A stretch of DNA of 64,000 bases, from the IMG/VR virus record IMGVR_UViG_3300008107_000003, positions 1 to 64,000 of that record; one strand, written 5' to 3'. Source of the stretch: a virus. Positions 1 to 64,000 of this stretch are shown one piece after another. Each line of letters opens with the position of its first letter. Positions within the stretch are counted from its first letter, which is position 1. The notes under the pieces are model-generated. The model was not told where the DNA came from. It was given only the letters and a program-made list of their open reading frames with translations, and did no database searches. A program made the position numbers and the translations under genes.

Positions 1-110
1 AACTCACCACCAGTATCCTGCTCTACAATACAAACAGGATTTCCTTCCATGATGTTAGCAAAACGGTTCTTTGCCTTGCTAGATTTAGGTTTTACAATAA
101 CCTTTCTCAT
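1..110 (-). CDS. Conserved small protein, C-terminus beyond window
   Basis: An ATG at 110 opens a frame that runs off the left edge, so only the first 36 residues are seen. They are basic (MRKVIVKPKS) and then become less charged (VCIVEQDTGG). The start overlaps the stop of the preceding membrane ORF in an ATGA arrangement, and a sigma70-like promoter lies about 50 bp upstream. I recognise no family. The truncation is due to the window edge. Confidence 0.6.
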   Translation of the reverse strand, partial: MRKVIVKPKSSKAKNRFANIMEGNPVCIVEQDTGGE

Positions 111-247
111 GCTTTTAGATGCTTGATCAGTTCAGGGAAGTTTGCTTTACCATGTAATAATACCCCGCCTACCACGCACATGTCAAGTAGGAAGAGTATT
201 AGTAAAAATAATGTCAGGTATAACTTATCCTTATCAGACGGGTTCAT
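107..247 (-). CDS. Small membrane protein, 46 aa
   Basis: After a short charged N-terminus (MNPSDKDK) comes one very hydrophobic stretch (LYLTLFLLILFLLDMCVVGG) that should span the membrane, then a basic tail ending KHLKA. The start overlaps the stop of the upstream gene (ATGA) and the stop overlaps the next ATG in the same way. This coupling supports a real gene although it is tiny. Function unknown. It contains an internal promoter for the next gene. Confidence 0.6.
   Translation of the reverse strand: MNPSDKDKLYLTLFLLILFLLDMCVVGGVLLHGKANFPELIKHLKA
157..186 (-). promoter_or_regulatory. Sigma70-type early promoter (TTGACA-N18-TATTAT)
   Basis: On the minus strand TTGACA (186..181) is followed after 18 bp by TATTAT (162..157). 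The predicted start near 150 is about 40 nt before the ATG at 110. The site lies inside the 46-aa membrane gene. Confidence 0.6.
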
Positions 248-531
248 GATGTAGTTCTATAATCACCAGATTTGTAACGACGATATGATGCTAGATTGCG
301 TGGTTCAAAATCAAAGAAATCACAACGAATTTCAAACCATTTCCATCTAAATGAGAACCCAACATCACGGGGTCCAATACCAACAATTAGAAATGGAATC
401 CAACTAGGATCAGGATATTGATCCCATTGAACTACTAAATCAACGAGAGCAAATCTAGGATAACATGAGAGGACTTGGAAGTACCATTCATGTCCATAAT
501 CTTCATAGTGACAGTAATCAAGGAGTTTCAC
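244..531 (-). CDS. Hypothetical protein, 95 aa, GTG start
   Basis: The protein is rich in aromatic residues (YHWYF, many Trp and Tyr) and has no obvious membrane segment or motif that I recognise. It starts at GTG, overlapping the upstream TGA by 4 bp, with a purine-rich AAAGAGAT stretch in front. A strong promoter ends about 20 nt upstream. It belongs to the run of small early-type genes at the left of the window. Confidence 0.7.
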   Translation of the reverse strand: MKLLDYCHYEDYGHEWYFQVLSCYPRFALVDLVVQWDQYPDPSWIPFLIVGIGPRDVGFSFRWKWFEIRCDFFDFEPRNLASYRRYKSGDYRTTS

Positions 532-731
532 AGGTTTTCTATCTCTTTGGATAACGTCATCATATCACCCTTGTCCAGCACTGTCAAGTTATTCATCTTC
601 TGTGCTGTCATGGTTCTCACATGTTCCATAGTTTTACGAATGATAGCAGCAACAAGTTTGTTCTCAGTATCTGCCCAAGTATTACGTTCATTCCATATTT
701 CAGTCATTAACTGTTGCGCTCTGTCACTCAC
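528..731 (-). CDS. Hypothetical helical protein, 67 aa, GTG start
   Basis: A mostly alpha-helical, charged protein (MSDRAQQLMTEIWNERN start, KEIENL end). The start codon is GTG with GAGGT about 9 nt upstream, and it overlaps the stop of the preceding gene by 8 bp. A promoter for the next gene lies within its last third. No family recognised. Confidence 0.65.
   Translation of the reverse strand: MSDRAQQLMTEIWNERNTWADTENKLVAAIIRKTMEHVRTMTAQKMNNLTVLDKGDMMTLSKEIENL
559..587 (-). promoter_or_regulatory. Sigma70-type early promoter (TTGACA-N17-TATGAT)
   Basis: A perfect -35 box (587..582), 17-bp spacer and TATGAT (564..559). Expected start is near 552, about 20 nt upstream of the GTG at 531. It is intragenic, inside the 67-aa gene. 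Confidence 0.75.
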
Positions 732-939
732 GATTTACTACCTCAAAACATACTGAATTAAATTTTCCTTTGATCCCTCTAAGTTCTATCTTAGTATGTT
801 GAGAATGTACATACACATGCTCAACATAATATCGATCACCTATGAATAATAAACCGTTAGGGTCATCATTATTACCCCATCGTATCTGTTCTATAGAACA
901 TCCTAGAAACTTTACTGTATCTCCTACTTTAATATTCAT
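724..939 (-). CDS. Hypothetical protein, 71 aa
   Basis: The beta-rich sequence begins MNIKVGDTVKFLG, resembling small SH3-like or KOW-like barrel proteins ('VGDTVKF'), but this is only a resemblance. There is no signal peptide or membrane segment. The ATG at 939 overlaps the stop of the preceding 54-aa gene. Function unknown. Confidence 0.7.
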   Translation of the reverse strand: MNIKVGDTVKFLGCSIEQIRWGNNDDPNGLLFIGDRYYVEHVYVHSQHTKIELRGIKGKFNSVCFEVVNRE

Positions 940-1100
940 ATGATCCCCATATACTTAAGATAGCGTCTGTATGCAGCATATCGTCCTAAACTAGGTTGAT
1001 CTTTAACTCCTAATTGATGACATATTTCACAATACATTAACCATTCATACCATGGAGTAGTGGGATCTAATACATGATAAGGATAATCAGAGTTTTCCAC
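936..1100 (-). CDS. Small protein, 54 aa, GTG start
   Basis: Frame from GTG at 1100 to TGA at 936, with GAGGG about 8 nt before the GTG. The product contains PWYEWLMYCEICHQLG, with a CxxC pair, and a basic aromatic tail (RYAAYRRYLKYMG). It overlaps the upstream gene by 14 bp and the downstream ATG by 3 bp. I infer a coding gene from the RBS, the overlaps and protein-like composition. No family recognised. Confidence 0.6.
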   Translation of the reverse strand: MENSDYPYHVLDPTTPWYEWLMYCEICHQLGVKDQPSLGRYAAYRRYLKYMGII

Positions 1101-1296
1101 CTACAATTCCCTCATGTTTGATAGTATTAGTATCATCCCAACCATCTTGCAATCCTTTCAGATAAAATCGTGTACCAGAGATACATTGATCTTCTGTCAT
1201 TGCAGTGATCAATGGTTTCCCATCTTTATCAAATGAATGCCAGAGACCATATTTAGTTTCTTCACAGTAGAAAGCATTATCAATTAAATCTTTCAT
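1087..1296 (-). CDS. Hypothetical protein, 69 aa
   Basis: An acidic to neutral protein beginning MKDLIDNAFYCEETKYGLW. It has no membrane segment. Its ATG overlaps the TGA of the 22-codon ORF upstream. It looks like one of the small conserved cyanophage proteins, but I cannot name a family. Confidence 0.7.
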   Translation of the reverse strand: MKDLIDNAFYCEETKYGLWHSFDKDGKPLITAMTEDQCISGTRFYLKGLQDGWDDTNTIKHEGIVGGKL

Positions 1297-1361
1297 TTTT
1301 TAAATGGTTTCTTTACAGTGTATGTATGGTAATTACCAAAGATTTTAACAGTTTTTGTCAT
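1293..1361 (-). CDS. Possible micro-ORF, 22 aa
   Basis: ATG at 1361 to TGA at 1293 encodes a basic peptide (MTKTVKIFGNYHTYTVKKPF, then KK). It fills the gap between two genes exactly and couples to the next ATG by an ATGA overlap. There is no convincing RBS, so it may be chance. Confidence 0.4.
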   Translation of the reverse strand: MTKTVKIFGNYHTYTVKKPFKK

Positions 1362-1366
1362 AATTT

Positions 1367-1894
1367 TTAAATCCATTCAGGTTTTCGTTCTGGCATACGA
1401 AGATAATTAGATGCAGCCCAAGGTTTGCTGCTAACGTACATCTTGTAAGCAGTAAAAGTGTCAATGCTTGTGTCAAGTTTAAACTCATCTGGCATTGCTC
1501 GTACAAAATTGTCTGCCATACCATAGCATGTTACTGCTTTTCCTGTTTTTCTATGAAACAGTTTCTTTGCCTCAAACAAAGACTTTCTACAGGCATGTTG
1601 TTTACCATATCGATGAGTGTATTCTGTGCAAAGTGCAAGACCATGCACAATTAACCAGGCAGTATTATAGATATTCTTTGCTGCCCATTGTGTACAGGGA
1701 TGATTACGAAATGCACCTTTCTCAGTGCTATAATCACATCCATCTTGTTTAGGTACAGTTCCCCAATCATAATACCATTTAGAATATACAATCGAAAGCA
1801 TTTGACAACTTTCTAGAGGCATTTTAACTACATGTTTGTCAGGTAGACAACGTGCTGAGGCATGAGGATTGGGATCTGTAACAAAGATGTTCAT
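1367..1894 (-). CDS. Conserved phage protein, T4 NrdC.11-like
   Basis: 175 aa. The N-terminal pattern DPNPHASARCLPDKHVVKM followed by LESCQMLS matches a family common in T4-like phages, which I recall as related to T4 NrdC.11 and resembling the start of pyrimidine-dimer glycosylase-type proteins. Conserved-looking Cys, His and Trp residues run through the middle (HPCTQWAAKN, HGLALCTEY). There is no signal peptide. Function is not established. The family link is from memory of the pattern, not a search. Confidence 0.75.
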   Translation of the reverse strand: MNIFVTDPNPHASARCLPDKHVVKMPLESCQMLSIVYSKWYYDWGTVPKQDGCDYSTEKGAFRNHPCTQWAAKNIYNTAWLIVHGLALCTEYTHRYGKQHACRKSLFEAKKLFHRKTGKAVTCYGMADNFVRAMPDEFKLDTSIDTFTAYKMYVSSKPWAASNYLRMPERKPEWI

Positions 1895-1897
1895 TGT

Positions 1898-2221
1898 TTA
1901 TTCAAACTCTCCTGTTGAGTTGTTAACTGTTGCTGTGTGATATACGCCCTCAATTCTGGCGTCTCCTCCCACTCCCATACTGTACCGTCCTTTTGAGTGT
2001 AGGACTTCTGAATAAGTTGAATTTTCATAAATCTCAATGTTAATAGTTTGTTCGTCGTTCCAATGTCTAATCACGCCTGCCACAATAAAACAGTTAGTGA
2101 CAAGATATGTAGTAAAGATGAAAGTACGGATGATGGCAACTTTATCTGCTTCATGATCTTTGTTGCTTGCTTTTTGCCCTAGTGCTTTTGCCCACCAGCG
2201 CCAGATCATTCGTTTTTTCAT
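1898..2221 (-). CDS. Hypothetical membrane protein, 107 aa
   Basis: A basic Trp-rich N-terminus (MKKRMIWRWWAK) precedes one predicted transmembrane helix at about residues 30-52 (AIIRTFIFTTYLVTNCFIVA), then a polar beta-like domain. The positive-inside rule suggests a cytoplasmic N-terminus. Its ATG overlaps the TGA of the upstream 50-aa gene. Function unknown. Confidence 0.7.
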   Translation of the reverse strand: MKKRMIWRWWAKALGQKASNKDHEADKVAIIRTFIFTTYLVTNCFIVAGVIRHWNDEQTINIEIYENSTYSEVLHSKGRYSMGVGGDARIEGVYHTATVNNSTGEFE

Positions 2222-2370
2222 AGTTGTTTTAAGTATTCGTGATATAGTTTGATATATTTTTGATATAGTAATTCTAGATACTGTGCATCTTCAGTTTGAT
2301 TGAGTTCTAACATACGATCTCTAGCATCCTGCAGAAGATCACAAATTCGCATAACTCTTAGGTGTTTCAT
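2218..2370 (-). CDS. Small helical protein, 50 aa
   Basis: Frame from ATG 2370 to TGA 2218. The product is a highly charged helix (MKHLRVMRICDLLQDARDRM start, YHEYLKQL end). It is linked by ATG/stop overlaps on both sides (TAATG-type upstream, ATGA downstream). No family recognised. Confidence 0.6.
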   Translation of the reverse strand: MKHLRVMRICDLLQDARDRMLELNQTEDAQYLELLYQKYIKLYHEYLKQL

Positions 2371-2546
2371 TAAGTAGGTTGTTCTCTTGTCTGAGTATAG
2401 GCAAGGTCGAACAACTCGTCAAGAATATGTGAGCATTCCCAATAATCTTGACTATCAAGCAATGTTTTCTCAAATTGATACCGACGTACAGCAGAATAAA
2501 CAGTCTGCCACTGACGATCAGTTAGATTCGGAATAGTCTGGTTCAT
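2370..2546 (-). CDS. Small protein, 58 aa
   Basis: ATG 2546 to TAA 2370. The sequence is helical and polar (MNQTIPNLTDRQWQTVYSAV), with an acidic middle (ECSHILDELFDLAY). It overlaps the preceding 57-aa gene by 29 bp. This is long for such overlaps, but both frames look protein-like. Unknown function. Confidence 0.6.
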   Translation of the reverse strand: MNQTIPNLTDRQWQTVYSAVRRYQFEKTLLDSQDYWECSHILDELFDLAYTQTREQPT

Positions 2547-2691
2547 GATACTTTAGATACTCACGGAAGGTCATTTTGATTTCTTTGATTGTCATGCCAC
2601 AGTGTTTTGCTGCAGCAGGAAGATTCATAGTAGCACGAAAAAGTGCCTCATGTGCTTCTCTCACATTTTCGGGTGTGGTCTTATTTGTCAT
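2518..2691 (-). CDS. Small HTH-like protein, 57 aa
   Basis: ATG 2691 to TGA 2518. The stretch LPAAAKHCGMTIKEIKMTFR looks like a helix-turn-helix: helix, glycine turn, then a basic recognition helix. A small DNA-binding regulator is therefore possible, but this rests on pattern only. It overlaps both neighbours (11 bp upstream, 29 bp downstream). Confidence 0.65.
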   Translation of the reverse strand: MTNKTTPENVREAHEALFRATMNLPAAAKHCGMTIKEIKMTFREYLKYHEPDYSESN

Positions 2692-2875
2692 AATTCATAC
2701 TTTCAAACTTATCCATCAGACCATCAAACGTTTGAATTTGTTCAATGCGACAGATAGATTCAGAGATTGCATTGCAAACTACAGGACGTTCGTTTCGTGC
2801 TGCAAATGCAAGTGCATTACGCAAAGATGCTTGTGCTTCTTTCAGACTGTCTTCAACTTGTTGAGATAGTGCCAT
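2681..2875 (-). CDS. Hypothetical helical protein, 64 aa
   Basis: Mostly alpha-helical (MALSQQVEDSLKEAQASLRN), with two cysteines later in the chain. The ATG shares one base with the TAA/TGA region of the next upstream gene at 2875. A sigma70-like promoter lies about 60 bp upstream. No family recognised. Confidence 0.7.
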   Translation of the reverse strand: MALSQQVEDSLKEAQASLRNALAFAARNERPVVCNAISESICRIEQIQTFDGLMDKFESMNYDK

Positions 2876-3060
2876 TAGTCAGATGCTCTCCATTGTCTAA
2901 GTTTGCATTGTTGTGATTGATATTCTTCCACCATCTCCAGAATACGATGAGCAGTGCATTTTGTCAACTGATCATCCCAACTCTCACCGTTACATCCGTC
3001 TACCCACACATTATATAATTCTGTGCAGATACTATCAATTAGTACATCATACTTCGTCAT
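2875..3060 (-). CDS. Hypothetical protein, 61 aa
   Basis: Begins MTKYDVLIDSICTELYNVWV and ends in a basic tail (QCKLRQWRASD). Four cysteines are spread through it without a clear zinc-binding spacing. It overlaps the upstream gene by 14 bp and contains an intragenic promoter. Function unknown. Confidence 0.7.
   Translation of the reverse strand: MTKYDVLIDSICTELYNVWVDGCNGESWDDQLTKCTAHRILEMVEEYQSQQCKLRQWRASD
2939..2967 (-). promoter_or_regulatory. Sigma70-type promoter (TTGACA-N17-TATTCT)
   Basis: TTGACA at 2967..2962 and TATTCT at 2944..2939, spacer 17 bp, inside the 61-aa gene. It would feed the gene starting at 2875 with a leader of roughly 55 nt. Confidence 0.55.
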
Positions 3061-3295
3061 CAGTCAACACCTTTTTAAGTAGTTCTGTTACAGGTTTATT
3101 ACGATCATATCCACGAATACTTCCTCGTTTAATAACAGGAGATCCTGCAATAGGTTCTGGTTCATAGATCTCATAATCGTAGTTATGTTTTGCTGCAAAT
3201 CCCTTACCAGTAGTATTCCAGATACGAATTTCAGCAAGTTGTTTACCACCAATCGTCATACCGAATGGTTCAAGTTCAATTTTTACACGAAGCAT
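3047..3295 (-). CDS. Hypothetical protein, 82 aa
   Basis: The ATG at 3295 (MLRVKIELEPFGMTIGG) is preferred over an in-frame TTG three codons upstream, because a promoter predicts a transcript start near 3310. The product is basic and beta-rich with the segment NYDYEIYEPEPIAGSPVIKR. No membrane helix or known motif. It lies directly downstream of the Dam-like gene but has its own promoter. Confidence 0.7.
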   Translation of the reverse strand: MLRVKIELEPFGMTIGGKQLAEIRIWNTTGKGFAAKHNYDYEIYEPEPIAGSPVIKRGSIRGYDRNKPVTELLKKVLTDDEV

Positions 3296-3316
3296 AGGTC
3301 TCAAGCGGTGAAGGAT

Positions 3317-3345
3317 AGTGTAGGATAATTAAAGCAGGGTGTCAA
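3317..3345 (-). promoter_or_regulatory. Sigma70-type promoter overlapping dam stop
   Basis: TTGACA (3345..3340), 17-bp spacer, TACACT (3322..3317). The -35 lies inside the last codons of the Dam-like gene and the stop codon falls in the spacer. The start near 3310 precedes the ATG at 3295. Confidence 0.7.
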
Positions 3346-4150
3346 GAGGTGACACATCATAATTAGTAATGTATAGATGACTTACCTTGTTGCCAGAATT
3401 ATCTCTACCAACAAAGTTCTGAGAATATTTGAAGTCCTTCGTAATCACGTTGTAATCGGCGTAAGCATCACGGTAGAACTCATTATCGCAATGGACTACC
3501 ATCCACTTCGCAGAAGTTGTCTGAAGGCATCCTAGAAGGTCCTGGTGAAGATTTAATCCACCATCTCCCTCAGTATAACCCAAACGATCTAGATATGGTG
3601 GATCAACGAATACAAAATCATTCTCTGTCAATCCATCAAATACTTTCTCAAAACTACCATGATCAATGTCACACTTGTGCAGAAACTTATGATGCTGTAG
3701 TGATAGATTGCAACTGAGTTTTTTATAATGTCCAAATGGCACATTAAACTCACCTTTAGAGTTATATCTCTCCATACCAGAAAAACACAGTTGCCTTACA
3801 ATAATATAAGCAATTGCTCGACTATCAAGATCAGTTGTATGTGACCATGGTTGATTAATGATCTCTCTAGATTTGTAATACAATTTCTCTAGATCATCAT
3901 GTTCTAGCAGTTTATACTGATCGATCCATGCTTGTACATCAGGATATAGAACTGGACTACCAATAACACGATACAAATTAATGACATCACGGTTAATATC
4001 ATTAAGATGTGCCATAGTTTCTAGACCAAAACTAACTGCAGCACCACCACAGAAAGGTTCAATAATCTTAGAATAAGTCTTTGGCAGAATAGTTTGAATG
4101 AAGGGCAGTTCTTTGCTTTTGCCACCCTGATATTTAATAATTGGTTTCAT
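3329..4150 (-). CDS. dam: DNA adenine methyltransferase (Dam, D12 class)
   Basis: 273 aa, normal size for a Dam-type N6-adenine methyltransferase acting on phage DNA. The N-terminal KYQGGK segment and IEPFCGG (residues 30-36) form the S-adenosylmethionine pocket, and the catalytic DPPY motif is at 183-186. The motif order (FxG first, DPPY second) fits the alpha/D12 class. No restriction partner is visible, so it is an orphan enzyme, probably protecting phage DNA or marking it. The ATG overlaps the stop of the next upstream gene by 4 bp. The recognition site cannot be told from sequence. Confidence 0.92.
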   Translation of the reverse strand: MKPIIKYQGGKSKELPFIQTILPKTYSKIIEPFCGGAAVSFGLETMAHLNDINRDVINLYRVIGSPVLYPDVQAWIDQYKLLEHDDLEKLYYKSREIINQPWSHTTDLDSRAIAYIIVRQLCFSGMERYNSKGEFNVPFGHYKKLSCNLSLQHHKFLHKCDIDHGSFEKVFDGLTENDFVFVDPPYLDRLGYTEGDGGLNLHQDLLGCLQTTSAKWMVVHCDNEFYRDAYADYNVITKDFKYSQNFVGRDNSGNKVSHLYITNYDVSPLDTLL

Positions 4151-4482
4151 ACTGTGAGAAGTCTAAATGCGAGATAAATTGCACCACATGCTAGAAGAAT
4201 AGGCCAAGCAGTGATAGCGATGTAGATGACAAATAATACCACACAAAAGGCAAGAAATCCCATGATGGCATCACCATCTCCATCGCGTACTAGACCAGTA
4301 TTAGAAGAAGATTTAGCATACATATCTCCTTCATAACGAGAACCTTTAGGGAAACAATTAATTACATCTCCAGGATTAAGTTGCTGAGCAAGAGCAAGAG
4401 CATCCTGATGATTAATTGCTTCTACTTCAGTCCATCGCAACTGTCCTGAAGGTGTTTTGATTAAGCAGCGCCAAGTGGTCAT
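4147..4482 (-). CDS. Hypothetical membrane protein, 111 aa
   Basis: A soluble N-terminal region of about 70 residues (MTTWRCLIKTPSGQLRWTEV) is followed by a C-terminal hydrophobic segment long enough for two helices (AIMGFLAFCVVLFVIYIAIT, then WPILLACGAIYLAFRLL). AAGGAA lies about 8 nt before the ATG. A perfect sigma70 promoter precedes it, so it probably heads a transcript that also carries dam. Function unknown. Confidence 0.75.
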   Translation of the reverse strand: MTTWRCLIKTPSGQLRWTEVEAINHQDALALAQQLNPGDVINCFPKGSRYEGDMYAKSSSNTGLVRDGDGDAIMGFLAFCVVLFVIYIAITAWPILLACGAIYLAFRLLTV

Positions 4483-4504
4483 TTGTTTTTTCCTTACATG
4501 AAAA

Positions 4505-4533
4505 ATTGTACATCAAAAAAGGGGGCGTGTCAA
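4505..4533 (-). promoter_or_regulatory. Perfect sigma70 promoter, -35 in terminator loop
   Basis: TTGACA (4533..4528), spacer 17, TACAAT (4510..4505). The -35 hexamer is the loop of a GC-rich hairpin at 4521-4538. Transcript start is expected near 4498, ahead of the ATG at 4482. Confidence 0.8.
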
Positions 4534-4538
4534 CCCCC
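4515..4538 (-). terminator. Rho-independent terminator
   Basis: In the minus-strand RNA, GGGGG, an 8-nt loop TTGACACG, CCCCC, then six U. It would end transcripts from the gene at 4566-5006. The loop doubles as the -35 of the next promoter. Confidence 0.75.
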
Positions 4539-4565
4539 TGATCAATAAGTAATACTTATAGGTTA

Positions 4566-5006
4566 TTAGCAGTCATATTCTTTTACCTCATCGAGTTGAT
4601 GTTCTAACTCCATGCGTTCTTCGGTTACTTGTTTAAGAGAAGAAACTACACTACGATAATTTGATTGACATTGATCGTAAAGATCTTGGAGTTTATTATA
4701 CTCATCAATAGCAGCACGATAATTCTTGTAGATCTGCTCTTTATCATTCTCAGTGTAAGCAGGATCATCAGAATAGAGAGCATCATGCTTCATATCTTGA
4801 ATGTTTTCTTTACTGGATCGTACTATCTCATTCCATGCCTCTGTAAATGTTCGATCTTGAACATCAACATAATGCTCTAGCAGTGTCAATGCTGCATCAA
4901 TCAATTTAGGTTCATAGTTACTATCTCGCAAAATATCACGAACAGTGAGATAACTGGTGATAGTTTCACTCAAATCATTCATTACTTTCCAATAAGGACT
5001 GGTCAT
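4566..5006 (-). CDS. Hypothetical coiled-coil protein, 146 aa
   Basis: The C-terminal half (about residues 75-146) is rich in Glu, Lys, Gln and Leu in heptad-like spacing (IDEYNKLQDLYDQCQSNYRS), which predicts a coiled coil. It starts at 5006 or, with a smaller overlap on the upstream gene, at the in-frame ATG at 4982. A terminator follows 25 bp after the stop. No family recognised. Confidence 0.7.
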   Translation of the reverse strand: MTSPYWKVMNDLSETITSYLTVRDILRDSNYEPKLIDAALTLLEHYVDVQDRTFTEAWNEIVRSSKENIQDMKHDALYSDDPAYTENDKEQIYKNYRAAIDEYNKLQDLYDQCQSNYRSVVSSLKQVTEERMELEHQLDEVKEYDC

Positions 5007-5166
5007 AATCTTTTAAGAAGTTTTCTAATGCCATTTCAACCATAGCACCAATTTCCTCCTCTGTCAAGCCATTTAAATGACTATACTTAACATCATTTGG
5101 ATCCCAAGATAGTGTAAATGTTCCATCTGTATTTTCAGTTACTTCTAAACTATCATCAGAGTTCAT
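4975..5166 (-). CDS. Conserved small cyanophage-type protein, 63 aa
   Basis: An acidic protein with the segment TLSWDPNDVKYSHLNGLTEE followed by an amphipathic helix. I have seen this LSWDPND-then-LTEEEI pattern in many cyanophage genomes as a protein of unknown function. It contains an internal promoter for the next gene. Its ATG overlaps the upstream stop. Confidence 0.7.
   Translation of the reverse strand: MNSDDSLEVTENTDGTFTLSWDPNDVKYSHLNGLTEEEIGAMVEMALENFLKDYDQSLLESNE
5039..5067 (-). promoter_or_regulatory. Sigma70-type promoter (TTGACA-N17-TATGGT)
   Basis: TTGACA at 5067..5062, TATGGT at 5044..5039, spacer 17, inside the 63-aa gene. The expected start near 5032 lies about 26 nt before the ATG at 5006. 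Confidence 0.6.
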
Positions 5167-5353
5167 CAGAAATTACCTCCCCTTCATCTTTAATATCGTA
5201 GAGTTTTACAAATAATTTTTGAACTTCATTATTCATTTGTTCCATAGTTTCACTTTTAGAAGTCTTGAGAATTTCCTCAAATGACTGTTGTGCTCCGTTT
5301 AAACAAATTAAAAGAACTGTAAGTTCTTCATTGCTGAGATTTACTGTTTTCAT
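5156..5353 (-). CDS. Hypothetical helical protein, 65 aa
   Basis: Begins MKTVNLSNEELTVLLICLNG and is acidic and helical throughout. It overlaps the genes on both sides (11 and 26 bp). There is no membrane segment or metal site. Function unknown. Confidence 0.65.
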   Translation of the reverse strand: MKTVNLSNEELTVLLICLNGAQQSFEEILKTSKSETMEQMNNEVQKLFVKLYDIKDEGEVISDEL

Positions 5354-5516
5354 TTTTACTTCCCGAATTTATAATAATTTGATCATCCAATCCATCATTA
5401 AATGATTTAACTAGATAATCTTTGATTAATCCCTCATCCATGCCCTCTAGCATGTTATTAATTTGTGTTTTAACATCTTTAAATGTTTTAACTACTAAAT
5501 TGTCCCCATCTTTCAT
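5328..5516 (-). CDS. Hypothetical acidic protein, 62 aa
   Basis: The start is placed at the ATG at 5516, because GGAGG sits 8 nt upstream of it; an earlier in-frame ATG at 5537 lacks such a site. Sequence MKDGDNLVVKTFKDVKTQIN, with an acidic middle and a Ser/Asn/Lys tail. It overlaps the end of the oxygenase-like gene by 29 bp. Confidence 0.65.
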   Translation of the reverse strand: MKDGDNLVVKTFKDVKTQINNMLEGMDEGLIKDYLVKSFNDGLDDQIIINSGSKNENSKSQQ

Positions 5517-6144
5517 GATAAGTTCCTCCAAGATCAAAATTAACTGTGGTTCTTATTCCTTCCCCTTGAGGAAGAGTACCATGAATTAACCAACTCGGAA
5601 AAATTATAATCATGCCTTTTTCTGGGAGAACATGTAATAGTCTTTTCTGAGGGTGATATAAATGACTGTAATTATCAGAGTGCATTACAAAGTATATTGG
5701 TCCTCGATTATCACTCGCACCTACAGTGTCCATTAGTGGAGATGGACCATCTGGCACCTCTGTATATATTACACAAGAAACATAATCTCTGCCATGTTCA
5801 TGAGGGGTATGATAAGAACCTTTATTTCCTGTCACCGTCCATCCAGAAATTATATTTAGTTTACTCCATTCAAATGGCAATAAACCATGATAAACTAATC
5901 GTCTTTGTATAATATCTTCATATGTTTCTTTTACAGTATTCCAATTTTTAGGTAGTTTAGGAATATAATCAGGACTCCATCCAGCAGGTGTAAAATATCT
6001 TTGAAATGATCCTCCACTTGCTGTAGTATAATCACTGTAATCTCTTGGATCTGCTTCTGAAACTATTTCTTCTAAATCTGAAACATTATCTAACTTGTCA
6101 ATAATAATCCAATTATTACCACAAGTAATCAATTCACCACTCAT
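5488..6144 (-). CDS. Putative 2OG-Fe(II) oxygenase
   Basis: 218 aa resembling the phage and marine-bacterial 2-oxoglutarate-dependent oxygenase family with a cupin fold (TIGR02466-like). Candidate iron ligands are H115 and H117 in HTPHEHGRD and H188 in WLIHGT. R198 in GIRTTVNFD is the likely 2-oxoglutarate anchor. The substrate is unknown. Its ATG overlaps the stop of the halogenase-like gene by 4 bp, so the two are translationally coupled and may act on the same molecule. Such oxygenases are frequent in cyanophages. Confidence 0.8.
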   Translation of the reverse strand: MSGELITCGNNWIIIDKLDNVSDLEEIVSEADPRDYSDYTTASGGSFQRYFTPAGWSPDYIPKLPKNWNTVKETYEDIIQRRLVYHGLLPFEWSKLNIISGWTVTGNKGSYHTPHEHGRDYVSCVIYTEVPDGPSPLMDTVGASDNRGPIYFVMHSDNYSHLYHPQKRLLHVLPEKGMIIIFPSWLIHGTLPQGEGIRTTVNFDLGGTYHERWGQFSS

Positions 6145-7604
6145 ACAGCATACTCCTGCTTATTATCAATAATTGCTTGCAATGCTTCTCTATGCGAAAC
6201 ATGTTCTGCTGCATTCATTTCTCTTTTCATAGCATTAAAATTAATTTGTATACTACTTAGAATATGATCAGGTTCATAATGTAATCTTCGTTGAGCAATT
6301 GTTGGTGGTATTAATCCTAATCCATGCATTACTTGGATCCAATTTGCTTCTCTAAACATATTATAATGATTTAAGAAATCACCCTTATCAGGATATCTAT
6401 ATTGATACATTTCTAATCGTTGTTCCAATCCTGGTGGAAGAGGTAAACTAGTAGCATACTTCCAAAATGCAGTATCGTTTCTCTTACAACGATAGTGTAA
6501 TGCAACAAAATCTAAAATGTTATCTAATAATTCTGCAAAATGATGATTGTAATAATCTTCTGCATATGTATTTCGTTTATCATAAGAATGAATAATATTT
6601 GTCAACATAAATGCTTGCTGAATACTACATCCAATAGATGTTGCTTCTAATGGTTCAATAAAACTAGCAGATAATCCGATTGCAACACAATTTTTAGACC
6701 ATGCTTTATCTAATCTACCAGGATCAAATTTAACATGTTTTGCAATTTCTAATTCTTTACCATAAAGTTCTTCAACTTCTCTGTGTGCTTCTTCTGCTGT
6801 AATAAATCTATCACAAAATACATATCCATTTCCAAATCTATTCTGTGTTGGTATTCTCCATAACCATCCGCAATCCATTGATCTTGATAGAGTAGTTGAG
6901 GGAATATCTTCTAATCTTTCTGTAGGAAATGCGATTGCTGAATTAAGAGGAAGATATTTAGAATAACTAATCCATTGAGCACCAAGAGATTTTTGATTAA
7001 TAATTCTACCAAATCCTGTACTATCAACATAGAAATCATAATAATGATGATATTTACCTAACAAATAATCTACACATCCATCTTCATCAAGTTGGACGTG
7101 TGCAATATCATCCTCAATAATTCCAATACCTCTCTTCTCGCAGAGTTTATGCAAATATTCATTTAATTTGAATGTATTAAAATGAAATTGATTTACACCA
7201 TGATAAGGTTTAATATGCAGATTATTGACTACATGATCTGGAACCAAATTATCAGATGGTTCTCCTCTTGCAATCATATCAGCAAATAAAAACTTTAATC
7301 CCGTCTGACTTTCTACTGTCAATTCTCCAGATAAAGAGTGAATATATCGTTGATTGTCACCATTCCAATTTACAAAATCAATTCCATATTTGAAAGTTGC
7401 ATCAGTTTCTTCAATTAATTCTGCAAGATTAATATTACAATGATGCATAAAGGTAGACCAATGTTCAGTAGATCCTTCACCTACACCAATAATACCAATT
7501 TTTTTAGATTCAATTAAATCGATATGAAATTTTGGATTATCTTGCTTTAAAATTAATGCTGTAACTAATCCACTTGTACCACCGCCGACAATCGCAATTT
7601 TCAT
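6141..7604 (-). CDS. Tryptophan halogenase-like flavoprotein
   Basis: 487 aa, close to the usual 500-540 of flavin-dependent tryptophan halogenases. GGGTSG (7-12) is the FAD-binding Rossmann motif. GWLWRIP (247-253) is the family signature WxWxIP, and K72 in TFKYGI fits the catalytic lysine position. E321 in IEPLEATS fits the conserved acidic residue. Such enzymes chlorinate or brominate indoles using FADH2 from a partner reductase, which is not encoded here. It overlaps both neighbours by 4 bp. The substrate in phage infection is unknown, and another flavin monooxygenase activity is possible. Confidence 0.88.
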   Translation of the reverse strand: MKIAIVGGGTSGLVTALILKQDNPKFHIDLIESKKIGIIGVGEGSTEHWSTFMHHCNINLAELIEETDATFKYGIDFVNWNGDNQRYIHSLSGELTVESQTGLKFLFADMIARGEPSDNLVPDHVVNNLHIKPYHGVNQFHFNTFKLNEYLHKLCEKRGIGIIEDDIAHVQLDEDGCVDYLLGKYHHYYDFYVDSTGFGRIINQKSLGAQWISYSKYLPLNSAIAFPTERLEDIPSTTLSRSMDCGWLWRIPTQNRFGNGYVFCDRFITAEEAHREVEELYGKELEIAKHVKFDPGRLDKAWSKNCVAIGLSASFIEPLEATSIGCSIQQAFMLTNIIHSYDKRNTYAEDYYNHHFAELLDNILDFVALHYRCKRNDTAFWKYATSLPLPPGLEQRLEMYQYRYPDKGDFLNHYNMFREANWIQVMHGLGLIPPTIAQRRLHYEPDHILSSIQINFNAMKREMNAAEHVSHREALQAIIDNKQEYAV

Positions 7605-8116
7605 TCAACTCCTCCATTTGGTAATCTTTCAATAATAAAGTTTGGATGTGTAGCTTTTTGGCATGTATGGACTGCTAATTGTGGTGAATATTGTTCATCC
7701 AATTCGTCAAAGAAATAAAGATTATTTACATGATCCCACAACCAAGAAAGTTCCCATTCACAACCTGTTTTAATCCATGCTTTTTTCCATTCCTCTTTAA
7801 AGTTTTCACAATAATCATACTTATATTCTAAGATAATAGTTGTATTTGCAATATACCTAACTTTACTTAAAAATTCTGCAGGATTATCAAGATATTCTAC
7901 CACTCCAGCAACCAGAGCAATATCAAACTTCTTGTCTCCAAAATCAGGAAACTCTACATTGAGATCACATTTTACATCACAACCATCCATAATGTCAACC
8001 CCCACATATTCTGTAGGTTGAATTAATTCTTTTAATGATTGATCTCCTGATCCAAAATGAACAACAGAAGCACCCTTTTCAACATAACGTTGAAAAAATA
8101 AATTTGATAATGACAT
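7601..8116 (-). CDS. SAM-dependent methyltransferase-like protein
   Basis: 171 aa from the ATG at 8116 (MSLSNLFFQRYVEKG); an upstream in-frame start would run into the previous gene. VVHFGSGDQ is the glycine-rich SAM motif, YVGVDIMDG the acidic motif II and FDIALVAGVVEYLDNP the motif IV/post-motif region, as in MetW/Methyltransf_11 class I enzymes. The substrate is unknown. The stop overlaps the halogenase start, so methylation may belong to the same modification pathway. Confidence 0.8.
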   Translation of the reverse strand: MSLSNLFFQRYVEKGASVVHFGSGDQSLKELIQPTEYVGVDIMDGCDVKCDLNVEFPDFGDKKFDIALVAGVVEYLDNPAEFLSKVRYIANTTIILEYKYDYCENFKEEWKKAWIKTGCEWELSWLWDHVNNLYFFDELDEQYSPQLAVHTCQKATHPNFIIERLPNGGVE

Positions 8117-8130
8117 AATAATTTTAATAA

Positions 8131-8664
8131 TTAAACGTTTTGTGAAGATTGACCGTATCCAAGTATAACTTCTTCTACCATACACATAGAAGGAGTATCA
8201 ATATTTCTTCCCCCTCCATCCCAATAACCAGTATGATTTATATGAATATTGTGATTTCCTTCAGCATATGATCTAATTCTATATCCAATTTGTGATCTTT
8301 TTCCTGCACCCCAAGAAGGAACCATGTATTCTCTTTGTCCTTGTCCCTCTTGATGATGATTTGATTGTGAATGTCTACCATATTCAACATCATCAACATA
8401 AAAAATCCAATGACTAATAGAGTGAGCACTGCCATACCATCTCATATGAGCATTCATACTAAATCTAATGTGACTATCTGATCTTGAAGGTTGAAACCAT
8501 AACCAACATCCAGGAGCCCAATAATATGTATTTACAGGTCTATACCATCCATCTCTGTAGTTAACTGTCTGCCTTTGTACAACTCTAGACACAAGATATG
8601 TACCTGTTACAGTACTGCTACCAGATGCATTACCTACGCTATTTACTCTTAAAGTTGCTGACAT
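8131..8664 (-). CDS. Paralogous structural (tail/fibre) protein, copy 1
   Basis: 177 aa. First of six related proteins sharing this order: N-terminal V-D/N-x-I patch, a WxPGxxxxFxP segment, then HSISHWIFYVDDVEYGRHS, PSWG, IGYRIRSY, a YWDGGG motif and a C-terminal EE. The Trp/Tyr/Gly-rich beta composition suggests a jelly-roll receptor-binding or fibre-tip domain. There is no signal peptide. The gene order beside large structural genes supports a virion role. Not matched to a named family. Confidence 0.8.
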   Translation of the reverse strand: MSATLRVNSVGNASGSSTVTGTYLVSRVVQRQTVNYRDGWYRPVNTYYWAPGCWLWFQPSRSDSHIRFSMNAHMRWYGSAHSISHWIFYVDDVEYGRHSQSNHHQEGQGQREYMVPSWGAGKRSQIGYRIRSYAEGNHNIHINHTGYWDGGGRNIDTPSMCMVEEVILGYGQSSQNV

Positions 8665-8670
8665 AATATT

Positions 8671-9198
8671 TTATAATGGTGATGGTAAATATTCTTCTGC
8701 TCTAGCTAATACTGGGACATAAAAAGTATTTCCTCCTCCATCCCAATAATGTCTAGCATTAAAATGTACGCAATGTGGACCGTCACTGTATTGTCTTACC
8801 CAATATCCCATCGTAATTGGTTGAAGTTGATTACCAAAATCTGATACAGGTATTTGCCATTTTAGATTGTGACCATGTTCTTGGTGATCATTGCTCTCAG
8901 AATGTCTATGATATTCAACATTATTAACGTAAAATCTCCAGTGACTAATTGAGTGAGCATTTCCACCTCTCCATCCTAAAGCACAATCAAACATATAATC
9001 AATTACACTGTTAATTCTTTTTGGTGTAATTGTAATATAACTACCTGGCAAAGGTCTCCATTCATTCTGTGGATTATAGGCACCCCATTGAGTTCTCTGC
9101 TGTATTCTTTGCAAAGTCCTTCTCTGTAGTTGATTGATCGTAAGAGATGTACTACTACTGTTAGTTCTAATAGTATCAACAAATAATTGGGATGCCAT
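8671..9198 (-). CDS. Paralogous structural protein, copy 2
   Basis: 175 aa and collinear with copy 1: LFVDTIRTN at the N-terminus, AHSISHWRFYVNNVEYHRHS in the centre, MGYWVRQY and HYWDGGG near the end. The inter-gene gap is 6 bp. It differs most in the N-terminal third, where Gln/Arg repeats occur (QLQRRTLQRIQQRTQ). Likely a variant tail protein; the ligand is unknown. Confidence 0.8.
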   Translation of the reverse strand: MASQLFVDTIRTNSSSTSLTINQLQRRTLQRIQQRTQWGAYNPQNEWRPLPGSYITITPKRINSVIDYMFDCALGWRGGNAHSISHWRFYVNNVEYHRHSESNDHQEHGHNLKWQIPVSDFGNQLQPITMGYWVRQYSDGPHCVHFNARHYWDGGGNTFYVPVLARAEEYLPSPL

Positions 9199-9204
9199 TG
9201 ATTA

Positions 9205-9567
9205 TTACTCTGGTTTTGGAAACTGCTCTTTAATTTCTAATCTTTTTGCTTGAAGTTCATCAGCATATCCAGGGTTATCTTCCATAATCTTATCCCAGAG
9301 AGCAATGATTAGTTCCTCTTTAGATGGATAACGACCTGGGAGTGCTCTTTGCATTCTAACTCTTTCAAGTGCAACTTCATCTTTAATTTCTTCCCACTTT
9401 GCAGCAAGTTCTTCTTTTGATGGTTGAGGACTATCTGCTAACCATGTAATATCCTCATAGTTTGGTCCTCTAACCCCATAAGGTTGTCCTGCATAAAATC
9501 TATGCATGACCTCACCATAATCTACACCATCATCTGCAAGTGGAAAATCCATCATGTTCTCTTCCAT
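9205..9567 (-). CDS. Putative tail-fibre assembly chaperone-like protein
   Basis: 120 aa, acidic, helical. The segment DITWLADSPQPSKEELAAKW resembles the W-x-D-x-x-x-x-P-S/T-K-E-E start of phage tail assembly chaperone-like proteins, and the 11715-12215 gene has the same TWNDDPSLKPTKEEVEAEA pattern. AAGGAGG lies upstream and a late box GATAAATA precedes it. It sits between paralogous tail genes, which supports a folding helper. Name is tentative. Confidence 0.65.
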   Translation of the reverse strand: MEENMMDFPLADDGVDYGEVMHRFYAGQPYGVRGPNYEDITWLADSPQPSKEELAAKWEEIKDEVALERVRMQRALPGRYPSKEELIIALWDKIMEDNPGYADELQAKRLEIKEQFPKPE

Positions 9568-9592
9568 TTTAATCTTAACCTCCTTTTTTTAT

Positions 9593-9600
9593 TATTTATC
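9593..9600 (-). promoter_or_regulatory. T4-type late promoter box (GATAAATA)
   Basis: Minus-strand GATAAATA, 26 bp upstream of the ATG at 9567, matching the late consensus NATAAATA. Confidence 0.5.
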
Positions 9601-10168
9601 GAATATTAATAGTTCTACCTACTCCACCACGCTCTTCATTGCCAGCAGTTCCCAACCATTCTTCAACTAAAAGATAACCAAAAGCATTTTGTCTGCTACC
9701 TGTTCCATTCCAATAGTTTGTACTATATGCGCGAACTGTATGGTTATTTTGAGAATATGATCTCATTTGATAACCAATTCTACCATTTGAAGTTCCCCAG
9801 GAAGGAACCGTCCACTTAAAAGTATTCCCTTCTTCTAAATGATTTCCAGATTCACTATGCATAAATGTAAGAATACCATTAACATAAAATTTCCAATGAC
9901 TAATTGCATGACTGGCGTTTACCCATGCACGAGGTATTCTTGCCCAGAAAAATAATCTACTATCAGCTCTTTGTGGTGTAAAATCAACAAAAGCACCAGG
10001 TAACCAAGCATAAGAATTACTTGGATTCCAATCTCCACCAGTATAATCTGCACTATATCTTTGAATACATCTTGCATTCAATTCTGAAACAGGAATAGTA
10101 TAATTCTGTAAAGATAATGGAGATTGATTAACAGTACCTAAATTTTTAAGTGTAACTCTAGATGGCAT
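9596..10168 (-). CDS. Paralogous structural protein, copy 3
   Basis: 190 aa. Shares with copies 4 and 5 the blocks YTGGDWNPSNSYAWLPGAF, HAISHWKFYVNG, PSWGTSNGRIGYQMRSYSQN and YWNGTGSRQNA. It has a C-terminal extension of about 15 residues (GNEERGGVGRTINIR) that the others lack. Long stretches of its DNA are nearly identical to copies 4 and 5, pointing to recent duplication or recombination. Probable tail-tip protein. Confidence 0.82.
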   Translation of the reverse strand: MPSRVTLKNLGTVNQSPLSLQNYTIPVSELNARCIQRYSADYTGGDWNPSNSYAWLPGAFVDFTPQRADSRLFFWARIPRAWVNASHAISHWKFYVNGILTFMHSESGNHLEEGNTFKWTVPSWGTSNGRIGYQMRSYSQNNHTVRAYSTNYWNGTGSRQNAFGYLLVEEWLGTAGNEERGGVGRTINIR

Positions 10169-10680
10169 TATGCTACCTCCCCTGAACCAAGAACTTCATC
10201 AACCATTAGTTGACCATATGCGTTTTGTCTGCTACCTGTTCCATTCCAATAGTTAGTATCATACCATCTTAAAGTATGATTATTTGTAGCATATGCTCTA
10301 ATTTGGCATCCTATTCTAGCATTAAATGTTCCCCATGAAGGAACTTCCCACATATATGTATCTCCATCTTCCAGATGAGTTCCAGCTGCAGAATGATACT
10401 TGAATAATCTACCATTAGCATAAAATTGCAAATGACAAATCGCATTACTAGCATTTACCCAGGCACGAGGAGCTCTCCAAGCATATTGAATTAAACTATC
10501 AGATCTTTGAGGTGTGAAATCTACAAAAGATCCTGGCACCCAAGCATATGATGTACTAGGATTCCAAGAACCTCCAGTATAAACAGATTGATATCTTTGC
10601 AAATATCGATTATTATACAATTCTTTTACAGGAATTGTAATATTACTAGCAAGATTTGTAATTCTATCTACAGAAATCAT
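10168..10680 (-). CDS. Paralogous structural protein, copy 4
   Basis: 170 aa from the ATG at 10680 (MISVDRITNLASNITIPVKE); earlier in-frame codons overlap copy 5. It has YTGGSWNPSTSYAWVPGSF, NARIGCQIRAYATNNHTLRW and YWNGTGSRQNAYG. The stop shares a base with the start of copy 3. It differs from the other copies by a Cys in the IGCQ block. Confidence 0.82.
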   Translation of the reverse strand: MISVDRITNLASNITIPVKELYNNRYLQRYQSVYTGGSWNPSTSYAWVPGSFVDFTPQRSDSLIQYAWRAPRAWVNASNAICHLQFYANGRLFKYHSAAGTHLEDGDTYMWEVPSWGTFNARIGCQIRAYATNNHTLRWYDTNYWNGTGSRQNAYGQLMVDEVLGSGEVA

Positions 10681-10688
10681 GATTACAC

Positions 10689-11198
10689 CTACGATGCTAA
10701 GTATTCTTGAATATAAGTTTGACCATAACAATTTTGGTTGCTGCCGCCGCCTTCCCAATACTGAGTAGAATAAACTCCTACTTCATGGTTATTTTGAGAA
10801 TACATTCTCATTTGATAACCAATTCTACCATTTGAAGTTCCCCATGATGCAAAGTCCCACACATATGTAGCACGATGCTCTTTATGATGTCCACTAATCG
10901 AATGCCTGCCTTGTTCTGTGCTTCCATTTGAATAAAATATCCAATGACTAATTGAATGAGCATTTCCTGCCCATCTTGCAACAGGAAGTGTCCAGTAACA
11001 TCTTATTCTAGATGATGCTGATAATGGAGTATAATCAACAAATGCTCCAGGAACCCAAGCATAGTTATTATTATTTCTCCATCCACCACCAGTATAGGTA
11101 CTTCTAGTTTCACGAAGAATTCTTCTCCTCAACTGATCCAAAGAAAGAGGATCAAGATTAGGATCTGGACTAATAGTATCGGTAACAAGTGTACTCAT
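10689..11198 (-). CDS. Paralogous structural protein, copy 5
   Basis: 169 aa with YTGGGWRNNNNYAWVPGAF, AHSISHWIFYSNG, HSISGHHKEH, SWGTSNGRIGYQMRMYSQN and YWEGGGSNQNCYG. The centre is closest to copy 3 and the His-rich loop is closest to copies 1 and 2, so the copies are mosaic. The ATG overlaps the stop of copy 6 by 4 bp. Confidence 0.82.
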   Translation of the reverse strand: MSTLVTDTISPDPNLDPLSLDQLRRRILRETRSTYTGGGWRNNNNYAWVPGAFVDYTPLSASSRIRCYWTLPVARWAGNAHSISHWIFYSNGSTEQGRHSISGHHKEHRATYVWDFASWGTSNGRIGYQMRMYSQNNHEVGVYSTQYWEGGGSNQNCYGQTYIQEYLAS

Positions 11199-11704
11199 GT
11201 TGGTAAATACTCCTCGATTGTCATTAAAGCTCTACAAAATTGAACAGATCCACCACCATCCCAATATCCAGTAGAGTGTAGTCGATTACGATTACTATTT
11301 CCATACCATCTCATTTGATATCCAATTCTTTGTGTTCCACTGTGCCAAGGAACATCCCACATATAACAATGTCTAGTTTCATAGTTTTGAGAAGATATAC
11401 AATGTCTACCTCTTTCTACAGAACCACCTTGAGTATAGAAAATACAATGCATAATATTATGACCATCAATATAACCTACAGAAAAATTACAAGTAACTCT
11501 AGCTCTTACGTTCTCAGAAGATGCTCCAAAAAATGCGTAGTCCCACCATAATCCAGGAGCCCATCCGTAGTTTGTACCAGGATCCCAAGTACCACCAGTA
11601 TATTCTTGATATACTGTTCTAATAATCCTACCTCGTAATTGTGCTGTAGGAATTGCAACTGTAAGATCTGAAGTTGCTATTGTATCAACCCTAAGGTTAC
11701 TCAT
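11195..11704 (-). CDS. Paralogous structural protein, copy 6
   Basis: 169 aa, the most diverged of the first subfamily: YTGGTWDPGTNYGWAPGLW, IMHCIFYTQGG, RHCISSQNYE, QRIGYQMRWYGNSN and STGYWDGGGSVQ. It has extra cysteines in place of Ser or Trp positions. It sits next to the tail-assembly-chaperone-like gene and starts 11 bp after that gene's stop. Confidence 0.8.
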   Translation of the reverse strand: MSNLRVDTIATSDLTVAIPTAQLRGRIIRTVYQEYTGGTWDPGTNYGWAPGLWWDYAFFGASSENVRARVTCNFSVGYIDGHNIMHCIFYTQGGSVERGRHCISSQNYETRHCYMWDVPWHSGTQRIGYQMRWYGNSNRNRLHSTGYWDGGGSVQFCRALMTIEEYLPT

Positions 11705-11714
11705 ATTTAACCTC

Positions 11715-12215
11715 CTAACCTAAATCAGGTCCAGTAAGATCTTGCCTTTCTCCAGGTTGAGGTGAAGCTTCAGGTTTTGTTGGCCATGGAACATTTTTTA
11801 AAACCCCATCTTGAAGAACAGGATTGATATCCAAATCAGTAATATCTCTAAGAGCCTGCATATAATCTACCCATTCTTGAGGAACTGGTTCATTTCTACT
11901 CATAGAGCGAATAATAATCCAATCACATTCCTTAAGTTTTGCATTACGAACTCTTCTAACTGCTTGCATTGGTGCTAGTTTTTGAAGTCTAACAGCCTCT
12001 GCTTCTACTTCTTCTTTTGTTGGTTTTAAAGATGGATCATCATTCCAAGTCAGTCCTTCCCAATCTTCTCCAACTAAACTCCACGCACAACTTGGACGAA
12101 GAGAAATAATAGCTGCAGCAAGATCAGGTTTTGAATATGCGTATTTTGTTTCTTCTAATGTATAATTTGGAGCAGATGATTTTTCTGCATCTCTTACATC
12201 AATTTCTTCCGCCAT
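11715..12215 (-). CDS. Phage tail assembly chaperone-like protein
   Basis: 166 aa from the ATG at 12215, which has GGAG 6 nt upstream. The C-terminal region carries the pattern of the Phage_tail_APC family: RVRNAKLKECDWIIIRSMSR, then PQEWVDYMQALRDI. The N-terminal part has LTWNDDPSLKPTKEEVEAEA and the end is Pro/Gly-rich (QPGERQDLTGPDLG). It presumably assists folding of the flanking fibre proteins. A late box CATAAATA lies about 22 bp upstream. Confidence 0.8.
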   Translation of the reverse strand: MAEEIDVRDAEKSSAPNYTLEETKYAYSKPDLAAAIISLRPSCAWSLVGEDWEGLTWNDDPSLKPTKEEVEAEAVRLQKLAPMQAVRRVRNAKLKECDWIIIRSMSRNEPVPQEWVDYMQALRDITDLDINPVLQDGVLKNVPWPTKPEASPQPGERQDLTGPDLG

Positions 12216-12236
12216 ATACAACTCCAGTTTTATCTT

Positions 12237-12244
12237 TATTTATG
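12237..12244 (-). promoter_or_regulatory. T4-type late promoter box (CATAAATA)
   Basis: Minus-strand CATAAATA about 22 bp before the ATG at 12215; it overlaps the end of the next upstream gene. Confidence 0.5.
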
Positions 12245-12887
12245 CCTGAGGATATGCCCATTCTTCAACTAATCCGAAACTGACACCTTGTTCATAACTA
12301 TCTCCTCCATTTTGATAGTTTGACCAAGTTGCATTTAAAACAAATCCATCATCTCTGTTATTTGCGTTCTTAACCCAAGGTGTATAAGTAACAGGATTTA
12401 AAGTTTGTGGACGATCCCACCAACCAAAAACTACATTAATTGGTGTACTGTCTGTATTATTATCATAGTGCAGAACAGCAACACCATTAGAATTCAACCA
12501 TGTATCATATAATCCTGCTTCTGGAATTTGTTGTAATGCTTGACCTCCAGAAATTGAGTTATTGTTTCTAGCAACTCCCATAGTATTATCCCAGGATGCT
12601 TCGCAAAAAATATTGTATTCAATATAAAACCAACTGTTGATTGATTTTGGCTGCACTACAATTTCTAATGGTTCTAGTAATGTAGCTTGTGTTTGTGTGG
12701 GTCTAATAATGTTATTTTCTGGTCCTGGTCTTCTATCGTTGTTTTGTACACGATAATATACTCTATCCATAGAAACTTTATAACGTACCTGTACAACAGA
12801 CCCAGGCATGTATAGTGATGATGGAGAATTAATGAATACTGTAGAACTAGTATTCCCTTGAATTGTATTTACTTTTAATTGGCTCAT
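12240..12887 (-). CDS. Second-subfamily structural paralogue A
   Basis: 215 aa from the ATG at 12887 (MSQLKVNTIQGNTSSTVFIN); earlier frame overlaps the next gene. It shares with the two following genes an N-terminal PGSVVQV/YxVxxR patch, a VQPKSINSWFYIEY block (others: ITPKYSNSTI), a YDNNTDSTPINVVFGWWDRP block and a C-terminal YEQGVSFGLVEEW. Beta-rich. Inferred virion protein. Confidence 0.78.
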   Translation of the reverse strand: MSQLKVNTIQGNTSSTVFINSPSSLYMPGSVVQVRYKVSMDRVYYRVQNNDRRPGPENNIIRPTQTQATLLEPLEIVVQPKSINSWFYIEYNIFCEASWDNTMGVARNNNSISGGQALQQIPEAGLYDTWLNSNGVAVLHYDNNTDSTPINVVFGWWDRPQTLNPVTYTPWVKNANNRDDGFVLNATWSNYQNGGDSYEQGVSFGLVEEWAYPQA

Positions 12888-12889
12888 GA

Positions 12890-13456
12890 TTAGTAATCTG
12901 CAGAAATTTCCCAAGCAAATCCATAACTAATTCCTATTTCATGGTTTCCAGTACCAGTGCTACCAGATGTTCTATTAAAGAAATAAGTATAGTTGCTACC
13001 ATTAGATGATCTAACAGCAACATCATAAGTTTGTGCGGATGTTGCTCCAGGACGATCATACCAATCAACAGTATGAAGATGAGGTGTGCTATCTACGTTT
13101 TGATCATACAAACAAGTTGTAATACAACTATGTCTAGCATTTCCTCTTTGTGTATTATATCCTATAAGACCATTATTTCTACGAACAAGAAATACGACAT
13201 TCTCATTCCCTTCTCCATGAAGCATCCATCTCAATCTAATGGTGCTATTTGAATATTTTGGAGTAATTACTAATCTTACATCAGTGAGTGGATTACCATC
13301 TCCACTATTACTAGCAGAATATGTAGTTCTATTATCACTTCTAACATACCAATGATTAATATATGTATTTGGAGCTCTTAATGTGTGCCCTGACTGCATC
13401 GAAAGAGTGTTTCCTGTTGCAGGAGCAATAGATCCAACAGTTATTGTTCTTGGCAT
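12890..13456 (-). CDS. Second-subfamily structural paralogue B
   Basis: 188 aa: PRTITVGSIAPATGNT, ITPKYSNSTIRLRW, IGYNTQRGNARHS, YDQNVDSTPHLHTVDWYDRP and a C-terminal NHEIGISYGFAWE. It has the same domain layout as paralogues A and C. It starts at the base that ends paralogue C (TAATG-type overlap). Probable tail or fibre protein. Confidence 0.78.
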   Translation of the reverse strand: MPRTITVGSIAPATGNTLSMQSGHTLRAPNTYINHWYVRSDNRTTYSASNSGDGNPLTDVRLVITPKYSNSTIRLRWMLHGEGNENVVFLVRRNNGLIGYNTQRGNARHSCITTCLYDQNVDSTPHLHTVDWYDRPGATSAQTYDVAVRSSNGSNYTYFFNRTSGSTGTGNHEIGISYGFAWEISADY

Positions 13457-14034
13457 TATCTTGCAATCTCCCTTAATACAAACATACTGACACCTTTTTC
13501 ATAATCCCCCCAATAGTTATTCCATGATTTATTTACACGAATACTATCATTACTATTACTTGCATATCTAGCACCAATACCGTATGTATAAGTAGAAGTT
13601 CCACCAGGACGATCTACAAATTTAATATGCAACCAATCTGGTGTACTACTCCTATCTTGATCATAACGTGCTCCAGTAACTCCACTATATTGAACGTTAC
13701 CAACGGCCGTATTATATCCTATATATCCAGCTGTATTGGTGATAGATCCATTTCTTAAAATTTGAAATGTAATATCATTGGAAGATTCATAAAATAAAAA
13801 TATGTCCATCCATATTTCACTATCACTATATTTTGGTGTGATAGCAGTATTTAATATTGATATTTCTCTACTTACGTTGTCAGCATTAGTTGCATATGTA
13901 GCAATAACATCCGTCATGTTCCAAACACATTGAATAACTGTGCCTGGAACTTTCATTAGAGTTCCAGCAGCAACTCCAATAACATAATCGTTTTCTGCTC
14001 TTCCGATTAATTCATCAACAATTACTGTACTCAT
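13456..14034 (-). CDS. Second-subfamily structural paralogue C
   Basis: 192 aa: STVIVDELIGRAENDYVIG, PGTVIQCVW, ITPKYSDSEIWMDIF, IGYNTAVGNVQYSG, YDQDRSSTPDWLHIKFVDRP and YEKGVSMFVLRE. Paralogous to A and B. Its ATG overlaps the stop of the following fibre-like gene by 4 bp. Confidence 0.78.
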   Translation of the reverse strand: MSTVIVDELIGRAENDYVIGVAAGTLMKVPGTVIQCVWNMTDVIATYATNADNVSREISILNTAITPKYSDSEIWMDIFLFYESSNDITFQILRNGSITNTAGYIGYNTAVGNVQYSGVTGARYDQDRSSTPDWLHIKFVDRPGGTSTYTYGIGARYASNSNDSIRVNKSWNNYWGDYEKGVSMFVLREIAR

Positions 14035-14627
14035 ACAATACTCCAGTCTCCATTGACCGTAACAGTTTGTCCACTTGCTATAGTAATTGGTCCAGCTGTC
14101 ATACCATTGGTTCCAGATGGAATGGTAAGTGAAGTAGAAATTGTAGCACTATTAGTTCTAATAATCGATGCTGATCCAAGATAAGGAACTTCATCAATTG
14201 TTACTGCCCTGTTTCCAGCAATTGTCAGTTGCGAACCATTAAATGTCAAGTTGGAAGATGAATTCAAAGCACTAGTACCATTACCATACAACAAATATCC
14301 AGAAGTAAAAGATGTTTGCCCTGTTCCACCTTTATTAACAGCAACTGCTGAACTTAAGTTAGCAGGGTTCAAATAATATGAACCTGCTTGTCCGCCAAGA
14401 GTTCCAGCATTTAACAAACTCCAAGCAGTTCCATTATGAAAGTAAATATCATTTACACCAGTGTCATAAATCAAATAACCTGCACTAACACCTGTCAATC
14501 CAGTTCTAGATGCAGTTGCAAGTGCAGGAAGTCTGAAAAAGCTAGTTGATACGTTATTGAAATTCAACGTCTGCAACGTTGCCGTTGTAGTCGTATTAAT
14601 CTGAGTTTCTGTAATCTGCTGGCCCAT
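14031..14627 (-). CDS. Tail fibre-like structural protein
   Basis: 198 aa, low in charge and rich in Thr, Ser, Gly and Asn. It contains VNKGGTGQTSFTSGYLLYGN, a repeat type common in phage tail-fibre and short-tail-fibre shafts. A short N-terminal helix (TETQINTTTTATLQTL) may mediate trimerisation. Preceded by a late box about 25 bp upstream. Virion role inferred from composition and place. Confidence 0.8.
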   Translation of the reverse strand: MGQQITETQINTTTTATLQTLNFNNVSTSFFRLPALATASRTGLTGVSAGYLIYDTGVNDIYFHNGTAWSLLNAGTLGGQAGSYYLNPANLSSAVAVNKGGTGQTSFTSGYLLYGNGTSALNSSSNLTFNGSQLTIAGNRAVTIDEVPYLGSASIIRTNSATISTSLTIPSGTNGMTAGPITIASGQTVTVNGDWSIV

Positions 14628-14651
14628 AAGACTATTACTCCGTTATATTAA

Positions 14652-14659
14652 TATTTATT
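14652..14659 (-). promoter_or_regulatory. T4-type late promoter box (AATAAATA)
   Basis: Minus-strand AATAAATA 25 bp before the ATG at 14627, in the short gap after the 1306-aa structural gene. Confidence 0.55.
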
Positions 14660-17600
14660 ATAATGGTAGTTCTCTAATGTGAATTGTATCCCTAGCAGAA
14701 GGAATATGAGTACCAGTGAATACAACGTTTGTGCCCGAAACATTATAATGAGTAGCAGGTATTTGAAGAACACCATTTAAGAATACAAGAACACTGCTGG
14801 AAGTATGTGCTGTTAATGCTGTTAAAGCAAATGTTGTTGTAGTACCATTACCAGTATAGTTACGAGAAACATATTTACCACTTAATCCATAAGTACCAGT
14901 TACACTTAAATTACCTGTAGCATTTAAGTTACCACCAACATTTAATTTAGCCGTTGATATTGGAGCGGCGCCAATGCCAACGTTTGTGGTCGTTGATAAA
15001 GCATCAGCAGTAATGGCAAAGTTACGAAGATCAAATACTTTAGTATTAGTTAAACCAAACTGATACCATGTGGTTCCATAATATAACCAACCCAAGTTTC
15101 TGCCATATCCAGTTGTAGTACTAGTTGGATCCCAGCTGGTATTCCAAATAATATCTCCGTTACTTGGAGTTGTATAATATGTTGGCAATACAGGGTTTCC
15201 AGAAGTGTTGGTTGGAGCAATTAAGGTTCCTTTAAGAACTGTACCATCGTTATTAGAATAAGTAATCTTCTTAGCTTGGAATTCTTGATCTGAAGTAACT
15301 TTTGATTGGAAAGTAACAGGACCAGAGAATAATGATTCTAAGGAGTTACTATCACCACCAATAACAGTTAGTTTATCAGTAAGAACAAGTTCAGAGAATG
15401 TCTGAATGGTAGTTCCTTCTTCACCTACAACATTTAACTGTGCAATGTCACTAGAAGTAATTTGACCTGTAACTGGGTTAATAACTTGGTTACCAATGAA
15501 TAGGTCACCATTTGAGTTTAGACCAGAATAGAATGAAACTCCAGCTGCCTCCTTCAAACACTGAGCATATTTAACTTGATCAAAGGTAAGAACTTCAATC
15601 TGTGTTTGTGGGAATGCAGTTGAGTAGTTACCAGGACCAAATCCAACATATTCAAAGGTATGGTTACCAGAACGTTGAATAGAGTGACGACGAAGTTCAA
15701 TTAGTAGATCGACTACTGTACTTCCTTGTAATTTAAGTGGAATTTTTCTTGTCTCTGCATCGCCTGCATATGCAGTAACTGTAGTTGTTCCAAGTTTATT
15801 TAACGTTGACGTATATCCTAAGGCATTACTTGTCTCTGCAAGGAAAAATTCTACTGCTTCTTTAGTAATACTACGCTTAGAATCAACGGTTGTTCCATCA
15901 GATGTAGCACTTACTGCTCCAATAGTTACATTATCAGCAATTGAAATTGCTGCTAATGGATCTGCTTGAGGATTATCTCTATCAAATGCAGGATAAACTT
16001 CATTCACATTTTGTGAAAACTTGTAATCACTATAATTTGATGTTGTTGGAGAAATTGACGCACATAATACTGTTAGATAGAAAATACCATCTTGTACATC
16101 AGAAATAAAAGGTTGAATTTTTTCAGACTCATAAACGTAAAATACTTTATTATAATCTGAAGCTGTTCCCTGTCTAGGTTGAATAACATATCCAGTCAAA
16201 GGATCTCTAGGCAGTGGTTTAGCACCTTTAGGAATAACATATCTAAATCTATAAATTCTGTCCTTCAGTGTTCTTGCGTCAGAAATTCTCTTAATGAATG
16301 CTGAAGGCGTAAAGTTCAAGTTATTATAAATTGTACTTGTATTCAGTTCAGTATAAATTGTATTTGTAGCACCTTGAACACACTGAATATACCATCCACC
16401 AACAACGTTACCTAGTCCAGAAATATTATAAACTGTACTATCATATTTGATTGGACTATTTGTTTGTCCTGCTGTAGTTCCTGTTACTAGTCCAGTATTA
16501 TTGGATGGAGAAATTCTTGCTTCTCGAATAATATTACCTGTCGTTGTCTGAAGATTACAGAATAATCTATCAGGTAAAGACTGCGTTGTATCATATCTAG
16601 CACCAATTTGATAACCTTGTGCTTTAACAGGAGGAGCAGTTGAAGCATTAGTATATCCATATAGATATAATCTTGCACCAGTTCCAGATGCTCCACCTAA
16701 AGCACCAACATGTTTTGTTCTCTTAACATCAATATTTACCCAGTTAATAGAAATCTCAGTACCAAATGTAATATAACCACTTACTGTTGAAGCATTAGCA
16801 ACTGAAAGAGTAATTACTGTACCATTAATTGCAGATACTGTAGCATTTGTTCCTATTCCATTACCACTAACTGCTTGTCCTTGAACAATACCATTATTAT
16901 TAGCAACAGTAATTGTAAATTGTCCTGATGTACCAGTTGCAGTAGTACTTACAACATCTAATTGTTTTGGAGGAATGACATGTGTAAATGTTCCTGCTTT
17001 ATCTTTAGTAAAGGCAGCTGCTTTAAATCCTCTACATCTCAATGCTGTACTACCAAAGTTAGAGTTACTGTTAGTGATCGACATGTCAGCACCACTATCA
17101 GCAAAGAAGTGATCACCATATGCAACAGCGAACACCGAAACGACCTGAATAAAAGCATCATTAGCAGCTTTAATGTGGCAATGTCGCCACCCCTGTTTAT
17201 ATCGACATGCACCATCTAAGTGAGAACCTGATCCACCGTCATCATATGTTTTAGTAACTGAATTATATCTTACAAAAGCTCTATCATCTTTCTGCAGAGA
17301 TAGTCCCGTAAACTGTGCAACAACCATAGATTTAAAACCAGTTGTTCTAAATCCATCAGCATTCATACCATTCAATCCCCAAACAGATCGCAATGAACAG
17401 TTGAAGATATATGGTGAAGCACTGTCTACAGTATCAATTTCAACCTTTGCAAGAATATTTGTACCAATAGCATTACCAGACGGTTCAGATGCCATCTGAT
17501 AAGTGAATAATGAACCTTGTGCCGAAGTAACTTGGAATGATCCATTATACAATGCAGCATCAAGATCTGATTGCGGTCCTGTAGATCCAATAACACCACT

Positions 17601-18578
17601 GACATTAATTGAAATGCCCACAGAGAAACCATGGTTTACTGGAGTATCATCCTCGTCTACAGTAATAGCAGTTGCTGTTTGACCGTTCCTGTTAATTGAT
17701 AGGACACGAAATTCGTCAGAAATTGGACCAACAATTCTGTTTTCTTCAACTCTTGCTTGTAACTGATCTTGTCCAGGTGCTCCAGAAGTATCAGGAATAG
17801 AAGCGTATGCTCTTGAAATCTTTTGATAATAAAGTTCTAGATCAGTTCTATCTGATAAGTTTGGATCTCCAACTCCACTTGGAATTGTAAGTCTAGATCC
17901 ACCATCTGCACTTGAAAGGTAACCAAGAGTATTTCTACCATCAGCAAATTCAAATGCTGTCAACTTATGGTGAGAGAAGCTTGGTTGAATAGTTCTGGGA
18001 TCACCAGGAAGATAATATACTCCTGTTTCATCACCATCAAAAATGGTGAACTGCCACATATAGCATCCACCAGTAACTCTGAATATTGCTGAACTCTTTG
18101 GTTCGTTTTCTGAACTAACGCCAATCGAAGATTTTGTTGTTGGATATGGAACATACTTAGGAACAATTTTTGTTCTTCTGAGGTCAGATCCAATAATTGA
18201 ACAACCTCTAGGAACAATTACACCACCTTCAACAGAATTAAACTTATATAATACGTTTGATGGATTAGTAATATCAAAGTTACTGTTACTATCTAATGGT
18301 GCAATCTGTGTATAATCAAATTCTCCTGGTCTATTATCAATAATATATTCGGAAGGATACAGATAGATACTAAAAGCATCAAATTCGTCGTTTGAAAGTC
18401 CTACTCTATACGAAAATCTAGCAACTTCTAAAAATGCTCTTTGTAAAGTTTTAAACGGTCTTAGAGCAGAGTTGCCCCTATTATCAATCGAATCTGTAGC
18501 ATCAAAATCGTCTGGGTTGACGTAAATAATACGCCCAGTACGAGAAGTGACAATATTCTTTAATCTTGTTAATGACAT
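14658..18578 (-). CDS. Large virion structural protein, 1306 aa
   Basis: The start SLTRLKNIVTSRTGRIIYVN followed by a pectate-lyase-like opening (NRGNSALRPFKTLQRAFLEV) is typical of large cyanophage structural proteins. The middle is rich in Ser/Thr/Gly/Asn and probably forms a right-handed beta-helix. The C-terminal 60 residues contain GTTTTFALTALTAHTSSSVL and FLNGVLQIPATHYNVSGTNV, a repeat unit seen in fibre proteins. Likely a tail-fibre or baseplate-associated spike. Exact T4 counterpart unclear. Confidence 0.85.
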   Translation of the reverse strand: MSLTRLKNIVTSRTGRIIYVNPDDFDATDSIDNRGNSALRPFKTLQRAFLEVARFSYRVGLSNDEFDAFSIYLYPSEYIIDNRPGEFDYTQIAPLDSNSNFDITNPSNVLYKFNSVEGGVIVPRGCSIIGSDLRRTKIVPKYVPYPTTKSSIGVSSENEPKSSAIFRVTGGCYMWQFTIFDGDETGVYYLPGDPRTIQPSFSHHKLTAFEFADGRNTLGYLSSADGGSRLTIPSGVGDPNLSDRTDLELYYQKISRAYASIPDTSGAPGQDQLQARVEENRIVGPISDEFRVLSINRNGQTATAITVDEDDTPVNHGFSVGISINVSGVIGSTGPQSDLDAALYNGSFQVTSAQGSLFTYQMASEPSGNAIGTNILAKVEIDTVDSASPYIFNCSLRSVWGLNGMNADGFRTTGFKSMVVAQFTGLSLQKDDRAFVRYNSVTKTYDDGGSGSHLDGACRYKQGWRHCHIKAANDAFIQVVSVFAVAYGDHFFADSGADMSITNSNSNFGSTALRCRGFKAAAFTKDKAGTFTHVIPPKQLDVVSTTATGTSGQFTITVANNNGIVQGQAVSGNGIGTNATVSAINGTVITLSVANASTVSGYITFGTEISINWVNIDVKRTKHVGALGGASGTGARLYLYGYTNASTAPPVKAQGYQIGARYDTTQSLPDRLFCNLQTTTGNIIREARISPSNNTGLVTGTTAGQTNSPIKYDSTVYNISGLGNVVGGWYIQCVQGATNTIYTELNTSTIYNNLNFTPSAFIKRISDARTLKDRIYRFRYVIPKGAKPLPRDPLTGYVIQPRQGTASDYNKVFYVYESEKIQPFISDVQDGIFYLTVLCASISPTTSNYSDYKFSQNVNEVYPAFDRDNPQADPLAAISIADNVTIGAVSATSDGTTVDSKRSITKEAVEFFLAETSNALGYTSTLNKLGTTTVTAYAGDAETRKIPLKLQGSTVVDLLIELRRHSIQRSGNHTFEYVGFGPGNYSTAFPQTQIEVLTFDQVKYAQCLKEAAGVSFYSGLNSNGDLFIGNQVINPVTGQITSSDIAQLNVVGEEGTTIQTFSELVLTDKLTVIGGDSNSLESLFSGPVTFQSKVTSDQEFQAKKITYSNNDGTVLKGTLIAPTNTSGNPVLPTYYTTPSNGDIIWNTSWDPTSTTTGYGRNLGWLYYGTTWYQFGLTNTKVFDLRNFAITADALSTTTNVGIGAAPISTAKLNVGGNLNATGNLSVTGTYGLSGKYVSRNYTGNGTTTTFALTALTAHTSSSVLVFLNGVLQIPATHYNVSGTNVVFTGTHIPSARDTIHIRELPL

Positions 18579-18605
18579 TTCTTATTTCCGTATAGAGGTT
18601 AAGAA

Positions 18606-20408
18606 TTATAGCGATTGAGTATACTGAACAACTGCAAAGTCACTAGTGACATCCTCAAATCCATCCAAAACATAACTAAGAGTATTAGCAGTTGAATATA
18701 TAACAATATTTTGTCCAGGTCCAACTACAATTCCAGAATTTTTATCAGTGACATTTCCAGAAATTGCTTTATCATAAAAAATGTAATCTGCAGTATCATC
18801 AACATCAGTATTTGTCGTTACAGCAGAAGGTGTAATTAAAGTTCTAGCAGACCCTGATAACTTAGGAGTATCATAAAATGCATTACTTGTAGTAAATACT
18901 GCTGATCCCACACCCAGAGAGACTTTCAAACTAGTAGAACTATAACTTTGTACATATCCATAAGGACCAGTTGTTACTGTTCCTACAGTCTGTGTAGTAT
19001 TGCCAATAACAATTACGTCAGTCGATATCCAAGTACCTGTAGGATCATATACATAAACCTCACTATAACGAGGATCTGGATCTACTGTAACTGCTCCACC
19101 AAATCCACTATTAGCATCTTCATAATAGAATAATGAATAAACACCACTAATATTAGAATTGGTAACTACAAACTGAGTATATGCACCAGAACTACCTGGT
19201 GTACCACTTGTTGTTACACCTTCTGTTGCACCAAAATTTCCATTACCACCTTCTGAAATATCTGCAAAACTAAGTACATATCCAGTATTACTGGTATCAT
19301 TTGTCAAAAATCTATATGTTCTTCCAAGATCTAAAGTTAGAGTTGCATATCTACCATATGTACCCGATCCCAAATCAAATACATATTGGTTTGAAGAACT
19401 ATAAGTAGTAGATGTATTAGTTGCTGTAGCCCCACTTGGAGAAGCAGTGAGTGCATCTTGATCTGCAAAAAATCTAAGAACGAGAGATCCCGAGTTTACA
19501 TAACGTGTAATCGTTGCTCCGTTTGCCGCAGTAGCAGCAGTTGTACTGAATGATGCCCTAGTAACTGTAAAATCACTAGCATTTACTGCAGTAATCGTCA
19601 ATAATTCATTACCAATTTTAATATAATCACCTTGAGAGAAACCTGCAGTACTAGCAACTGGAATAGTGGTATCACTAGCAGTAATACCTCCTACTTGGTT
19701 AATTGTAGTAGTTATTGGACTTGCACTAGCACTCAAAATACTTGCTGTAGTTCCTGCAGTGTGTGCAGCTGCAGTAGTAGCAAGAGACCCTCTAGTGACA
19801 TTTAGAGTTCTATTAGTAATACCTGTAACAGTAATCAATTCTGAATCTGCATAAAGATAATCTGTTGCAATAACTGTAGATACATCATTAACAATAATTG
19901 AAGTTACCCCACTAGTAACAGGAGAAATATTTAAAGTAAGACCATTTGTTGAAGTTGCATACACAGTAGCAGATAATCCAAATGTATTGCTAACAGAATC
20001 ACCTACAGCAAAAGTTCCAGAAGGACTGGAAATATTAATATCACCTAAAGAAGCAACTTTAACTCCAATACTGATATTTGATGTTGGAATTACAGCATCG
20101 AGTAACTTTGCAGTTTTCTTACCATCAGCACTAGTAATATTAGCACCTGGACTAAATTCACTTAGTTTAACTCCAGGAGAAAGTGCTAATTTGTAAGATG
20201 ATACTGGATTTCCTCTATAGAAATTTTGAGCAGCAGGAACTGTCAAAATTTGATCATAATCTTTTAAGGCAACTCTATATGAAGTTGCACTAGAACTCTG
20301 ATTGCAAACATTTAATACAGCACTAGCTGATCCTGTGATTGGACACCTATACAATATCGTATTGGTTGTTGCTGCTGGTTTTGATGAAGCTAATTTACCT
20401 GCGGTCAT
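18606..20408 (-). CDS. Virion structural protein, 600 aa
   Basis: Starts MTAGKLASSKPAATTNTILY, a beginning I associate with a conserved cyanophage structural protein. It contains repeated beta units: a block VNDVSTVIATDYLYADSELI with TVTGITNRTLNVTRGSLATT recurs as IPVASTAGFSQGDYIKIGNE with ITAVNASDFTVTRASFSTT. This suggests tandem immunoglobulin-like or SH3-like repeats near residues 165-300. Lies in a string of late genes. Function within the particle unknown. Confidence 0.82.
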   Translation of the reverse strand: MTAGKLASSKPAATTNTILYRCPITGSASAVLNVCNQSSSATSYRVALKDYDQILTVPAAQNFYRGNPVSSYKLALSPGVKLSEFSPGANITSADGKKTAKLLDAVIPTSNISIGVKVASLGDINISSPSGTFAVGDSVSNTFGLSATVYATSTNGLTLNISPVTSGVTSIIVNDVSTVIATDYLYADSELITVTGITNRTLNVTRGSLATTAAAHTAGTTASILSASASPITTTINQVGGITASDTTIPVASTAGFSQGDYIKIGNELLTITAVNASDFTVTRASFSTTAATAANGATITRYVNSGSLVLRFFADQDALTASPSGATATNTSTTYSSSNQYVFDLGSGTYGRYATLTLDLGRTYRFLTNDTSNTGYVLSFADISEGGNGNFGATEGVTTSGTPGSSGAYTQFVVTNSNISGVYSLFYYEDANSGFGGAVTVDPDPRYSEVYVYDPTGTWISTDVIVIGNTTQTVGTVTTGPYGYVQSYSSTSLKVSLGVGSAVFTTSNAFYDTPKLSGSARTLITPSAVTTNTDVDDTADYIFYDKAISGNVTDKNSGIVVGPGQNIVIYSTANTLSYVLDGFEDVTSDFAVVQYTQSL

Positions 20409-20415
20409 TTTCTAA

Positions 20416-21738
20416 TTACCATCCTGCTAAAAAGTGTGATTGAAGTCTTAGTCTGCCTCCGAAACTTGCTGCTGATAGAGCACCCCCAAATGCAATTCCT
20501 TCAACTGCAGTATTATCAGTTGAAAGTAGAGTAGCATTTCCATCAGGAAATTTAATTGTTCTATTAGTAGTAATATTTGATAAATCAAAATTAATTACTC
20601 TAGAACTATCTACACTATCAACAAACTTTGCTTTATCTATACTCTTATTATATAGGATTTGTGTAGCTCTTTCAGTAACTACAATACTTGGAGTTCCAGT
20701 TACATTTAAAGATGCTGCAGGAAATCCAAAATTATAGTTATTTCCTGAAGTTTGATTAGTTAAACTAAAAGTAATTTTTTTGGTAGGATCAACTGTATCA
20801 GCAAATGTAGGTGAAAGATAATTTTTATTGCTAATATTTTGAGCATTTGCTTCACCAACCACAGTAATATTTGAGTTTGGAAATGTTACTGTTCTTGGAG
20901 AAGATACTCCCTCACAACTAATAATAATTTTACCAGTAGAGGTAGTAGTATCTGCAAATGAAGTAGCGATTAAACTTTTATTTGATAAATTTTGAGTTGC
21001 TAAAGTATCTGCAAGTTCTACCGAAGTGAATGCATTACCTGGATCTGGAAGAAAATAAGTTCTGGTAGAAAGAGGAGTACCAGACCAATTAATTCCAAAA
21101 GAAGCTCTCTTATTTGTATCATCACCATCTAAAATAACAAGATCACTTTCTGAAATATTAATCTGCTTATTACTTAGAGTTTGAATTGTGTCAGTTCCAA
21201 CCAAAGTCAAAGTTGAACCTTGAATTAATGGAAATGCAACTGTTCTTCCGCTTGTCGGACCAGTTACTCCAGAAACGATAGAATTTAAATCAAATTTGAT
21301 CTTTTTGTTACTATCAAGTGCATTGGTAACAACTAAATTAGTATCAGTAACTCTAAATTCTCCACCAACTGAAATAAATCCACCAGCTTTTGGAACAAGA
21401 CGCAAACTAGCATTAGGAGCAGTATCATCTAAAAGAGAACAAGTAATAGTTGCATCAGTACCAGAAACTGATCTTTGATATAACAGTCCAGCTGGACCAA
21501 ATGCTACACCTAATTCATTTGCAGCAGACTGATAAAATCCAGTTGATCTATTAAGACTAAACGCAATTCCTGGAGCTGCCTTACTTCCTGAAGAAGCACA
21601 ACGAAGTACTTGACTTGTTTTTGCTTGCCTATTAGGAGAAAGTGGGTCAGAAACAACTACTGGTAGAATTGCCTCTGAAGTTAGCTCAGCATCAGTAATT
21701 GGTTGTAGTTGTGTAATCTTTTTGGTTACTGTTGCCAC
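20416..21738 (-). CDS. Virion structural protein, 440 aa
   Basis: Begins MATVTKKITQLQPITDAELT. Repeats of the type TFADTVDPTKKITFSLTNQT / KFVDSVDSSRVINFDLSNIT occur four to five times between residues 110 and 400, alternating with RTVTFPNSNITVVG-type strands, so it is a repetitive fibre-like protein. A perfect TATAAATA late box lies 30 bp upstream. Typical of cyanophage fibre-associated proteins. Confidence 0.82.
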   Translation of the reverse strand: MATVTKKITQLQPITDAELTSEAILPVVVSDPLSPNRQAKTSQVLRCASSGSKAAPGIAFSLNRSTGFYQSAANELGVAFGPAGLLYQRSVSGTDATITCSLLDDTAPNASLRLVPKAGGFISVGGEFRVTDTNLVVTNALDSNKKIKFDLNSIVSGVTGPTSGRTVAFPLIQGSTLTLVGTDTIQTLSNKQINISESDLVILDGDDTNKRASFGINWSGTPLSTRTYFLPDPGNAFTSVELADTLATQNLSNKSLIATSFADTTTSTGKIIISCEGVSSPRTVTFPNSNITVVGEANAQNISNKNYLSPTFADTVDPTKKITFSLTNQTSGNNYNFGFPAASLNVTGTPSIVVTERATQILYNKSIDKAKFVDSVDSSRVINFDLSNITTNRTIKFPDGNATLLSTDNTAVEGIAFGGALSAASFGGRLRLQSHFLAGW

Positions 21739-21767
21739 TTAATTATCTCACCTATTATCTACAGTTT

Positions 21768-21775
21768 TATTTATA
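21768..21775 (-). promoter_or_regulatory. T4-type late promoter box (TATAAATA)
   Basis: Exact T4 late consensus on the minus strand, 30 bp before the ATG at 21738 and just after the tRNA-Thr gene. Confidence 0.65.
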
Positions 21776-21783
21776 ACGTTTAA

Positions 21784-21855
21784 AGCCCCCGACAAGATTC
21801 GAACTTGCGACCAGCGGTTTACAAAACCGCTGCTCTACCACTGAGCTACAGAGGC
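21784..21855 (-). tRNA. tRNA-Thr (UGU)
   Basis: 72-nt cloverleaf on the minus strand. Acceptor GCCTCTG pairs with CGGGGGC, with G-U pairs. Anticodon loop TTTGTAA between GCGGT and ACCGC gives UGU. T-loop GTTCGAA. CCA is not encoded. Confidence 0.93.
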
Positions 21856-21859
21856 ATAA

Positions 21860-22141
21860 TTATTGATCTATCATTAGATCTTGAATTGAAACACTATCTT
21901 CAGTGTATTCTAACTCAAATAACAATGGGTGTACACATTCAGCAATAAGATAACTAGATCCTCTTCCAATATCTTCGATAGAGATTGGATCTGAATTTCC
22001 AACTTCTAAGTAGACTTCAGGATTTATTTTTTCTTCCTGGGTAACATCATCCCAGGAAAAAGGAACACCATTTGCATAATATACTTTAACAATACCTCTA
22101 CTGAATAGAAATTGATACTTAAGATGTATCGTTATTTTCAT
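21860..22141 (-). CDS. Hypothetical protein, 93 aa
   Basis: Begins MKITIHLKYQFLFSRGIVKV, beta-rich then acidic. The ATG overlaps the stop of the SpeD-like gene by 4 bp, so it is co-transcribed with it. It may relate to polyamine metabolism only by position; no motif recognised. Confidence 0.7.
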   Translation of the reverse strand: MKITIHLKYQFLFSRGIVKVYYANGVPFSWDDVTQEEKINPEVYLEVGNSDPISIEDIGRGSSYLIAECVHPLLFELEYTEDSVSIQDLMIDQ

Positions 22142-22473
22142 CTATCGAAACAATTTGTTTTATGGTTAGAAGATTGTAGCTCCATAACCAAATGTAGAAT
22201 TGCAGGTCTTGGATCGCAATCCCCACAAGTAAAAGCATCTATTGCAGCACACTGACGTTCTGGCCAAGTATGAATACTTAAATGACTTTCAGAAAGTAAA
22301 GCAACCATAGTAATACCATGAGGATCAAATTGATGATATGAAATATTCAGAAGAGTTGCTTTTGATTTATTTATTGCCTCAACAAAGGCACTTTTAAGGA
22401 ATTCTACATCATTAAGTAATAGTGCAGAACAACCATAGACTTCAGTTACACAATGTTTTCCTAGTTTTTCCAA
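22138..22473 (-). CDS. speD: S-adenosylmethionine decarboxylase proenzyme
   Basis: 111 aa, the size of the short bacterial class (SpeH type, 110-130 aa). SESHLSIHTWPE (61-72) carries the self-cleavage site between E62 and S63, which makes the pyruvoyl cofactor. H68 and C84 (in FTCG) are the expected processing and catalytic residues. It supplies decarboxylated SAM for spermidine synthesis, perhaps to condense DNA or support host physiology. SpeD is known from T4-like cyanophages. Lies after a tRNA-Leu under one promoter. Confidence 0.93.
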   Translation of the reverse strand: MEKLGKHCVTEVYGCSALLLNDVEFLKSAFVEAINKSKATLLNISYHQFDPHGITMVALLSESHLSIHTWPERQCAAIDAFTCGDCDPRPAILHLVMELQSSNHKTNCFDR

Positions 22474-22508
22474 TTACATAAATTCTCCAATTTACTTATG
22501 TATACAAG

Positions 22509-22592
22509 TAGGAGCAGGGAGACTTGAACTCCCACGGGCATAAGCCCAACAGATTTTAAGTCTGGTGTGTCTACCGATTCCACCATGCTCCC
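22509..22592 (-). tRNA. tRNA-Leu (UAA)
   Basis: 84 nt with the long variable arm of class II tRNAs. Acceptor GGGAGCA/TGCTCCT, anticodon loop CTTAAAA (UAA), T-stem GGGAG/CTCCC. The first anticodon-stem pair is mismatched. Confidence 0.93.
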
Positions 22593-22642
22593 AAGAGGGG
22601 AAAGTTTCCTTCCCCCAACACTTCCCTCACACGGACAAGAGT

Positions 22643-22671
22643 AATATAGCAGGGTTCGGGCAGGTTGTCAA
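22643..22671 (-). promoter_or_regulatory. Sigma70-type promoter for tRNA-Leu and speD
   Basis: TTGACA (22671..22666), spacer 17, TATATT (22648..22643). The start near 22636 gives a leader with a GGGGAA/TTTCCCC hairpin before the tRNA. Confidence 0.75.
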
Positions 22672-22675
22672 GGGG

Positions 22676-22936
22676 TCAGACAATTTCAGTCGGTTTTAAG
22701 AATTCTTGTTCTAGTTCTTTAAGATCTTCCGCAATCGACATTTGATCTACGTCTGGAGTTTCCAATGGAATGTTATTAGTTATAAGGTCTTTTAACTCAT
22801 CATTAATTGGTACGCATAAGACTGCCTTTCCTTGGTTCGTAACGATCTTAATTGTAGTACCTCTTTGTACAAGTGTCAAGCAGAAATCAAAGTTTTGTGA
22901 GAATTCATCTTCTGCAATTTCTAAAAAATTATTCAT
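22676..22936 (-). CDS. Hypothetical acidic protein, 86 aa
   Basis: Start at the ATG 22936 (MNNFLEIAEDEFSQNFDFCL), with GGAG 6 nt upstream. An ATG at 22948 also overlaps the gp5 stop (TAATG) but lacks spacing to an RBS. The protein has a beta-like centre and an acidic helical C-terminus. It directly follows gp5; a tail-hub-associated role is possible but unproven. Confidence 0.7.
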   Translation of the reverse strand: MNNFLEIAEDEFSQNFDFCLTLVQRGTTIKIVTNQGKAVLCVPINDELKDLITNNIPLETPDVDQMSIAEDLKELEQEFLKPTEIV

Positions 22937-22947
22937 AAAAGTCTCCA

Positions 22948-25467
22948 TTAATTTAACATAATTACTGTTCCCATAATCACAACAGTACCTGCCGCAGCAG
23001 TGATTGTGATTGCTCCAGCAGCACATGTAGTGGTAAATGGACCTGCAGCAATACTATTTACCATACCACCAGCAGCAACATTATTTACAATACCACCAGC
23101 AGCAACATTATTTACAATACCACCAGCAGCAACACTATTTACCATAGGTCCACAACTTGTAGTTGTAATAGTTGGGACTGCAGATCCTGGAGCAAGACCA
23201 GGAATAGTTGTAGTTAAAATACTACCACTAACAGTTGTTGTAATTCCAGTAATCACCTTTGGTAAAGGTGAAGGTGGAATATTAATGTTCTGCATTAAAT
23301 GTGGTGTATTAATTGTTGTTGAACTACCACCAGATAAATTTAAATCATTTGAAGCATTTAAGTTAATTGATCCTGCATTAATATTATATGTGTCCGAGAT
23401 AAGTTTAATGTCTGTTCCACGATGAGCGGCAACAGTAGTAGAAGCAGATGTCATTTGAATTCTACCACTTCCTCCAATATCAGCTTCTCCCGCAAAATGA
23501 ATTACACTTTTAACTTGCTTTTTAGCAGTTGAATTCTTTTTACCAGTTTTAATATTTCTAGGTTTGGGAGCACTAGCAACATTGACAAACATGCCGCCAC
23601 CTATTTCTAAATGAAAATCACCATTAACTTTTAATCGAAGATCCCCATCAATATTCATAAAGTGATCTCCACCAACTTTATGCATATGATCTAACGGAAT
23701 ATTTTCTGTTAAAGTACCAGCATAACCCCAATAGTCACCAACAAGACATTTTTTGGGGTCTAAAAGACTTTTTGCTTTTTCTTCTGGAGTTTGCCCTGCT
23801 TGTTTTTGCTTCTCTCCTTTTAAGTATTCTGCATGTGTCTTTGTATCAACCTTAGATTGAGTATGAGTAGTTCCATTACCTCCACGAGTAATTGTACTTT
23901 CTATTCCTGGAGTGGAATTTTGGAGAATATATGCACCGTTAGCAAAAGTTTGAATAGTTGAAAGTAATGGATTGATATTTTGAAACATAATATCAAAGAT
24001 ACTTTGTTTATCTCCATTACCAACTTCAAAATTAATTAATTCATTGATGTTTTGTTCATCACAAGCAGTTCCACCTAGAAATGGAACCCATCCATCAGTC
24101 TGAGGTTGTGAAGGTTTTTGATTACATCCAGTTTCAAAAAGACTAACTAAATTAACAATAAAATCAACAATTTGCTGTACACTTAGTTTTTCAAAGTCTA
24201 TTTTGAAAATATTTGTTCCTAATGAACCAGTGACTTCATCAACACCTTTAAATGCTTTAGCAATGCCTTCAATCTGTTTCATTACACTTAAAACTTGCTT
24301 TACCATACTTAGAATTTGTCTAAGTTGATTGAAGATATATTCTTTAATACTTTCAACGGTCGTTAAAATACCAGAAGCCAAATCAAATGCTTTATTAACT
24401 AATCCTGTAACAAAACTTTCAACAAAACCCATTGGATCACTCAAAAGAGCAAAAATTGTGGCATCTAATCCACAAAGAAGTTGCTGTAACACTTGAGCAA
24501 TCCCTTTCATAACGATAGTAGCTACAAGGGGAACTCCTGTAGATAATGATTTTTTAATAGGATCTAATACATCAGCAATTAAATTCATTACTGCCTGCTT
24601 AATTGTACCTAAAAATCCAGATAAAATTGTAGTAATTAAATTTTCTACTTTAGCAATAATTCTATCAACCTTTTCAACTGCTCCTGTAAGCATATTAACA
24701 AATCCACCCTTACCATCAGGAACACTTTCTGAAAGAGTTGCTGCTAATTCTTCTAAAGCAACACAAATAGAATATTCATATGTTTGCCAAACACCTTTAA
24801 TACCATCAGCTGCAGGTTGCTTACAACTCGAAAGTTTTGGTTTTGCTGTATTTGCATCACTACCCTGAGAAAAAGTAGGTGCTTGCTGAGGAATATCTGG
24901 TCTAGGAGTTCCACCTTTAGAAGGATCTGTTCCACCAGTAGCAGAAGGATTTGGAGATGGAGATGTATTTCCTCCACTAATAGTTTGATCACCTCCAGGT
25001 GTTTCAATAAAACTATTAGGAGTTCCCTTATGAAGAGCTGTTCCATCTTCAGCAACATCATTTCCTGCTGCCCATTGAGCAGCAATTCCACCATCTTTAC
25101 TAATAAATCCTTTATTAATAGTTCTTAAGACACCCATCACAACAGGTAATTGGGCTTCTTCACCATCCATGAAAAATCCCATAACAATTGCACCTGGATC
25201 CAATTGACCTGCAGAATATCCTAATCCATCAGTTCCTGATTGATTAGTTGGTTGTAATACCAATGCCCAAGGCAAATTTTTGTTAGGTAAAGCAGTTTTA
25301 TACTCTTTAGTTGGTCCAGTATACCAACCAAGAACTCTAACTTTAACTCTACCTAGATGTAGTGGATCATCCTTATCTTCTACTTCTCCAATCCACCACA
25401 CATAAGATCCACGACCCATAAAATCGGTCTTATTCTCACCTATAATATTTTCAATACTAGCTGCCAT
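22948..25467 (-). CDS. gp5: Baseplate hub protein gp5 (spike)
   Basis: 839 aa. The N-terminal region (about 1-150: GRGSYVWWIGEVEDKDDPLH, GRVKVRVLGWYTG) fits the OB-fold of T4 gp5. It is followed by a long helical region (about 220-430) and then a repetitive beta region (GDLRLKVNGDFHLEIGGGMF) as in the triple-stranded needle. A 9-residue VNNVAAGGI repeat lies near the C-terminus. I see no gp5-type lysozyme motif in it. A neighbouring gene supplies one instead. A late box precedes the gene. Confidence 0.88.
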   Translation of the reverse strand: MAASIENIIGENKTDFMGRGSYVWWIGEVEDKDDPLHLGRVKVRVLGWYTGPTKEYKTALPNKNLPWALVLQPTNQSGTDGLGYSAGQLDPGAIVMGFFMDGEEAQLPVVMGVLRTINKGFISKDGGIAAQWAAGNDVAEDGTALHKGTPNSFIETPGGDQTISGGNTSPSPNPSATGGTDPSKGGTPRPDIPQQAPTFSQGSDANTAKPKLSSCKQPAADGIKGVWQTYEYSICVALEELAATLSESVPDGKGGFVNMLTGAVEKVDRIIAKVENLITTILSGFLGTIKQAVMNLIADVLDPIKKSLSTGVPLVATIVMKGIAQVLQQLLCGLDATIFALLSDPMGFVESFVTGLVNKAFDLASGILTTVESIKEYIFNQLRQILSMVKQVLSVMKQIEGIAKAFKGVDEVTGSLGTNIFKIDFEKLSVQQIVDFIVNLVSLFETGCNQKPSQPQTDGWVPFLGGTACDEQNINELINFEVGNGDKQSIFDIMFQNINPLLSTIQTFANGAYILQNSTPGIESTITRGGNGTTHTQSKVDTKTHAEYLKGEKQKQAGQTPEEKAKSLLDPKKCLVGDYWGYAGTLTENIPLDHMHKVGGDHFMNIDGDLRLKVNGDFHLEIGGGMFVNVASAPKPRNIKTGKKNSTAKKQVKSVIHFAGEADIGGSGRIQMTSASTTVAAHRGTDIKLISDTYNINAGSINLNASNDLNLSGGSSTTINTPHLMQNINIPPSPLPKVITGITTTVSGSILTTTIPGLAPGSAVPTITTTSCGPMVNSVAAGGIVNNVAAGGIVNNVAAGGMVNSIAAGPFTTTCAAGAITITAAAGTVVIMGTVIMLN
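23043..23150. repeat. 27-bp tandem repeat in gp5
   Basis: About four copies of a 27-bp unit, two of them identical, encode the 9-residue repeat VNNVAAGGI and variants (MVNSVAAGG, MVNSIAAG). The unit length keeps the frame, so copy number can change without a frameshift. Confidence 0.8.
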
Positions 25468-25491
25468 GAATTTATTGTGGGAATTACTTGA

Positions 25492-25911
25492 TTATTTATT
25501 CTCTGTTGGACAATCATTTGCCCAGACTGCACATATTCTCATTTCTCCTCCAAGCAGTTTTGATTCACCTGTTTGAAGATTTGGATCAATATCTTTTTCT
25601 GAATATCTTGGTTTATATTTTTTATCTGCTTCCTCAATAATGCGATTATACTCTGGAGTTACTTGATCGATTGCTCTATCTACATCTCGTTTAATTCTAC
25701 GATCTATAGCATTAGGATCTCTCAATATTAATTCATTAAGAATACCACCTGGAAAAAATTTTCTTTGGGCTTCATCTAATAAATCCCACAATCCACTTTC
25801 AGAAATCCCTGTACATTGTGAAAGTGTTGCTATAATTACTGATAATACAGTTCCAACTATGATTAGTTGTTTATTATCAGGTTTTTTGTGACCAAAATTA
25901 AAATTAAACAT
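25492..25911 (-). CDS. Hypothetical membrane-anchored protein, 139 aa
   Basis: Start at ATG 25911 (MFNFNFGHKKPDNK). One hydrophobic helix (LIIVGTVLSVIIATLSQCTG, about 18-37) is followed by a charged helical region (DPNAIDRRIKRDVDRAIDQV) and a C-terminal pair of cysteines. It could be an anchored lysis accessory or spanin-like protein, but the sequence does not decide. It begins just after a hairpin terminator. Confidence 0.65.
   Translation of the reverse strand: MFNFNFGHKKPDNKQLIIVGTVLSVIIATLSQCTGISESGLWDLLDEAQRKFFPGGILNELILRDPNAIDRRIKRDVDRAIDQVTPEYNRIIEEADKKYKPRYSEKDIDPNLQTGESKLLGGEMRICAVWANDCPTENK
25493..25500 (-). promoter_or_regulatory. T4-type late promoter box (AATAAATA)
   Basis: Minus-strand AATAAATA 26 bp before the gp5 ATG at 25467, inside the last codons of the preceding gene. 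Confidence 0.55.
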
Positions 25912-25915
25912 AAGA

Positions 25916-25941
25916 AAGGGGAGGTCTGCAGCTCTCCCCTT
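25916..25941 (-). terminator. Hairpin terminator (weak U-tract)
   Basis: RNA stem AAGGGGAG / CTCCCCTT, 8 bp, loop of 10 nt, followed by UCUU only. It sits 5 bp after the stop of the tail lysozyme gene. Confidence 0.55.
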
Positions 25942-25946
25942 ATATA

Positions 25947-26579
25947 TCAAACTTCTACCGTAATCAGTCGAGAAGCATAATCATGTGCATAAGATGTACG
26001 AGCACCATGATGCCCCCAACCAATCCAACTATACGCATAGTCCATGTAACGATTGATAGATTTACCAGGAACTTTCATCTTATCTTCAATCTCTTTCCAT
26101 TGGACTTCATTTGTAAGATAACGAAGTTGCGTATGAATATTTGATGGTGAACCACCAAACTTCTTAGCAAAATCACCCAATCCATAATAACGGTTGGCAG
26201 ATGTCCATTGGATCAGTCCATAACCGCCGTAGCAGTTATTCCAACTGGTCCTTGCACCACCTTCACAGATATTAGGCACGAACATAGATTCTTGCTTAAT
26301 GTTACCCATGATGGTAGCTAGGGCGTTTCTGTCTTTAATTCCTTGATCTTGGAAAAATTCCAAAGCAAGGCTTTCATGTTCTGAACACCCTTTACAAATT
26401 AACCTTTTCTCCTTAGGCTTTTCAGGTGCAACCTCCTTGGTCGCTGTCGTTTCAAACTCCTTTATAATAGAAAACGGCACTGGAGGTGTCGTTAAAGGAG
26501 GAAATATCGGCATCGTTGCCATATTGGTTGTAACCGTTGCCAAAAGAGGCATGGTTACAGTTGTAAAGTAATTAAACAT
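25947..26579 (-). CDS. Tail-associated lysozyme (Phage_lysozyme2-like)
   Basis: 210 aa from ATG 26579 (MFNYFTTVTMPLLATVTTNM), with GGAG close upstream. A Pro/Lys-rich linker is followed by a domain of about 130 residues: ALATIMGNIKQESMFVPNIC, with the likely catalytic Glu in KQES, then GGYGLIQWTSANRYYGL, the goose-lysozyme/transglycosylase-like GLIQWT block. It cleaves peptidoglycan, probably at infection. Placement beside gp5, which lacks a visible lysozyme domain, suggests that hub and lysozyme are split here. Confidence 0.82.
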   Translation of the reverse strand: MFNYFTTVTMPLLATVTTNMATMPIFPPLTTPPVPFSIIKEFETTATKEVAPEKPKEKRLICKGCSEHESLALEFFQDQGIKDRNALATIMGNIKQESMFVPNICEGGARTSWNNCYGGYGLIQWTSANRYYGLGDFAKKFGGSPSNIHTQLRYLTNEVQWKEIEDKMKVPGKSINRYMDYAYSWIGWGHHGARTSYAHDYASRLITVEV

Positions 26580-26697
26580 TAACTCCGATTGAACTCTACA
26601 TCCGTATAGAAAGGGGGTACACCCTTTTCTCAAAGGGCACTTTCCACGGCTCTAAAGGCAATACTCAAACTCTCATAATAAAAATTGGTACTACCTA

Positions 26698-26769
26698 TGG
26701 GAACAGATAGATTTGAACTATCGACCTCTGCGTTATCAGCACATTGCTCTACCACTGAGCTATGCTCCC
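26698..26769 (-). tRNA. tRNA-Ile (GAU)
   Basis: 72 nt. Acceptor GGGAGCA / TGTTCCC, anticodon loop CTGATAA (GAU), T-loop TTCAAAT. Closely spaced after tRNA-Val, so probably processed from one precursor. Confidence 0.92.
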
Positions 26770-26772
26770 ATA

Positions 26773-26844
26773 TGGGCGATGAGGGATTCGAACCCCCGAC
26801 CAATTGCGTGTAAAGCAACTGCGCTACCGCTGCGCTAATCGCCC
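26773..26844 (-). tRNA. tRNA-Val (UAC)
   Basis: 72 nt. Acceptor GGGCGAT/ATCGCCC, anticodon loop TTTACAC (UAC), T-loop TTCGAAT. A sigma70 promoter lies just upstream. Confidence 0.93.
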
Positions 26845-26856
26845 GATTTGAAATTA

Positions 26857-26885
26857 ATAGTAGCACGATACTACTATTCTGTCAA
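26857..26885 (-). promoter_or_regulatory. Sigma70-type promoter for tRNA pair
   Basis: TTGACA (26885..26880), spacer 17, TACTAT (26862..26857). Start expected near 26850, immediately ahead of tRNA-Val. Confidence 0.75.
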
Positions 26886-26894
26886 CCCCCCCTA

Positions 26895-27107
26895 CTAATC
26901 TTCGTAAACTCTACATTCAAGAGCGTCTGGATTGCTGTCACAGAACAATTCCAATGGTGTTGGGTCATGATCTTCACCAGGATGATTTTCTTTATATGCT
27001 TCTAATGCAGAAAGTTCTTCTTGAGTGTGTCTACGAGCCTGTGGAGATGTCTGCGGATCATCAAGAATTTTTTTATCCTGATCAATATGCTGTTGGATGT
27101 TTTCCAT
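26895..27107 (-). CDS. cp12: CP12-like Calvin cycle inhibitor
   Basis: 70 aa, the normal length of CP12. The C-terminus LELFCDSNPDALECRVYED has the CP12 signature, with C56 and C65 eight residues apart, able to form the redox disulfide that binds GAPDH and phosphoribulokinase. The N-terminal cysteine pair of many host CP12 proteins is missing; the N-terminal half is an acidic helix. In phage infection CP12 shuts the Calvin cycle and redirects carbon to the pentose phosphate pathway. It lies between tRNA genes and hub genes. Confidence 0.92.
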   Translation of the reverse strand: MENIQQHIDQDKKILDDPQTSPQARRHTQEELSALEAYKENHPGEDHDPTPLELFCDSNPDALECRVYED

Positions 27108-27119
27108 GTTACCTCTTTG

Positions 27120-28457
27120 TCATTTTTTAATGCTATCTTTTAATAAGTATAGTTCTGTTGTTGAAGTATTTACCGAATAACGATGGCGTACAGAAGCAAT
27201 CAGATATAAACCACTATACATTAAATCTGGTTCAATTCTACCCGATCCTTTTGCAACCATACTAGGTATATTTATTCTAATTCCACTTCCTGCATATAAA
27301 CTAGTATTTCCTGGGACAACTATACTTAATTTAATTGCTTCCATACTATTTTTTCTCAAATATGTATATGCTGCTCTAGAAACATCTGACTGCAAGGCAT
27401 TTCCATAGTTAGGATTATTTTCTCCAGAAAAAACATTCTGGGGTAAAACTTTAAACCTAGTTCTTTTACTCTTAGTTAAAAGTTGTTTTGTTGCTGGATC
27501 ATTAATATTAATAGGTATAGATCCATTATCCAAATGTTCCATTTTAGGAAACATATCAATAATATTATATCTTTGATTTGCTACATTAATTTGCTTATTA
27601 ACTGTTGTAAGATTAGACTTATTCATAAACACTGGATTAATACCAGCAACAAATCCAGACCAAGTACCATTTCTAACATTTTGTAGACTATTAAACATAT
27701 CAGGAAAAGTTACAGAAATGATAGAATATTCATCCTTATCCTTTGCTTTCACTGAAATATTTTTTGGTGAATAACTATATGAAGGATTTTCAGAACTTTT
27801 ATTAATATCTGAGATCATTTTATCGATTGATGTGAAATGATATCCACTTATACTCTGATAAAAAATAAATCCTGATTGATACATTGATCCTTTTTCAACA
27901 GATCTAATTGATTTATCCGCAATAAAATTAATTGCATCATATGGTCTCCAGTTTGGTATTACAAAATTCTTAGGATCTTTTGTTGTTTCAACTTTAATCA
28001 TAGACTTTTTAAGTCCAAGATATTTGCTGCTAGTCAATATTTCATCAACATAATCAGAACATTTCTTATCGGAAAATGCACCAAAAACATTGATAGTTTC
28101 ATTCTTCAAAAATGTTGGATCAATTAACTGAACAACATATAATTCAGTCTTTTCACTTCTAATTCTAGAAGAAATAGCATAGGTTTGAAGTTGATATGTA
28201 TGGATAACTCCCTTCCCAGTTTTAAATTTAAATACCCATACTTCATTACCCATGAGATTTCTATAAAAATCTGCAGAATCGTTAATTGTAACTGTACCAC
28301 GAATTGCAGGAAAATCTATACTTTCTTCTATAACAAGCTCTGAAACCAAAGAAAATAAATTACTACCAGTACTAACTGAGTTTTTAAAAACTTTTGGTTG
28401 ACTAGTTTGCGTATCAAGTATATAAACTTGTTCTAATTTTGGAGTTCCTACTTGCAT
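27120..28457 (-). CDS. Baseplate hub protein, gp27-like candidate
   Basis: 445 aa. The N-terminal part MQVGTPKLEQVYILDTQTSQ and IEESIDFPAIRGTVTINDSA resembles hub proteins that bind the tail-tube end. It has no signal peptide or enzymatic motif. Its place between gp5/lysozyme and the large hub-associated proteins suits T4 gp27, but similarity is not decisive. Confidence 0.65.
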   Translation of the reverse strand: MQVGTPKLEQVYILDTQTSQPKVFKNSVSTGSNLFSLVSELVIEESIDFPAIRGTVTINDSADFYRNLMGNEVWVFKFKTGKGVIHTYQLQTYAISSRIRSEKTELYVVQLIDPTFLKNETINVFGAFSDKKCSDYVDEILTSSKYLGLKKSMIKVETTKDPKNFVIPNWRPYDAINFIADKSIRSVEKGSMYQSGFIFYQSISGYHFTSIDKMISDINKSSENPSYSYSPKNISVKAKDKDEYSIISVTFPDMFNSLQNVRNGTWSGFVAGINPVFMNKSNLTTVNKQINVANQRYNIIDMFPKMEHLDNGSIPININDPATKQLLTKSKRTRFKVLPQNVFSGENNPNYGNALQSDVSRAAYTYLRKNSMEAIKLSIVVPGNTSLYAGSGIRINIPSMVAKGSGRIEPDLMYSGLYLIASVRHRYSVNTSTTELYLLKDSIKK

Positions 28458-28463
28458 ATTATT

Positions 28464-31331
28464 TTACCAATTAACTTGAAATAAAGAAAGTGTTGGGGCA
28501 TAATTGAATATATCACTTGCTTTTGCTACTTCTGCTGTGGGAGGGATTGCAGCTGCAGGAGCAGAAGCTTGCGATACTGCAGATTTACCAACAACAGGTA
28601 CTGGATTTAATTTTGCTCTATCAGTTCGAGCTTTATCTTTAGCATCACGTTTTGCCTTATCTCTATTATCAGTAGCAGCAGTTGGAGTTGTTGGAGCAAC
28701 TGGTGCTTTCATTCCATATGTATCAAATACTGCGGATTGTCCTTGACGGATCATATTTAATGCCGCTTCCAACGACATTTCTTCATCTTGTCCACCCTCA
28801 CCATCTCCACCAATAATTCCAGATCCACCTAATCTAATTCCAGCAGCAAAATTAAATATTCCACCTTTCTTTGGAGCACCGCCACTAGTAGATTGATGAT
28901 AAATTTGTCCATCTCCAGAAGCAATTGAAACATGGGTAATTGCTCCTGCTGGATAATTTCCATAAGTATTTTTGTGTAATACAATATCACCACCTTCTAG
29001 AGAACTTTGACTTTTAACGACTGTGCCCATATCAGATCCAGCAAAAGATGCTGCCATATTTCTACCCCAAGTTTTCTTTTCTGGATCCAAATCTCCTGTT
29101 GAAGTTACTTTATCTGCTGCTGGATGACCTGCCATACCAAGAACCATTCTTACCCAAGATGCACATGGAGGAGTTGCTGGTCCTTGTTTTCCTTCAGAAA
29201 CTGCTTTTTTAGCAGCAGAAACAATTCCACCATCTGCTCTTCCTGGAGCAGTATTTTTAACTATACTACCTTTGTGAGTAATTCTATCATTATCTGGAAG
29301 ACGAGCTCCTAATCGTTTTGCTTGTGAATATCTTTTTGAAGTTAAGGATGGATCTTTACGAGTTGCAGGAGTATCATATGGTATAACAAAAGCATTTCCT
29401 GTTGATCCACCTTTTGCAAATCCTCCTACCCATTCTTTTCCATGACCAATGAATGAAACAGAATTACCACCATCTAATGATACTGGGTATCCTGTCATAG
29501 GTCCAGTAATCCATCCGCCAACAGATCTATTAGGTTTATCTGTTCCAGTTGAAGATCCTGTATTTGCTTTTAATTTTGCTGCTGTTAATTCATTATATTT
29601 GTCTGCATCTGCTTGATCTGCTGCACTAAGGGTAAATAAATCTGTTCTTCCCATACCGAAGAACCCTTGAGTTTGCCCATCTTGTTTAGCACGATAAAAT
29701 CTTCCCTGTTTGTCTCTAAAGAATTGATTATTTGTTCCACCAACATAAGTATAACCTTTATTTTCTAGATCTTGTGTTGTTCCTTTTAATGCCTGAACTT
29801 TACTATCACCTGCTTTGAAGTTTTTAATTTGAGTACTTCCAGCTTTTGGTGCCGCTGGTTTGGGAGTTGGAGTAGGAGTAGGAGTAGGAGTTGTAGATGA
29901 ACTACTACTACCTTTGCCATTAATAAACATCAATGCTGCAAGAATATCACTCAATAATCCTAAGACTGTAGTATCTCCACTAGGTTTAAATTGTCCTGTT
30001 GCTTTTCCTTTTCCCTTGGATCCTTTTCCCTTTCCAAATAAACTTGCAAGATTATCTCCAAATCCTTTCCCACCAAATATTTTTCCTCCTTTAGCTGCAA
30101 TCGTCTTCACAAGTGCCGCAGGTAAACCAAAATATCCTGCAATTGGACCCATCAAAGAAGTTATCATCGGTAAAAGCATTACCCCAAATGGACCCATCAT
30201 AGACAATGATCCTGCCATGGCAGCAAGTAATCCAGCACCTACAACTTTAAAAGGTAAAAACATTGCTTTACTGACCTTATTGGTCATATCAGCTGCAGAA
30301 GTTGCTTTAGATGCAGTTTTTCCTGCTACTGGAGAAGATGTAGGGCCACCCTTACCCTTCATTACTGAAGGTAAAGAACTCAATGGTTTCATTGGAGATC
30401 CTTGCTGCTTAATTCCTCCTTCAGCAGCGCCTTCCAACATGGGGCTAGCAGGTACATCACCTACGCCACCTACACCTGGAACAGGCAAAGATTTTCCTTG
30501 TTGTGCTCTTGCAGCATTTTCAGTTTGCACTTTAGCAGCATCTTGCTGCCCTGTAACTTTATTTGCAAGATATGCTGTTGCTCCAACCGCTGCAACACCA
30601 AGTACTACAGGATTTCTAAGAACATTTAATCCCGCACGAGCAATTAATCTAGCTTTAGCACTTGTCAATCCTTTCCACAAAGTAGTTAGAACAAACTTAA
30701 AATCCTTAACTAAATTCAGAGGATTTTTTAACCATCTAACTCCAAGGAATAATGTTGCTAATCCAGCAATGAATTGACCAAAACCAACTAATTTTTCAAT
30801 CCAATTTCCATTGCCAAACATTTTTGATAGTCCATCAAGAGTATTGAATACTCCTGACTTTGCCCAGTTCCATAAAAAACCTAATATTTTACCTATTCCT
30901 TCTACAAGTTTAACTATCTTTTCTCTATTTGAAGGATTTGCCAACCAATTTAATACATTTTTTATAACAAATGCACGAAGAAAGAATGTAGCAAGATTAG
31001 CAATTCCTCGAAAAAAATTAGGAGTTGATTCTGAAAAGAAATTCTTTACTGCACTCGCTGCACCTTTTTTACCTGTCCCTTCTTGTTTTGCTTCAGATGC
31101 AGCATCTCTAGATTTTCCTAATCTTCTTTCATCTCTTTGCTGTTGTTTAATTCTATCCTGAGTTTGTTTTAAAACTGCCTCATATAATTGTTTTGTAATA
31201 ATAACTGAAGAATTTAACGTCGCTCCAATATTATTAAAAGCTTTTACTAAGGATGTGCCACTTTGCAATTTCTTTCCTGCCGAAGGAACAGAAACAAATT
31301 TATATAGATTTAATTTTGGTTGCCCTGCCAT
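28464..31331 (-). CDS. Large virion protein with NlpC/P60-like domain
   Basis: 955 aa. The N-terminal region (RDAASEAKQEG, then FFLRAFVIKNVLNWLANPSN) is shared with the next gene, so the two are paralogues. The middle is Gly/Ser/Pro-rich with a (PT)n linker near residue 485. The C-terminal domain (about 700-850) has PPCASWVRMVLG, with candidate catalytic Cys, and ITHVSIASGDGQIYH with a candidate His, as in NlpC/P60 or CHAP cell-wall peptidases. Probably a tail or hub component used during DNA entry. A tape-measure role is also possible. Confidence 0.75.
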   Translation of the reverse strand: MAGQPKLNLYKFVSVPSAGKKLQSGTSLVKAFNNIGATLNSSVIITKQLYEAVLKQTQDRIKQQQRDERRLGKSRDAASEAKQEGTGKKGAASAVKNFFSESTPNFFRGIANLATFFLRAFVIKNVLNWLANPSNREKIVKLVEGIGKILGFLWNWAKSGVFNTLDGLSKMFGNGNWIEKLVGFGQFIAGLATLFLGVRWLKNPLNLVKDFKFVLTTLWKGLTSAKARLIARAGLNVLRNPVVLGVAAVGATAYLANKVTGQQDAAKVQTENAARAQQGKSLPVPGVGGVGDVPASPMLEGAAEGGIKQQGSPMKPLSSLPSVMKGKGGPTSSPVAGKTASKATSAADMTNKVSKAMFLPFKVVGAGLLAAMAGSLSMMGPFGVMLLPMITSLMGPIAGYFGLPAALVKTIAAKGGKIFGGKGFGDNLASLFGKGKGSKGKGKATGQFKPSGDTTVLGLLSDILAALMFINGKGSSSSSTTPTPTPTPTPKPAAPKAGSTQIKNFKAGDSKVQALKGTTQDLENKGYTYVGGTNNQFFRDKQGRFYRAKQDGQTQGFFGMGRTDLFTLSAADQADADKYNELTAAKLKANTGSSTGTDKPNRSVGGWITGPMTGYPVSLDGGNSVSFIGHGKEWVGGFAKGGSTGNAFVIPYDTPATRKDPSLTSKRYSQAKRLGARLPDNDRITHKGSIVKNTAPGRADGGIVSAAKKAVSEGKQGPATPPCASWVRMVLGMAGHPAADKVTSTGDLDPEKKTWGRNMAASFAGSDMGTVVKSQSSLEGGDIVLHKNTYGNYPAGAITHVSIASGDGQIYHQSTSGGAPKKGGIFNFAAGIRLGGSGIIGGDGEGGQDEEMSLEAALNMIRQGQSAVFDTYGMKAPVAPTTPTAATDNRDKAKRDAKDKARTDRAKLNPVPVVGKSAVSQASAPAAAIPPTAEVAKASDIFNYAPTLSLFQVNW
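29866..29896. repeat. Hexanucleotide repeat encoding (Pro-Thr)n linker
   Basis: Tandem 6-bp units (ggagta and variants on the plus strand) encode alternating Pro-Thr in the 955-aa virion protein; a flexible inter-domain linker. Confidence 0.8.
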
Positions 31332-31335
31332 TTAA

Positions 31336-34314
31336 TTAACCTCTATATAATGGTTTTTTGCGAAGGACAGCGCCAGGTGCAGCACTCTGACTATTTATTT
31401 GCGTTTCTACAGGGAAAGGAACAATAATAGGTACAGGTATGCTATCTTCCATTTGCTGATTAACCATCATGTTAACAGATGGAGTACAACTAGATGCTGA
31501 ATTTTGCTTTGGTACTGACTGCATTTTTGGTGTTACCACCTTGCCGCCTGCTGCCCTGCCCATCAACTTATCTATTAGGTTAGTAAAAATACTACCTTTT
31601 TGTTTTTGTTGTGGTTTAGCAACCTTTGGTGATCTAAAATATAAAAGATCTTTTGTGTTTGGCCATCCCTTTCTTGCCTCAGTAGGTGTCATTCTGTTTA
31701 CAAATGCTCTTTTACCTGTAGAATTATTAGCAATTCTTAGATCTGGCATTACAATACCAATGTGTCCATATGGATCCTTTCCACTACCAGCAGGATAACC
31801 AGTATCTTTCCAAACTGTAATATCAGCAGGTTTTCTTGCCTTTTCTGGAACTTTAATAAAATTTGATAATAACCACTTAGCAATATCAGGAACCCAATTT
31901 TTTCTATTTAAATTATCCCAAGGTAATGGAATTCCTGCCGATTTGTAGACATTTACAATAGCAGGAGCACATCCATTTGCAGGATCATCTTTATAACTCC
32001 ATCTTTCTTTCTGCATCTTAGCAGCTGCATTAACTAATGCGTTTTCTCTAGATCCTCCTGCTGCCATTTCTGGGAGAATTAATCCACCTGCAGCAGCAGT
32101 TTGTGTTCCTTGGAACTTTTTAACATTTGCTTGAAATCTTGATAGGAAAGTTTTACTATGTGTATTTGCTTGAGATCCCCCAGGAAGAGATGGCCAAGTT
32201 CCTCTAAGTTTGGAAGCAGCGTATAAAGGATCTCGATCAGCATCTTTAACTAATTGTGCTTCTCCGCCAGGATACACACTTGCCATCAGCATTCTGGCAA
32301 TTTTAGTTTGATTTTCCTTATTAAATTTATCTTTATTTGGATCTAATCCTGCAGATTTTGCTCTGCCAATAATATATTCTGGCATCTGTTGCCATTTACC
32401 CATAGCACCAGATCCACCCATTGAATATCCTTTTTGCATTGCAGCTCGACGAGCAGCTGCAATCGTCATATCACTGAGACCAGAAACAGTCGTTCCTGGA
32501 TTTACAGAATCCCAACTACCTTCACCACCTGCAATTGCTTCAAGCATTGCCTTAACAACAGCTGGTGCATCGCCTGGAACTTCTCCATCACCACCTGATT
32601 TACTGCCAGACCCCGAAGATCCAAATCTTTTAGTTGAAAGAGTAACTAATCCATCTAATACTCCCTTCAATAGTCCTCTCATACTGTTAGTATCACTTGT
32701 GCTATCACCAATTATTTTACTAAGTCCACCATCTAATCCTGTAGCTTTGAAATCTTTTGGTCTTCTTCTAGTAATTCTACCTCCACTAACACCTGAAGGT
32801 TTTTCTTCCCCAAACTCTGCACCTAACGCCCTAAGATCACCACCAATAAAAGGCATAATAAAATTACCAAGTGATCCCATCCTATCTAAGGTAAGAGAGG
32901 TAGCACCAAGAATTGAAGGAATGGTTGTCATATTAGAAATCATTCCCAATTTACTCATAGGAATGATTACCTCAGGTTCCCCACCCTCACCAACTAATGT
33001 TAACTGTGGACCAGTAACAATACCACCTGCAGCTGCACCAGGTTGCAATCCTTCTGTAGCATCAGCTGCTTTACCTTTGTTCTTGGTTAACCAATCGTAG
33101 ATGCTACCTGCAACCCAATCGCCTGCAATGCCGCCGAGCAACCCTCCTACCCATGTCCCAGGAGGTCCAAGAACAGTCCCTACAATCGCTCCCAGACCTG
33201 TTCCTAGAGTAGATCCAACTGCTTTAGCAGCTGCTTTTCCTAGAGGTTCTCCCATTAAGAGATTAAAAGCAAAATCAATAAGTCCACCAACAAAAGGTAT
33301 TCTTCCTAGTACTCTACCAATTGCCTTTGTTGCTGTTCTACCAAGTAGTTTTCTAGATCCTTTTATTGCAGATGCTTGTGTATTTCTTACTGCTGTTTTA
33401 ACAGCACTTTGAGGTTTTGCTTGAGTAACTCTTTTAGCAGCATCTTTACCATATCTCTGCTCAAGTCTTTTTAATGTTTCTTCTTTAACAACTTTTCCAC
33501 TTTTTGTATCTACATAATCACCAGGTTTAACCCTTCTACCTTTAGTATCAACATCCCCAACTCTAGGTTTATTATTAGTCGATCCTTGAGGTTTATTTGG
33601 TTCATTCGGTTTTTTAGCATCCAGTTTATCTAATATCTTTAAAATATCATCAATCAAACTAAATGGATTTAATAGGTAACTAGCTGCTTTAAGAGCACCT
33701 ATGCCTAGCATAAGTTGCCCAATACCTAATAATCCATCCTTAAGACCACCAAAATCTCCTCTTTTAATTTTATCAATACCACCAAATACCTTTACAATTC
33801 CATCAAAAGTATTCCCAATACCAAAACTTACAACATTAAATACAATCTTAAGAAACTTCCCTAAAGTTTCTATACCATTTTTAATCTTATTTAAATTTGC
33901 AGGATTTGCTGCCCAATTTAATATATTTTTAATGACAAAAGCTCTAACAAAAAATGCTATTATATTTTGAAATGGTTTGAAAAATTCTACTATCTTTTCA
34001 ATCCATGTTTTAGACTTTTTCTGATCCTCTGGCTTTACATCCGTCTTAGCATCTACTTTTCCTAATCCTTCTTGTTTTGCTTCAGATGCAGCGTCTCTAG
34101 CTTTCTGTGCTTCTCTTTCTTTATCTTTATCTAAATCTGAGAGGAATTTATTTTGAAATTCAAAAAGATCACGCAGTTTCTCAAGGTATTTTCCCTGTGT
34201 ATGTACAGTCATACCAATTCTATTCACCGCTAATATTGCTGACGGTGAAGTTCCATCCTTTTTAGCAAAGGATGGATTTAGAAACTTATATGGCTTTATT
34301 TTTGCAGAATTCAT
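31336..34314 (-). CDS. Large virion protein with two hydrolase-like domains
   Basis: 992 aa, paralogous in its N-terminal 250 residues to the preceding gene (RDAASEAKQEG, FFVRAFVIKNILNWAANPAN). A lysozyme-like block follows at about 575-720: MLEAIAGGEGSWDSVNPGTT, GAMGKWQQMP and ENQTKIARML. A CHAP-like block is at about 770-900: NGCAPAIVNVYKSAGIPLPW with Cys, and DPYGHIGIVMPDLRIAN with His. This pairs a glycan and a peptide hydrolase in one virion protein. Likely tail tip or tape-measure-like. Activity is inferred from motifs only. Confidence 0.75.
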   Translation of the reverse strand: MNSAKIKPYKFLNPSFAKKDGTSPSAILAVNRIGMTVHTQGKYLEKLRDLFEFQNKFLSDLDKDKEREAQKARDAASEAKQEGLGKVDAKTDVKPEDQKKSKTWIEKIVEFFKPFQNIIAFFVRAFVIKNILNWAANPANLNKIKNGIETLGKFLKIVFNVVSFGIGNTFDGIVKVFGGIDKIKRGDFGGLKDGLLGIGQLMLGIGALKAASYLLNPFSLIDDILKILDKLDAKKPNEPNKPQGSTNNKPRVGDVDTKGRRVKPGDYVDTKSGKVVKEETLKRLEQRYGKDAAKRVTQAKPQSAVKTAVRNTQASAIKGSRKLLGRTATKAIGRVLGRIPFVGGLIDFAFNLLMGEPLGKAAAKAVGSTLGTGLGAIVGTVLGPPGTWVGGLLGGIAGDWVAGSIYDWLTKNKGKAADATEGLQPGAAAGGIVTGPQLTLVGEGGEPEVIIPMSKLGMISNMTTIPSILGATSLTLDRMGSLGNFIMPFIGGDLRALGAEFGEEKPSGVSGGRITRRRPKDFKATGLDGGLSKIIGDSTSDTNSMRGLLKGVLDGLVTLSTKRFGSSGSGSKSGGDGEVPGDAPAVVKAMLEAIAGGEGSWDSVNPGTTVSGLSDMTIAAARRAAMQKGYSMGGSGAMGKWQQMPEYIIGRAKSAGLDPNKDKFNKENQTKIARMLMASVYPGGEAQLVKDADRDPLYAASKLRGTWPSLPGGSQANTHSKTFLSRFQANVKKFQGTQTAAAGGLILPEMAAGGSRENALVNAAAKMQKERWSYKDDPANGCAPAIVNVYKSAGIPLPWDNLNRKNWVPDIAKWLLSNFIKVPEKARKPADITVWKDTGYPAGSGKDPYGHIGIVMPDLRIANNSTGKRAFVNRMTPTEARKGWPNTKDLLYFRSPKVAKPQQKQKGSIFTNLIDKLMGRAAGGKVVTPKMQSVPKQNSASSCTPSVNMMVNQQMEDSIPVPIIVPFPVETQINSQSAAPGAVLRKKPLYRG
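31392..31399 (-). promoter_or_regulatory. Possible late promoter box (AATAAATA)
   Basis: Minus-strand AATAAATA inside the end of the 992-aa gene, about 61 bp before the next ATG at 31331. Confidence 0.4.
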
Positions 34315-34496
34315 TATCCCTTCGATTGCTGTTCTTTATAACGACGTTCTTCATCTTGCATTAACTTAATTAATAGGGTCAAGTAAATTTCCTTTTCCCA
34401 TGGTATTAAGTTCTCAACCTCAGTTAATGACCATTTATGATGATGCATGAGAGCGAAGTTCGTTTGAAACACATTCGATAGTGATTCATGCATCAT
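34314..34496 (-). CDS. gp51: Baseplate hub assembly protein, gp51-like
   Basis: 60 aa. The core HKWSLTEVENLIPWEKEIYL is the conserved piece of short hub-assembly proteins, followed by a charged helix (EERRYKEQQ). It directly follows gp26, as gp51 does in T4. Expected to act catalytically in hub formation and not remain in the virion. Function follows T4 order. Confidence 0.7.
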   Translation of the reverse strand: MMHESLSNVFQTNFALMHHHKWSLTEVENLIPWEKEIYLTLLIKLMQDEERRYKEQQSKG

Positions 34497-34498
34497 CG

Positions 34499-35215
34499 CT
34501 ACGCGAAAAAAGCTCCCAACCCCTCAAGAACCATGGATGATTCAACTTCTGTATTTGGATTTACAATTTTAACTTCATGAGAAAGTTTTGGCATAGTCTC
34601 AAAAAAGTTTTGAACTTTTTGAAACTGCTCTGCAGTCATACTTTCCAGAAATTCTAAGAGTTCTTTCTTAGATTGCTCTTTTGCTTCCCAAACTTCATCT
34701 CCAGAAAAAATCTGATAGATTGAACCAGATGCAATTTCAAATACATTATCAATTTCATTTTGATCCGCAAAATTATTCTTGATAAAACTATCAAGACTGG
34801 GATACTTCATGATAACACCAACATTTTTATCTTCATCTAAGATAATTTTATTTGTATGACCTTTTGGATATTGAACTTCAATATCATCAATAGGAATTTC
34901 AATGTCAACTGTTGTTTCTTCATCATCTGGACAAGTCACCTGAAGTTTTACAGATTCCCCTACAGATTTTGCACGAATTTTTAAAAATAAGTATTCAATA
35001 TCAAATGTAGGAAGGTCTTCAACTTTTGCCTTTAGATTTGTACAATTCTTAATGATAGTCTTAACTGCATTAATCATTGACTTTTCATCACCAGTTTCCA
35101 TGGCAATTAGAAGAATTTTTTCTTCCTTAACTAAAAATGGCCTATAGACAACTTTACTTTTATTTGAAGGTAGCGTCAGTTCATATTCAGGCGCAACTAA
35201 TCTAGGTAATGGCAT
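34499..35215 (-). CDS. gp26: Baseplate hub subunit gp26
   Basis: 238 aa, similar to T4 gp26 (208 aa; T4_baseplate family). Start MPLPRLVAPEYELTLPSNKS then YRPFLVKEEKILLIAMETGD is characteristic of cyanophage gp26. Alpha/beta in the middle, with an acidic helical C-terminus. Preceded by a CATAAATA late box 33 bp upstream and followed by gp51. Confidence 0.88.
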   Translation of the reverse strand: MPLPRLVAPEYELTLPSNKSKVVYRPFLVKEEKILLIAMETGDEKSMINAVKTIIKNCTNLKAKVEDLPTFDIEYLFLKIRAKSVGESVKLQVTCPDDEETTVDIEIPIDDIEVQYPKGHTNKIILDEDKNVGVIMKYPSLDSFIKNNFADQNEIDNVFEIASGSIYQIFSGDEVWEAKEQSKKELLEFLESMTAEQFQKVQNFFETMPKLSHEVKIVNPNTEVESSMVLEGLGAFFA

Positions 35216-35247
35216 GATATCTCCGTGATATAAAAATCATATAAAAT

Positions 35248-35255
35248 TATTTATG
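35248..35255 (-). promoter_or_regulatory. T4-type late promoter box (CATAAATA)
   Basis: Minus-strand CATAAATA 33 bp before the gp26 ATG at 35215, in the gap after gp54. Confidence 0.55.
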
Positions 35256-35260
35256 CATGG

Positions 35261-36112
35261 TTATGCAAGATCATTTCCATATTGTTGGTTATCTGCAAAA
35301 TCACCCCATGCACCATTAAGGTTATTGAAACCTCCTTGATTTCCCAATAACGCTGTTCCTGTAAGACCTGCAAACTGAGCATTTGCTGCTGCTATAGCTT
35401 CATTAGTAGCAGTGCTAAATGTTGGTGGTGCTGGAGGAGTAACACCATCGAGATCAAATGCTCCTGCACCAGGTATATTTCCTTGCTTATAAAATCTATA
35501 CCTTTCATAATAAAATGAAACTTCCATATTAATTATATTAGACTGTGCATTACTCAAACTAAAACTACTAATATTAAATGGAAATACATTATATAATCTC
35601 CATACTGCAGTTACTTGATTATATTGTGCGCCTGGTCTTAATCCTGGTTTAGATACTGGTGCGCCGCCACCTCTTTCCAATTTCCATATATTTACTTCTG
35701 GAACAACACAATCAAAATAAGGAGAAACATATTGATTTGCATCATTACTAATATAATTCATCCATCTTTCAAAGAAAGTCCTAGTTAGCATATTTCTAGG
35801 TAACGTGAATTGCATACTAATTTCACTAAAAGTAGTTGATGTTGGATAACGATACATTGATCCAACTGCTTTTTGTTCCCCTGTTGTTATCTGTCTACTG
35901 GGAATACTAACTTCATTTGCATAATAACTTAAATTTCTAGCTAAAGAACCAGTATCATCTAAAGTAAAATCAGACGAAATTGGAGCACCGCCAGGAGATA
36001 AAACTTTTGGAAGTGTGTTAAATTGAACATGATAAAGACTACTATATGCAGGAGGATTCTTCTGCATATGAGACATAAATTCTTGGATACTATTTTCTCC
36101 GAAAGTAGGCAT
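35261..36112 (-). CDS. gp54: Baseplate-tail tube initiator gp54
   Basis: 283 aa (T4 gp54 is 320). It has the tube-like fold signatures of the gp19/gp48/gp54 group: an N-terminal SSLYHVQFNTLP strand, ARNLSYYANEVSIPSRQITT and ITMQFT-type strands, then ERWMNYISNDANQYVSPYFD and the C-terminal NIINMEVSFYYERYRFYKQ. A Gly/Ala-rich tail follows. It connects the baseplate to the tail tube and caps polymerisation start. Located next to gp26, as expected. Confidence 0.85.
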   Translation of the reverse strand: MPTFGENSIQEFMSHMQKNPPAYSSLYHVQFNTLPKVLSPGGAPISSDFTLDDTGSLARNLSYYANEVSIPSRQITTGEQKAVGSMYRYPTSTTFSEISMQFTLPRNMLTRTFFERWMNYISNDANQYVSPYFDCVVPEVNIWKLERGGGAPVSKPGLRPGAQYNQVTAVWRLYNVFPFNISSFSLSNAQSNIINMEVSFYYERYRFYKQGNIPGAGAFDLDGVTPPAPPTFSTATNEAIAAANAQFAGLTGTALLGNQGGFNNLNGAWGDFADNQQYGNDLA

Positions 36113-36577
36113 TTATAAATTCCAGATAGTTTCTTTCTTTGTTGGTCTGATTGTTTTATTCACTGTCTTATAAAATTTTTCAATAGGTAAGATAGACACT
36201 CCATCAATTTCATTAACTGGAACTTGTCTTATCGAACCTCTAACATGTGCGTACAAATATTTATGCAGACATTTAGGAGGAACTTGTGAAATAGTACCTT
36301 TTAAAATTCCCGATCTAATTTGAGGATTAACATAATGGCAATTTATGCCAAAAAATCCATCTCCTTGCCTTTCCAATACTCTAACTAATGGATATTTGTC
36401 CCAATATGGTAAAACAAATTGTCCTTTTGGACTATAGGTAAAAAATAAAACATCACCTTCTTCTATATCATTTGGTGGTTTTAGATACTTTCTAACTTGT
36501 GCTCTATACCAGTCTTCAGACTTTGTAAATCCAAATCCTCTGTTGCTTTCTTTAAGAATATCAGAAAGAATTGTCAT
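36113..36577 (-). CDS. Conserved phage protein (LPYxDxxPLV motif)
   Basis: 154 aa. The centre has GDVLFFTYSPKGQFVLPYWD followed by PLVRVLERQGDGFFGINCHY, a pattern (F-x-Y-x-P-K, LPYxDxxPLV, GFxGxNxHY) that I know from many T4-like and jumbo phages as a conserved structural or assembly protein without assigned function. It lies between gp54 and gp4, with a 4-bp overlap on gp4's stop. Confidence 0.75.
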   Translation of the reverse strand: MTILSDILKESNRGFGFTKSEDWYRAQVRKYLKPPNDIEEGDVLFFTYSPKGQFVLPYWDKYPLVRVLERQGDGFFGINCHYVNPQIRSGILKGTISQVPPKCLHKYLYAHVRGSIRQVPVNEIDGVSILPIEKFYKTVNKTIRPTKKETIWNL

Positions 36578-37008
36578 AGTTTAAGCTCTTTTTCTGTAAG
36601 GACTATAAATTGCCAATTTTTATCATCACAGAATTTTCTAGCAGCTTCCCATTTTGCTTGATTTTTAACATAATCATTTGCTTCTCTAATAAACTGCTTT
36701 GTTATTCTTTTCTTCTTCACTGGTGGTCTAGTATATCGATCAGGTTTTATTTCAACAACATAGTGTGTAATTTGTCCAGAAGTTTGTCTAACTTTCATAT
36801 AAAAATCAGGGAAATATCTATGCACTCTACCATCTAAAGGTGACCTGTACGGAACGAAAAATTCTTCACTTGCCCATTCAACAATACTAGAATTCATATC
36901 ACAGTATTTCATAAATTTGAGTTCCCAAGAAGAACGGTAAATAATATCACTGACATCTCCCTTGTATTTTGTTGGATTTTTGGGATAAAATTTACCCTTA
37001 TAGATCAT
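36574..37008 (-). CDS. gp4: Head completion nuclease-like protein gp4
   Basis: 144 aa from ATG 37008 (MIYKGKFYPKNPTKYKGDVS). The TnsA-N/gp4 family pattern is visible: IIYRSSWELKFMKYCD, SSIVEWASEEFFVPYRSP, RVHRYFPDFYMKV (the PDF Asp) and HYVVEIKPDRYTRPP (ExK), the PD-(D/E)xK core. In T4 gp4 (gp50/65) completes heads before tail joining. Only 32 bp separate its start from the divergent gp48. Confidence 0.88.
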   Translation of the reverse strand: MIYKGKFYPKNPTKYKGDVSDIIYRSSWELKFMKYCDMNSSIVEWASEEFFVPYRSPLDGRVHRYFPDFYMKVRQTSGQITHYVVEIKPDRYTRPPVKKKRITKQFIREANDYVKNQAKWEAARKFCDDKNWQFIVLTEKELKL

Positions 37009-37013
37009 AAATA
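37006..37013 (+). promoter_or_regulatory. Late promoter box for gp48-gp53 (CATAAATA)
   Basis: Plus-strand CATAAATA 27 bp before the gp48 ATG at 37041. It overlaps the first codon of the divergent gp4 gene. Confidence 0.6.
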
Positions 37014-37040
37014 GTTTCTGGGATATATTTAAATATTTAG

Positions 37041-38075
37041 ATGGCAGGTTCTTTAAGATACCCAAACAAAGTCTTCTCTGGTGGAGGTGATTCTACTGGA
37101 GCAGATTTTCCAGCTGGAGCTGTGGATTATGTTTGCTTTAAAGTAATTTCAACTTATAACTCTCAAGATCCTTCACAATCTGGTCAAACACAACAACCTG
37201 TTGATACTTGCTATCTGTATATTCCTTCATCCTTACAAGTAAATTATTCTGCATCATATAATAGTGTTCCTCTTGGAGCAGCAGGAAGGGCAGCTGCTGA
37301 AGCTTTAAAATCTTCAAGTAGTTTAGATTTAGCATCTGCAATTCAAGGTTATGCCCAATCTGCTGGTCCAGAATTTGCCTTTAGTACTGTAGCTACAGGA
37401 TTAGCAGGAATTAAAGATCTTACAGGGACTGCTGGTGCCAATCTAAATGCTAGTCAATTATCTGCTTTAGCACAAGGAAAAATATTTAATCCATACATGG
37501 AGCAAATATTTGAAGCTCCTGGTTTTAGAGATCACAATTTCTCATTCAAACTAATAGCTCGTGATAAAAAAGAAGCAACCGATATCTACAATATAATTAG
37601 ATTTTTCAAAATTAATATGCTTCCTAATTTATCAGGATATACCGCCGCTGAGCAAAAATCAGCTCAACAAACACAAGCGGAAGCACAAGATCAGGCAAAA
37701 AATAAAGATTCTTCAGGTGCAGCAAAACCTGCAGCAGCTGGAACAAATAATACTTTCGCTGACACACTGATGAATACTCCAGGAGTATCAGAAAATCGAT
37801 GGTTAACTGTACCTAACAAATTTGACATCTCCTTTCAAAGATTTGTAGGAGCAGTTGAAGGAGCAATTAGTTCAAATAATAATCAATTAAGTCTATATAA
37901 ATTCAAACGTTGTGTTCTAAAAAGTTGTCAGGTAAACTATACTCCTGATGGTCAATATACTGCATTTGCTCCTGGAAAAGGTATCAATGATATGGTAGTT
38001 CCAGCAGTCCAAATAGATTTATCATTCTCAGAGACAGAAATTATTACTTCAGCCGACGCAGCAAAGGGTTTCTAA
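37041..38075 (+). CDS. gp48: Baseplate tail tube cap gp48
   Basis: 344 aa (T4 gp48 is 364). Strong markers are NPYMEQIFEAPGFRDHNFSF, LIARDKKEATDIYNIIRFFK and a C-terminal KFKRCVLKSCQVNYTPDGQY, conserved in tube-like proteins. A Gly/Ala/Gln linker (QTQAEAQDQAKNKDSSGAAK) lies near residue 220. It forms the platform on which gp54 and gp19 assemble. On the plus strand, opposite to almost all other genes here, one base before gp53. Confidence 0.92.
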   Translation: MAGSLRYPNKVFSGGGDSTGADFPAGAVDYVCFKVISTYNSQDPSQSGQTQQPVDTCYLYIPSSLQVNYSASYNSVPLGAAGRAAAEALKSSSSLDLASAIQGYAQSAGPEFAFSTVATGLAGIKDLTGTAGANLNASQLSALAQGKIFNPYMEQIFEAPGFRDHNFSFKLIARDKKEATDIYNIIRFFKINMLPNLSGYTAAEQKSAQQTQAEAQDQAKNKDSSGAAKPAAAGTNNTFADTLMNTPGVSENRWLTVPNKFDISFQRFVGAVEGAISSNNNQLSLYKFKRCVLKSCQVNYTPDGQYTAFAPGKGINDMVVPAVQIDLSFSETEIITSADAAKGF

Positions 38076-38076
38076 T

Positions 38077-38745
38077 ATGGCAGGATATTTTTCTTACATT
38101 CCAAATATTTACGTTACAAGACTAGAAGATGATAATACTACAAAATCATCAATTCTTGTAAAAAATTTATTTCGTAAATCAAAAACAAGAACAGATTTAT
38201 CTAAGTATTATACATTATTCAATCCATACTATGTACCTGATGGAGAACTACCATGGCAAACCGCTACCAGATTATATGGAGATCCAACTTTAGAATGGAT
38301 TATATTATTACTTAATAATGTTCAAAATGTATATAATGATTGGCCAAAATCAAATGATGAATTAGTAAATTATATTAATCAAAAATACTCATATTTAAAT
38401 GTCACTGCACCTGGAGATGAAATTCATCATTATGAAACTCAACAAGTTTATGAGGATGATATTTTAGTATTAGAAGGTGGTTTAGAAGTAAATGAAGATT
38501 ATCAATTCAGAACTCCTAAAGGTATTCTATTAGTGGGATCATCTGTAGTATCAGCAGTAACAAATTATGAATATGAAGTTCAACAAAATGAAAAGAAACG
38601 TTTAATCTATATCCTAAATTCTTCTAATATTGATGCATTTATTGATGAATTCCAAAAAGTTATTTCGTATGAAGATAGTGATGAATTAGATATTGAAGGC
38701 AATAAGTTTACACCAGTATCTTCTGTAGAAGACTATCTAAACTGA
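38077..38745 (+). CDS. gp53: Baseplate wedge subunit gp53
   Basis: 222 aa (T4 gp53 is 196). GYFSYIPNIYV at the N-terminus, LVKNLFRKSKTRTDLSKYYT, then LPWQTATRLYGDPTLEWIIL and LLNNVQNVYNDWPKS are family hallmarks. The C-terminus has an additional LysM-like or beta stretch ending with an acidic tail. Closes the baseplate wedge. The gene begins one base after gp48's stop and ends at a strong terminator. Confidence 0.93.
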   Translation: MAGYFSYIPNIYVTRLEDDNTTKSSILVKNLFRKSKTRTDLSKYYTLFNPYYVPDGELPWQTATRLYGDPTLEWIILLLNNVQNVYNDWPKSNDELVNYINQKYSYLNVTAPGDEIHHYETQQVYEDDILVLEGGLEVNEDYQFRTPKGILLVGSSVVSAVTNYEYEVQQNEKKRLIYILNSSNIDAFIDEFQKVISYEDSDELDIEGNKFTPVSSVEDYLN

Positions 38746-38766
38746 GGGGCATCTGCCCCTTTTTTA
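38745..38766 (+). terminator. Rho-independent terminator after gp53
   Basis: AGGGGC / GCCCCT stem with ATCT loop and U-tract, starting at the last base of gp53. Confidence 0.85.
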
Positions 38767-38768
38767 AT

Positions 38769-38785
38769 GTTACATAAATTGTAAC
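38769..38785. repeat. Inverted repeat between converging terminators
   Basis: GTTACA-TAAAT-TGTAAC, a perfect 6-bp inverted repeat between the terminators of gp53 and gp32. Confidence 0.6.
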
Positions 38786-38807
38786 AAAACTTAACATTCT
38801 TTTTAAA

Positions 38808-38838
38808 CAAAAAAATTGGGGCGCTTTTGAAGTGCCCC
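38808..38838 (-). terminator. Rho-independent terminator after gp32
   Basis: On the minus strand GGGGC-A-CTT, loop, AAG-C-GCCCC, then AATTTTTTT. Placed 27 bp beyond the gp32 stop. Confidence 0.8.
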
Positions 38839-38865
38839 AGAGGTTTTCAATATGCGATTTTGGTT

Positions 38866-39813
38866 TCAGTCTTCTTCAGCAAGGCGAGCGAAGTAACTAA
38901 GAGTGCTTTCATCATCATCTTCATTGAAGGAAGGTTTAGTAACCTTAGATTGATGAGATTGCTGAGCAGATTTGAAAGTACTGATTTCCTCTTTCCAAGA
39001 TGCTGCAGGACCACGATCCTCTTCATCTGCAACCTCTTCATCGAAAGTAGAACGAGAAGGACGAGATTGAGTTTTATTCCCAAGAACAAGTTGAAGACGA
39101 TTTTCAAGTTCTTCAAAGGTCTTGAAGTTTTTCTCATCGGTGAACTCAGTTAGAGAATATTCACGCTTCCAGATCCCTTCCAGTTCATCATCATCAAGGT
39201 TAGCAAGAGTACCAGAACGAGAGAACTCAGACTTATCGTAGTTCCAGTAACCATCAACCTTACGGATCTTCAGTTTGAAGTTTGCTCCTTCCCAAAAGTC
39301 AAAAGGATTGATAGGAGTTTCATCTTTGAACTCAGGTTGCATTGCTGCCATGATTTTGTCAAAGATTTTCTTGCCAAACTTATAGAGGAAGACTCGTCCT
39401 TCATTCTCTGGATGTGCTGGATCTTCCACAACATAGATGTTAGCATAGTAGCTCAGTTTGCGCTTTTGTTTACGAGCGATTTCCTTATCAGCATCACTAC
39501 CACTGTTCCAGAGCTCTCGGTTCATTTCACCGACAGGATCCTTCTTATTAAGAGTGGTCAAACTATTTTCAATATACCATCCACCAGGACCTTGGAATGC
39601 ATGTGACCACACTTTTGCCCAAGGCAAATCCTCACCCTCAGGAGCAGGGAGGAAACGAATAACTGCATAACCATTACCCGACTTGTCCATTTCGGGCTTC
39701 CAGAAACGCTCATCGGCACCGCTACTAGTTTCTGGATTAGAGATCTTTTCGATCTCGCGGGTAAGTTTATCAAAAACAGACCCAGATTGCTTTTTCAAAG
39801 AAGCAAAAGACAT
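38866..39813 (-). CDS. gp32: Single-stranded DNA-binding protein gp32
   Basis: 315 aa from ATG 39813 (MSFASLKKQSGSVFDKLTRE), which has the basic N-terminal cooperative-binding region. The OB-fold core includes RFWKPEMDKSGNGYAVIRFL, WAKVWSHAFQGPGGWYIENS and KLSYYANIYVVEDPAHPENE, and KVDGYWNYDKSEF follows. The C-terminus is very acidic, as needed for partner binding. The zinc-binding HxxC/CxxC site of T4 gp32 is not apparent, as in other cyanophage versions. Coats ssDNA in replication and recombination. Single-gene unit with its own promoter and terminator. Confidence 0.93.
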   Translation of the reverse strand: MSFASLKKQSGSVFDKLTREIEKISNPETSSGADERFWKPEMDKSGNGYAVIRFLPAPEGEDLPWAKVWSHAFQGPGGWYIENSLTTLNKKDPVGEMNRELWNSGSDADKEIARKQKRKLSYYANIYVVEDPAHPENEGRVFLYKFGKKIFDKIMAAMQPEFKDETPINPFDFWEGANFKLKIRKVDGYWNYDKSEFSRSGTLANLDDDELEGIWKREYSLTEFTDEKNFKTFEELENRLQLVLGNKTQSRPSRSTFDEEVADEEDRGPAASWKEEISTFKSAQQSHQSKVTKPSFNEDDDESTLSYFARLAEED

Positions 39814-39858
39814 AATTGTATTCTCCGTATTAGTTGTATTTGTTGGATTGTCCGTGTG

Positions 39859-39878
39859 CCATACCAACAAAGGTATGG
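39859..39878. promoter_or_regulatory. Palindrome over gp32 promoter -10/+1
   Basis: CCATACC-AACAAA-GGTATGG, perfect 7-bp arms. It overlaps the -10 box of the gp32 promoter, so it may be an operator or a 5' hairpin for autoregulation. Confidence 0.55.
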
Positions 39879-39903
39879 TAGCACTATTTAGGTGGGTTGT
39901 CAA
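39875..39903 (-). promoter_or_regulatory. Sigma70-type promoter for gp32
   Basis: TTGACA (39903..39898), spacer 17, TACCAT (39880..39875). Start near 39868, about 55 nt ahead of the gp32 ATG. Confidence 0.75.
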
Positions 39904-40213
39904 GCATGTCATCCATCCTCTTTGCTAGGTGGTCAAGACCATCTTTAATAGAACTAAATCCATAAATTCCTATTAAAGTATCCACTCTTTCCTTAAAATC
40001 TGAAAGTTCAGGATAATCAGGAGCAGATAAAGATATCCTAGCGTAAAACAATTGTTGTTTTTCAATCAACTGTTTAACTTTTAACATATATTCTCTCCTT
40101 TCTAAAGGAGATAGTTCAGGTAATTTATTTGATTTTTTGAGACAGTCTTCGTAAAGTTCCTGCATCTCAATCATTTCCTTTCTAACAATACCTGATTTAA
40201 AGAACTCGTTCAT
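39884..40213 (-). CDS. DUF1825-like protein
   Basis: 109 aa, helical and basic/acidic. The layout FFKSGIVRKEMIEMQELYED, LSPLERREYMLKVKQLIEKQ, LFYARISLS and IYGFSSIKDGLDHLAKRMDD resembles the DUF1825 family of cyanobacteria and cyanophages. Function unknown. It overlaps gp59 by 17 bp and is likely co-expressed with gp59 and gp33, suggesting a replication or host-takeover role. Confidence 0.7.
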   Translation of the reverse strand: MNEFFKSGIVRKEMIEMQELYEDCLKKSNKLPELSPLERREYMLKVKQLIEKQQLFYARISLSAPDYPELSDFKERVDTLIGIYGFSSIKDGLDHLAKRMDDMLDNPPK

Positions 40214-40796
40214 TAACCTTTTCCAAAACTATTTTTTTATATTTTTTTATGTCAAGTTTTAAAAAGGGGCTATATTTTAAGATTTTATTTTTCAATTCTT
40301 GCCATACTGGATCAGATAATACTTTATCAAAGGTTGGCAAATATTTAACACAAAAATTTAGGATTACTAAAGTTTCAATACTAATTTGATTTGCAAAATA
40401 TTTTTTCAATATGTGTGGATGTTTTCCTCTTTCACATTTAAATAATTCTTCAAAAGATAATTCATCATTCAGAAGAATATCTATTTCATTTGCAAAATTA
40501 TATGCCAAACTTTGATTATACTTTTTCCAATTTAAATAATTTTTCTCAGCATTTGAGGATAAAAGATCTTTAATATAAAAACATTGTTCTTTGACAAAAT
40601 TTGAAATCAAATAAGTTAATGCTGTATCATGATCATATTTTGTAGAAAATTTTTTAAAGAAGTAAGCATCTTTTCTTTTATCAAAAGATTTTTCTGATGC
40701 TTTTACCTTCCCATTAAATTCAAAATAGTCATATCTCTCTGTAGTAAAATGAAGTTTTAATGCAAGATACATTCTATAAACTTCAAATCCAGTCAT
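40197..40796 (-). CDS. gp59: Helicase loader gp59
   Basis: 199 aa (T4 gp59 is 217). The N-terminus TGFEVYRMYLALKLHFTTER plus DYFEFNGKVKASEKSFDKRK is the family start. The centre has YLISNFVKEQCFYIKDLLSS and the C-terminus is strongly basic. It loads the gp41 helicase onto gp32-covered forked DNA. Overlaps gp33 by 4 bp (ATGA). Confidence 0.9.
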   Translation of the reverse strand: MTGFEVYRMYLALKLHFTTERYDYFEFNGKVKASEKSFDKRKDAYFFKKFSTKYDHDTALTYLISNFVKEQCFYIKDLLSSNAEKNYLNWKKYNQSLAYNFANEIDILLNDELSFEELFKCERGKHPHILKKYFANQISIETLVILNFCVKYLPTFDKVLSDPVWQELKNKILKYSPFLKLDIKKYKKIVLEKVNERVL

Positions 40797-41047
40797 AATG
40801 GCAAGATGCCCCTTGTAGTCTTTTTCATAAAATTAAGATTTTGAGCCTGATATTTCAACTTTTCTTTCAATGGTTTAGATATAAGTTTAGGCACATTTTC
40901 CAACTCAATGTCATTGTCATCACAATAACATATAATAGCATCAATGTAATTAACTAATCCATTACCATCTTTCACAATTTCTTCAATATCTGAAGAGAAC
41001 TTTGCTGCTGTCATAAATTTACTCTCTAATTTTTCACTATTGTTCAT
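40793..41047 (-). CDS. gp33: Late transcription co-activator gp33
   Basis: 84 aa. ESKFMTAAKFSSDIEEIVKD, NYIDAIICYCDDNDIELENV, LISKPLKEKLKYQAQNLNFM and KKTTRGILPL match gp33 of cyanophages. It links the sliding clamp to RNA polymerase to activate late promoters such as the NATAAATA boxes in this window. Overlaps its neighbours by 4 bp at both ends. Confidence 0.88.
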   Translation of the reverse strand: MNNSEKLESKFMTAAKFSSDIEEIVKDGNGLVNYIDAIICYCDDNDIELENVPKLISKPLKEKLKYQAQNLNFMKKTTRGILPL

Positions 41048-41709
41048 TTATTAATCCTCTCAAACTCATTGATGTATTCTTTAAGTAATACAAAGTAATG
41101 ATTGAGATCATATTTTTGAAAGATCTGGCAGTGACCCTCTTCCGTTGCAATTATAGTAACAATTTTTACAGGTTGTATTCCTGTTCTTTCATAAAACATA
41201 ACTGCATATGCAGTTTCTTGCACGAAATAATTCTCAATCCAGTCTTCTCTCTTTTCTTTATCAGAAGTTTTAAAGTCAATTACAGCAAGTTCACCATCAA
41301 ACTCTGCAATACAATCAACACGACCAGCAACTCCCAAATAATCAGAATATAAAGAAGTTTCTAGTGCGTGAATATTAGAAATTCTATCAAGAATTGGTTT
41401 AGAAGCTTGAAACAAATTGAATGCTAAAATTTTATTCTTGTGTTGATCAACTGGTTCGTTTTTTAAATAAGTTTCAACAATACTATGATATGAAGTTCCT
41501 CTACTAGTTGCTCTAGCAGTTTTCTTATTTGCTGCTTCTTCCCCTACCCGCTTACGCCACTCCATAATCTGAGAAGATTTCTTAAAAGAAGTCACTGTAG
41601 TAATAGAAGGATAAAATTTCCCATTTGGAACAGGATAATATCGTTTACCATTTTTATCTACAGACTCTAATTCTGGTAGTTGTAGGGGAAGATCAACAAA
41701 TTTAAACAT
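41044..41709 (-). CDS. PD-(D/E)xK exonuclease (Cas4/RecB-like)
   Basis: 221 aa. SRGTSYHSIVETYLK has the early His/Glu of the RecB nuclease family. GVAGRVDCIAEFDGELAVID followed by FKTSDKEK forms motifs II and III (D in RVD, D-x-K in VIDFK), and QETAYAVMFYERTG gives the QxxxY motif. It would process DNA ends in recombination or degrade host DNA. Overlaps gp33 and the PhoH-like gene. Common in cyanophages without an assigned partner. Confidence 0.87.
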   Translation of the reverse strand: MFKFVDLPLQLPELESVDKNGKRYYPVPNGKFYPSITTVTSFKKSSQIMEWRKRVGEEAANKKTARATSRGTSYHSIVETYLKNEPVDQHKNKILAFNLFQASKPILDRISNIHALETSLYSDYLGVAGRVDCIAEFDGELAVIDFKTSDKEKREDWIENYFVQETAYAVMFYERTGIQPVKIVTIIATEEGHCQIFQKYDLNHYFVLLKEYINEFERINK

Positions 41710-42464
41710 CAGAAACCAAGATTAATTTTACTAATAAGATAAGACTTAACTAAACCAGAACGGACAATATCTTCAATACCAAATTCAATACAACAGAATT
41801 CTTCCATAGTTTGAATGATGCTCATGAAATCTAGCACACCATTCTTTTCATTTGACTTGATAAGATCAGACTGAGTAACATCTCCAGAGAAAATAATTTT
41901 ACAGTCTTGACCTACACGAGTAATTATACTATCAAGTTCATGAAAATTCAAGTTGCTAAATTCATCAACAATAATAATGCAATTATCCATGGTAACTCCA
42001 CGAATAAAAGATGTACTCCAGAAACTAATAGTTCCCTGATTTCTAAGATTATCATACAACATTTCAAATGCATTGTCATCAGGCATTTCAAACATGTACT
42101 TTACCATATTCTTGTATGGTATTTGATACAAGTTTGATTTATCTTCATGGTCTCCAGGAAGGAAACCAATTTCTCTAGTAGGAACTAGAGATCTGACAAC
42201 ATAGATTTTTTCATATGGAGACTCTGCATTTAAAACCTCTCTGAGTGCCAGGAATAAACTAATAAAAGTCTTACCTGTTCCAGCAGCACCATGTAGAAGA
42301 AGATTTTTATCTTTTGCATAGCAATCAAATACTTCTTCTTGATGTGGTGTTAATGGTTTAATATCGACAAGGTGTTCTAAATTAATAGGCTTCTTGCGCC
42401 TCATTTGTTTTGTACTCATTCCCGCAGGTACGACTGAGTTGTTATTCCTTTTTTTGACTGGCAT
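41709..42464 (-). CDS. phoH: PhoH-like ATPase
   Basis: 251 aa. Basic start, then LTPHQEEVFDCYAKDKNLLL, Walker A GAAGTGKT (59-66), YVVRSLVPTREIGFLPGD and Walker B IIIVDEFSNLN, then a sensor-like IFSGDVTQSD and IVRSG. This is the PhoH fold, a RecA/helicase-like NTPase, often used as a phage marker gene. Role in infection is not settled (RNA or phosphate stress). Confidence 0.93.
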   Translation of the reverse strand: MPVKKRNNNSVVPAGMSTKQMRRKKPINLEHLVDIKPLTPHQEEVFDCYAKDKNLLLHGAAGTGKTFISLFLALREVLNAESPYEKIYVVRSLVPTREIGFLPGDHEDKSNLYQIPYKNMVKYMFEMPDDNAFEMLYDNLRNQGTISFWSTSFIRGVTMDNCIIIVDEFSNLNFHELDSIITRVGQDCKIIFSGDVTQSDLIKSNEKNGVLDFMSIIQTMEEFCCIEFGIEDIVRSGLVKSYLISKINLGF

Positions 42465-42465
42465 A

Positions 42466-42699
42466 TTAGGTAAATCTAGATAGGTTTGCTCTTGGATGTG
42501 CTTCTTGAATTCGTTTCATATTATCTCTAAATCCTCCTGGCAATTTTTCACCAGTACCAATACCACTTACGGCATTGAGAACAGTAGGGACTTGAGTAAT
42601 ATTTGGATTGGCTTCCAGATACGGTTCTCTTTCAGCCATATACATCCATTTATCAAACTCTTCTCCAGTTTCATTGTTTCTAAATCGATATGTTGGCAC
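42466..42699 (-). CDS. Conserved hypothetical protein, 77 aa
   Basis: Begins MPTYRFRNNETGEEFDKWMY, similar to the first strands of FmdB-like zinc-ribbon proteins but with no cysteines, so no zinc can bind. The C-terminus LPGGFRDNMKRIQEAHPRAN is basic. It sits next to phoH in a dense late/early junction. Function unknown. Confidence 0.75.
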   Translation of the reverse strand: MPTYRFRNNETGEEFDKWMYMAEREPYLEANPNITQVPTVLNAVSGIGTGEKLPGGFRDNMKRIQEAHPRANLSRFT

Positions 42700-42718
42700 T
42701 TATACCTCCTATTATCCT

Positions 42719-42862
42719 TTATTTAGATGCAACTTCTTCCTTAGAAGAAAATTCTTTTTTAACTTGAGATCTAATTTTTTGATAGAACTCAAGGATATCG
42801 TGGTTATTGTTATAGACAAGACCACATTCTTTAGCAATTTGTAAAACTTCTTGGTTGTTCAT
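42719..42862 (-). CDS. Small protein, 47 aa
   Basis: ATG 42862 to TAA 42719: MNNQEVLQIAKECGLVYNNN, then a helical, basic/acidic tail (KKEFSSKEEVASK). It fits between genes without long overlap. Unknown function. Confidence 0.6.
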   Translation of the reverse strand: MNNQEVLQIAKECGLVYNNNHDILEFYQKIRSQVKKEFSSKEEVASK

Positions 42863-42871
42863 ACAGACCTC

Positions 42872-43558
42872 TTAATCAATTCTAATAGATGGAGGAACTA
42901 ATTCTTTACAATCACACTCCTCACATTTCCAATCTAATGCTTCAGCCACATTTGGAAACACACAAATAAACACTTTCTTTGCTGCTTCAGCAATATCCAT
43001 GTGTTCTTTCTGTGTTCCATTAGCAGAACGAAGATTAATATAATGAATCCATGACCTGCATGATCCAGTCATGTAGATACGGGTTGGAGTTGCAAGAGGA
43101 AGTACAAAACGAGCACACTCCTTAGCAACACCAGCGTGAAGCATATCATCATAGAGATCCATGATGTCAGCAAACACATGCTTGATACGACGTTCAAAAC
43201 TACGCTTCAGTTCAGGATCAAAGTCATCAGTAGAGTTCTGACGGTTCTTAGTATCCTGACGACGTAGATCAGGAACAGGAAGTTCTTCACCAAGAAGAGT
43301 TGCATCAGCATAGCGTTGCGAAAATTCTTGATATGTAAAGCTCCTATGACGAAGTATCTGAGCAGCGATGCCACGAGTAGTTTCAATTTCTAGGGTCATA
43401 GTAGCCTGTTCAAACACAGACCAATGATTATGCTTAATACAATAAGCAAGTAACCCTGCAAACTTCTCGTTCTCCTGGTTAGCAGGATTAGAAACTCGCG
43501 CAATATATGCCATTGTCTTTTCGGCATCAGGTGTTACACTAATAAGTTTTACTGTCAT
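42872..43558 (-). CDS. thyX: Flavin-dependent thymidylate synthase ThyX
   Basis: 228 aa. The ThyX signature RHRX7S is present as R70-H71-R72 to S80 in RHRSFTYQEFSQRY. Also GIAAQILRHRS and CARFVLPLATPTRIYMTG, with WIHYINLRS. The enzyme makes dTMP from dUMP using FADH2 and methylenetetrahydrofolate for phage DNA synthesis. The C-terminus has four cysteines (CEECDCKE). Overlaps the next gene by 4 bp. Confidence 0.95.
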   Translation of the reverse strand: MTVKLISVTPDAEKTMAYIARVSNPANQENEKFAGLLAYCIKHNHWSVFEQATMTLEIETTRGIAAQILRHRSFTYQEFSQRYADATLLGEELPVPDLRRQDTKNRQNSTDDFDPELKRSFERRIKHVFADIMDLYDDMLHAGVAKECARFVLPLATPTRIYMTGSCRSWIHYINLRSANGTQKEHMDIAEAAKKVFICVFPNVAEALDWKCEECDCKELVPPSIRID

Positions 43559-43836
43559 TTAGTTCTCCTCAACATGGTTATCATAACAAAAACTCCAACA
43601 GATTGCAAGTAGTTGAAAGGTTTAACTGATGAATATACATTTGGAATAGTTAAGTTCCATATTAACATGAAGATTAAAGGTTTGAAAATCAAAAGACTGA
43701 TAGTAGACATTAAAAATGCAACTGCCTTTTCAATTTTTTCTAACTCTTCTTGGTCTTCAGTACTCTCTTCTAAAGGTTCTTCAATTAATGCTCTAGGATC
43801 TAGAAATACTGTAGTCTTTTTATTTTTAGTAGTCAT
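43555..43836 (-). CDS. Hypothetical membrane protein, 93 aa
   Basis: Charged N-terminal half (EEPLEESTEDQEELEKIEKA), then a hydrophobic segment (VAFLMSTISLLIFKPLIFML) and a second (SVGVFVMITML). One or two membrane helices. Overlaps its neighbours by 4 bp. Function unknown. Confidence 0.7.
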   Translation of the reverse strand: MTTKNKKTTVFLDPRALIEEPLEESTEDQEELEKIEKAVAFLMSTISLLIFKPLIFMLIWNLTIPNVYSSVKPFNYLQSVGVFVMITMLRRTK

Positions 43837-44132
43837 GAGTTTTTCTTATCTTTAGGTTTATTTTGATAATCCCAAGACTTTGGAGGAATAGTACCTTTTG
43901 TCCAAGAAAAAGATTTTATTACTCCTCCTAGTAAATCATAATATGCATCAAATATTGCAGATCTAGAATAACCTTTAACAATATCGAACCATATTGTATC
44001 ATCCATTTCACATTCTACTAAGATTGCATCTCTAGGTAATTGTCTATTTTCGGCATAACTAGGATCACAATTAATATAAATGAGATGAACTCCATATTTT
44101 TTAAAATGAGGTGTATCTCTTTCTGTTACCAT
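43833..44132 (-). CDS. Hypothetical protein, 99 aa
   Basis: VHLIYINCDPSYAENRQLPR, then DAILVECEMDDTIWFDIVKG and SAIFDAYYDLLGGVIKSFSW; a compact alpha/beta protein with a basic tail. No motif recognised. The stop overlaps the membrane protein's ATG and its own ATG touches the stop of the next gene. Confidence 0.7.
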   Translation of the reverse strand: MVTERDTPHFKKYGVHLIYINCDPSYAENRQLPRDAILVECEMDDTIWFDIVKGYSRSAIFDAYYDLLGGVIKSFSWTKGTIPPKSWDYQNKPKDKKNS

Positions 44133-44581
44133 TAACTTCTATTCCCCCACTGAATTTGAGGAAATGCTTCTTGTACACATGCTTTTGTAATCTTGTATTT
44201 TTTCTGCAAATCTTTATCCTTAACTAGACAAAGGAGTGCTGCTTCATCTTGATGTAATCCTTCAAGCATACGAATAAACATATTCTCTCTTTCGATCTGC
44301 TTGATCTCATTGTTCCCACCCTTAACAAAGTTATACAAACGTACATATTCTTGATTAAGAGTTGTATGTTCTGTACCAATCGGTGCTTCATTAGGGGTAT
44401 AAGGAACTTCTCCTTCTGGAATTAGACTTTCGACACTATCATCATAGTTCCAGATCAGAATGCTACGAAGAGCTTGACTACTATGCTTTTGCAAAAGTTC
44501 AATCTTTTCTTTTTTAGTTTTTGCATTAGATACTTTTTGCATTACCTCTGAAATAAGAGGTGTATAAGTTTCAACGGCCAT
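44132..44581 (-). CDS. Conserved phage protein (DUF6433-like)
   Basis: 149 aa, helical. SNAKTKKEKIELLQKHSSQA, LRSILIWNYDDSVESLIPEG, YVRLYNFVKGGN, NMFIRMLEGLHQDEAALLCL and KYKITKACVQEAFPQIQWG form a well-conserved pattern in T4-like phages that I recall as DUF6433. Function unknown. Located beside RNase H. Confidence 0.75.
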   Translation of the reverse strand: MAVETYTPLISEVMQKVSNAKTKKEKIELLQKHSSQALRSILIWNYDDSVESLIPEGEVPYTPNEAPIGTEHTTLNQEYVRLYNFVKGGNNEIKQIERENMFIRMLEGLHQDEAALLCLVKDKDLQKKYKITKACVQEAFPQIQWGNRS

Positions 44582-44582
44582 T

Positions 44583-45467
44583 TTAAAATTCTCCTATACT
44601 ATCAAGTAAAATAACAAGTTTGGATTTAATGAAGTAATCATACATCAAAGATCTTGATGCTGGTTGAATACTATCGAACTCTGCGATAATATTATTTTCT
44701 ACTTCTATAGGTATATATGTGAAATCAATAAGGTGTAGATTTCGTTCATAGTTCTGTTGCTGCTGAGTTGTAGAACAGAATTGTTCTGGTGACATAGTAA
44801 TCCACTTCTCAATATTCTTTTTAGTAAGTGGTTTTTGCCTTAGTCCTGCAATAAAAGTATCATCAGAAGAAAGAAAATTAGGAATACCGTCTGAACGATC
44901 TCCTTTAATCACATGTTCTTTGATATACATTTTAGGATCCATCCCACTCACATATTTCTTTTGAGTTGGATTATACTGTTTCACAAAAGGATACTTTTGT
45001 AGTTGTATGAAATCCTTATCTCCAGAAAGAACCAAAACCTTTTCAATTGGTTTATCATCTTTCTGCAATTTGATATTTAGAACTGCTTGTCTTTTACACA
45101 AGACTGAAATAATATCGTCTGCTTCTGCACCATTAACTTCAACAAGCTTATATGGAAGATAATCTTTAAATTCTAATTTAAGTTTGTTCAAAATATCAAA
45201 GATATTCGTCCAATCATAACTAGATTTTTCTCTATCTTTTTTCCTAGTTCCTTTATAGAAAGGAAACTTTTCACGTCTCCAGTAATTTTTGGAATCATAA
45301 CAAAGGACTAGATCGCCATATTCAGAAAACTTTGACTTATATCCCTTAAGAGAAGTCAAAATCATATGGCGAACTAGTCCTTCGTCAATAGGTTGTTTTT
45401 TACCAATAGAATTCAAGTGCATCATCAGGTTTGAAATACAAACCTGATTCATATCAATCAAAATCAT
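44583..45467 (-). CDS. rnh: RNase H / 5'-3' exonuclease (T4 Rnh-like)
   Basis: 294 aa (T4 RNase H is 305). Acidic metal-binding residues of the FEN family are visible: LIDMNQV, VLCYDSKNYWRREKFPFYKG, VNGAEADDIISVL and VLVLSGDKDFIQL. IKGDRSDGIPNFL forms the last site. It removes RNA primers and nicks or flap ends from lagging strands. Confidence 0.92.
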   Translation of the reverse strand: MILIDMNQVCISNLMMHLNSIGKKQPIDEGLVRHMILTSLKGYKSKFSEYGDLVLCYDSKNYWRREKFPFYKGTRKKDREKSSYDWTNIFDILNKLKLEFKDYLPYKLVEVNGAEADDIISVLCKRQAVLNIKLQKDDKPIEKVLVLSGDKDFIQLQKYPFVKQYNPTQKKYVSGMDPKMYIKEHVIKGDRSDGIPNFLSSDDTFIAGLRQKPLTKKNIEKWITMSPEQFCSTTQQQQNYERNLHLIDFTYIPIEVENNIIAEFDSIQPASRSLMYDYFIKSKLVILLDSIGEF

Positions 45468-45476
45468 CTTAGACCT

Positions 45477-45716
45477 TCATTCGTCTTCGTCATCTATCAT
45501 ATCATCTTCATCTCCAAAAGTCAAGTAGATCAGGTCATCTCTTAACACATGACCGTCTTCGTCTAGCATCTCTGGATGAGTAATGCTCTTGGCATAAGAA
45601 GCGTTCTCTGCCCAAACAGAGAATACATTATTAGCCATCCATCCTAAAACAAATCCTAACCCAAATCCACCGATGGTTAGGAATACTGACATGATAATAA
45701 ACTCTAAATGCTCCAT
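45477..45716 (-). CDS. Small membrane protein, 79 aa
   Basis: One transmembrane helix (IMSVFLTIGGFGLGFVLGWM), then a polar region and a very acidic C-terminus (FGDEDDMIDDEDE). AAGGAGG lies 4-5 nt before the ATG. Function unknown. Confidence 0.72.
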   Translation of the reverse strand: MEHLEFIIMSVFLTIGGFGLGFVLGWMANNVFSVWAENASYAKSITHPEMLDEDGHVLRDDLIYLTFGDEDDMIDDEDE

Positions 45717-45780
45717 GGGTCCTCCTTAAGTAAGTGAAATTATAAAGACCCAACCTCCCTGGTAACTATAGTTAAAAGTA

Positions 45781-45788
45781 TTTATTTC
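45781..45788 (-). promoter_or_regulatory. T4-type late promoter box (AATAAATA)
   Basis: Minus-strand AATAAATA 65 bp before the ATG at 45716; it touches the stop of the glutaredoxin gene. Confidence 0.4.
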
Positions 45789-46023
45789 AAATAATACCTT
45801 GTTCGTGGAGGTACTTGATACTATCTGTACATCCACCCAAATTCTTATCGTTCATTAGAACCTGAGGGAATGTAGATCCTTGTCCAAATTGTGTATAGAA
45901 TTGCTCTTTATTAAAATCACGGTTCAATACATACTCCTGAAAATTTAAACCTTTTACTGTTAGAACTTCTTTAATTCTATCACAGTATGGGCATCCAGGT
46001 CTTGTATAAACAGCAAAATTCAT
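45787..46023 (-). CDS. grx: Glutaredoxin
   Basis: 78 aa. The active-site CPYC is at 11-14 in YTRPGCPYCDRIKEV, followed by the cis-Pro loop STFPQVLMN and GGCTDSIKYL. It reduces disulfides, most likely regenerating the phage ribonucleotide reductase (NrdAB at 58-62 kb). It corresponds functionally to T4 NrdC. Confidence 0.92.
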   Translation of the reverse strand: MNFAVYTRPGCPYCDRIKEVLTVKGLNFQEYVLNRDFNKEQFYTQFGQGSTFPQVLMNDKNLGGCTDSIKYLHEQGII

Positions 46024-46045
46024 TTTAAACTCCTTATTAGTTTAA

Positions 46046-46119
46046 TCGGAGTGGAGGGATTCGAACCCCCGACCCACTGCTCCCAAAGCAGTTGCGCTAC
46101 CAAGCTGCGCTACACCCCG
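46046..46119 (-). tRNA. tRNA-Pro (UGG)
   Basis: 74 nt. Acceptor CGGGGTG/CACTCCG, anticodon loop TTTGGGA (UGG) between ACTGC and GCAGT, T-loop TTCGAAT. Confidence 0.93.
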
Positions 46120-46122
46120 AAA

Positions 46123-46206
46123 CGGAAGAGGTGGGATTCGAACCCACGGTGCTCATCACACGGCAGTTTTCAAGACTGCTGCCATCAACCACTCGGCCAC
46201 CCTTCC
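46123..46206 (-). tRNA. tRNA-Ser (UGA)
   Basis: 84 nt, class II. Acceptor GGAAGGG/CTCTTCC, anticodon loop CTTGAAA (UGA), discriminator G, T-stem GTGGG/CCCAC. Three bases before tRNA-Pro. Confidence 0.92.
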
Positions 46207-46246
46207 AAATTTGAGGGAGTTTCCTCCCCACTCGTATCTATCTATA

Positions 46247-46609
46247 TCAGAAAGAATAACGAACTTTTACTTCACCACCCATATCAAAGACTTCAGAGCG
46301 ACCACCATACTCACCAGTAAGCTTAGCTTTGAGGGAAATCTTATCAGCAAGAGGTGCCTGAACACCAATCTCACCAACGGTCACATACTCATTGGTGCCA
46401 CCGTTGTTCCACTCATAACCAGGACCAACTTCACCGTAGAGTTTCACACCGCTTCCAACTGCTTGCTCATAGCCAGCACGAAGTTCAGTTTGAGTTCCAC
46501 GATAATCACCGTCAGACATAGCACCAGTAGTTTTAGACTCTACATAAGGGGCTGCCATAGCAGGTGCTGCGAGCAAAGAAAGAGCAGTAATAGTAATAAT
46601 ATTTTTCAT
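46247..46609 (-). CDS. Exported small outer-membrane-type protein
   Basis: 120 aa from ATG 46609. A classical signal peptide (MKNIITITALSLLAAPAMA, cleavage after AMA) precedes about 100 residues of alternating polar/hydrophobic strands (LRAGYEQAVGSGVKLYGEVG, VTVGEIGVQAPLADKISLKA) ending in VKVRYSF. The terminal Phe and strand pattern are those of small porin-like or OmpA-like beta-barrels. A phage-encoded envelope protein; function unknown. Confidence 0.75.
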   Translation of the reverse strand: MKNIITITALSLLAAPAMAAPYVESKTTGAMSDGDYRGTQTELRAGYEQAVGSGVKLYGEVGPGYEWNNGGTNEYVTVGEIGVQAPLADKISLKAKLTGEYGGRSEVFDMGGEVKVRYSF

Positions 46610-46651
46610 AGATTTGTTCAACCCAATTTTACAATATGTCCATAAGGACAA

Positions 46652-46739
46652 CGGAAGAGAAGAGATTCGAACTCTTGGAAGGATTAACTCCTTCGACGGT
46701 TTAGCAAACCGCTGCCTTCAACCACTCAGCCACTCTTCC
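46652..46739 (-). tRNA. tRNA-Ser (GCU)
   Basis: 88 nt, class II. Acceptor GGAAGAG/CTCTTCC, anticodon loop TTGCTAA (GCU) between GCGGT and ACCGT, discriminator G. Confidence 0.93.
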
Positions 46740-46740
46740 A

Positions 46741-46757
46741 GTAAGATAGTATCTTAC
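46741..46757. promoter_or_regulatory. 17-bp palindrome at promoter -10/+1
   Basis: GTAAGATA-G-TATCTTAC, perfect 8-bp arms, covering the -10 box and predicted start of the tRNA-Ser promoter. Possible operator. Confidence 0.5.
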
Positions 46758-46779
46758 TATGCCTTTTCTCTTTTGTCAA
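46751..46779 (-). promoter_or_regulatory. Sigma70-type promoter for tRNA-Ser unit
   Basis: TTGACA (46779..46774), spacer 17, TAAGAT (46756..46751), overlapping the stop of the 131-aa gene. It would feed tRNA-Ser(GCU), the exported protein and the next two tRNAs. Confidence 0.7.
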
Positions 46780-47152
46780 GCATTTTGACCTGATGCCAAG
46801 CAGATTTATGTTTCCTCTCTACCTTTCTAACTTCTTTGAAAAATCTTTTATCATCCCACTGTTCGGTTGCTCGCTTCTCATGAAGTTTTGCAAGATCACG
46901 AATTTCGGCAAGTTGTCTTTCAATTAAGAAAGATTTATTATCAAATGCTTTATCAATAGCATCGATATTCTCACTATTAAATTCTTCAATAAATTCTTTT
47001 GGAACTTCTAATTCTTCCAAATTTTCTGGAAGTTCTGGTACAACTTCCTCTGCAACTATTTCTTGTGTTCCTTCATGAATAACAAGATCTTCTTCTGTCA
47101 GATTTAAATCTTCCAATGCTTCTTTAATAAATTGTTCTTTATCCATAATCAT
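46757..47152 (-). CDS. Hypothetical acidic protein, 131 aa
   Basis: Very acidic N-terminal half (LTEEDLVIHEGTQEIVAEEV) and a basic helical C-terminus (FFKEVRKVERKHKSAWHQVK). The second Met (MDKEQF) two codons on is an equal start. Stop codon lies in a promoter. Function unknown. Confidence 0.7.
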   Translation of the reverse strand: MIMDKEQFIKEALEDLNLTEEDLVIHEGTQEIVAEEVVPELPENLEELEVPKEFIEEFNSENIDAIDKAFDNKSFLIERQLAEIRDLAKLHEKRATEQWDDKRFFKEVRKVERKHKSAWHQVKMLDKREKA

Positions 47153-47559
47153 TGATTAAAAGTTCCTGATGGTACTGCTGTAATAACTGTTTCTCCTGGA
47201 ATAACAGGATCTGCATAATATCCAGACGCTAATTCATATGCGGGATATGATTTTATATAATTTGTAATGTCAGTTTTTAACCCTAAAATAAAAGGATCTT
47301 CTATGTAATCATTTGCATATACAAAAGTTAATTCTCCCTGAGTATTATACCCATACCCAACAATAGGATTATAATAAAGCATATCCAAAAATTGTTTTCT
47401 AGAATCTGCATCCTGAGGAAAGGTATCCAGATTAGTATAATCTGTAAGAGTTGTTTTGTCAACTAAATTTGGATCTGTAGTGACTTTTGGAACAACTACT
47501 ATATCTGGATCACATACAGGTCCTAAAGTTCCATATGCAGGAATAGCATTTGATGCCAT
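47149..47559 (-). CDS. Hypothetical protein, 136 aa
   Basis: Beta-rich, Pro/Tyr/Asp-rich protein (IPAYGTLGPVCDPDIVVVPK; DMLYYNPIVGYGYNTQGELT), without a signal peptide. Composition resembles structural tail proteins but no family is recognised. Overlaps the 131-aa gene at its stop. Confidence 0.65.
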   Translation of the reverse strand: MASNAIPAYGTLGPVCDPDIVVVPKVTTDPNLVDKTTLTDYTNLDTFPQDADSRKQFLDMLYYNPIVGYGYNTQGELTFVYANDYIEDPFILGLKTDITNYIKSYPAYELASGYYADPVIPGETVITAVPSGTFNQ

Positions 47560-47580
47560 AAAAATAAAACTATTGTTAAA

Positions 47581-47697
47581 TTATTTAGTTGTCTTTCTTT
47601 TAGCAGGAGGAACATAGTCTTTGGGAGGTCTATAGAGATTTGGCCATGTATCTCTAATAATTTCTGCAAGTTTGTATGGTGTTTCTTTGTCGATCAT
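47581..47697 (-). CDS. Small protein, 38 aa
   Basis: ATG 47697 (or 47703) to TAA 47581: MIDKETPYKLAEIIRDTWPN, then a Pro/Lys tail (PPKDYVPPAKRKTTK). It lies directly after the psbA terminator. Unknown function. Confidence 0.6.
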   Translation of the reverse strand: MIDKETPYKLAEIIRDTWPNLYRPPKDYVPPAKRKTTK

Positions 47698-47704
47698 AAG
47701 CATT

Positions 47705-47728
47705 AAAAAGGGGGTAAAATACCCCCTT
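47705..47728 (-). terminator. Rho-independent terminator after psbA
   Basis: RNA AAGGGGGTA / TACCCCC stem-loop followed by UUUUU, about 25 bp beyond the psbA stop. Confidence 0.85.
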
Positions 47729-47750
47729 AATTTAGTTATATTTTAAAATA

Positions 47751-48830
47751 TCAACCGATTGCAGGTGCAGTCAGAGCAACAGGAGTGCTAGAAGCAGCAG
47801 CAAGATCGAGAGGGAAGTTATGAGCATTACGCTCGTGCATCACTTCAAAACCGAGGTTAGCACGGTTGAGAATGTCTGCCCAAGTGTTGATAACACGTCC
47901 CTCCGACGAAAGGAGAGACTGGTTAAAGTTAAATCCGTTGAGGTTAAATGCCATCGTGGATACACCCAATGCCGCGAACCAAATTCCCACGACAGGCCAT
48001 GCTGCGAGGAAGAAGTGTAGCGAGCGAGAATTGTTGAATGATGCATATTGGAAGATAAGACGACCAAAGTAACCATGTGCAGCTACGATGTTGTATGTTT
48101 CTTCTTCTTGTCCGAACTTGTATCCATAGTTCTGCGATTCGGTTTCAGTTGTTTCACGGACGAGGGAACTAGTGACCAAAGATCCATGCATAGCAGAGAA
48201 AAGAGAACCACCAAATACACCAGCCACCCCAAGCATATGGAAGGGGTGCATGAGGATATTATGTTCCGCCTGGAAAACAAGCATGTAATTAAATGTTCCT
48301 GAAATGCCGAGAGGCATAGCATCAGAGAAGGAACCTTGTCCAAATGGATATACGAGGAACACTGCAGAAGCAGCAGCAACGGGTGCGCTGTAGGCAACAC
48401 AAATCCAAGGACGCATACCAAGTCGGTAAGAAAGTTCCCATTCACGACCCATGTAGGCATAGATACCAATCAGAAAGTGGAAGACGACCAGTTGAAATGG
48501 TCCACCATTATATAGCCACTCATCGAGAGAGGCAGCTTCCCAGATGGGATAGAAGTGAAGACCAATAGCGTTGCTTGAAGGAACAACAGCACCAGAAATG
48601 ATGTTGTTTCCCCACATCAATGAACCAGAAACAGGTTCACGGATGCCATCAATGTCCACTGGGGGAGCACCGATAAAGGCGATGATGAAACACGTCGCTG
48701 CAGCAAGCAGCGTTGGGATCATCAACACACCGAACCAGCCAACATATAGGCGATTGTTCGTTGAAGTAACCCACTGACAAAACTGTTCCCAGGAGTTAGT
48801 AGATTGTCTTTGAGCAATTGTAGCAGTCAT
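47751..48830 (-). CDS. psbA: Photosystem II D1 protein
   Basis: 359 aa, full length and uninterrupted (no intron). All landmark residues are in place: D170, E189, H190 (Tyr partner), H198, H215, H272, H332, E333, H337, D342 and A344, with a processed C-terminal tail of 15 residues. Position 130 is Glu, as in the high-light form of cyanobacterial D1. It replaces photodamaged host D1 to keep electron flow during infection. It is flanked by its own promoter region and terminator. Base composition appears less AT-rich than the structural genes. Confidence 0.98.
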
Positions 48831-48987
48831 AATCGTTAAAAGAATAGTAAGACCATCAGGGAAATGGTGGAGATACTATGCTCCCTGCACCCTCAGCAGG
48901 GATATGAGAGACGTGATTTATACACCCTAGAGGTCTCGGTTTTCGGGGTGTTCGGAACGTTAAGAAATGTTTCGTTTCCTTAACACT
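48831..48987 (-). promoter_or_regulatory. Structured psbA 5' leader
   Basis: About 155 nt of untranslated leader. Stem-loops visible on the minus strand include GTTAAGGAAA / TTTCTTAAC, CACCC / GGGTG and CCCTG / CAGGG. A second late-like box TATAAATC occurs within it (near 48917-48924). It could govern stability or translation. No gene is seen in it. Confidence 0.55.
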
Positions 48988-48995
48988 TATTTATA
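48988..48995 (-). promoter_or_regulatory. Late promoter box of psbA (TATAAATA)
   Basis: Exact T4 late consensus on the minus strand. It overlaps the -10 box of the early promoter by three bases. Confidence 0.65.
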
Positions 48996-49021
48996 ATACT
49001 ACGGTTCCCCGTCCCTGTCAA
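48993..49021 (-). promoter_or_regulatory. Sigma70-type early promoter of psbA
   Basis: TTGACA (49021..49016), spacer 17, TATTAT (48998..48993). It lies just beyond the stop of the autotransporter-like gene. Confidence 0.8.
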
Positions 49022-49026
49022 GCCCC

Positions 49027-51075
49027 CTAGAACCTGAATTTGACCTTTGCTGCCACTGAATTAGTTGTCACACCGTCCGATACCCCATGGGATCCTTCGA
49101 CAAATAAAACTTCATTATAGTCTAATGCTGCGGTAACCCCATAAGAATTATCAGTGCCATAAGCACCATCAACACTGACACCAAAAACATCGTTCTTCTT
49201 GCCTCCAAATCTAGTTTCTAGTTTGAGACCTGCTTCTCCAACATGTGTAGTCTGATTGAATGCTTCAACAGTTCTTGCTGACTGTGGATACCACTGTTCA
49301 GTATATCCTTCTCTTGTCATATTATGTGCTGTGTGACCTACAAATGGAGAAATCCATTTTGCAACATGCCAGTACAAACGATTAGATACCCACCACTCTT
49401 TACCTGTTGTTTGACCTCTATTGTAAAAAACATTCTCAACAGTTCTTTGAATATCATATGTGCTATTTGCCATAGCAGCATTAGTAATCAAAGAGAATGT
49501 ATTTCCATGGAAGCTATTGAAGATACCATAATGTTCTTTGTTTTGTTTAGAAATACTATCAACACCAACTAAATCAATTTGAATATTATTATATTGACCC
49601 CCAATAGTCCATCCTTTACTGAGATCCAATTCAAATCCACCACCATAAATTTGAGACTTTCCATCATATCCATCAGCATTATATGATTGAGCAAAGTAAT
49701 TTTTATTAAATACTCTAAACTTCTGTTTAGTTTGTGATGGTTCATGATTAAGAAGGCTATTAATTCCACCATTAATTCCATCAAGAACTTCTAGTTGATC
49801 AACACGACCATAAAGATCTCTGTAAGTATGATACTCATCATATCTTGTGGAAGCAACATAAGTATCAACTGGTGTTCCATTTGTTACAGTATCATTTCCA
49901 TTTGCATCAGTTGTTGTGATAACAGGAGTAGTTGTAACAGTTGTAAGTAATGGAGTTGTTACTCCAGTTGTAACATGAATATTCACTTTTTGGGTTCCAC
50001 TACTTTCAGTTGCTGTGAAAGTAGGAGTGTTAACAACTGTAGGCGCACCAGATACTACAGTATTATAAGCATACGATGGTCTAGTGACTGCTGTTGATTG
50101 TAAGGCAGAAGCAGTTACGGCAGATGTTCCAGTTCCATCAGAAGATGAAGTAGTAACGACTGCTGTTCCATTTGATGTGGTTGTGGAACCATCAGAATAT
50201 GTGGTGGTTGTAACTGGTGTTGTAGTTGTAATTGTTGTAGTAACTGGAATTGTAGTAACTACCGTGTCTGTGTAGGTTCTAACAACAGGATTACCGTCAG
50301 CGTCAGTAGAAGCGTCAGTTCTAGTAACATAAGATGTCTCCGTTCTTGTTGAGGATGACGAAGAAGTTGTAACCTGATTTGTAGTTGAAGTTCCAGTTAC
50401 AGTTGGAGTTGGATTGCCTGCGGCAGCACCCTGAGCTGGAGTTGCTAATGTAGTAAATCCATAACTAGATGGAATAGTACATTGTGCTGGAGCAAGTGTT
50501 GTGTCTTGGCAAAGTCCAGCATAAGTTCCTAACTGAATAGACGAGGTATTTGCTGTATTGTTACCAGATACATCAAACGAAACTGTGTATTGTGTTCCAG
50601 CATCAAGATTGACACCCTGATAGATACCATCAAAGGTTCCTACAGCACCGTCATACCACATTCCGTTAGTCCATGTTCCAGCAGCAGCAGGATAGGTTCC
50701 GTTCTGATACCAGACACCCCAGTTAGTTGGCGCTTGAATATTAGATGGTCCGTTGCTGGTTGTGATGCTGAATGCTCCACCAGTAGTGAAGTCACCATTC
50801 GTTAAAAGATTGACCGTAGATCCTGGAGCATACAATCTAACGTTATCAAACGACCAGAATGCTGGGTCTTGGCGGAAAGCAAAACCTACAAAGTTAGCAC
50901 CACTAGTAGAGGGAGTGTAATTGTAGGTATAAGTTTGCCATGTGTTTGGAGTGTTGCCAGTAACTGTTCCGATGTATCCTGGTGGCAATACTCCTGGTTG
51001 AGCGAATGCTGCTGTTGGCACTCCAAAAAAGAGCGCAGACGCTGCAGCGAGCGTCTTTTGCGTGTTAGTAGACAT
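49027..51075 (-). CDS. Autotransporter-like outer membrane protein
   Basis: 682 aa from ATG 51075. A signal peptide (about 1-25, TLAAASALFFGVPTAAFA) is followed by a beta-sandwich domain (about 30-200; NTPNTWQTYTYNYTPSTSGA, LLTNGDFTTGGAF), a 180-residue Thr/Ser-rich passenger linker, and about 230 residues ending in an amphipathic beta-barrel whose last residues are KVKFRF. The terminal Phe and strand alternation are typical of type V autotransporters. Such genes are rare in tailed phages. It may display or alter the surface of infected cells. Host origin is plausible. Confidence 0.72.
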   Translation of the reverse strand: MSTNTQKTLAAASALFFGVPTAAFAQPGVLPPGYIGTVTGNTPNTWQTYTYNYTPSTSGANFVGFAFRQDPAFWSFDNVRLYAPGSTVNLLTNGDFTTGGAFSITTSNGPSNIQAPTNWGVWYQNGTYPAAAGTWTNGMWYDGAVGTFDGIYQGVNLDAGTQYTVSFDVSGNNTANTSSIQLGTYAGLCQDTTLAPAQCTIPSSYGFTTLATPAQGAAAGNPTPTVTGTSTTNQVTTSSSSSTRTETSYVTRTDASTDADGNPVVRTYTDTVVTTIPVTTTITTTTPVTTTTYSDGSTTTSNGTAVVTTSSSDGTGTSAVTASALQSTAVTRPSYAYNTVVSGAPTVVNTPTFTATESSGTQKVNIHVTTGVTTPLLTTVTTTPVITTTDANGNDTVTNGTPVDTYVASTRYDEYHTYRDLYGRVDQLEVLDGINGGINSLLNHEPSQTKQKFRVFNKNYFAQSYNADGYDGKSQIYGGGFELDLSKGWTIGGQYNNIQIDLVGVDSISKQNKEHYGIFNSFHGNTFSLITNAAMANSTYDIQRTVENVFYNRGQTTGKEWWVSNRLYWHVAKWISPFVGHTAHNMTREGYTEQWYPQSARTVEAFNQTTHVGEAGLKLETRFGGKKNDVFGVSVDGAYGTDNSYGVTAALDYNEVLFVEGSHGVSDGVTTNSVAAKVKFRF

Positions 51076-51134
51076 AAAAATACTTCGATAATTTGACATT
51101 CACAAATCAAACCAAAGTTTAATAAGCAAGCACC

Positions 51135-51152
51135 AAATTACCGAAGTAATTT
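51135..51152 (-). promoter_or_regulatory. UUCG tetraloop hairpin in leader
   Basis: RNA AAAUUAC-UUCG-GUAAUUU, a perfect 7-bp stem with a stable UUCG loop, about 60 nt before the autotransporter ATG. Probably a 5' stabiliser or processing site. Confidence 0.55.
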
Positions 51153-51192
51153 GCTATTTAATTCAGACCAAGACCATTTTTTAATCCAAGCC

Positions 51193-51200
51193 TATTTATC
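51193..51200 (-). promoter_or_regulatory. Possible late promoter box (GATAAATA)
   Basis: Minus-strand GATAAATA in the gap downstream of hli, 118 bp before the autotransporter ATG. Confidence 0.45.
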
Positions 51201-51203
51201 TAA

Positions 51204-51323
51204 TCAAAGAATGCCAGGAATAATTTGACCAGTGATCAGATAAGAACCGACGCCAGCAACGAAACCAAGCATTGCCAGACGTGCGTTGAGGATCTCTGCC
51301 TCAGGGGTAAAACCGAATTTCAT
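51204..51323 (-). CDS. hli: High-light-inducible protein
   Basis: 39 aa from ATG 51323, with GGAG 6-7 nt upstream. EILNARLAMLGFVAGVGSYL and TGQIIPGIL form the chlorophyll-binding helix signature (E..N.R.AM.GF). One membrane helix. It protects photosystem components and may help D1 turnover with the phage PsbA. Confidence 0.93.
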   Translation of the reverse strand: MKFGFTPEAEILNARLAMLGFVAGVGSYLITGQIIPGIL

Positions 51324-51324
51324 T

Positions 51325-51849
51325 TTAGTTCTCCTTTGAATAGTTGTTTCTAAGATAATTAAGTACAGTTTCAGGATTGCTAACTTCGTAAGGATCAACA
51401 GGGCAGTTACCCACCTTGCCAGGCTCCTCGAACATCATTTCAATCTCGCCATCGTTCACCACCATAGCATAACGCCAGGAACGGAAACCGAAACCTAGGT
51501 TCGCCTTAGTGACAGACATACCCATAGCGTAAGTAAACTCACCGCTACCGTCAGGAATGGGTCGAACATTTTTTACCTCTTGTTGTTTGAACCAAGCGTT
51601 CATAACAAAACTGTCATTGACTGACAGACAATACACTTCATCAATATTATATGATTTGATTTCATCATACCTCAAATCATATCCAGGCAATTGAAATGAG
51701 CTACAAGTAGGAGTAAATGCTCCAGGAAGAGCAAACACAACCACACGCTTATCATCGAAGATTTCAGATGTGGTAAGGTCATACCAATCATAGTCACCGT
51801 TATAGCAAGGGCGACGGTCTTTAAAAGTTACTTCAGGTACTCGGGTCAT
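51325..51849 (-). CDS. Peroxiredoxin (Prx5/AhpC-TSA type)
   Basis: 174 aa. PGAFTPTCS holds the peroxidatic cysteine C49 with the Pro/Thr of the PxxxT/SxxC motif. The Arg partner is in GFRSWRYAMVVNDGEIEM. The fold and length match the Prx5/hybrid class. It detoxifies peroxides formed under photo-oxidative stress, fitting the neighbouring hli and ferredoxin genes. One base separates it from hli. Confidence 0.9.
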   Translation of the reverse strand: MTRVPEVTFKDRRPCYNGDYDWYDLTTSEIFDDKRVVVFALPGAFTPTCSSFQLPGYDLRYDEIKSYNIDEVYCLSVNDSFVMNAWFKQQEVKNVRPIPDGSGEFTYAMGMSVTKANLGFGFRSWRYAMVVNDGEIEMMFEEPGKVGNCPVDPYEVSNPETVLNYLRNNYSKEN

Positions 51850-52042
51850 GTTTTTGTTTCAGTTCAGGATTAAGGTTACAAATAAGTTTTTCTTTTACAG
51901 GTTTGATGACAATAAACTTGTCACTCTTGAGGGTGCCTGCGATCTTGACTTCTAGTTTTGCATCTCGATCCCAGGCGCCACTCTCAACTAGTTCTTGAAG
52001 GGCAAGATTAAATTGCCCTAACATATCACCTGTTGTGATCAC
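51833..52042 (-). CDS. Hypothetical protein, 69 aa
   Basis: [20 protein letters not shown] start, then a beta-like section ([20 protein letters not shown]). Overlaps peroxiredoxin by 17 bp and ferredoxin by 4 bp. Function unknown; it is kept between two redox genes. Confidence 0.7.
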
Positions 52043-52332
52043 AGGTTTTCTTCCTGTTCGGTAAGGATCACACAGTCGCTAGTTGGATATGCTACACAGG
52101 TTAGCACCCAACCTTCAGCAAGTTGATCATCATCAAGGAATGATTGTTCCTCGTTATCAACAGTGCCGCTGATTAGTTTACCAGCACATGCAGAGCAGGC
52201 ACCAGCTTTACATGAAGAGGGAAGGTCAACACCTGCCTCTTCAGCAGCTTCAAGAATATATTGATCGTCAGGACATTGAATAGTCGTTTCGGATCCATCG
52301 GGAGATTGAAGCGTAATGTTGTAAACAGTCAT
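52039..52332 (-). CDS. petF: Plant-type [2Fe-2S] ferredoxin
   Basis: 97 aa. Cluster ligands C41, C46, C49 and C79 in the CxxxxCxxC...C pattern ([27 protein letters not shown]). It is the photosynthetic electron carrier between photosystem I and reductases and may feed phage-redirected reduction reactions. Its ATG overlaps the stop of a tiny membrane ORF (TGATG). Confidence 0.95.
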
Positions 52333-52418
52333 CAGTAAGTCTCACAAAGTTTTTCTACAGAGATTGCCAGCAATACGAAGAAGGCAACGGAAGTCATTGT
52401 AAACAAAAGTGAAGTCAT
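52332..52418 (-). CDS. Possible micro membrane ORF, 28 aa
   Basis: ATG 52418 to TGA 52332 encodes [20 protein letters not shown] followed by VEKLCETY: one membrane helix. The stop overlaps the ferredoxin ATG and GAGGG lies ahead of the ATG. A promoter for ferredoxin overlaps its first codons, so the ORF can be translated only from upstream transcripts. May be chance. Confidence 0.35.
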
Positions 52419-52424
52419 TGTCAA
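52396..52424 (-). promoter_or_regulatory. Sigma70-type promoter for ferredoxin
   Basis: TTGACA (52424..52419), spacer 17, TACAAT (52401..52396). An 11-bp direct repeat (gaagtcattgt on the plus strand) occurs at both elements. Confidence 0.75.
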
Positions 52425-52432
52425 GCCCTCAG

Positions 52433-52636
52433 TCAGAAGATCCCGAAGAAGAGTTTACCAGTGCCAACATAAGAAACGAGCCCAGCAATAATGCCGACCA
52501 TAGCCCAACGTCCATTGTACATCTCCGTCATTTGCATAGGGGTCAGAAGACCTTTACGATTGTATTCTTGATAAACCATTTCAGGTTCTTTGGCCCACAT
52601 GTTTTGCTGGCCATACTCATTGGTTGTTACAGTCAT
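52433..52636 (-). CDS. hli: High-light-inducible protein with N-terminal extension
   Basis: 67 aa from ATG 52636. A polar N-terminal part (NMWAKEPEMVYQEYN, LLTPMQMT) precedes the Hlip helix EMYNGRWAMVGIIAGLVSYV and TGKLFFGIF. The extension is found in some cyanophage Hlips. Protects photosystem II. Promoter and terminator-like hairpin directly upstream. Confidence 0.92.
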   Translation of the reverse strand: MTVTTNEYGQQNMWAKEPEMVYQEYNRKGLLTPMQMTEMYNGRWAMVGIIAGLVSYVGTGKLFFGIF

Positions 52637-52663
52637 TGTACATTCATTAAGAATTGTTACAGT

Positions 52664-52692
52664 AGTATATATGAAAAAGGGGGGCATGTCAA
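52664..52692 (-). promoter_or_regulatory. Sigma70 promoter, -35 in terminator loop
   Basis: TTGACA (52692..52687), spacer 17, TATACT (52669..52664). The -35 is the loop of a 6-bp G/C hairpin. Start near 52657, ahead of hli at 52636. Confidence 0.8.
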
Positions 52693-52698
52693 CCCCCC
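52674..52698 (-). terminator. Rho-independent terminator
   Basis: Minus-strand GGGGGG, loop TTGACATG, CCCCCC, then five T. Would stop transcripts from the gene at 52741-52992. Confidence 0.75.
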
Positions 52699-52740
52699 AA
52701 ATGTTTTTGTATCCTGACAAACTAAGTATAAATGCTTACA

Positions 52741-52992
52741 TTAATCGTCTTTAACATAGCATGGAACTGTGTCTGGATCCAACCATTTAGTATATTCAAA
52801 ATCTTCTATTGCTGTCATAAGTTGCATTTCATTATCACATAGGTACATGTCACGATATCGACCAGTATACGAACACATTTTTTGAATGCGATAGTCTGGC
52901 ATACCATTGATTTCAAGGGTGCCTACTTGTACATAACGATAAGGAAAACGCTCAACGATTGTCTTCACGAGGTTTCGGTTTGTTACACTCAT
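52741..52992 (-). CDS. Hypothetical protein, 83 aa
   Basis: VTNRNLVKTIVERFPYRYVQ, MPDYRIQKMCSYTGRYRDMY and MTAIEDFEYTKWLDPDTVPC. Alpha/beta, aromatic, three cysteines. No family recognised. It has its own promoter just upstream and ends in front of a terminator. Confidence 0.7.
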   Translation of the reverse strand: MSVTNRNLVKTIVERFPYRYVQVGTLEINGMPDYRIQKMCSYTGRYRDMYLCDNEMQLMTAIEDFEYTKWLDPDTVPCYVKDD

Positions 52993-53167
52993 TACAATAA
53001 TAGGAGAACCCAGAACGAAAGTATTTTACCACCTGATAGTGGTCGCTGTCAAGGGGGTATTCAGTGTGACACTTAGAGCACTGTCTAGTCCCACCACCAG
53101 CAGAGGTTTGTGAGCGTGTTGAGGAACTGTTCATGATAGACTGTACGACTTGGATTAGGTTTGCCAT
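52952..53167 (-). CDS. Small zinc-finger protein, 71 aa
   Basis: CSKC and, 23 residues on, CNEC (SGFSYYCNECNKPKPRED) form a four-cysteine zinc site resembling HNH or treble-clef fingers. The N-terminal part is Ser/Thr-rich. Start at 53167, or at the second Met 53134, which overlaps the upstream gene less. Likely DNA- or RNA-binding. Confidence 0.65.
   Translation of the reverse strand: MANLIQVVQSIMNSSSTRSQTSAGGGTRQCSKCHTEYPLDSDHYQVVKYFRSGFSYYCNECNKPKPREDNR
53023..53052 (-). promoter_or_regulatory. Sigma70-type promoter (TTGACA-N18-TAAAAT)
   Basis: TTGACA (53052..53047), spacer 18, TAAAAT (53028..53023), inside the zinc-finger gene. The start near 53016 precedes the ATG at 52992. Confidence 0.6.
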
Positions 53168-53666
53168 CTTTCATGTCTTGGAGATACTGTATTATACCAC
53201 GAACTACTGGGGTGTCTTGGAAGTATTCGTGCATTCGATAACAATCAAACTTCTCAATGTATTCTACAAAACCATGCAAAGGATCCATGTTGCGACGATA
53301 CCCATAGATGAATACATCTCCATCTTTGATACCTTCTTTGTTGATGATGTCAAGCTTATAAAACTTTTCACCGTCTTCATTTACTTCTTCTTTTTCTCTA
53401 TCAAACTTAAAGTGAAGACCATCGTAATACTTATCATGTAACTCTTCGTCTGGTGCTACACGAACTCTCTCATTCTCTTTCAGAATGTATTCCATGCGAC
53501 CTTTCGCATCTTCGTCGGTCAAACGGAATACGATGTTGCCGATGTAGTAATCTACTGGACCACCACACATATTATTAGACCTTTTCTTTCTGAATGAGAG
53601 ATGAGTAATCTCAAATCCAGGGTCTTCATCTTCAGTTTCAACTAATCCTTGTGAAATCATAATCAA
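53085..53666 (-). CDS. Hypothetical protein, 193 aa
   Basis: Acidic alpha/beta protein: CGGPVDYYIGNIVFRLTDED, EEVNEDGEKFYKLDIINKEG, YIEKFDCYRMHEYF. Starts at 53666 or the Met two codons on. No membrane segment. It overlaps the upstream gene by 4 bp and the zinc-finger gene by 83 bp. Function unknown. Confidence 0.65.
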   Translation of the reverse strand: MIMISQGLVETEDEDPGFEITHLSFRKKRSNNMCGGPVDYYIGNIVFRLTDEDAKGRMEYILKENERVRVAPDEELHDKYYDGLHFKFDREKEEVNEDGEKFYKLDIINKEGIKDGDVFIYGYRRNMDPLHGFVEYIEKFDCYRMHEYFQDTPVVRGIIQYLQDMKDGKPNPSRTVYHEQFLNTLTNLCWWWD

Positions 53667-53875
53667 TAACGCTCAGGAATTTTATCGTAATCTAATGGAT
53701 GGTCTTGTTTCTTTTCTTGCTTACGAAACTTTTTGAGATCTTCAAACAATGCTTTGATTTTTTTGTATGCTTCGTTAGCATCTTCTTTACCTGCAAGTTC
53801 TGCAGCAAGAATATATTCTACCTTTTTACCAAACTCAAAGAGGTGCCATTCAAAATCAGTTTGATTTTCGTACAT
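53663..53875 (-). CDS. Hypothetical helical protein, 70 aa
   Basis: ATG 53875 with AAAGGAGG upstream: MYENQTDFEWHLFEFGKKVE, then a Lys/Glu coiled-coil-like helix (YKKIKALFEDLKKFRKQEKK). Located beside tRNA-Ile. Unknown function. Confidence 0.7.
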   Translation of the reverse strand: MYENQTDFEWHLFEFGKKVEYILAAELAGKEDANEAYKKIKALFEDLKKFRKQEKKQDHPLDYDKIPERY

Positions 53876-53899
53876 ATTACCTCCTTTATTTTTAGTATA

Positions 53900-53971
53900 T
53901 AGGACCGCAGAGAATTGAACTCCGTTCACACCGTTATAAGCAGTGGGCCTTAACCGATAGGCGACGGTCCC
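53900..53971 (-). tRNA. tRNA-Ile (UAU)
   Basis: 72 nt. Acceptor GGGACCG/CGGTCCT, D-stem GCCT/AGGC, anticodon stem CACTG/CGGTG with loop CTTATAA (UAU), T-loop TTCAATT. The UAU anticodon reads AUA directly, unusual in bacteria, which normally use CAU with lysidine. Confidence 0.88.
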
Positions 53972-54145
53972 TCATTCGTTCTGTTTTGTATCCATCATAT
54001 ATTCTACAGTATTTGCTACATCATTCATAGCATCTCGTAGAAAAGGTTGTTGACCAGATTCTTGCTTACATATAGGACGGGAATTATCAACTAAGGTCCA
54101 TCGCCATTGCTTCATATCTTTACAATACCAGAGATTAATTTTCAT
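53972..54145 (-). CDS. Conserved small protein, 57 aa
   Basis: ATG 54145: MKINLWYCKDMKQWRWTLVD, then a Ser/Gln loop (SRPICKQESGQQPFLRDAMN). A Trp-rich small beta sheet is likely; I recall similar proteins in cyanophages. The stop is adjacent to the 5' end of the tRNA. Function unknown. Confidence 0.65.
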   Translation of the reverse strand: MKINLWYCKDMKQWRWTLVDNSRPICKQESGQQPFLRDAMNDVANTVEYMMDTKQNE

Positions 54146-54296
54146 GTTTGAAATACTCCAGTTTGATCCAGTTGAGGAGGGTGTGATATTGAGCGAGTTT
54201 ATTTTCATCATGTTTAGGATAAGACTTCAATGAAAGAACATAATATTCTAATGCTTCAATAACCATTTGACGGTCTTGTTGTGAAATTAGTGACAT
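54135..54296 (-). CDS. Small helical protein, 53 aa
   Basis: ATG 54296 to TAA 54135: SLISQQDRQMVIEALEYYVL and YHTLLNWIKLEYFKHEN. Two amphipathic helices. Overlaps the next gene by 11 bp. Unknown function. Confidence 0.6.
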   Translation of the reverse strand: MSLISQQDRQMVIEALEYYVLSLKSYPKHDENKLAQYHTLLNWIKLEYFKHEN

Positions 54297-54297
54297 T

Positions 54298-54546
54298 TTA
54301 GAGTAGGAATAATTCGATTAATTTTGCAAATTCAATTGCTGCAAAGAAGCTTCTTACAGTTACCATATCCCACATTTTAATTTTAAAGAAATATGGGAAT
54401 GATAGTAAGTTACCTGCTAATCTTATATAGATGCCTAAAGTTACACTATTAAAAAGTACTACAGCATAACCTCCGATGAATAATACATTGCCAATAACTC
54501 TTAACCAAGAAAGAATAGGATACTTTACATCAATTACTGTTTTCAT
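54298..54546 (-). CDS. Hypothetical membrane protein, 82 aa
   Basis: Two or three hydrophobic stretches: LRVIGNVLFIGGYAVVLFNS, IYIRLAGNLLSFPYFF and FFAAIEFAKLIELFLL. Membrane-embedded, with a 4-bp overlap on the preceding gene's stop. Function unknown. Confidence 0.68.
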   Translation of the reverse strand: MKTVIDVKYPILSWLRVIGNVLFIGGYAVVLFNSVTLGIYIRLAGNLLSFPYFFKIKMWDMVTVRSFFAAIEFAKLIELFLL

Positions 54547-55025
54547 TTCTTAAGTGCTAAAGGATCATTTTCTGGATCCGTAATTCTATTAAATCTAAAA
54601 ATACCGTTTTCTCTACCCCAAATTAATTTATTAGTTTCAAGATTAAATCCTGCTTCTCTAGACAGAAGTAGGTCTTTGGAGAACCTGAGATCGCTTAGTA
54701 CCCTAACTCCATTAATTATAAGATCATCTTTGGCATTGGATACCCAGAATTCTCCGTCCCAATCAAATTCAAACGTACAAAGTTTATTCCAATCTAGATC
54801 ATAATTATCAAAAGTAACTTTAGTATCTGTTATCTGTTGGAATGTATGATTTGTAGTTCTATATGTAGGACCACCTATTTCATATTCATAGTAATAACTA
54901 CTACGAGATTGCATTTTATTTTCTTCTAACTGTTCAATTTCCACCACAATATGTGCCCAATGTGCAGGACTTTCAAATGCTTGCTTTGTGTTGATGTAAC
55001 TACCAACAATTTCAGTAAACTGCAT
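54543..55025 (-). CDS. Hypothetical protein, 160 aa
   Basis: Mixed alpha/beta, acidic: EIVGSYINTKQAFESPAHWA, YYYEYEIGGPTYRTTNHTFQ and FEFDWDGEFWVSNAKDDLII. No membrane segment. It begins just beyond the tRNA-Gly gene. No family recognised. Confidence 0.68.
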   Translation of the reverse strand: MQFTEIVGSYINTKQAFESPAHWAHIVVEIEQLEENKMQSRSSYYYEYEIGGPTYRTTNHTFQQITDTKVTFDNYDLDWNKLCTFEFDWDGEFWVSNAKDDLIINGVRVLSDLRFSKDLLLSREAGFNLETNKLIWGRENGIFRFNRITDPENDPLALKK

Positions 55026-55048
55026 ATCAGATCATGAATAGAAACTGA

Positions 55049-55119
55049 AGCGGACAACGGGGATCGAACCCGTGACTACAACTTGGAAGGATGGTATGTT
55101 ACCGCTACACCATGTCCGC
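55049..55119 (-). tRNA. tRNA-Gly (UCC)
   Basis: 71 nt. Acceptor GCGGACA/TGTCCGC, anticodon loop CTTCCAA (UCC), T-stem ACGGG/CCCGT. Layout as in T4 tRNA-Gly. The anticodon stem has two mismatches, so it is weak. Confidence 0.85.
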
Positions 55120-55122
55120 TGG

Positions 55123-55194
55123 CTCCCCCACCTCGATTCGAACGAGGAACCTTAGAGTTAACAGCTCTCTGCTCTGCCGTTGAGCTATAGGGGA
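55123..55194 (-). tRNA. tRNA-Asn (GUU)
   Basis: 72 nt. Acceptor TCCCCTA/TGGGGGA, anticodon loop CTGTTAA (GUU) between GAGAG and CTCTA, T-loop TTCGAAT. Confidence 0.92.
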
Positions 55195-55332
55195 ATGGTG
55201 GGGAGGAATTGCTCCCTCCCCGCTATCACGGCATTCTGGATTATCAGCTCCAGCGCAAATGATAGGGTGAAATGGCAGGTTCTATAGAACCCCCTCGATC
55301 TCCTTCTAGGCTATCTGCCTAGCGAGTATCGA
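55195..55332 (-). other. tRNA spacer with hairpins, no gene seen
   Basis: 138 bp between tRNA genes. It holds three inverted repeats: GGGGAGG/CCTCCCC (55200-55221), a perfect 14-bp palindrome GGTTCTATAGAACC (55278-55291) and CTAGGC-TATCT-GCCTAG (55306-55322). No open frame or tRNA fold found. Possibly processing signals or a small RNA. Confidence 0.5.
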
Positions 55333-55414
55333 TGTCGATGAGAGGACTTGAACCTCCACAGAATACTCTACTGGAACCTAAACCCAGCGCGTCTACCAAT
55401 TCCGCCACATCGAC
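55333..55414 (-). tRNA. tRNA-Leu (UAG)
   Basis: 82 nt, class II. Acceptor GTCGATG/CATCGAC, anticodon stem CTGGG/TCCAG with loop TTTAGGT (UAG), T-loop TTCAAGT. Confidence 0.9.
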
Positions 55415-55418
55415 TTGT

Positions 55419-55490
55419 ACTTCTGTCTGGGAATCGAACCCAGTTTCCATGTGTGTTGTCCACCCGTCCTTACCAATAGACTACCAGAAG
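55419..55490 (-). tRNA. tRNA-like gene, anticodon unclear
   Basis: 72 nt with good acceptor (CTTCTG/CAGAAG), D-arm (GTCT/GGAC) and T-arm (CTGGG TTCGATT CCCAG). The anticodon arm GGGTG-GACAACA-CACAT has one mismatch, and its loop has A instead of the universal U33, so the anticodon (formally CAA) is not credible. Possibly a decaying or non-translational tRNA. Confidence 0.6.
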
Positions 55491-55710
55491 AGAAGGGGAA
55501 GGTCAATCCCCCGTGAGCAGGCTCGCCACCTATTTAGTTATCGAGGAAATAGGAAACTCGGCGGGAGATAAATCCCCATCCGCACCACTTGCTTTTTAAG
55601 GAAGCAAGAAACCTAAAAGGGAACCGTCCCGACCAGGGCGCTTTTAGTGTCATCCCGAGACAAGTAGGGTCATTGACTCCACCAGTGCTGTTATAGTCCA
55701 TCCGTGACTA
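55491..55710 (-). other. 220-bp tRNA spacer with hairpins, no clear gene
   Basis: Contains a CTTGCTT/AAGCAAG hairpin (55588-55608) and several GC-rich inverted repeats. A 39-codon frame exists on the minus strand but has no RBS. No tRNA T-arm is found. It may hold a small RNA. Confidence 0.45.
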
Positions 55711-55783
55711 CGGGACAGGAGGGGATCGAACCCCCGACCAACTGCTTAGAAGGCAGATGCTCTATCCGCTGAGCTACTGTCCC
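55711..55783 (-). tRNA. tRNA-Arg (UCU)
   Basis: 73 nt. Acceptor GGGACAG/CTGTCCC, anticodon loop CTTCTAA (UCU) between TCTGC and GCAGT, T-loop TTCGATC. Confidence 0.93.
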
Positions 55784-55950
55784 TAGTTACGAAGTTTATT
55801 CAGTTGTTTAATCTTAGATGCAACTTCTTTTGCATCCGAATAAAAACCAGAACTTACTAGATCATGAAGTTTATCAACTAGAATACTAATAGTATCATTA
55901 AGATACTCTTCATCTGCAGAGAAGAGTTGAAAATCCACTTTTGAATTCAT
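55783..55950 (-). CDS. Small helical protein, 55 aa
   Basis: ATG 55950 with GGAGGAG upstream: MNSKVDFQLFSADEEYLNDT, then a helical C-terminus (AKEVASKIKQLNKLRN). The stop overlaps the first base of tRNA-Arg. Two sigma70-type promoters lie upstream. Function unknown. Confidence 0.72.
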   Translation of the reverse strand: MNSKVDFQLFSADEEYLNDTISILVDKLHDLVSSGFYSDAKEVASKIKQLNKLRN

Positions 55951-55975
55951 TTGCTCCTCCGTTGGTTACCTTGTA

Positions 55976-56004
55976 AGTATATAGGGTCTGATCTGAGTTG
56001 TCAA
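55976..56004 (-). promoter_or_regulatory. Sigma70-type promoter (TTGACA-N17-TATACT)
   Basis: TTGACA (56004..55999), spacer 17, TATACT (55981..55976). Starts near 55969 and would express the 55-aa gene and the tRNA cluster. Confidence 0.8.
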
Positions 56005-56432
56005 GCCCCGTGGAAGTAATCCTTACGCATGTATCTGCCTAGGATGTTGGAATTATAGTAGGCAGGGGTGCCGTCTGTCAAGGCTTCAGTCAAAACATTA
56101 TTCAAGAAGAGTTGTTTTGTTTCTTCAAAGTTGCATTGTCCCTTTGTTTTATGAAGGCTAAGTATTCTTCTGTCGCAGGATGTTTTTCCCCAAAGGTTAA
56201 TATCGGATTTGAGTTCGGGGCAGGATCCGTAATACTTTTTCCAATCAGATTCTGATTTAACTTTTCTAGATTTTCCCTTCGGTGTCTTGAAACTCCAGAA
56301 ATATTTTCTACCAATATAAGACCTGCCAGTTGAACGGCAGTGAATATGATAAACAAAACCAAAATAATCTTGAATGTGATCTGATTCAAAAACTTCTGAA
56401 TTATACATCCAAGGATTTTCATAACTGCCCAT
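56001..56432 (-). CDS. GIY-YIG-like endonuclease family protein
   Basis: 143 aa. DYFGFVYHIHCRSTGRSYIG has the GIY...YIG pattern (FVY and YIG). It is followed by RKYFWSFKTPKGKSRKVKSE, SDWKKYYGSCPEL and a C-terminal CNFEETKQLFLNN with YYNSNILGRY. This is a widespread phage family of nuclease-like proteins. The Arg and Glu of the GIY-YIG core are plausible (R-K; E in FEE). Adjacent to a tRNA cluster, but no intron or inserted target is seen. Confidence 0.75.
   Translation of the reverse strand: MGSYENPWMYNSEVFESDHIQDYFGFVYHIHCRSTGRSYIGRKYFWSFKTPKGKSRKVKSESDWKKYYGSCPELKSDINLWGKTSCDRRILSLHKTKGQCNFEETKQLFLNNVLTEALTDGTPAYYNSNILGRYMRKDYFHGA
56052..56081 (-). promoter_or_regulatory. Perfect sigma70 promoter (TTGACA-N18-TATAAT)
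   Basis: TTGACA (56081..56076), spacer 18, TATAAT (56057..56052), inside the nuclease-like gene, 48 bp beyond the second promoter. Confidence 0.75.
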
Positions 56433-56433
56433 T

Positions 56434-56454
56434 AAAAAACCTCCGTATGGAGGT
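56434..56454 (-). terminator. Terminator hairpin overlapping the RBS
   Basis: ACCTCC-ATAC-GGAGGT followed by UUUUUU. The GGAGG arm is also the Shine-Dalgarno of the nuclease-like gene at 56432, so folding would both stop transcription and hide the RBS. Confidence 0.75.
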
Positions 56455-56460
56455 ATTTAG

Positions 56461-56619
56461 TCAGTAACTTGCGTCCCTATAATTTGGCGGTTCTAAAGTC
56501 AGAATTTCTATATACTCGTCAATTTGATTAATTTTTTTGTGCATCTCCTCTGTAGTTAAATTATATGCGATAACATGGTTATCTTTATCATAGATGTGAT
56601 GGACTGGTTCTGTAAGCAT
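56461..56619 (-). CDS. Small protein, 52 aa
   Basis: ATG 56619 to TGA 56461: MLTEPVHHIYDKDNHVIAYN, then MHKKINQIDEYIEILTLEPP. Alpha/beta, no metal site. Downstream comes the terminator/RBS hairpin. Unknown function. Confidence 0.65.
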   Translation of the reverse strand: MLTEPVHHIYDKDNHVIAYNLTTEEMHKKINQIDEYIEILTLEPPNYRDASY

Positions 56620-56641
56620 ATACCTCCTTTTGAACCGAAAT

Positions 56642-56649
56642 TATTTATG
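56642..56649 (-). promoter_or_regulatory. T4-type late promoter box (CATAAATA)
   Basis: Minus-strand CATAAATA 23 bp before the ATG at 56619. Confidence 0.5.
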
Positions 56650-56815
56650 TGACAGTATCATTCCACGGATCAGGAATTTCCTCATAACGTTTAACGCCAT
56701 GATATCTTTTAGAACAAACACTTCTAGCAATAGCTCTCATGAAACTATTGACTTCTGCACACATACTTTTGTAACTGCCGCAATACGGGCATCTAGGAGA
56801 TTTCAGAGCGATCAT
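56645..56815 (-). CDS. Small Cys-rich protein, 56 aa
   Basis: ATG 56815 to TAA 56645. MIALKSPRCPYCGSYKSMCA contains CPYC and a third Cys; a fourth comes in SVCSKRY. The spacing suits a small zinc ribbon. Overlaps the upstream gene by 23 bp. Function unknown. Confidence 0.6.
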   Translation of the reverse strand: MIALKSPRCPYCGSYKSMCAEVNSFMRAIARSVCSKRYHGVKRYEEIPDPWNDTVT

Positions 56816-57050
56816 TGTTTTCATCCTGTAATTGTTTTTCTTTCAAAAATTTTTTCATATCTCGTTTCATCTTCCAAGTAGAAAATTCTAATCCAATTCT
56901 CATCTTGGTTCCCCAAAAGAATCTTATCACATTGATCCTAAGGATCTGTACCATAAGATACAGAAACTTAGGAACATTTTCATCAACTATACAAACATAT
57001 GCAATTATTGCAAATACAAATAACCACACATAATAAGTAGTATCAACCAT
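56793..57050 (-). CDS. Hypothetical membrane protein, 85 aa
   Basis: ATG 57050: MVDTTYYVWLFVFAIIAYVC forms one helix, VPKFLYLMVQILRINVIRFF a second amphipathic segment, then a basic tail (KMKRDMKKFLKEKQLQ). Begins directly after the endolysin stop, so it may be a holin-like partner, but the topology does not prove it. Confidence 0.65.
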   Translation of the reverse strand: MVDTTYYVWLFVFAIIAYVCIVDENVPKFLYLMVQILRINVIRFFWGTKMRIGLEFSTWKMKRDMKKFLKEKQLQDENNDRSEIS

Positions 57051-57051
57051 A

Positions 57052-58431
57052 TCAGTCGAAGATACGACCCCAGCCATCGTTGCCACCAGGACACCAACGT
57101 GCTTTGAGCATTGCCTTGCTATAGACAGTACCTTTACCGTTAGTTACAGGACCAGTGTAACCATCGTTGCATGAACCATATGGATCATTCACAACATATC
57201 CATCACCCTTCTTACCGATGACTACACACATGTGTCCACCAGTAGGAGCAGAAAGAGAACCCCTGTGGAGAATGCCAATAACCACGGGCTTGCCAGCAGC
57301 AAGGGACTTGTCCAGATCAGCAAAAGAAAGATTGTATGAGAAATGGGACTTGACACCATACGACGCAAGAACCTTCGTCTGAACCGCATGGTCAGTAGTG
57401 TCACCAATCGCAAATACTTTCGTAACGTATGCATCATCACCTTTATCACCTTTTAATGTTCCAGGCTTAAGGAACTCTAGACACATAGCACAAGAGGAAC
57501 TGTTGCATGTTCTATGTGCGTCTCTGTAGTTGTCAACCTGATTGAAGTATGGTACTGCAAGAATAGGTGGAATGGGTGGTTTGGCACGAAACTTTTCAAT
57601 CCAAGCAGCATCAGTTGCTCCACCAGCACCGTCATCGACTAGGCACTCTGGATCTGTTTTTGCCATAGCCTCTTCTAGTTGACCTACTGCCTTCACATGG
57701 CAAGCATTTCTCTCTGAGAAATGCTCAAAGAAAGCATGTAAATCTGGTTTACCACCATCGGCATTACCACCACGATAGGTGACGACCCAAGGTGAGTTTG
57801 GTTGTAGATGCTCAGGAATAGCTGCTTCTAGCAGTGCTACGCCTGCAACATGGTTCGCATTATTTTCATCATAAAATTTGAAGAAGTTAATTAGAACCTT
57901 AGACATTTTACTTACCTCTGTTATAGTTGACATTGTAGCGGGTGCTGAGGAACCCCCCATACCCTTCTTCCACATGTTCCCTTCAGCGGTCCTACGACGT
58001 GCCAGACCCGCCTCTACGGACGTTCCTGGGTTACGATACTTGTAGAGTGCTTCGGGAACCTTGGACCAGTTTGCTTTCGATTCTAGAGCGGTATTAATAG
58101 AGTTAAAGTTGGCACGATCACCAACAAATCCTGCTCCTAGATTATATGCAAACGACAAAATGGCACCCTGTTGTTCAGGTGACATCTCTGCCCAGTGTGG
58201 AATTTTTTTAAGTGCTGGAAGAAAATGCTTTTCACATTCTTCCACTAGAAGATCATCAGCATACTGTTGCGTGATCTTTTCTCCTAGTACGAAAGGAGAT
58301 CCATCCTTCTTACGAGTAGATCCCCAACCGCATGTATAAGGCTTACCTCCTGATAGTGGATCAGGATAAGCTGTAAGTCTGCATCCCTCAAATTCTTTAA
58401 TAAGGGAAAGTCCTGGTGCTGGTACGGTCAT
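57052..58431 (-). CDS. Two-domain endolysin (GH24 lysozyme + C39-like peptidase)
   Basis: 459 aa. The N-terminal muramidase domain (1-165) has E15, D24 and T33 in FEGCRLTAYPD...TCGWG, and SFAYNLGAGF, matching GH24 lysozymes. A middle region (170-280) contains two similar blocks (FFKFYDENNANHVAGVALLE and FFEHFSERNACHVKAVGQLE). The C-terminal domain (about 290-459) resembles C39-family cysteine peptidases: AVPYFNQVDNYRDAHRTCNS, with catalytic Cys in SSSCAMCLE, and His in GGHMCVVIGKKGDGYVVNDP. It would cut both glycan and peptide at lysis. Confidence 0.85.
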   Translation of the reverse strand: MTVPAPGLSLIKEFEGCRLTAYPDPLSGGKPYTCGWGSTRKKDGSPFVLGEKITQQYADDLLVEECEKHFLPALKKIPHWAEMSPEQQGAILSFAYNLGAGFVGDRANFNSINTALESKANWSKVPEALYKYRNPGTSVEAGLARRRTAEGNMWKKGMGGSSAPATMSTITEVSKMSKVLINFFKFYDENNANHVAGVALLEAAIPEHLQPNSPWVVTYRGGNADGGKPDLHAFFEHFSERNACHVKAVGQLEEAMAKTDPECLVDDGAGGATDAAWIEKFRAKPPIPPILAVPYFNQVDNYRDAHRTCNSSSCAMCLEFLKPGTLKGDKGDDAYVTKVFAIGDTTDHAVQTKVLASYGVKSHFSYNLSFADLDKSLAAGKPVVIGILHRGSLSAPTGGHMCVVIGKKGDGYVVNDPYGSCNDGYTGPVTNGKGTVYSKAMLKARWCPGGNDGWGRIFD

Positions 58432-59570
58432 AGTTTAAATCCTGCAAAAGTATCAGTTGTTACATCTTGTTTAATACCACCAATCACATATGATTCAATC
58501 TCAGTTTCTTGTGGTGCTGCCTGCATAGATTTAGAATTAATCCAATGCTCGGTCCATGGAAGAGGGTTATTATTGGCAGGAATATTATAAATTGCCTTCA
58601 ATCCAATGGATTTAAGACGGCGATTTGCAATCCATTCTACATATTGTCCGAGAAGTTTGTCATTCAAACCAATCATAGACCCTTTCTGAAATAGATAATC
58701 TGCCCAACGCTTCTCTTCATCAACAGTTCTTCTGAACATTTCATAAACATTCTCTTCTTCTTCCTGTGCAATTTGAAGCATGTCAGGATCATCACCTTCC
58801 TTCCATTTATTTAGAATATTTTGTGTTAGCACTAAATGCTGACTTTCATCTCTAGCAATCAAAGAAATTATTTTCGCAGATCCTTCCATAAGCTTGAGTT
58901 CACCAAATGCAAAAGAGCAAGCGAAGCTAACATAGAAACGAATCCCTTCCAGAATGTTAACGTTCGCAACTGCACGATAAAGTTTTCTTTTAAGTTCATA
59001 CAAAGTCTCCTGTGCATTAGGTACTCCTTCCTGGGCAAACTTCCAATCATTTGAAGTACCGTACATTTGAGCGGCATTAACAAATTCATCGTATGCTTCA
59101 GTAACAGTTTTTGCCCTTTCTAAAATATTATTATCTGATAGAATTGTATCAAATACTTCAGATGGATTTGAATATACATTCTTAATTATATAAGTATAAG
59201 ATCTTGAATGTATCATTTCCATAAATCCCCAGGCAGTCATCGCTGCTTCCAACTCAGGCAAAGAACAATATGGAATAAATGCCATCCCAGGACCACGACC
59301 TTGAACACTATCAAGCATAATCTGATACTTCAAGTTACTAGTAAAGATATGCTTTTGTTCCTCACTCAATTGTGCATAATCTGCACGATCCTTTTGGAGG
59401 GAGACCTCTTCAGGTCTCCAAAAATAACCTAACTGTTGTTGGGTCAATCTTTCAAAAATAGGATACTTAGATCCATCATAACGTTGTACTCCCAAAGGAG
59501 CACCAAAAAACATTGGTTGCTTCTTGGTGTTTACTTCTTTGGTATTAAAAACCGTCATTCCAGTTACCAT
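58428..59570 (-). CDS. nrdB: Ribonucleotide reductase small subunit (class Ia)
   Basis: 380 aa. Di-iron ligands are seen in EMIHSRSY (ExxH, with the Tyr of the stable radical) and IARDESQH (second ExxH). GYFWRPEEVSLQKDRADYAQ and the C-terminal tail DTFAGFKL complete the family pattern. Makes deoxynucleotides with NrdA. GGAG 7 nt before the ATG. The stop overlaps the endolysin ATG by 4 bp. Confidence 0.95.
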   Translation of the reverse strand: MVTGMTVFNTKEVNTKKQPMFFGAPLGVQRYDGSKYPIFERLTQQQLGYFWRPEEVSLQKDRADYAQLSEEQKHIFTSNLKYQIMLDSVQGRGPGMAFIPYCSLPELEAAMTAWGFMEMIHSRSYTYIIKNVYSNPSEVFDTILSDNNILERAKTVTEAYDEFVNAAQMYGTSNDWKFAQEGVPNAQETLYELKRKLYRAVANVNILEGIRFYVSFACSFAFGELKLMEGSAKIISLIARDESQHLVLTQNILNKWKEGDDPDMLQIAQEEEENVYEMFRRTVDEEKRWADYLFQKGSMIGLNDKLLGQYVEWIANRRLKSIGLKAIYNIPANNNPLPWTEHWINSKSMQAAPQETEIESYVIGGIKQDVTTDTFAGFKL

Positions 59571-59582
59571 TTAGTTTCTCCT

Positions 59583-61898
59583 TTATACTTTGCAGCTGTC
59601 ACAATCATCTTCAACTAATACATCATTTAGTACACTATTAATAAAATCTTGTACTGATTGTTTGTCTTCTACTGGATCATCTGCGTCTTTTTTATTGTCG
59701 TAAGTATTATGATAATAAGAGGTCTTCCAACCGTACTTATATGTAGTTAATAGGTCTTGAGCCATTACTGAAGTAGGAACTTCATTATCTTCATAATGTT
59801 CTGGATTATAGGACCAGTTTCCAGAAATCGCTTGATCAAAGAACTTCTGCATAACTGCAACAATATTAATATACCCACGATTGCTAGACATATCCCAAAG
59901 AAGCGTGTAATTGTTCTTAAGTGTTTGGTACTGGGGAACAATCTGCTTAAGCGGACCTTTCTTCGACTTCTTAACGGACAGATACCCTCTAGGAGGTTCA
60001 ATTCCGTTTGTTGCATTTGACACAACGGAACTGCTCTCCGATGGCATTTGTGCGGACAGTGTTGAGTTCCTGAGACCGTGAGCCAGGATGGATGTTCTAA
60101 GACTTTCCCAATCATAGTTCAAATTATTAGGTACGATTTCGTCCACATCTTTCTTGTATGTATCAATTGGAAGAATTCCATCAGCATACTTAGTACGATC
60201 AAAGTAACCACACTTACCTTTCTCAATAGCAAGTTGATTAGAAGACTTCAGTAGATAATACTGGAATGCTTCTGTAAGATCATGAACTAATTCCCATGCT
60301 CTCGGATCATCATAGTGCTCACCATGACGAGCAAGATAATGTGCTAGACCGATATAACCAATGCCAAGAGATCGACGGTTCTTTGTAGAATGCTCAGCGG
60401 CAGTTATAGGATATTGCTGATAATCGATCAATTCATCAAGACCCCGAACGGAAAGATCACAGAGTTCTTCTAGTTCATCAAGATTTTTAATTTTGCCAAC
60501 ATTAACTGCAGAGAGAATACAAAGGGCAATTTCACCTTCTGGATCATCAATATGATGTAGTGGTTTGGTGGGAAGGGTAATCTCTTGACAGAGGTTACTC
60601 ATCCAAACTTTATCTTTGAAGGAAGAATGCTCATTGCAGTGGTCGATGTTCATAATGTAGATACGACCAGTCTCTGCTCTCTCCTTTAAGAGTGAAAGAA
60701 ATAGTTCTTGAGCACTGACAGTTTTTCTTGGAATAGAAGTATCTCGTTCATAAACATTGTATAACTCGTCAAATCCAGCAAGACCAAAAGCATCAGACAG
60801 ACCTGGAACGTCATGTGGACTGAAGAGAGAAATGTCTTCGTTTCGGATGAATCGTTCATAGAAGAGTTTGCTGATCTGGATGCTATAGTCTAACTTACGA
60901 ACTCGGTTATCGTCGGTTCCTTTATTATTCTTTAATACTAGGATGTCCTCGATCTCTTGGTGCCAGATTGGGAAGTGGACAGTTGCTGATCCACCTCGGA
61001 TGCCATTTTGAGTGCAGCATCTGACAGTTGCCTCAAACTTTTTGAGGAAAGGGATAACACCTGTGTGACTAACTTCTCCCCCTCGGATCTTGCTGTTGAG
61101 ACCACGGATTCGACCTGCGTTGATACCGATACCCGCCCTTTGTGCAACGTATCTGCCAATAGCCATATCGCTAGTAAAGATACTATCGAGGGTGTCATCG
61201 CTGTCAACAAGCACACAGCTAGCAAATTGTCGAAGTGGAGTTCGCACTCCCGCCAAGATAGGTGTGGGTACGTTGATTTTGTGTTTGCTGATTGCGTCAT
61301 AATATTTCCTTACATAGGAGAGACGTGTTTCTTTTGGATACTCTGCAAAGATTGTGGCAGATGCCAACATATAAGCATATTGTGGCGTTTCAAATATTGT
61401 TCCGTTACTTCTATCCTGCACAAGGTATTTATCAACGACCTGACGTAGACCTGCATAAGTGAATAGGAAGTCACGATCATGATCAATAAAGGTATCAATC
61501 TTGTCCCACTCTTCCATAGAGTATTTACCGAGAAGTTCTCCATCATACACACGCAAAGAAACACCTCCAACAAGATGGTCATGAACATTTGGAAACTCTA
61601 CTTTCCAATTTGCCCCAAAGACATGCTTGCGTAGACCGAAAAGAAGGAGACGAGCAGCAACAAACTGATAGTTTGGATTATCAAGAGAAATAAGATCGTT
61701 AGCTGATCGGACCAGGATCTCTTGGATTTGGGAAGTTTTAATGCCATCATAAAATTGAATGTTTGCGTTCATTTCTACTTGTGAAGCAGACACACCACTC
61801 AATCCATCACAAGCATGTTCAACCATAATATGAATTTTATCAATATTAAGACGCTCTACAGAACCGTCTCTCTTTACAACTTTGATGCCATTACTCAT
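59583..61898 (-). CDS. nrdA: Ribonucleotide reductase large subunit (class Ia)
   Basis: 771 aa from ATG 61898, overlapping the primase stop by 4 bp (ATGA); an earlier in-frame ATG at 61910 is inside primase. NLCQEITLPTKPL and LGIGYIGLAHYLARHG carry the catalytic region. The C-terminus ends DDCDSCKV, with the redox CxxC pair reduced by glutaredoxin. An N-terminal ATP-cone segment (VVKRDGSVERLNIDKIHIMV) is present. Follows gp61 and precedes nrdB, a usual cyanophage order. Confidence 0.96.
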   Translation of the reverse strand: MSNGIKVVKRDGSVERLNIDKIHIMVEHACDGLSGVSASQVEMNANIQFYDGIKTSQIQEILVRSANDLISLDNPNYQFVAARLLLFGLRKHVFGANWKVEFPNVHDHLVGGVSLRVYDGELLGKYSMEEWDKIDTFIDHDRDFLFTYAGLRQVVDKYLVQDRSNGTIFETPQYAYMLASATIFAEYPKETRLSYVRKYYDAISKHKINVPTPILAGVRTPLRQFASCVLVDSDDTLDSIFTSDMAIGRYVAQRAGIGINAGRIRGLNSKIRGGEVSHTGVIPFLKKFEATVRCCTQNGIRGGSATVHFPIWHQEIEDILVLKNNKGTDDNRVRKLDYSIQISKLFYERFIRNEDISLFSPHDVPGLSDAFGLAGFDELYNVYERDTSIPRKTVSAQELFLSLLKERAETGRIYIMNIDHCNEHSSFKDKVWMSNLCQEITLPTKPLHHIDDPEGEIALCILSAVNVGKIKNLDELEELCDLSVRGLDELIDYQQYPITAAEHSTKNRRSLGIGYIGLAHYLARHGEHYDDPRAWELVHDLTEAFQYYLLKSSNQLAIEKGKCGYFDRTKYADGILPIDTYKKDVDEIVPNNLNYDWESLRTSILAHGLRNSTLSAQMPSESSSVVSNATNGIEPPRGYLSVKKSKKGPLKQIVPQYQTLKNNYTLLWDMSSNRGYINIVAVMQKFFDQAISGNWSYNPEHYEDNEVPTSVMAQDLLTTYKYGWKTSYYHNTYDNKKDADDPVEDKQSVQDFINSVLNDVLVEDDCDSCKV

Positions 61899-62899
61899 AC
61901 TTTTTTCCATTCGGTAAATTTAATTTTTGCTTCTAATCCTTTGTAAGTATTAGATTGAACTAATTGCTGTGGATTAAGACCAGCAATTACCATTTCATTA
62001 ATATCTTTTTTATTTAAAGACTTTGGCCAAATTACAATAGAATGTTTTCTATTGATGACTTTTTCCATTCTAGCAACGATCTGAGCGTTGCGGGGCTCGT
62101 TATCATACACGAAAACGAATTCTGTGTCAACACAAGAATTAACAAATGTCCAATCAATGTCTGCTCCAACCATTGCAATTGAATTGGTTAAGAACATGCT
62201 ATCGAAAGCACCTTCTGTTATATAAACTTGTTCTGTGTTATTAACATTATCTAAGTTATAAATTTTAGGTTTGCTTTCGTCAAGAATTGTAGTTAGATAC
62301 CGCATTGAATTTTTCGGATTAAGTGCTCTTGCTTGAAAACCAAACCATTCTTTATCTAGAATAAGGGGAATAATAATCCTTGAGTGATCAGGATAAGTAT
62401 CCTTGAATGTAGGTTTTTGTTTATTCACCCACTTTTTATATTGTGCAATATAATAAATCTCTTTGAATTTTGTTTCTGGTATTTGTCTACTTTCTACATA
62501 TTTTCTTGCTGCGTGTGTTTTATTTAGATCAGATATTCTAACAAGTCCATCAATCTTTGCAGCAAATTTTGGTGCTTCAAAATTATATTCTTGATCCGAT
62601 TTTTCAAATAGTTTATTACTTGAAAATCCATCCTTATAAGTTTCCAGAATATATTCATCATAAACATCTGGAGCATTTTGTTTTAGAAAATTTGAAAAGT
62701 TAGTTGTAACTCCACAGTTATGACACTTGTATACTGTTACATTTTTATTATCAAAGAAATATCCTCTTGCCTTACTCTTATTCCTACTACTGTCTCCACA
62801 ATAAGGACACCTAAAATTATAGATGCCTTCTTTTTTGCGAGCAAATTTATCTAACCTAATGGAAATTAGGTTGATATATTTAACATCAATATAATTCAT
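61895..62899 (-). CDS. gp61: DNA primase gp61
   Basis: 334 aa (T4 gp61 is 342) from ATG 62899; earlier in-frame codons belong to another frame. Zinc ribbon C31-x2-C34 and C59-x2-C62 (FRCPYCGDS, YKCHNCGVT), then the TOPRIM-type VYITEGAFDSMFLT and VFVYDNEPRN. Synthesises RNA primers for the lagging strand with gp41. The C-terminus is basic. Confidence 0.92.
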   Translation of the reverse strand: MNYIDVKYINLISIRLDKFARKKEGIYNFRCPYCGDSSRNKSKARGYFFDNKNVTVYKCHNCGVTTNFSNFLKQNAPDVYDEYILETYKDGFSSNKLFEKSDQEYNFEAPKFAAKIDGLVRISDLNKTHAARKYVESRQIPETKFKEIYYIAQYKKWVNKQKPTFKDTYPDHSRIIIPLILDKEWFGFQARALNPKNSMRYLTTILDESKPKIYNLDNVNNTEQVYITEGAFDSMFLTNSIAMVGADIDWTFVNSCVDTEFVFVYDNEPRNAQIVARMEKVINRKHSIVIWPKSLNKKDINEMVIAGLNPQQLVQSNTYKGLEAKIKFTEWKKV

Positions 62900-63294
62900 T
62901 TTGTGGATTGTATGGGTGCTCCTCCTATAGTAACACGACCAGAACCCACTGTCAATAGATTTCCAAAGAATGCCGCTGATCCAATGACCAATGTAGCAGC
63001 ACCAAGAACACCCATAGTAACCCAACGAAACTTAGAAAGGTCTTCTACCTTTCTTTCAAGTTGCTCTAACTTATTATTGATAGCTTTGATTAATTCTAAA
63101 ATAGCAGCCTCTGCTTTATCTACTTGGTCTAATCTATTTTCGTGGCGTTCTAAAATGAGGGCAACATTCTGGTTGCTCTCACTAATTTTGTCTACTGCAC
63201 GTTCAAGTTTGTCAAGCATCTCCTTAGAGAGATCTTCATATATCTGAAACTTCGCTTCTAATACTGAAAGGTCTTTTGGAATTCCAAAGGGCAT
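62896..63294 (-). CDS. Coiled-coil membrane-anchored protein, 132 aa
   Basis: A long coiled coil (about 15-85: VDKISESNQNVALILERHEN) is followed by one hydrophobic helix (WVTMGVLGAATLVIGSAAFF) and a Gly/Thr tail. Overlaps primase by 4 bp. I recall similar proteins in cyanophages, but function is unknown. Contains the primase promoter near its end. Confidence 0.7.
   Translation of the reverse strand: MPFGIPKDLSVLEAKFQIYEDLSKEMLDKLERAVDKISESNQNVALILERHENRLDQVDKAEAAILELIKAINNKLEQLERKVEDLSKFRWVTMGVLGAATLVIGSAAFFGNLLTVGSGRVTIGGAPIQSTK
62927..62955 (-). promoter_or_regulatory. Sigma70-type promoter for gp61-nrdAB
   Basis: TTGACA (62955..62950), spacer 17, TACTAT (62932..62927). Start near 62921, just before primase, so it may drive gp61, nrdA, nrdB and the endolysin. 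Confidence 0.75.
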
Positions 63295-63304
63295 TTCAGT
63301 ATCC

Positions 63305-63742
63305 TCAATTATTCAATCCTGGATTTTTTGCTGCCAATTTCTGTTGTTGAATTTGATTGGCCATTGCTTGCTTCTGCAATGCAATTTTCTTTTGAAGTGC
63401 TTGCTTTGCAACTTGTGCTGCCTTCTGTTGAAGTGGAGAAGGTTTAGCAGTTGCTTGTGTAGTAGAAGATGCTTTAGCAGGAGCAGCTGCTGGCGCTTGG
63501 GCTGCTTTAGCAGCTTCTTGCTTCTTTGCCATTACTTCTTGTGGTGATGGTTGGGGACTACCAGTTGCAGATTGAACAGGTTTCTTTTGATTATTTTGTT
63601 GTTGTAACATGGTAGCTTCCTTTATTCTTTTTCTTTTAATTAATTTTTTAACTAATTTAACTCCAGGTTGTACTGCAGGAGGTAAAGAAACTTCAGCACC
63701 TTGATTAGGTCCAATACTATTAGTTGGTGGATGACCTTCCAT
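63305..63742 (-). CDS. Low-complexity Gln/Ala/Lys-rich protein, 145 aa
   Basis: A Pro-rich start (HPPTNSIGPNQGAEVSLPPA), a basic stretch (KLVKKLIKRKRIKEA) and a long Ala/Gln/Lys-rich tail (QKAAQVAKQALQKKIALQKQ). Probably disordered or helical; may be a scaffold-like or nucleic-acid-binding protein. Composition only; no family. Confidence 0.6.
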   Translation of the reverse strand: MEGHPPTNSIGPNQGAEVSLPPAVQPGVKLVKKLIKRKRIKEATMLQQQNNQKKPVQSATGSPQPSPQEVMAKKQEAAKAAQAPAAAPAKASSTTQATAKPSPLQQKAAQVAKQALQKKIALQKQAMANQIQQQKLAAKNPGLNN

Positions 63743-63743
63743 A

Positions 63744-64000
63744 TTAAATACCTCTTAATGAATTCTCAATATCTTCATCAACTGGAATTCCTTCCATAGA
63801 TTCTGATGGAAGACGGTTCAAGAATACCATAAATGCTTTTAAACATCCCCAATATTCTTTATCCAATTTATAAAAAAGTAATGGTGTTGCCGCTTCACCA
63901 AAAACATTATATAAAATTATGATGTGATTTAGTAATAAATGACTTCGAAGGGGACCACCAGTTAGATACCTTTTCAATAATCTTTTAATATATTTAAATC
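63744..64000 (-). CDS. Conserved phage protein, N-terminus beyond window
   Basis: The frame is open to the right edge, so the start is missing. The visible 85 residues include KRYLTGGPLRSHLLLNHIII, YNVFGEAATPLLFYKLDKEY and FMVFLNRLPSES, a pattern I know from cyanophages as a conserved protein without function. A real gene by its length and composition. Confidence 0.7.
   Translation of the reverse strand, partial: FKYIKRLLKRYLTGGPLRSHLLLNHIIILYNVFGEAATPLLFYKLDKEYWGCLKAFMVFLNRLPSESMEGIPVDEDIENSLRGI

What the first reader, a model, noticed from the sequence alone, without database searches (positions are those of the whole stretch)
5488..8116. Halogenase, oxygenase and methyltransferase in one coupled cassette
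Three enzyme genes overlap by 4 bp each: methyltransferase, tryptophan-halogenase-like and 2OG oxygenase. They share translation and probably a pathway. A small-molecule or protein modification by a phage is implied, yet no flavin reductase is present.
Basis: partly seen in the sequence, partly recalled or inferred. Interest (0 to 1): 0.75.

Follow-up and report, generated by a model that had tools for sequence, protein, structure and literature searches.

The report
Phage enzymes likely modifying tail tips
In a virus of cyanobacteria, genes for a halogen-adding enzyme, an oxygen-adding enzyme and a methyltransferase-like protein sit at the end of the operon that builds the virus's host-gripping tail tips, and relatives suggest such enzymes may chemically finish those tips, although nobody has yet tested this.

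Summary
In detail: a methyltransferase-like gene, a PF04820 flavin-dependent halogenase and a PF13759 2OG oxygenase are coupled by 4-bp overlaps. The phage carries psbA, so it is a cyanophage. The cassette is not an isolated metabolic insert. It ends a run of tail-fibre genes with no gap over 30 bp, straight after six paralogous jelly-roll (lectin/C1q/TNF-like) heads. The same order is kept in eight halogenase lineages (54-80% identity), and a search with the head protein alone finds the enzymes again. In other cyanophages and uncultivated phages, halogenases (up to four in tandem) and many 2OG/JmjC oxygenases often lie beside glycine-rich tail-fibre adhesins; the characterised iodinating enzyme VirX1 is one. 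Best reading (0.5): a maturation module that halogenates, hydroxylates and perhaps methylates the phage's own receptor-binding proteins. No chemistry was tested. Counter-evidence: some phage halogenases lie away from 2OG and adhesin genes, one phage has the heads but neither enzyme, and tail loci are insertion hotspots. A missing flavin reductase is normal here (0 of 15 records). In the papers seen, phage halogenases are treated as metabolic genes.

The parts
7601..8116 (-). MT: methyltransferase-like protein, 171 aa, first gene of the cassette
   Evidence: Methyltransf_23 1.9e-4, below cut-off; class I SAM-MTase fold by AF2 + Foldseek; orthologues at 27-34% identity in the cassette of relatives; only 3 weak matches (E=0.01) in 50,697 phage records
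6141..7604 (-). HAL: flavin-dependent (tryptophan-type) halogenase, 487 aa
   Evidence: PF04820 4.6e-100, phrog_2928 5.7e-102; GxGxxG, WxWxIP, K72 (= PyrH K75) and E320 (= PyrH E354) present and K72/E320 invariant in 19 phage halogenases
5488..6144 (-). OXY: 2OG-Fe(II) oxygenase, 218 aa
   Evidence: PF13759 1.8e-14, phrog_81 9.2e-23; 39-42% identity to cassette orthologues; structural relatives 2rg4/3bvc
8131..8664 (-). ADH1: jelly-roll tail-fibre head, proposed substrate
   Evidence: AF2 mean pLDDT 85.5; Foldseek to BC2L-C N-terminal lectin, PLTL lectin, lambda gpJ, C1q, cyanophage A-1(L) short tail fibre
8671..9198 (-). ADH2: paralogous head
9205..9567 (-). small protein between ADH2 and ADH3, kept in relatives (tail-assembly-chaperone-like?)
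   Evidence: phrog_9114 1.5e-7; XkdW 3.7e-4, below cut-off; same slot in relatives
9596..10168 (-). ADH3: paralogous head
10168..10725 (-). ADH4: paralogous head (start uncertain; ORF to 10758)
10689..11198 (-). ADH5: paralogous head
11195..11704 (-). ADH6: paralogous head
11715..12221 (-). tail assembly chaperone
   Evidence: PF16778 1.2e-14; phrog_4912 2.4e-12
12240..14034 (-). three paralogous tail-fibre proteins (W5)
   Evidence: phrog_6942 tail fiber, 5.6e-9 and 5.4e-12 for two of them, 3.9e-16 for the third (L001:2149-2715 = window 12890-13456)
14031..14627 (-). tail-fibre protein (c8 group)
   Evidence: phrog_5342 tail fiber 1.4e-9
14658..18578 (-). large tail fibre, 1306 aa, conserved anchor of the locus
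   Evidence: phrog_529, E=0; no gap over 30 bp from here to the end of OXY

Best explanation
The cassette is a tail-fibre maturation module. It is probably transcribed with the distal tail-fibre genes (inferred from gene packing). The halogenase takes reduced flavin from the host, makes a hypohalite and puts bromine, chlorine or iodine on exposed aromatic residues (Trp, Tyr or His) of the adjacent jelly-roll receptor-binding heads. The 2OG oxygenase hydroxylates residues of the same proteins, and the MT-like protein methylates them or acts as an accessory. This would alter receptor binding or harden the fibres. Shown: the genes, their conservation with the heads, the fold class of the heads and the conserved halogenase catalytic residues. 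Inferred: co-transcription, the substrate, the halide and the benefit.
For: (1) From the large tail fibre (14658-18578) to OXY the genes run with no gap above 30 bp. (2) ADH-MT-HAL-2OG order is kept in eight lineages whose halogenases are 54-80% identical (the 2OG is not seen in L074, cut by the contig end). (3) A search with the head family alone gave 19 loci: 13 carry the enzymes next to the heads, 2 end inside the head array, 4 near-identical loci of one phage do not. (4) A second adhesin type shows the same link: glycine-rich PF21722 tail-fibre proteins lie within 5 kb of 4 of 7 HAL loci in the six records testable (0.62 expected, p=0.0012), and 2OG genes within 1.5 kb of 10 of 13 HAL loci in 12 records (2.1 expected, none of 5000 random placements reached 10). 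(5) VirX1, a solved and characterised halogenase, is the second of two tandem halogenases between two PF21722 tail proteins and an oxygenase array that includes a JmjC_2/Cupin_8 protein, families with known protein hydroxylases (YcfD, NO66, MINA53: abstracts in the listing). (6) A review describes VirX1's active site as large and readily accessible and lists no gene cluster for it (passages). (7) The heads are rich in Trp 4.1%, Tyr 7.1%, His 4.1% (1.4, 4.2 and 1.5% in unassigned ORFs of the same loci).
Against: No modification has been measured. A 229.7-kb record (G008, L080-L083) carries ADH relatives and Gly_rich_2 genes but has no PF04820, phrog_81 or phrog_274 match, so such adhesins do not need the enzymes. 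In the 13 HAL loci, three (S-RIM44 second locus, S-SRM01, S-PM2) have no 2OG within 5 kb; P-SSM2 and the second S-RIM44 HAL are over 50 kb from a Gly_rich_2 gene, and 8 of 19 HAL-bearing records have no Gly_rich_2 match at all (G000, G003 and G007 of these have ADH heads instead). S-CAM22 and S-CAM8 have glycine-rich proteins in the same slot with no halogenase in the stretch examined. The eight lineages share the whole tail operon, so part of the synteny may be common descent. Lysine poverty is common to all the tail families and is no sign of modification.
Confidence: 0.5

Rival explanations
1. Auxiliary metabolism: the halogenase acts on free tryptophan, indole or another small molecule, and the oxygenase and methyltransferase tailor the product, to change host metabolism or make a protective compound.
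For: The family is named for free-tryptophan halogenases and the closest solved proteins are Trp halogenases such as PyrH. This is the reading in the papers seen: pyrrolnitrin-like antibiotic protection (passages), host metabolite change (passages). VirX1 accepts many small aromatics in vitro (passages).
Against: No biosynthetic genes accompany the cassette in any locus read; neighbours are tail fibres and small ORFs of unknown function. The stretch between residues 92 and 138, where the PyrH alignment breaks, is shorter here than in PyrH, so tryptophan-specific contacts may be absent (not tested residue by residue).
Confidence: 0.25
2. Hitch-hiking: the tail-fibre region is an insertion hotspot, and the enzymes sit there for historical reasons with an unrelated or varied function.
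For: The slot downstream of the large tail fibre differs between cyanophages: sericin-like genes in S-CAM22, a carbamoyltransferase and 2OG genes in S-CAM8, other genes in S-RIM4. Some HALs lie elsewhere, among hli, tRNA and nrd genes.
Against: Tight operon packing and eight diverged lineages keeping the same order with intact catalytic residues; association with two unrelated adhesin types.
Confidence: 0.15
3. Modification of the host envelope or of an outer-membrane receptor or ligand (for example to block superinfection), parallel to bacterial clusters of tandem halogenases, SapC, Cupin_8, DUF6445 and a TonB-dependent receptor.
For: Bacterial PF04820 relatives lie in such clusters in the loci checked; DUF6445 and Cupin_8/JmjC_2 are shared with the phage islands.
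Against: The phage loci read show no recognised envelope or transport gene in the cassette; the linked genes are virion genes.
Confidence: 0.08

Closest known systems
VirX1 (CPUG_00131), flavin-dependent halogenase of cyanophage Syn10, PDB 6qgm
   Same: PF04820 fold, catalytic Lys/Glu; encoded beside distal tail-fibre genes and 2OG oxygenases
   Different: About 30% identity to the window protein (Syn10 row); adhesin neighbours are glycine-rich rather than jelly-roll; oxygenase array instead of one oxygenase; no MT. VirX1 groups with S-CREM1 and syn9 gp42-type halogenases, in another deep clade (through the syn9 orthologue)
Tryptophan halogenase (prnA, T4-GC 212) annotated in marine T4-like cyanophages, e.g. 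P-SSM2, S-H38
   Same: Closest cultured relatives (37-43% identity); S-H38 and P-SSM2 also have a 2OG gene close by
   Different: No MT orthologue and no ADH heads in any cultured phage searched
PyrH tryptophan 5-halogenase (2wet)
   Same: Best solved relative by sequence; catalytic K75 and E354 align with K72 and E320
   Different: Free tryptophan as substrate in a biosynthetic pathway (recalled); longer substrate region
Bacterial halogenase-SapC-Cupin_8-DUF6445-TonB receptor clusters
   Same: Tandem halogenases with 2OG/cupin-type oxygenases
   Different: Cellular, linked to TonB receptors, 30-35% identity

Membership tests
Flavin-dependent halogenase (PF04820) | Profile match over curated cut-off | tested here: met
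   336 bits against a cut-off of 21
Flavin-dependent halogenase (PF04820) | GxGxxG and WxWxIP motifs | tested here: met
   GGGTSG at residues 7-12 and W247-L-W249-R-I-P; the motifs as defining features are given in PMC8407142 (passage)
Flavin-dependent halogenase (PF04820) | Catalytic Lys and Glu | tested here: met
   K72 aligns with PyrH K75, E320 with PyrH E354; both invariant in 19 phage halogenases. That K75/E354 are the catalytic pair of PyrH is recalled
Flavin-dependent halogenase (PF04820) | Halogenating activity with reduced flavin | not testable with these tools
   No assay; no flavin reductase in the record, host supply assumed
Tryptophan halogenase in the strict sense (free Trp substrate) | Tryptophan-binding residues | not tested
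   Only the shorter, unaligned stretch 92-138 was noted
2OG-Fe(II) oxygenase (PF13759) | Profile match over cut-off | tested here: met
   54.3 bits against 27
2OG-Fe(II) oxygenase (PF13759) | Textbook metal triad HxD/E...H | tested here: inconclusive
   Invariant pattern is H115-x-H117...H188 with R198; the solved PF13759-like relatives 2rg4/3bvc also show HxH...H at these positions. Ligands are not proven
Class I SAM methyltransferase | Rossmann MTase fold | tested here: met
   Mean pLDDT 75, Foldseek prob 1.00, TMq 0.45-0.61
Class I SAM methyltransferase | SAM-binding glycine motif I | tested here: inconclusive
   FGSGD in this phage, degenerate in most relatives; best Pfam match below cut-off
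C1q/TNF-like trimeric lectin head (ADH) | Jelly-roll fold like C1q/TNF lectins | tested here: met
   Best PDB matches BC2L-C N-terminal lectin TMt 0.65-0.68, PLTL lectin, gpJ, C1q; E 1e-4 to 4e-3; no sequence match in the PDB
C1q/TNF-like trimeric lectin head (ADH) | Trimer and sugar binding | not testable with these tools
   Monomer model only

The most novel reading that the evidence does not exclude
Cyanophages and related phages carry dedicated halogenation-hydroxylation(-methylation) modules that modify their own receptor-binding tail proteins: a class of viral protein modification, with the adhesin and its modifying enzymes inherited as one exchangeable host-range cassette, and tail proteins as the native substrates of VirX1-type enzymes.
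Probability: 0.35. Interest if true: 0.88.

Novelty: new variant of a known kind. Interest (0 to 1): 0.66.

Why it matters
Phage 'tryptophan halogenases' have been annotated for about two decades (recalled) and one, VirX1, is a useful iodinating biocatalyst, yet the papers seen give no native substrate and treat these genes as metabolic. The gene neighbourhoods point to a specific, cheap test: look for halogen and hydroxyl mass shifts on tail proteins of cultured cyanophages. If positive, it would be a new kind of virion maturation, would explain the oxygenase arrays of these phages in part, and would tell enzymologists which substrate VirX1-like enzymes evolved for.

Tried and rejected
The cyanophage late-promoter motif CTAAATA (recalled) was counted in the window: 12 matches against 18 expected, all on the minus strand, none placed before the cassette; uninformative. 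ADH lysine poverty as a sign of modification chemistry was rejected: W5, c8 and glycine-rich tail proteins are equally poor. A wide ADH alignment (A2) could not be used for a collection search, a single ADH found only the same phage, and the closer alignment A6 worked. A single-protein scan of genome contigs found no relative; the alignment A5 found at least 593, of which 80 were kept. DNA modification was considered: a D12 N6-adenine methyltransferase lies at 3329-4150, but it is separated by several small ORFs and is not in the cassette. Exact similarity of the MT to other phage proteins gave 3 weak matches only.

Limits of the counts. One search used 12 of the 20 records (left out: G008 without halogenase, and fragments or near-copies G001, G002, G003, G006, G007, G009, G010); the positions were copied by hand and matches within 330 bp merged; G000 was chosen because of this finding and S-CREM1/syn9 are related, so the records are not independent. 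One search used 6 records: HAL-bearing ones with a Gly_rich_2 match, leaving out G001, G002, G006, G009, G010 (fragments or near-copies); 8 HAL-bearing records without a Gly_rich_2 match (G000, G003, G004, G007, W01, W02, W08, W09) could not enter. Gene calls in the scripts are greedy ORF picks: in L007/L075 the MT (found) is masked in the later tables. The tree is a quick one without bootstraps, 73 of 175 non-redundant halogenases (all 59 phage-type rows, 14 of the bacterial rows).

Papers: PMC10452541, PMC3037559, PMC9964418, PMC9602691, PMC2984593, PMC8407142 and PMC12892980 were seen as passages found by search terms; the rest only as search listings with the start of the abstract; the VirX1 paper (10.1038/s41557-019-0349-z) is not held and was not read. 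'No paper proposes tail proteins as substrate' rests on searches and those passages only.
Full report
WHAT IS THERE. The three ORFs lie on the minus strand at the stated coordinates: MT-like 8116-7601, halogenase 7604-6141, 2OG oxygenase 6144-5488. Both junctions are ATGA overlaps of 4 bp. Pfam gives Trp_halogenase 4.6e-100 and 2OG-FeII_Oxy_5 1.8e-14 over cut-off; the MT reaches only 1.9e-4, below cut-off. The predicted MT model is a class I SAM-methyltransferase fold, but the glycine motif that binds SAM is present here (FGSGD) and degenerate in most relatives, so its activity is uncertain. The halogenase keeps GxGxxG, WxWxIP and the residues that align with PyrH K75 and E354 (K72, E320), invariant in 19 phage halogenases. 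The oxygenase has an invariant H-x-H...H...R pattern rather than the textbook HxD/E...H, as have the solved relatives 2rg4 and 3bvc at these positions.

THE PHAGE. The window belongs to a 176,692-bp virus record with psbA (phrog_182), nrdA/nrdB, a T4-type baseplate hub and a cyanophage tail fibre and 13 tRNA genes: a T4-like cyanophage. The closest DNA matches in the phage collection are cyanophages, mostly over the tail fibre gene.

SURROUNDINGS. Upstream of the cassette lie six paralogous genes of 169-196 aa ('ADH' here), a small protein, a tail assembly chaperone (PF16778), three paralogous tail-fibre proteins (phrog_6942), another tail-fibre protein and the 1306-aa tail fibre (phrog_529). 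From that fibre to the end of the oxygenase no gap exceeds 30 bp, so co-transcription is likely (inferred). ADH is predicted with mean pLDDT 85.5 as an all-beta jelly roll; its best solved matches are TNF/C1q-like lectins, the lambda tail tip gpJ and a cyanophage short tail fibre domain, at modest scores (E 1e-4 to 4e-3). It has no sequence match in the PDB or in 50,697 phage records by tblastn. ADH proteins hold 4.1% Trp, 7.1% Tyr and 4.1% His.

CONSERVATION OF THE MODULE. A search with the halogenase in IMG/VR gave 53 loci; MT orthologues occur in 8 of these 53 (L001-L007, L051), always between the ADH array and the halogenase. A separate search with ADH gave 19 loci: 13 have the enzymes after the heads, 2 stop at the contig end inside the head array, and 4 near-identical loci (one phage, 43% identity) lack them. 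Clustering halogenases at 90% identity gives eight lineages at 54-80% identity to each other. In L006/L007 a second halogenase follows the oxygenase. In a quick tree the cassette halogenases form one group (SH-aLRT 99) that also holds L008, which has oxygenases and tail-fibre genes but no MT.

THE WIDER PATTERN. In the 59 loci then fetched, members of the main 2OG cluster occur in 49 (these include the window's own copies and five cultured phages). Several uncultivated phages have three or four tandem halogenases among oxygenases; in the tree the slots fall in different deep clades and match between phages, so the arrays are old and probably divided in function. Beside many of these islands lie glycine-rich proteins, identified as PF21722 and tail-fibre PHROGs. 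Syn10 is the clearest case: tail fibre, glycine-rich genes, a halogenase, VirX1 (full-length phmmer match to PDB 6qgm, E=0), then oxygenases including JmjC_2/Cupin_8 and DUF6445 proteins. Glycine-rich gp38 tips of T-even phages carry the receptor-binding loops (PMC12892980, passages); that the cyanophage proteins are their functional counterparts is an inference. Random placement tests: 2OG within 1.5 kb of 10 of 13 halogenase loci against 2.1 expected; Gly_rich_2 within 5 kb of 4 of 7 against 0.62 expected. The exclusions behind both are listed in Tried and rejected.

RESULTS AGAINST. S-PM2, the second S-RIM44 locus and S-SRM01 have no 2OG gene within 5 kb of their halogenase, although S-SRM01's lies between tail-fibre genes. 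P-SSM2's halogenase is 56 kb from a Gly_rich_2 gene. The 229.7-kb record G008 has ADH relatives and Gly_rich_2 genes but no halogenase and no phrog_81/274 oxygenase. S-CAM22 and S-CAM8 carry glycine-rich proteins in the same slot without a halogenase there. The slot is variable, so some enzymes may be passengers. S-RIM4, found by its tail fibre and not by its halogenase, does have a halogenase and an oxygenase on the other side of the fibre operon.

HOW IT LIKELY WORKS. Best explanation (0.5): the halogenase and oxygenase, perhaps with the MT-like protein, modify the receptor-binding heads before or during fibre assembly. Host flavin reductase supplies reduced FAD: none of 15 phage records has PF01613. 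Rivals are free-metabolite chemistry (0.25), passenger genes in a hotspot (0.15) and envelope modification (0.08), the last suggested by bacterial clusters of halogenases with SapC, Cupin_8, DUF6445 and TonB receptors.

WHAT IS KNOWN. Papers seen as passages treat phage halogenases as metabolic genes: chlorination of free tryptophan or antibiotic protection (PMC9964418; PMC2984593), changed host metabolites (PMC10452541); 2OG oxygenases are linked to nitrogen sensing or host metabolism (PMC3037559; PMC9602691). The halogenase-tail link was not found in searches; the library lacks most subscription papers.

VERDICT. Observation confirmed; interpretation partly supported. Each enzyme is a member of a known family; the coupled MT-halogenase-oxygenase-adhesin module is a new variant. 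Interest 0.66.

Noticed in passing
L013:7989-14001, L025, L034, L036 (270-kb contig), L044: Three to four tandem flavin-dependent halogenase genes among about ten 2OG-type oxygenases in uncultivated phages; the slots belong to different deep clades.
   Followed up: partly
PHROG families 274 and 1644 (e.g. L008:1701-2342, L008:6479-7099): Families labelled 'DNA endonuclease V' and 'minor coat protein' match proteins that Pfam calls 2OG-FeII_Oxy_3 and DUF6445/2OG; the labels look wrong.
   Followed up: partly
L009:3684-4319 and relatives (cluster c4, in 36 loci): A protein of about 200 aa labelled 'ferrochelatase' (phrog_2954) recurs inside the halogenase/oxygenase islands and has no Pfam match; function doubtful.
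   Followed up: no
L009:11748-12506 and relatives (cluster c6): A protein related to DUF6065 (weak, below cut-off) recurs next to the halogenases.
   Followed up: no
L063 (S-PM2 NC_006820.1 121319-122608): The S-PM2 halogenase reading frame is broken by an in-frame TAA, so it may be a decayed gene or a sequencing error.
   Followed up: no
L163 (NHDJ01000130.1): A contig filed under a Verrucomicrobia genome has two phage-type halogenases among 2OG genes and groups with phage rows; probably a phage contig in the bin.
   Followed up: no
L085, L088, L095: Proteobacterial relatives lie in clusters of tandem halogenases, SapC, Cupin_8, DUF6445 and, in L095, a TonB receptor.
   Followed up: partly
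window 3329-4150 (-): D12 class N6-adenine DNA methyltransferase downstream of the cassette; cyanophages S-CAM22 and S-RIM4 also have a DNA methyltransferase near this slot.
   Followed up: no
window 49027-51099 (-): A 690-aa ORF with no PHROG match, just beside psbA.
   Followed up: no
L167 (S-RIM4): A 387-aa halogenase-family ORF and a 2OG gene lie on the other side of the tail-fibre operon, though the locus was fetched by its tail fibre.
   Followed up: no

Follow-up and report, generated by a model that had tools for sequence, protein, structure and literature searches.

A tandem array of nine genes in a T4-like cyanophage encodes two families of small proteins, each predicted to consist of a single TNF/C1q-like jelly-roll domain, and the set recurs with fixed gene number and order in nine phage lineages. 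We conclude, with a probability of about 60%, that the nine genes specify fixed subunits of surface heads that assemble heteromerically. The proteins are most likely carried on the tail of the virion, the distal end of the tail fibres being the likeliest site of the heads.

The window analysed here comprises bases 1–64000 of the 176,692-base cyanomyovirus record IMGVR_UViG_3300008107_000003. Genes neighbouring the array resemble those typical of T4-like cyanophages (Kyanoviridae) and include a PHROG 529 large tail fibre, a baseplate hub and a lysozyme; nucleotide matches of the window are to Synechococcus phages S-CREM1, S-CAM22 and S-H38. The array runs on the minus strand from 14034 to 8131 and forms the final part of a tail-gene block on that strand. 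The large tail fibre gene lies 5' of it (14658..18578, minus strand; 1306 aa; PHROG 529, E 0). At the head of the block is a T4-type late promoter-like site, TATAAATA (21768..21775, minus strand), identified as a match to the T4 late-promoter consensus. This motif occurs twice in the 64 kb, against 7.5 matches expected by chance, and the site at 21768 is the sole one near the array. The gene order is B1-B2-B3-C1-A1-A2-A3-A4-C2-A5-A6-MT-HAL-OX, that is, a 3-1-4-1-2 arrangement followed by MT, HAL and OX, in which neighbouring array genes overlap by 1–4 bases or are separated by gaps of a few to 28 bases.

The initial annotation had described nine tandem paralogues in two families, and all nine open reading frames were confirmed, with lengths of approximately 169–215 aa when the likeliest starts are taken. 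Family B consists of B1 (13456..14034, 192 aa), B2 (12890..13456, 188 aa) and B3 (12240..12887, 215 aa), and family A of A1 (11195..11704, 169 aa), A2 (10689..11198, 169 aa), A3 (10168..10680, 170 aa), A4 (9596..10168, 190 aa; assigned from the family A alignment and tree), A5 (8671..9198, 175 aa) and A6 (8131..8664, 177 aa), all on the minus strand. A search of their own genome gave identities of approximately 31–51% among the family A paralogues, across most of each protein, with E-values of 1e-22 to 1e-47. Of the shared sequence blocks that had been claimed for each family, HSISHW, IGYQMR and YWxGxG align in all six family A proteins, with substitutions in some copies, and the three family B copies align with YDxxxxSTP and DRP blocks. 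The whole 176,692-base record contains no family A or B copies beyond the nine, a tblastn search with A4 and A5 as single queries returned no match among phage records, and a scan of genome contigs gave 40 pattern matches, none of which was a relative. Tryptophan makes up 4–5.5% of family A residues versus 0.7% in the upstream fibre. Two observations extend the earlier description: the two families prove to be distantly homologous, with an hhalign E of 2.3e-6 across 163 columns, and the array continues into MT, HAL and OX. Family A also has a conserved His/Glu cluster (H81, H85, H105 and E107) that, judged from the alignment, might be a metal site.

The array had further been described as split by two tail-chaperone-like genes, which is correct for C1 and less so for C2. 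C1 (11715..12215 or 12221, minus strand) is a tail-fibre assembly chaperone gene matching Phage_tail_APC (PF16778, E 1.2e-14) and PHROG 4912 (E 2.4e-12), and its orthologue in lineage L014 is likewise PF16778. C2 (9205..9567, minus strand) is a small gene that is a weak relative of C1 (BLASTP E 5e-4; PHROG 9114 is common to both) and is only weakly chaperone-like, its match to XkdW falling below the cut-off; in L012 it is shorter, at approximately 75 aa. The adjacent tail-fibre chaperone that characterizes systems of the Pam3 gp24 type is therefore represented by C1, and weakly by C2.

To provide insight into the fold, we built AlphaFold single-chain models of A2 and B2 on lineage alignments (pLDDT 87.4 and 88.6, respectively). 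Both models show a two-sheet jelly-roll of TNF topology preceded by approximately 20–30 mostly unstructured N-terminal residues. Foldseek comparison of A2 with the PDB retrieved the CBD of the A-1(L) short tail fibre, Chlamydia Pgp3, the BC2L-C N-terminal lectin and PLTL, and the best superposition was with 6tid (TM 0.58/0.72, rmsd 3.3). B2 retrieved Pgp3, PLTL, BC2L-C and C1q. Matches to TNF-like lectins, Pgp3 and C1q had E-values of 1e-4 to 4e-3 and moderate TM scores of 0.5–0.7. Compared with viral models, A2 matched small cyanophage proteins, those of S-WAM2 and ACG-2014j included. By sequence, family B resembles residues 494–657, in the C-terminal domain, of the 658-residue orf22 in 9efk (E 7e-8), a phage-type protein solved as 18 chains, and a profile search of the PDB with family A gave no match. 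Neither model contains a helical stalk, and glycine-rich repeats are absent from the nine sequences. Altogether, these models suggest that the array proteins adopt a TNF/C1q-like jelly-roll, a fold that forms trimers, and that they too would be trimeric; receptor binding is plausible from the predicted fold and the genomic context.

If the genes were a library for host range, as the initial annotation had considered, they would be spare receptor-binding proteins put to alternative use, and copy number and content should vary among relatives. In IMG/VR scans, the full order from B1 to OX recurs in eight further lineages (L010/L043, L011, L012, L013, L014, L016, L018 and L042; L010 is close to L018, and L012 to L016), making nine with the window. 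The contigs of L012 and L018 end inside the block, in HAL and A6, respectively. Identity to the window is approximately 34–62% for the A and B genes, 54–56% for HAL and 26–38% for MT. Throughout these lineages the nine positions are fixed, and neither variable copy number nor interchangeable copies were found. Additional genes separate A6 from MT in L011 and L042. In L042 the block is preceded by small genes of unrelated kinds and a gene for an HNH endonuclease, and the 6 kb upstream of it contain no fibre gene; the block can therefore exist as a unit elsewhere.

Phylogenetic trees showed that the copies are specific to their positions. Proteins from the same position form clades for A1 (support 100), A5 (100) and A6 (96) and, within the cassette lineages, for B1 (100), B2 (95) and B3 (100); the A2, A3 and A4 clades span every lineage except that of the window (support 85, 98 and 44). 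Of the 54 family A proteins, 52 have their nearest neighbour at the same position and the other two have it in the same genome; in family B, the nearest neighbour is at the same position for 28 of 33 proteins. Family A as a whole resolves into three sister pairs, A1+A2, A3+A4 and A5+A6, each with support 100. Since A3 and A4 of the window lineage are sisters (support 99), it looks as though A4 had replaced the sequence of A3 there while the position was retained. The array genes are under purifying selection: dN/dS is mostly 0.02–0.12 where it could be estimated, dS being near saturation in most pairs, and is no higher than for the chaperones and enzymes.

Some of this evidence is in keeping with a library. 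The genes are tandem paralogues with a lectin-like fold, and exchange does happen, as seen from the sister relationship of A3 and A4 in the window and from A3 of the window and of the near-identical contig L021, which differ by a dS of 0.36 against 0–0.1 upstream. However, copy number and order are fixed in nine lineages, orthology follows position, dN/dS is well below 1, inverted or silent copies are absent, and the genes are tightly spaced, either overlapping or with little sequence between them. We therefore regard a library as very improbable. In contrast, fixed number and order, orthology by position, purifying selection and a TNF-like trimeric fold beside chaperone genes favour the other possibility that had been raised, namely subunits of a hetero-oligomer.

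Lineage L011 bears on whether the copies act together or separately. Five of its six A proteins carry differing C-terminal additions (Ig-like Big_5 and He_PIG domains, a module shared with PHROG 677, a stretch that matches PHROG 1417, and one unassigned addition), and A6 of L012 and L016 has a C-terminal addition of 160 residues. All these additions stand after the TNF-like domain, as expected for an outward-pointing, exposed C-terminus. TNF-like domains are usually homotrimers, and the nine genes could encode nine separate fixed homotrimeric tips, each recognising a receptor of its own or occupying a distinct site on a branched fibre or baseplate, in the manner of phages that bear multiple tailspikes; the differing additions in L011 and the position-specific orthology fit such independent roles. 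Separate homotrimers would nevertheless leave unexplained why family B numbers exactly three and why family A comprises three pairs, and these proteins, each a single domain preceded by very little N-terminal sequence, show no obvious module for docking separately. We consider nine independent tips unlikely, though to be taken seriously.

The threefold character of family B extends beyond the cassette. We distinguished four groups of loci (the cassette, L062-type, S-WAM2-type and ACG-2014j), and every locus with complete sequence has exactly three family B copies with a small gene after them; the S-WAM2-like L145 is truncated by its contig end. Such a triplet occurs in the absence of family A in S-WAM2, ACG-2014j, the S-WAM2-like contigs L140–L144 and the L062-type group (L061, L062, L137 and L138). 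The best tree separates most of the non-cassette triplets from that of the cassette, which suggests that triplication or homogenisation took place repeatedly, although AU tests with few replicates do not firmly reject one-to-one orthology of the B positions between groups (p 0.04–0.16). In the isolates S-WAM2 and ACG-2014j, RefSeq already names each triplet gene 'tail fiber protein'. Their triplet lies close to the neck genes gp13 and gp14, and TNF-like and C1q-like domains are also found in decoration proteins, both of which would suit virion decoration or neck-whisker proteins in place of tail tips. The immediate neighbours of the array, however, are large fibre genes and PF16778 chaperones, and we judge a decoration or whisker role to be improbable.

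Collectively, our results are best explained by fixed heteromeric subunits. Each array protein would contribute one TNF/C1q-like jelly-roll domain and a short N-terminal segment. Because three B chains share a trimeric fold, as do the chains of C1q, B1, B2 and B3 may form one heterotrimeric head; the three duplicated A types suggest two more, in which case the six A proteins, ancestrally of three types that were each later duplicated, would build two heterotrimeric heads. We infer these heterotrimers from copy number and fold. The scheme of one plus two trimers is less certain than fixed heteromeric subunits as such, and the way in which C2 divides family A into four and two genes does not correspond simply to two trimers. 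C1 and C2 would aid folding of the heads, as gp25 does for Pam3 gp24, and the target of the heads would be the cyanobacterial surface, perhaps its glycans.

Three enzyme-like genes follow A6. MT (7601..8116, minus strand) has a weak Methyltransf_23 match that falls below the cut-off, and the SAM glycine motif is degenerate and not kept among its orthologues, so that MT may be a non-catalytic partner. HAL (6141..7604, minus strand) is predicted to be a flavin-dependent tryptophan halogenase (PF04820, E 4.6e-100), and its closest solved relatives are Trp-5-halogenases and VirX1 (6qgm). Flavin halogenases are defined by GxGxxG and WxWxIP motifs and a catalytic lysine; HAL carries GGGTSG and GWLWRIP, and the lysine of TFK is invariant in the alignment, consistent with a true member of this family. 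OX (5488..6144, minus strand) is a 2OG-Fe(II) oxygenase gene (PF13759) in which the candidate iron-binding His residues are conserved.

Among the 80 halogenase loci closest to HAL, a confident family B array is present in seven, and these are precisely the top seven by similarity. Five are full cassettes; the other two are L061 and L062, where the B triplet lies on the opposite strand approximately 4 kb from the halogenase. Since L061 and L062 keep both elements in this configuration, the link has been retained through rearrangement. The array-linked halogenases form one clade (support 1.0 in a tree of 76), and shared descent alone could explain much of the linkage. Cyanophage halogenases do not always lie beside fibre tips: the other 73 loci have neither family A nor a confident family B array (L110 has a single weak family B match), and in S-H38 and P-SSM2 the halogenase sits in other contexts. 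Conversely, S-WAM2 and ACG-2014j have a B triplet and no halogenase, and therefore the enzyme is not required for the triplet.

MT, HAL and OX are conserved companions of the array that possibly modify the tips. The active site of VirX1, the halogenase of cyanophage Syn10, is reported to be accessible and unusually large (PMC8407142), which together with the tryptophan richness of family A makes halogenation of tip tryptophans by HAL a testable speculation. A fuller proposal, a fibre-tip module that brings its tailoring enzymes with it and in which nine paralogues form three C1q-like heterotrimeric heads and the halogenase and oxygenase modify exposed aromatic residues, strikes us as doubtful; if true, it would identify the native substrate of this cyanophage halogenase clade. 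The close association between a halogenase subfamily and the array offers cyanophage halogenases a concrete candidate substrate.

Phage fibre tips are generally viewed as homotrimers made from one or a few genes. If our reading is correct, nine deeply conserved, non-interchangeable tip-domain genes would represent a different design for host recognition. One close parallel is Pam3 gp24, a trimeric TNF-like fibre tip that is folded by the neighbouring chaperone gp25 at 3:3; a TNF-like distal domain, an adjacent fibre chaperone and a cyanobacterial host are common to both systems (PMC9608196). However, gp24 is a single homotrimeric protein of three domains, which has a helical stalk at its N-terminus and a glycine-rich tip (PMC9608196), whereas the array comprises nine single-domain paralogues with neither stalk nor glycine-rich tip. 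The CBD of cyanophage A-1(L) gp33 (8ke9), a cyanomyovirus fibre tip, gave the best PDB Foldseek E-value for family A, and the gp33 stem-CBD binds host cells (PMC10966104); unlike the array, gp33 is a single homotrimeric fibre, and the TM is just 0.4–0.5 with undetectable sequence similarity. The BC2L-C N-domain and PLTL share the array fold (6tid, TM 0.58/0.72) and are trimeric glycan binders, but they are bacterial homotrimeric lectins for which no sequence similarity to the array was found. In C1q, whose globular heads have the fold of family B, three paralogous chains make one heterotrimer; this is an animal protein with a collagen stalk, and the likeness is one of analogy only. HAL belongs with VirX1 and other cyanophage halogenases to the flavin-dependent family but forms a separate clade linked to TNF-like arrays. 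Also related are the S-WAM2 and ACG-2014j arrays, which have a homologous B triplet 3' of a giant fibre gene and lack family A and the halogenase. The initial annotation knew of no described system with this layout, which in the literature searched is true of the nine-gene form and not of the three-gene version seen in these two isolates. In the open-licence papers searched, the fixed nine-gene threefold arrangement with a linked halogenase is undescribed; the fold and probable role are already known from the systems above, and it is this arrangement that appears to be new.

Synonymous divergence (dS) between the window and L021, a contig that is elsewhere near-identical to it, lies at 0–0.1 and then leaps to 0.36 at the family A gene A3 (compared stretch: window 10168–11198 against L021:6682–7712), which suggests a recombination point within the array. 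A His/Glu cluster (H81, H85, H105 and E107 in A2 numbering) is kept in nearly all family A copies, at all six positions (window 8131–11704), and possibly represents a metal site.

The methyltransferase-like gene between A6 and the halogenase (window 7601–8116) is the most divergent of the block, sharing 26–38% identity with its orthologues, in which the SAM-binding motif has decayed. A D12-class adenine DNA methyltransferase (PF02086, E = 5e-43) is encoded downstream of the array at 3329–4150, and 13 tRNA genes lie in several clusters on the minus strand (window 21784–55783).

Since a second halogenase, different from the first, follows the oxygenase in contigs L013 (L013:12313–13818) and L043 (L043:13187–14677), these two cassette lineages carry two halogenases per block. 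In the isolate cyanophages S-CREM1 and syn9, numerous genes of the 2OG-Fe(II) oxygenase type stand in runs next to the halogenase.

Follow-up and report, generated by a model that had tools for sequence, protein, structure and literature searches.

Array layout and predicted fold

Do neighbouring tail-fibre genes of a single phage genome exchange DNA with one another, and does such exchange reshuffle the tail tips or make them more alike? The question is raised by a run of paralogous genes in the stretch of DNA analysed here (the window), which comprises 64,000 nt of the 176,692-base virus record IMGVR_UViG_3300008107_000003. Over the part searched, the record's tail fibre and that of Synechococcus phage S-CREM1 are 78% identical; a homologue of UvsY (5e-45) is also encoded, together with a single RecA-fold protein that is presumably UvsX, and these features mark the source phage, a freshwater cyanophage, as T4-like. 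Minus-strand transcription runs from the long tail-fibre genes (phrog_692, 693 and 529) through genes I, H and G, a PF16778 chaperone, genes F, E, D and C, an XkdW-like gene and genes B and A, followed by a methyltransferase-like gene, a tryptophan halogenase and a 2OG-Fe(II) oxygenase. With phrog_529, phrog_693 and Phage_tail_APC as neighbours, the jelly-roll genes belong to the tail-fibre gene cluster, in which the relevant features are:

13456..14034, minus strand: gene I, jelly-roll tail-fibre protein of the upstream trio (phrog_6942 tail fiber, E 5e-12), homologous to H
12890..13456, minus strand: gene H, jelly-roll tail-fibre protein of the upstream trio (phrog_6942, E 4e-16; AF2 pLDDT 69; predicted TNF/C1q-like fold, Z up to 13)
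12240..12887, minus strand: gene G, jelly-roll tail-fibre protein of the upstream trio (phrog_6942, E 8e-9)
11715..12215, minus strand: tail-fibre assembly chaperone Phage_tail_APC (PF16778, 54.4 bits against a cut-off of 26.6; phrog_4912 tail fiber assembly)
11195..11704, minus strand: gene F, array position 1 (positional clade F, 100/98 in the tree)
10689..11198, minus strand: gene E, array position 2, carries one copy of the C/E tract (from tree and tract)
10168..10680, minus strand: gene D, array position 3 (clusters with gene C from its own genome; allele 10% different in lineage L014)
9596..10168, minus strand: gene C, array position 4 (AF2 pLDDT 82; predicted TNF-like lectin fold, Z 11.6)
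9205..9567, minus strand: XkdW-like small protein between C and B, probable second tail-fibre chaperone (PF09636, E 4e-4, below cut-off; phrog_9114, E 1.5e-7)
8671..9198, minus strand: gene B, array position 5 (clade B, 100/98)
8131..8664, minus strand: gene A, array position 6 (clade A, 96/86)

The two chaperone-like genes (9205-9567 and 11715-12215, both minus strand) are weakly similar to each other and split the nine jelly-roll genes 3 + 4 + 2. Directly downstream of the array lie the tryptophan halogenase (6141-7604, minus strand; PF04820, E 5e-100) and the 2OG-Fe(II) oxygenase (5488-6144, minus strand); S-CREM1 likewise has a halogenase and oxygenases near its tail-fibre genes, and similar ORFs are present in contig lineage L004. 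The window also contains PhotoRC-II and wcaG RNA motifs (48868-48962 and 55515-55616, both minus strand and above the Rfam gathering score) and twelve tRNA matches. A search for tandem repeats found none.

Structure prediction, performed on single chains, gave a confident TNF/C1q-like jelly roll for gene C, the closest folds being trimeric sugar-binding lectins (PLTL, Z as listed above, and BC2L-C) and Chlamydia Pgp3, with C1q heads at Z about 9; gene H is predicted to have the same fold at lower confidence (Z 11.8 to PLTL). Genes A-F are an old tandem family of tail-tip proteins with a predicted TNF/C1q-like jelly roll, and every member keeps a conserved position of its own.

Conservation of the array in other lineages

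Scans of IMG/VR recovered ten other contig lineages in which the array recurs with its order unchanged (F, E, D, C, XkdW-like gene, B, A). Nine have the full set of six genes, although in L022 the contig end truncates A, and the tenth, L014, stops at the start of gene C. In a tree of 63 domains the sequences cluster by position and not by phage, F, B and A forming single clades and C, D and E nearly so, which indicates a long separate history for each gene, so that exchange becomes visible as a departure from this pattern. In one lineage, L016 (5646-11874), five of the six array genes have long C-terminal extensions, giving proteins of 280-568 aa versus about 170.

Synechococcus phage S-WAM2 resembles the window in having three tandem tail fibre genes with H-like matches (gp159-161) after the long tail fibre, and H-like places number three each in S-WAM2 and ACG-2014j; it differs in that relatives of A-F were not found, the phages collection giving no tblastn match to these genes in any named phage. 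A DNA-level search with the array region also returned no match, and a C-only profile found no relative in genome_contigs. A single-family profile spanning all six positions was too diverse for some of the collection scans.

Matching blocks within the window

The first-pass annotation proposed that near-identical blocks are shared between copies whose flanks differ strongly. This is borne out once the copies are aligned in register, the coordinates it gave being 7-8 nt off: taken literally, 9690-9724 matches 10219-10253 at 13/35 sites and 9752-9810 matches 10789-10847 at 19/59, while the corrected offsets between copies are 536 (C/D) and 1045 (C/E). The blocks so placed are:

9687..9718, minus strand: C/D exact 32-nt block, C copy, carrying the conserved TNYWNGTGSRQN motif
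10223..10254, minus strand: C/D exact 32-nt block, D copy, identical to 9687-9718
9740..9802, minus strand: C/E near-identical tract, C copy (59/63 nt, 17/18 silent codons)
10785..10847, minus strand: C/E near-identical tract, E copy (same counts)

The C/E tract contains exact runs of 18 and 39 nt. Matches in the flanks are 48/80 and 35/80 for C/E, and 41/98 and 71/101 for C/D. Sliding identity for C/E peaks at 0.93 in the block and stands at 0.5-0.65 around it, with C/D more even, so the uniform divergence along the pairs that would speak against recombination is not what was found.

Such likeness could arise with no exchange at all, if strongly selected protein motifs and an AT-biased codon usage made the DNA alike. 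For the C/D block of the window this is largely what we see. A SWGTxxGRIGYQxRxY segment is kept in C-F of all the phages, and silent identity within the block is ordinary (9/12 codons inside versus 51/82 outside; local p 0.62), so that we reject it as a conversion tract in this genome and regard it as mainly a conserved protein motif, as its silent sites suggest. The C/E block is also well conserved as protein, with 57-86% amino-acid identity in nine other genomes, but its silent codons are identical well beyond the 10.1 of 18 expected from codon bias (binomial p 0.0005, for a block chosen for looking identical). Given the amino acids and the phage's codon usage, the p-value for this pair in the window is about 0.008, and a within-pair shuffle of silent codons gives 0.042, with 15 pairs tested and uncorrected. 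The excess is confined to the window lineage, as the same columns in nine other genomes have 5-10 of 11-17 silent codons identical. On these p-values the window's own C/E case is good but not overwhelming. Comparison with L014, which shares 98.4% identity with the window over 7 kb, points the same way: of the SNPs in gene E, all five that fall inside the block bring the window's E into agreement with C, versus 4/11 of those outside (one-sided Fisher, calculated by hand, about 0.03). Third positions by themselves offer too few sites, and 3SEQ-like tests restricted to them were not significant.

Probable conversion tracts across genomes

Near-identical runs exceeding a codon-usage null (p<0.01), which conditions on the amino acids and on each phage's codon usage, were found in 11/135 within-genome pairs versus 9/600 between-genome pairs (Fisher 2e-4, the pairs sharing genes and so being non-independent). 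Across nine lineages, C and D of one genome have a higher corrected silent identity than C and D taken from different genomes (permutation p 0.0026), with a weaker excess for D/E (0.034) and none for the other pairs among the seven tested by permutation; C/E has no general excess across genomes (p 0.86). The process shows most plainly in a C/D tract of about 100 bp (columns 164-199) in which silent codons are identical at 26/27 in L020, 24/28 in L021 and 25/28 in L023. The close relative L022, whose C and D are about 81% identical to those of L021, is without the tract (10/25). L020 additionally has an E/F tract with 13/15 silent codons identical. The array thus carries patches with a local silent-site excess, an excess found within but not between genomes, and a lineage-specific distribution that includes absence from a close relative, as expected of gene conversion. 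Similarity without exchange is contradicted for the C/D tracts of L020, L021 and L023, and as a general explanation we consider it unlikely.

Although every relative is a metagenome assembly, a chimera built from similar copies is extremely improbable, since two assemblies of the window's phage agree (the independent 53-kb contig L001 has 2 differences over 12.6 kb, both outside the array), L021 and L023 have the same tract on separate contigs, and the copies, at 50-65% protein identity, differ too much along most of their length for assemblers to mistake one for another.

Gene D: possible homogenisation, replacement and import

The window's gene D departs from the positional pattern. It groups with C of the same phage (100/96), the D genes of the window and L014 both falling inside the C clade, and the C profile outscores the D profile over the whole gene; in a protein-level scan for profile jumps, a whole-gene preference for another position was found only in these two D genes, and the window's E has an F-like segment (p 0.06). 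A copy of C may accordingly have replaced the old D in the window, with later uneven divergence leaving the blocks. Against this, a single D clade is not rejected by the AU test (p 0.06), and when the window's C is removed from the tree the placement of its D is no longer settled, implying an affinity to that C itself, as homogenisation predicts; the C/E block, moreover, would be left unexplained. Both old repeated homogenisation and an old replacement fit the whole-length likeness of C and D in the window, but that duplication produced the mosaic as a whole seems improbable to us.

A different event separates gene D of the window from that of L014, the two alleles differing at 52/513 sites (10%) while gene F differs at 1/510. 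No in-genome paralogue fits as the donor of the divergent L014 allele (for C, 16 versus 18). A diversity-generating retroelement was likewise rejected, as differences are of all types and 30/44 changed codons are synonymous, in place of adenine-specific and mostly non-synonymous change. The difference between these near-identical phages is most likely a separate process, recombination with a diverged allele from another phage, and allelic exchange at the same position very likely does act on D. That it made the mosaic by itself is very improbable: it cannot alone account for the silent-site likeness of C and E within one genome, and as sole cause it is refuted by tracts common only to paralogues of one genome. 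Elsewhere in the window, ten SNPs relative to L014 lie within 34 bp (16524-16557) of a 1306-aa tail fibre, in an otherwise quiet region, and are perhaps a small imported patch.

Proposed mechanism and relation to known systems

We conclude that gene conversion between array copies, partly homogenising conserved jelly-roll segments, is the probable origin of the tracts, with import into D a separate process. The recombination between copies suggested by the first-pass annotation is upheld most strongly by the C/D tracts of L020, L021 and L023 and the E/F tract of L020, and in the window by the C/E block, though not by C/D in the window, the first of its examples. The DNA of the array genes is similar enough for occasional ectopic recombination, in which strand invasion, probably driven by UvsX/UvsY (from gene content and T4) during replication or break repair, would use a neighbouring copy as the repair template. 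The outcome would be patches of about 50-130 bp, presumably non-reciprocal, which for the most part link adjacent copies and lie in the final third of the domain; in the window, transfer may have gone either from C to E or from E to C.

The proposed purpose, reshuffling of tail tips, fares less well. Columns of the C/E tract are better conserved (2.84 bits) than the rest of the domain (2.35), those of the C/D and E/F tracts having 2.49 and 2.50, respectively; the tracts make copies more alike, positional identity is kept, and the variation of D in L014 has no in-genome source. Since the C/E columns are better conserved than the rest, the effect would be to keep structural segments alike, a partial homogenisation, and not to reshuffle receptor loops.

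Tetart, Desplats and Krisch reportedly described in 1998 that distal tail-fibre genes of T-even phages recombine at conserved gene segments between different phages, swapping adhesin specificity. The similarity lies in T4-like phages recombining at conserved segments of tail-fibre genes, and the difference in the partners, which are different phages there and paralogues of one genome here, with a homogenising result. Metaviromic islands of marine phages include C1q-like and carbohydrate-binding receptor-binding proteins (PMC3909814), and host-recognition genes of C1q-like type are known to vary between phages that are near-identical elsewhere (PMC3909814, PMC7468147). The islands (PMC3909814) share with the window jelly-roll host-recognition proteins near the tail fibre, as well as XkdW, tail-fibre assembly and Fe(II) oxygenase genes, but their host-recognition genes are single, variable and under-recruiting, whereas here a six-paralogue array of fixed order undergoes exchange between copies. 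Myocyanophage Pam3 offers a TNF-like distal domain in a freshwater cyanophage fibre (gp24) with a dedicated assembly chaperone (gp25), but as one homotrimeric fibre gene in place of many paralogues (PMC9608196). Our literature search, with subscription journals mostly outside its reach, found no title or abstract reporting gene conversion among phage tail paralogues.

The array offers a concrete example of ectopic conversion between paralogous receptor-binding genes inside one phage genome, with a close relative serving as control, and it sets apart two processes often merged as tail-fibre mosaicism, namely homogenisation between copies and import of diverged alleles. The fixed order of the six genes also raises the question of why all six are retained. 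A tentative and, in our estimation, unlikely possibility is that each of A-F supplies a dedicated chain, not exchangeable for the others, to one or more heteromeric tips, much as C1q is built from A, B and C chains; gene conversion would then keep a shared packing surface matched between chains while receptor loops diverge, and if true, this would be concerted evolution of a heteromeric phage adhesin.
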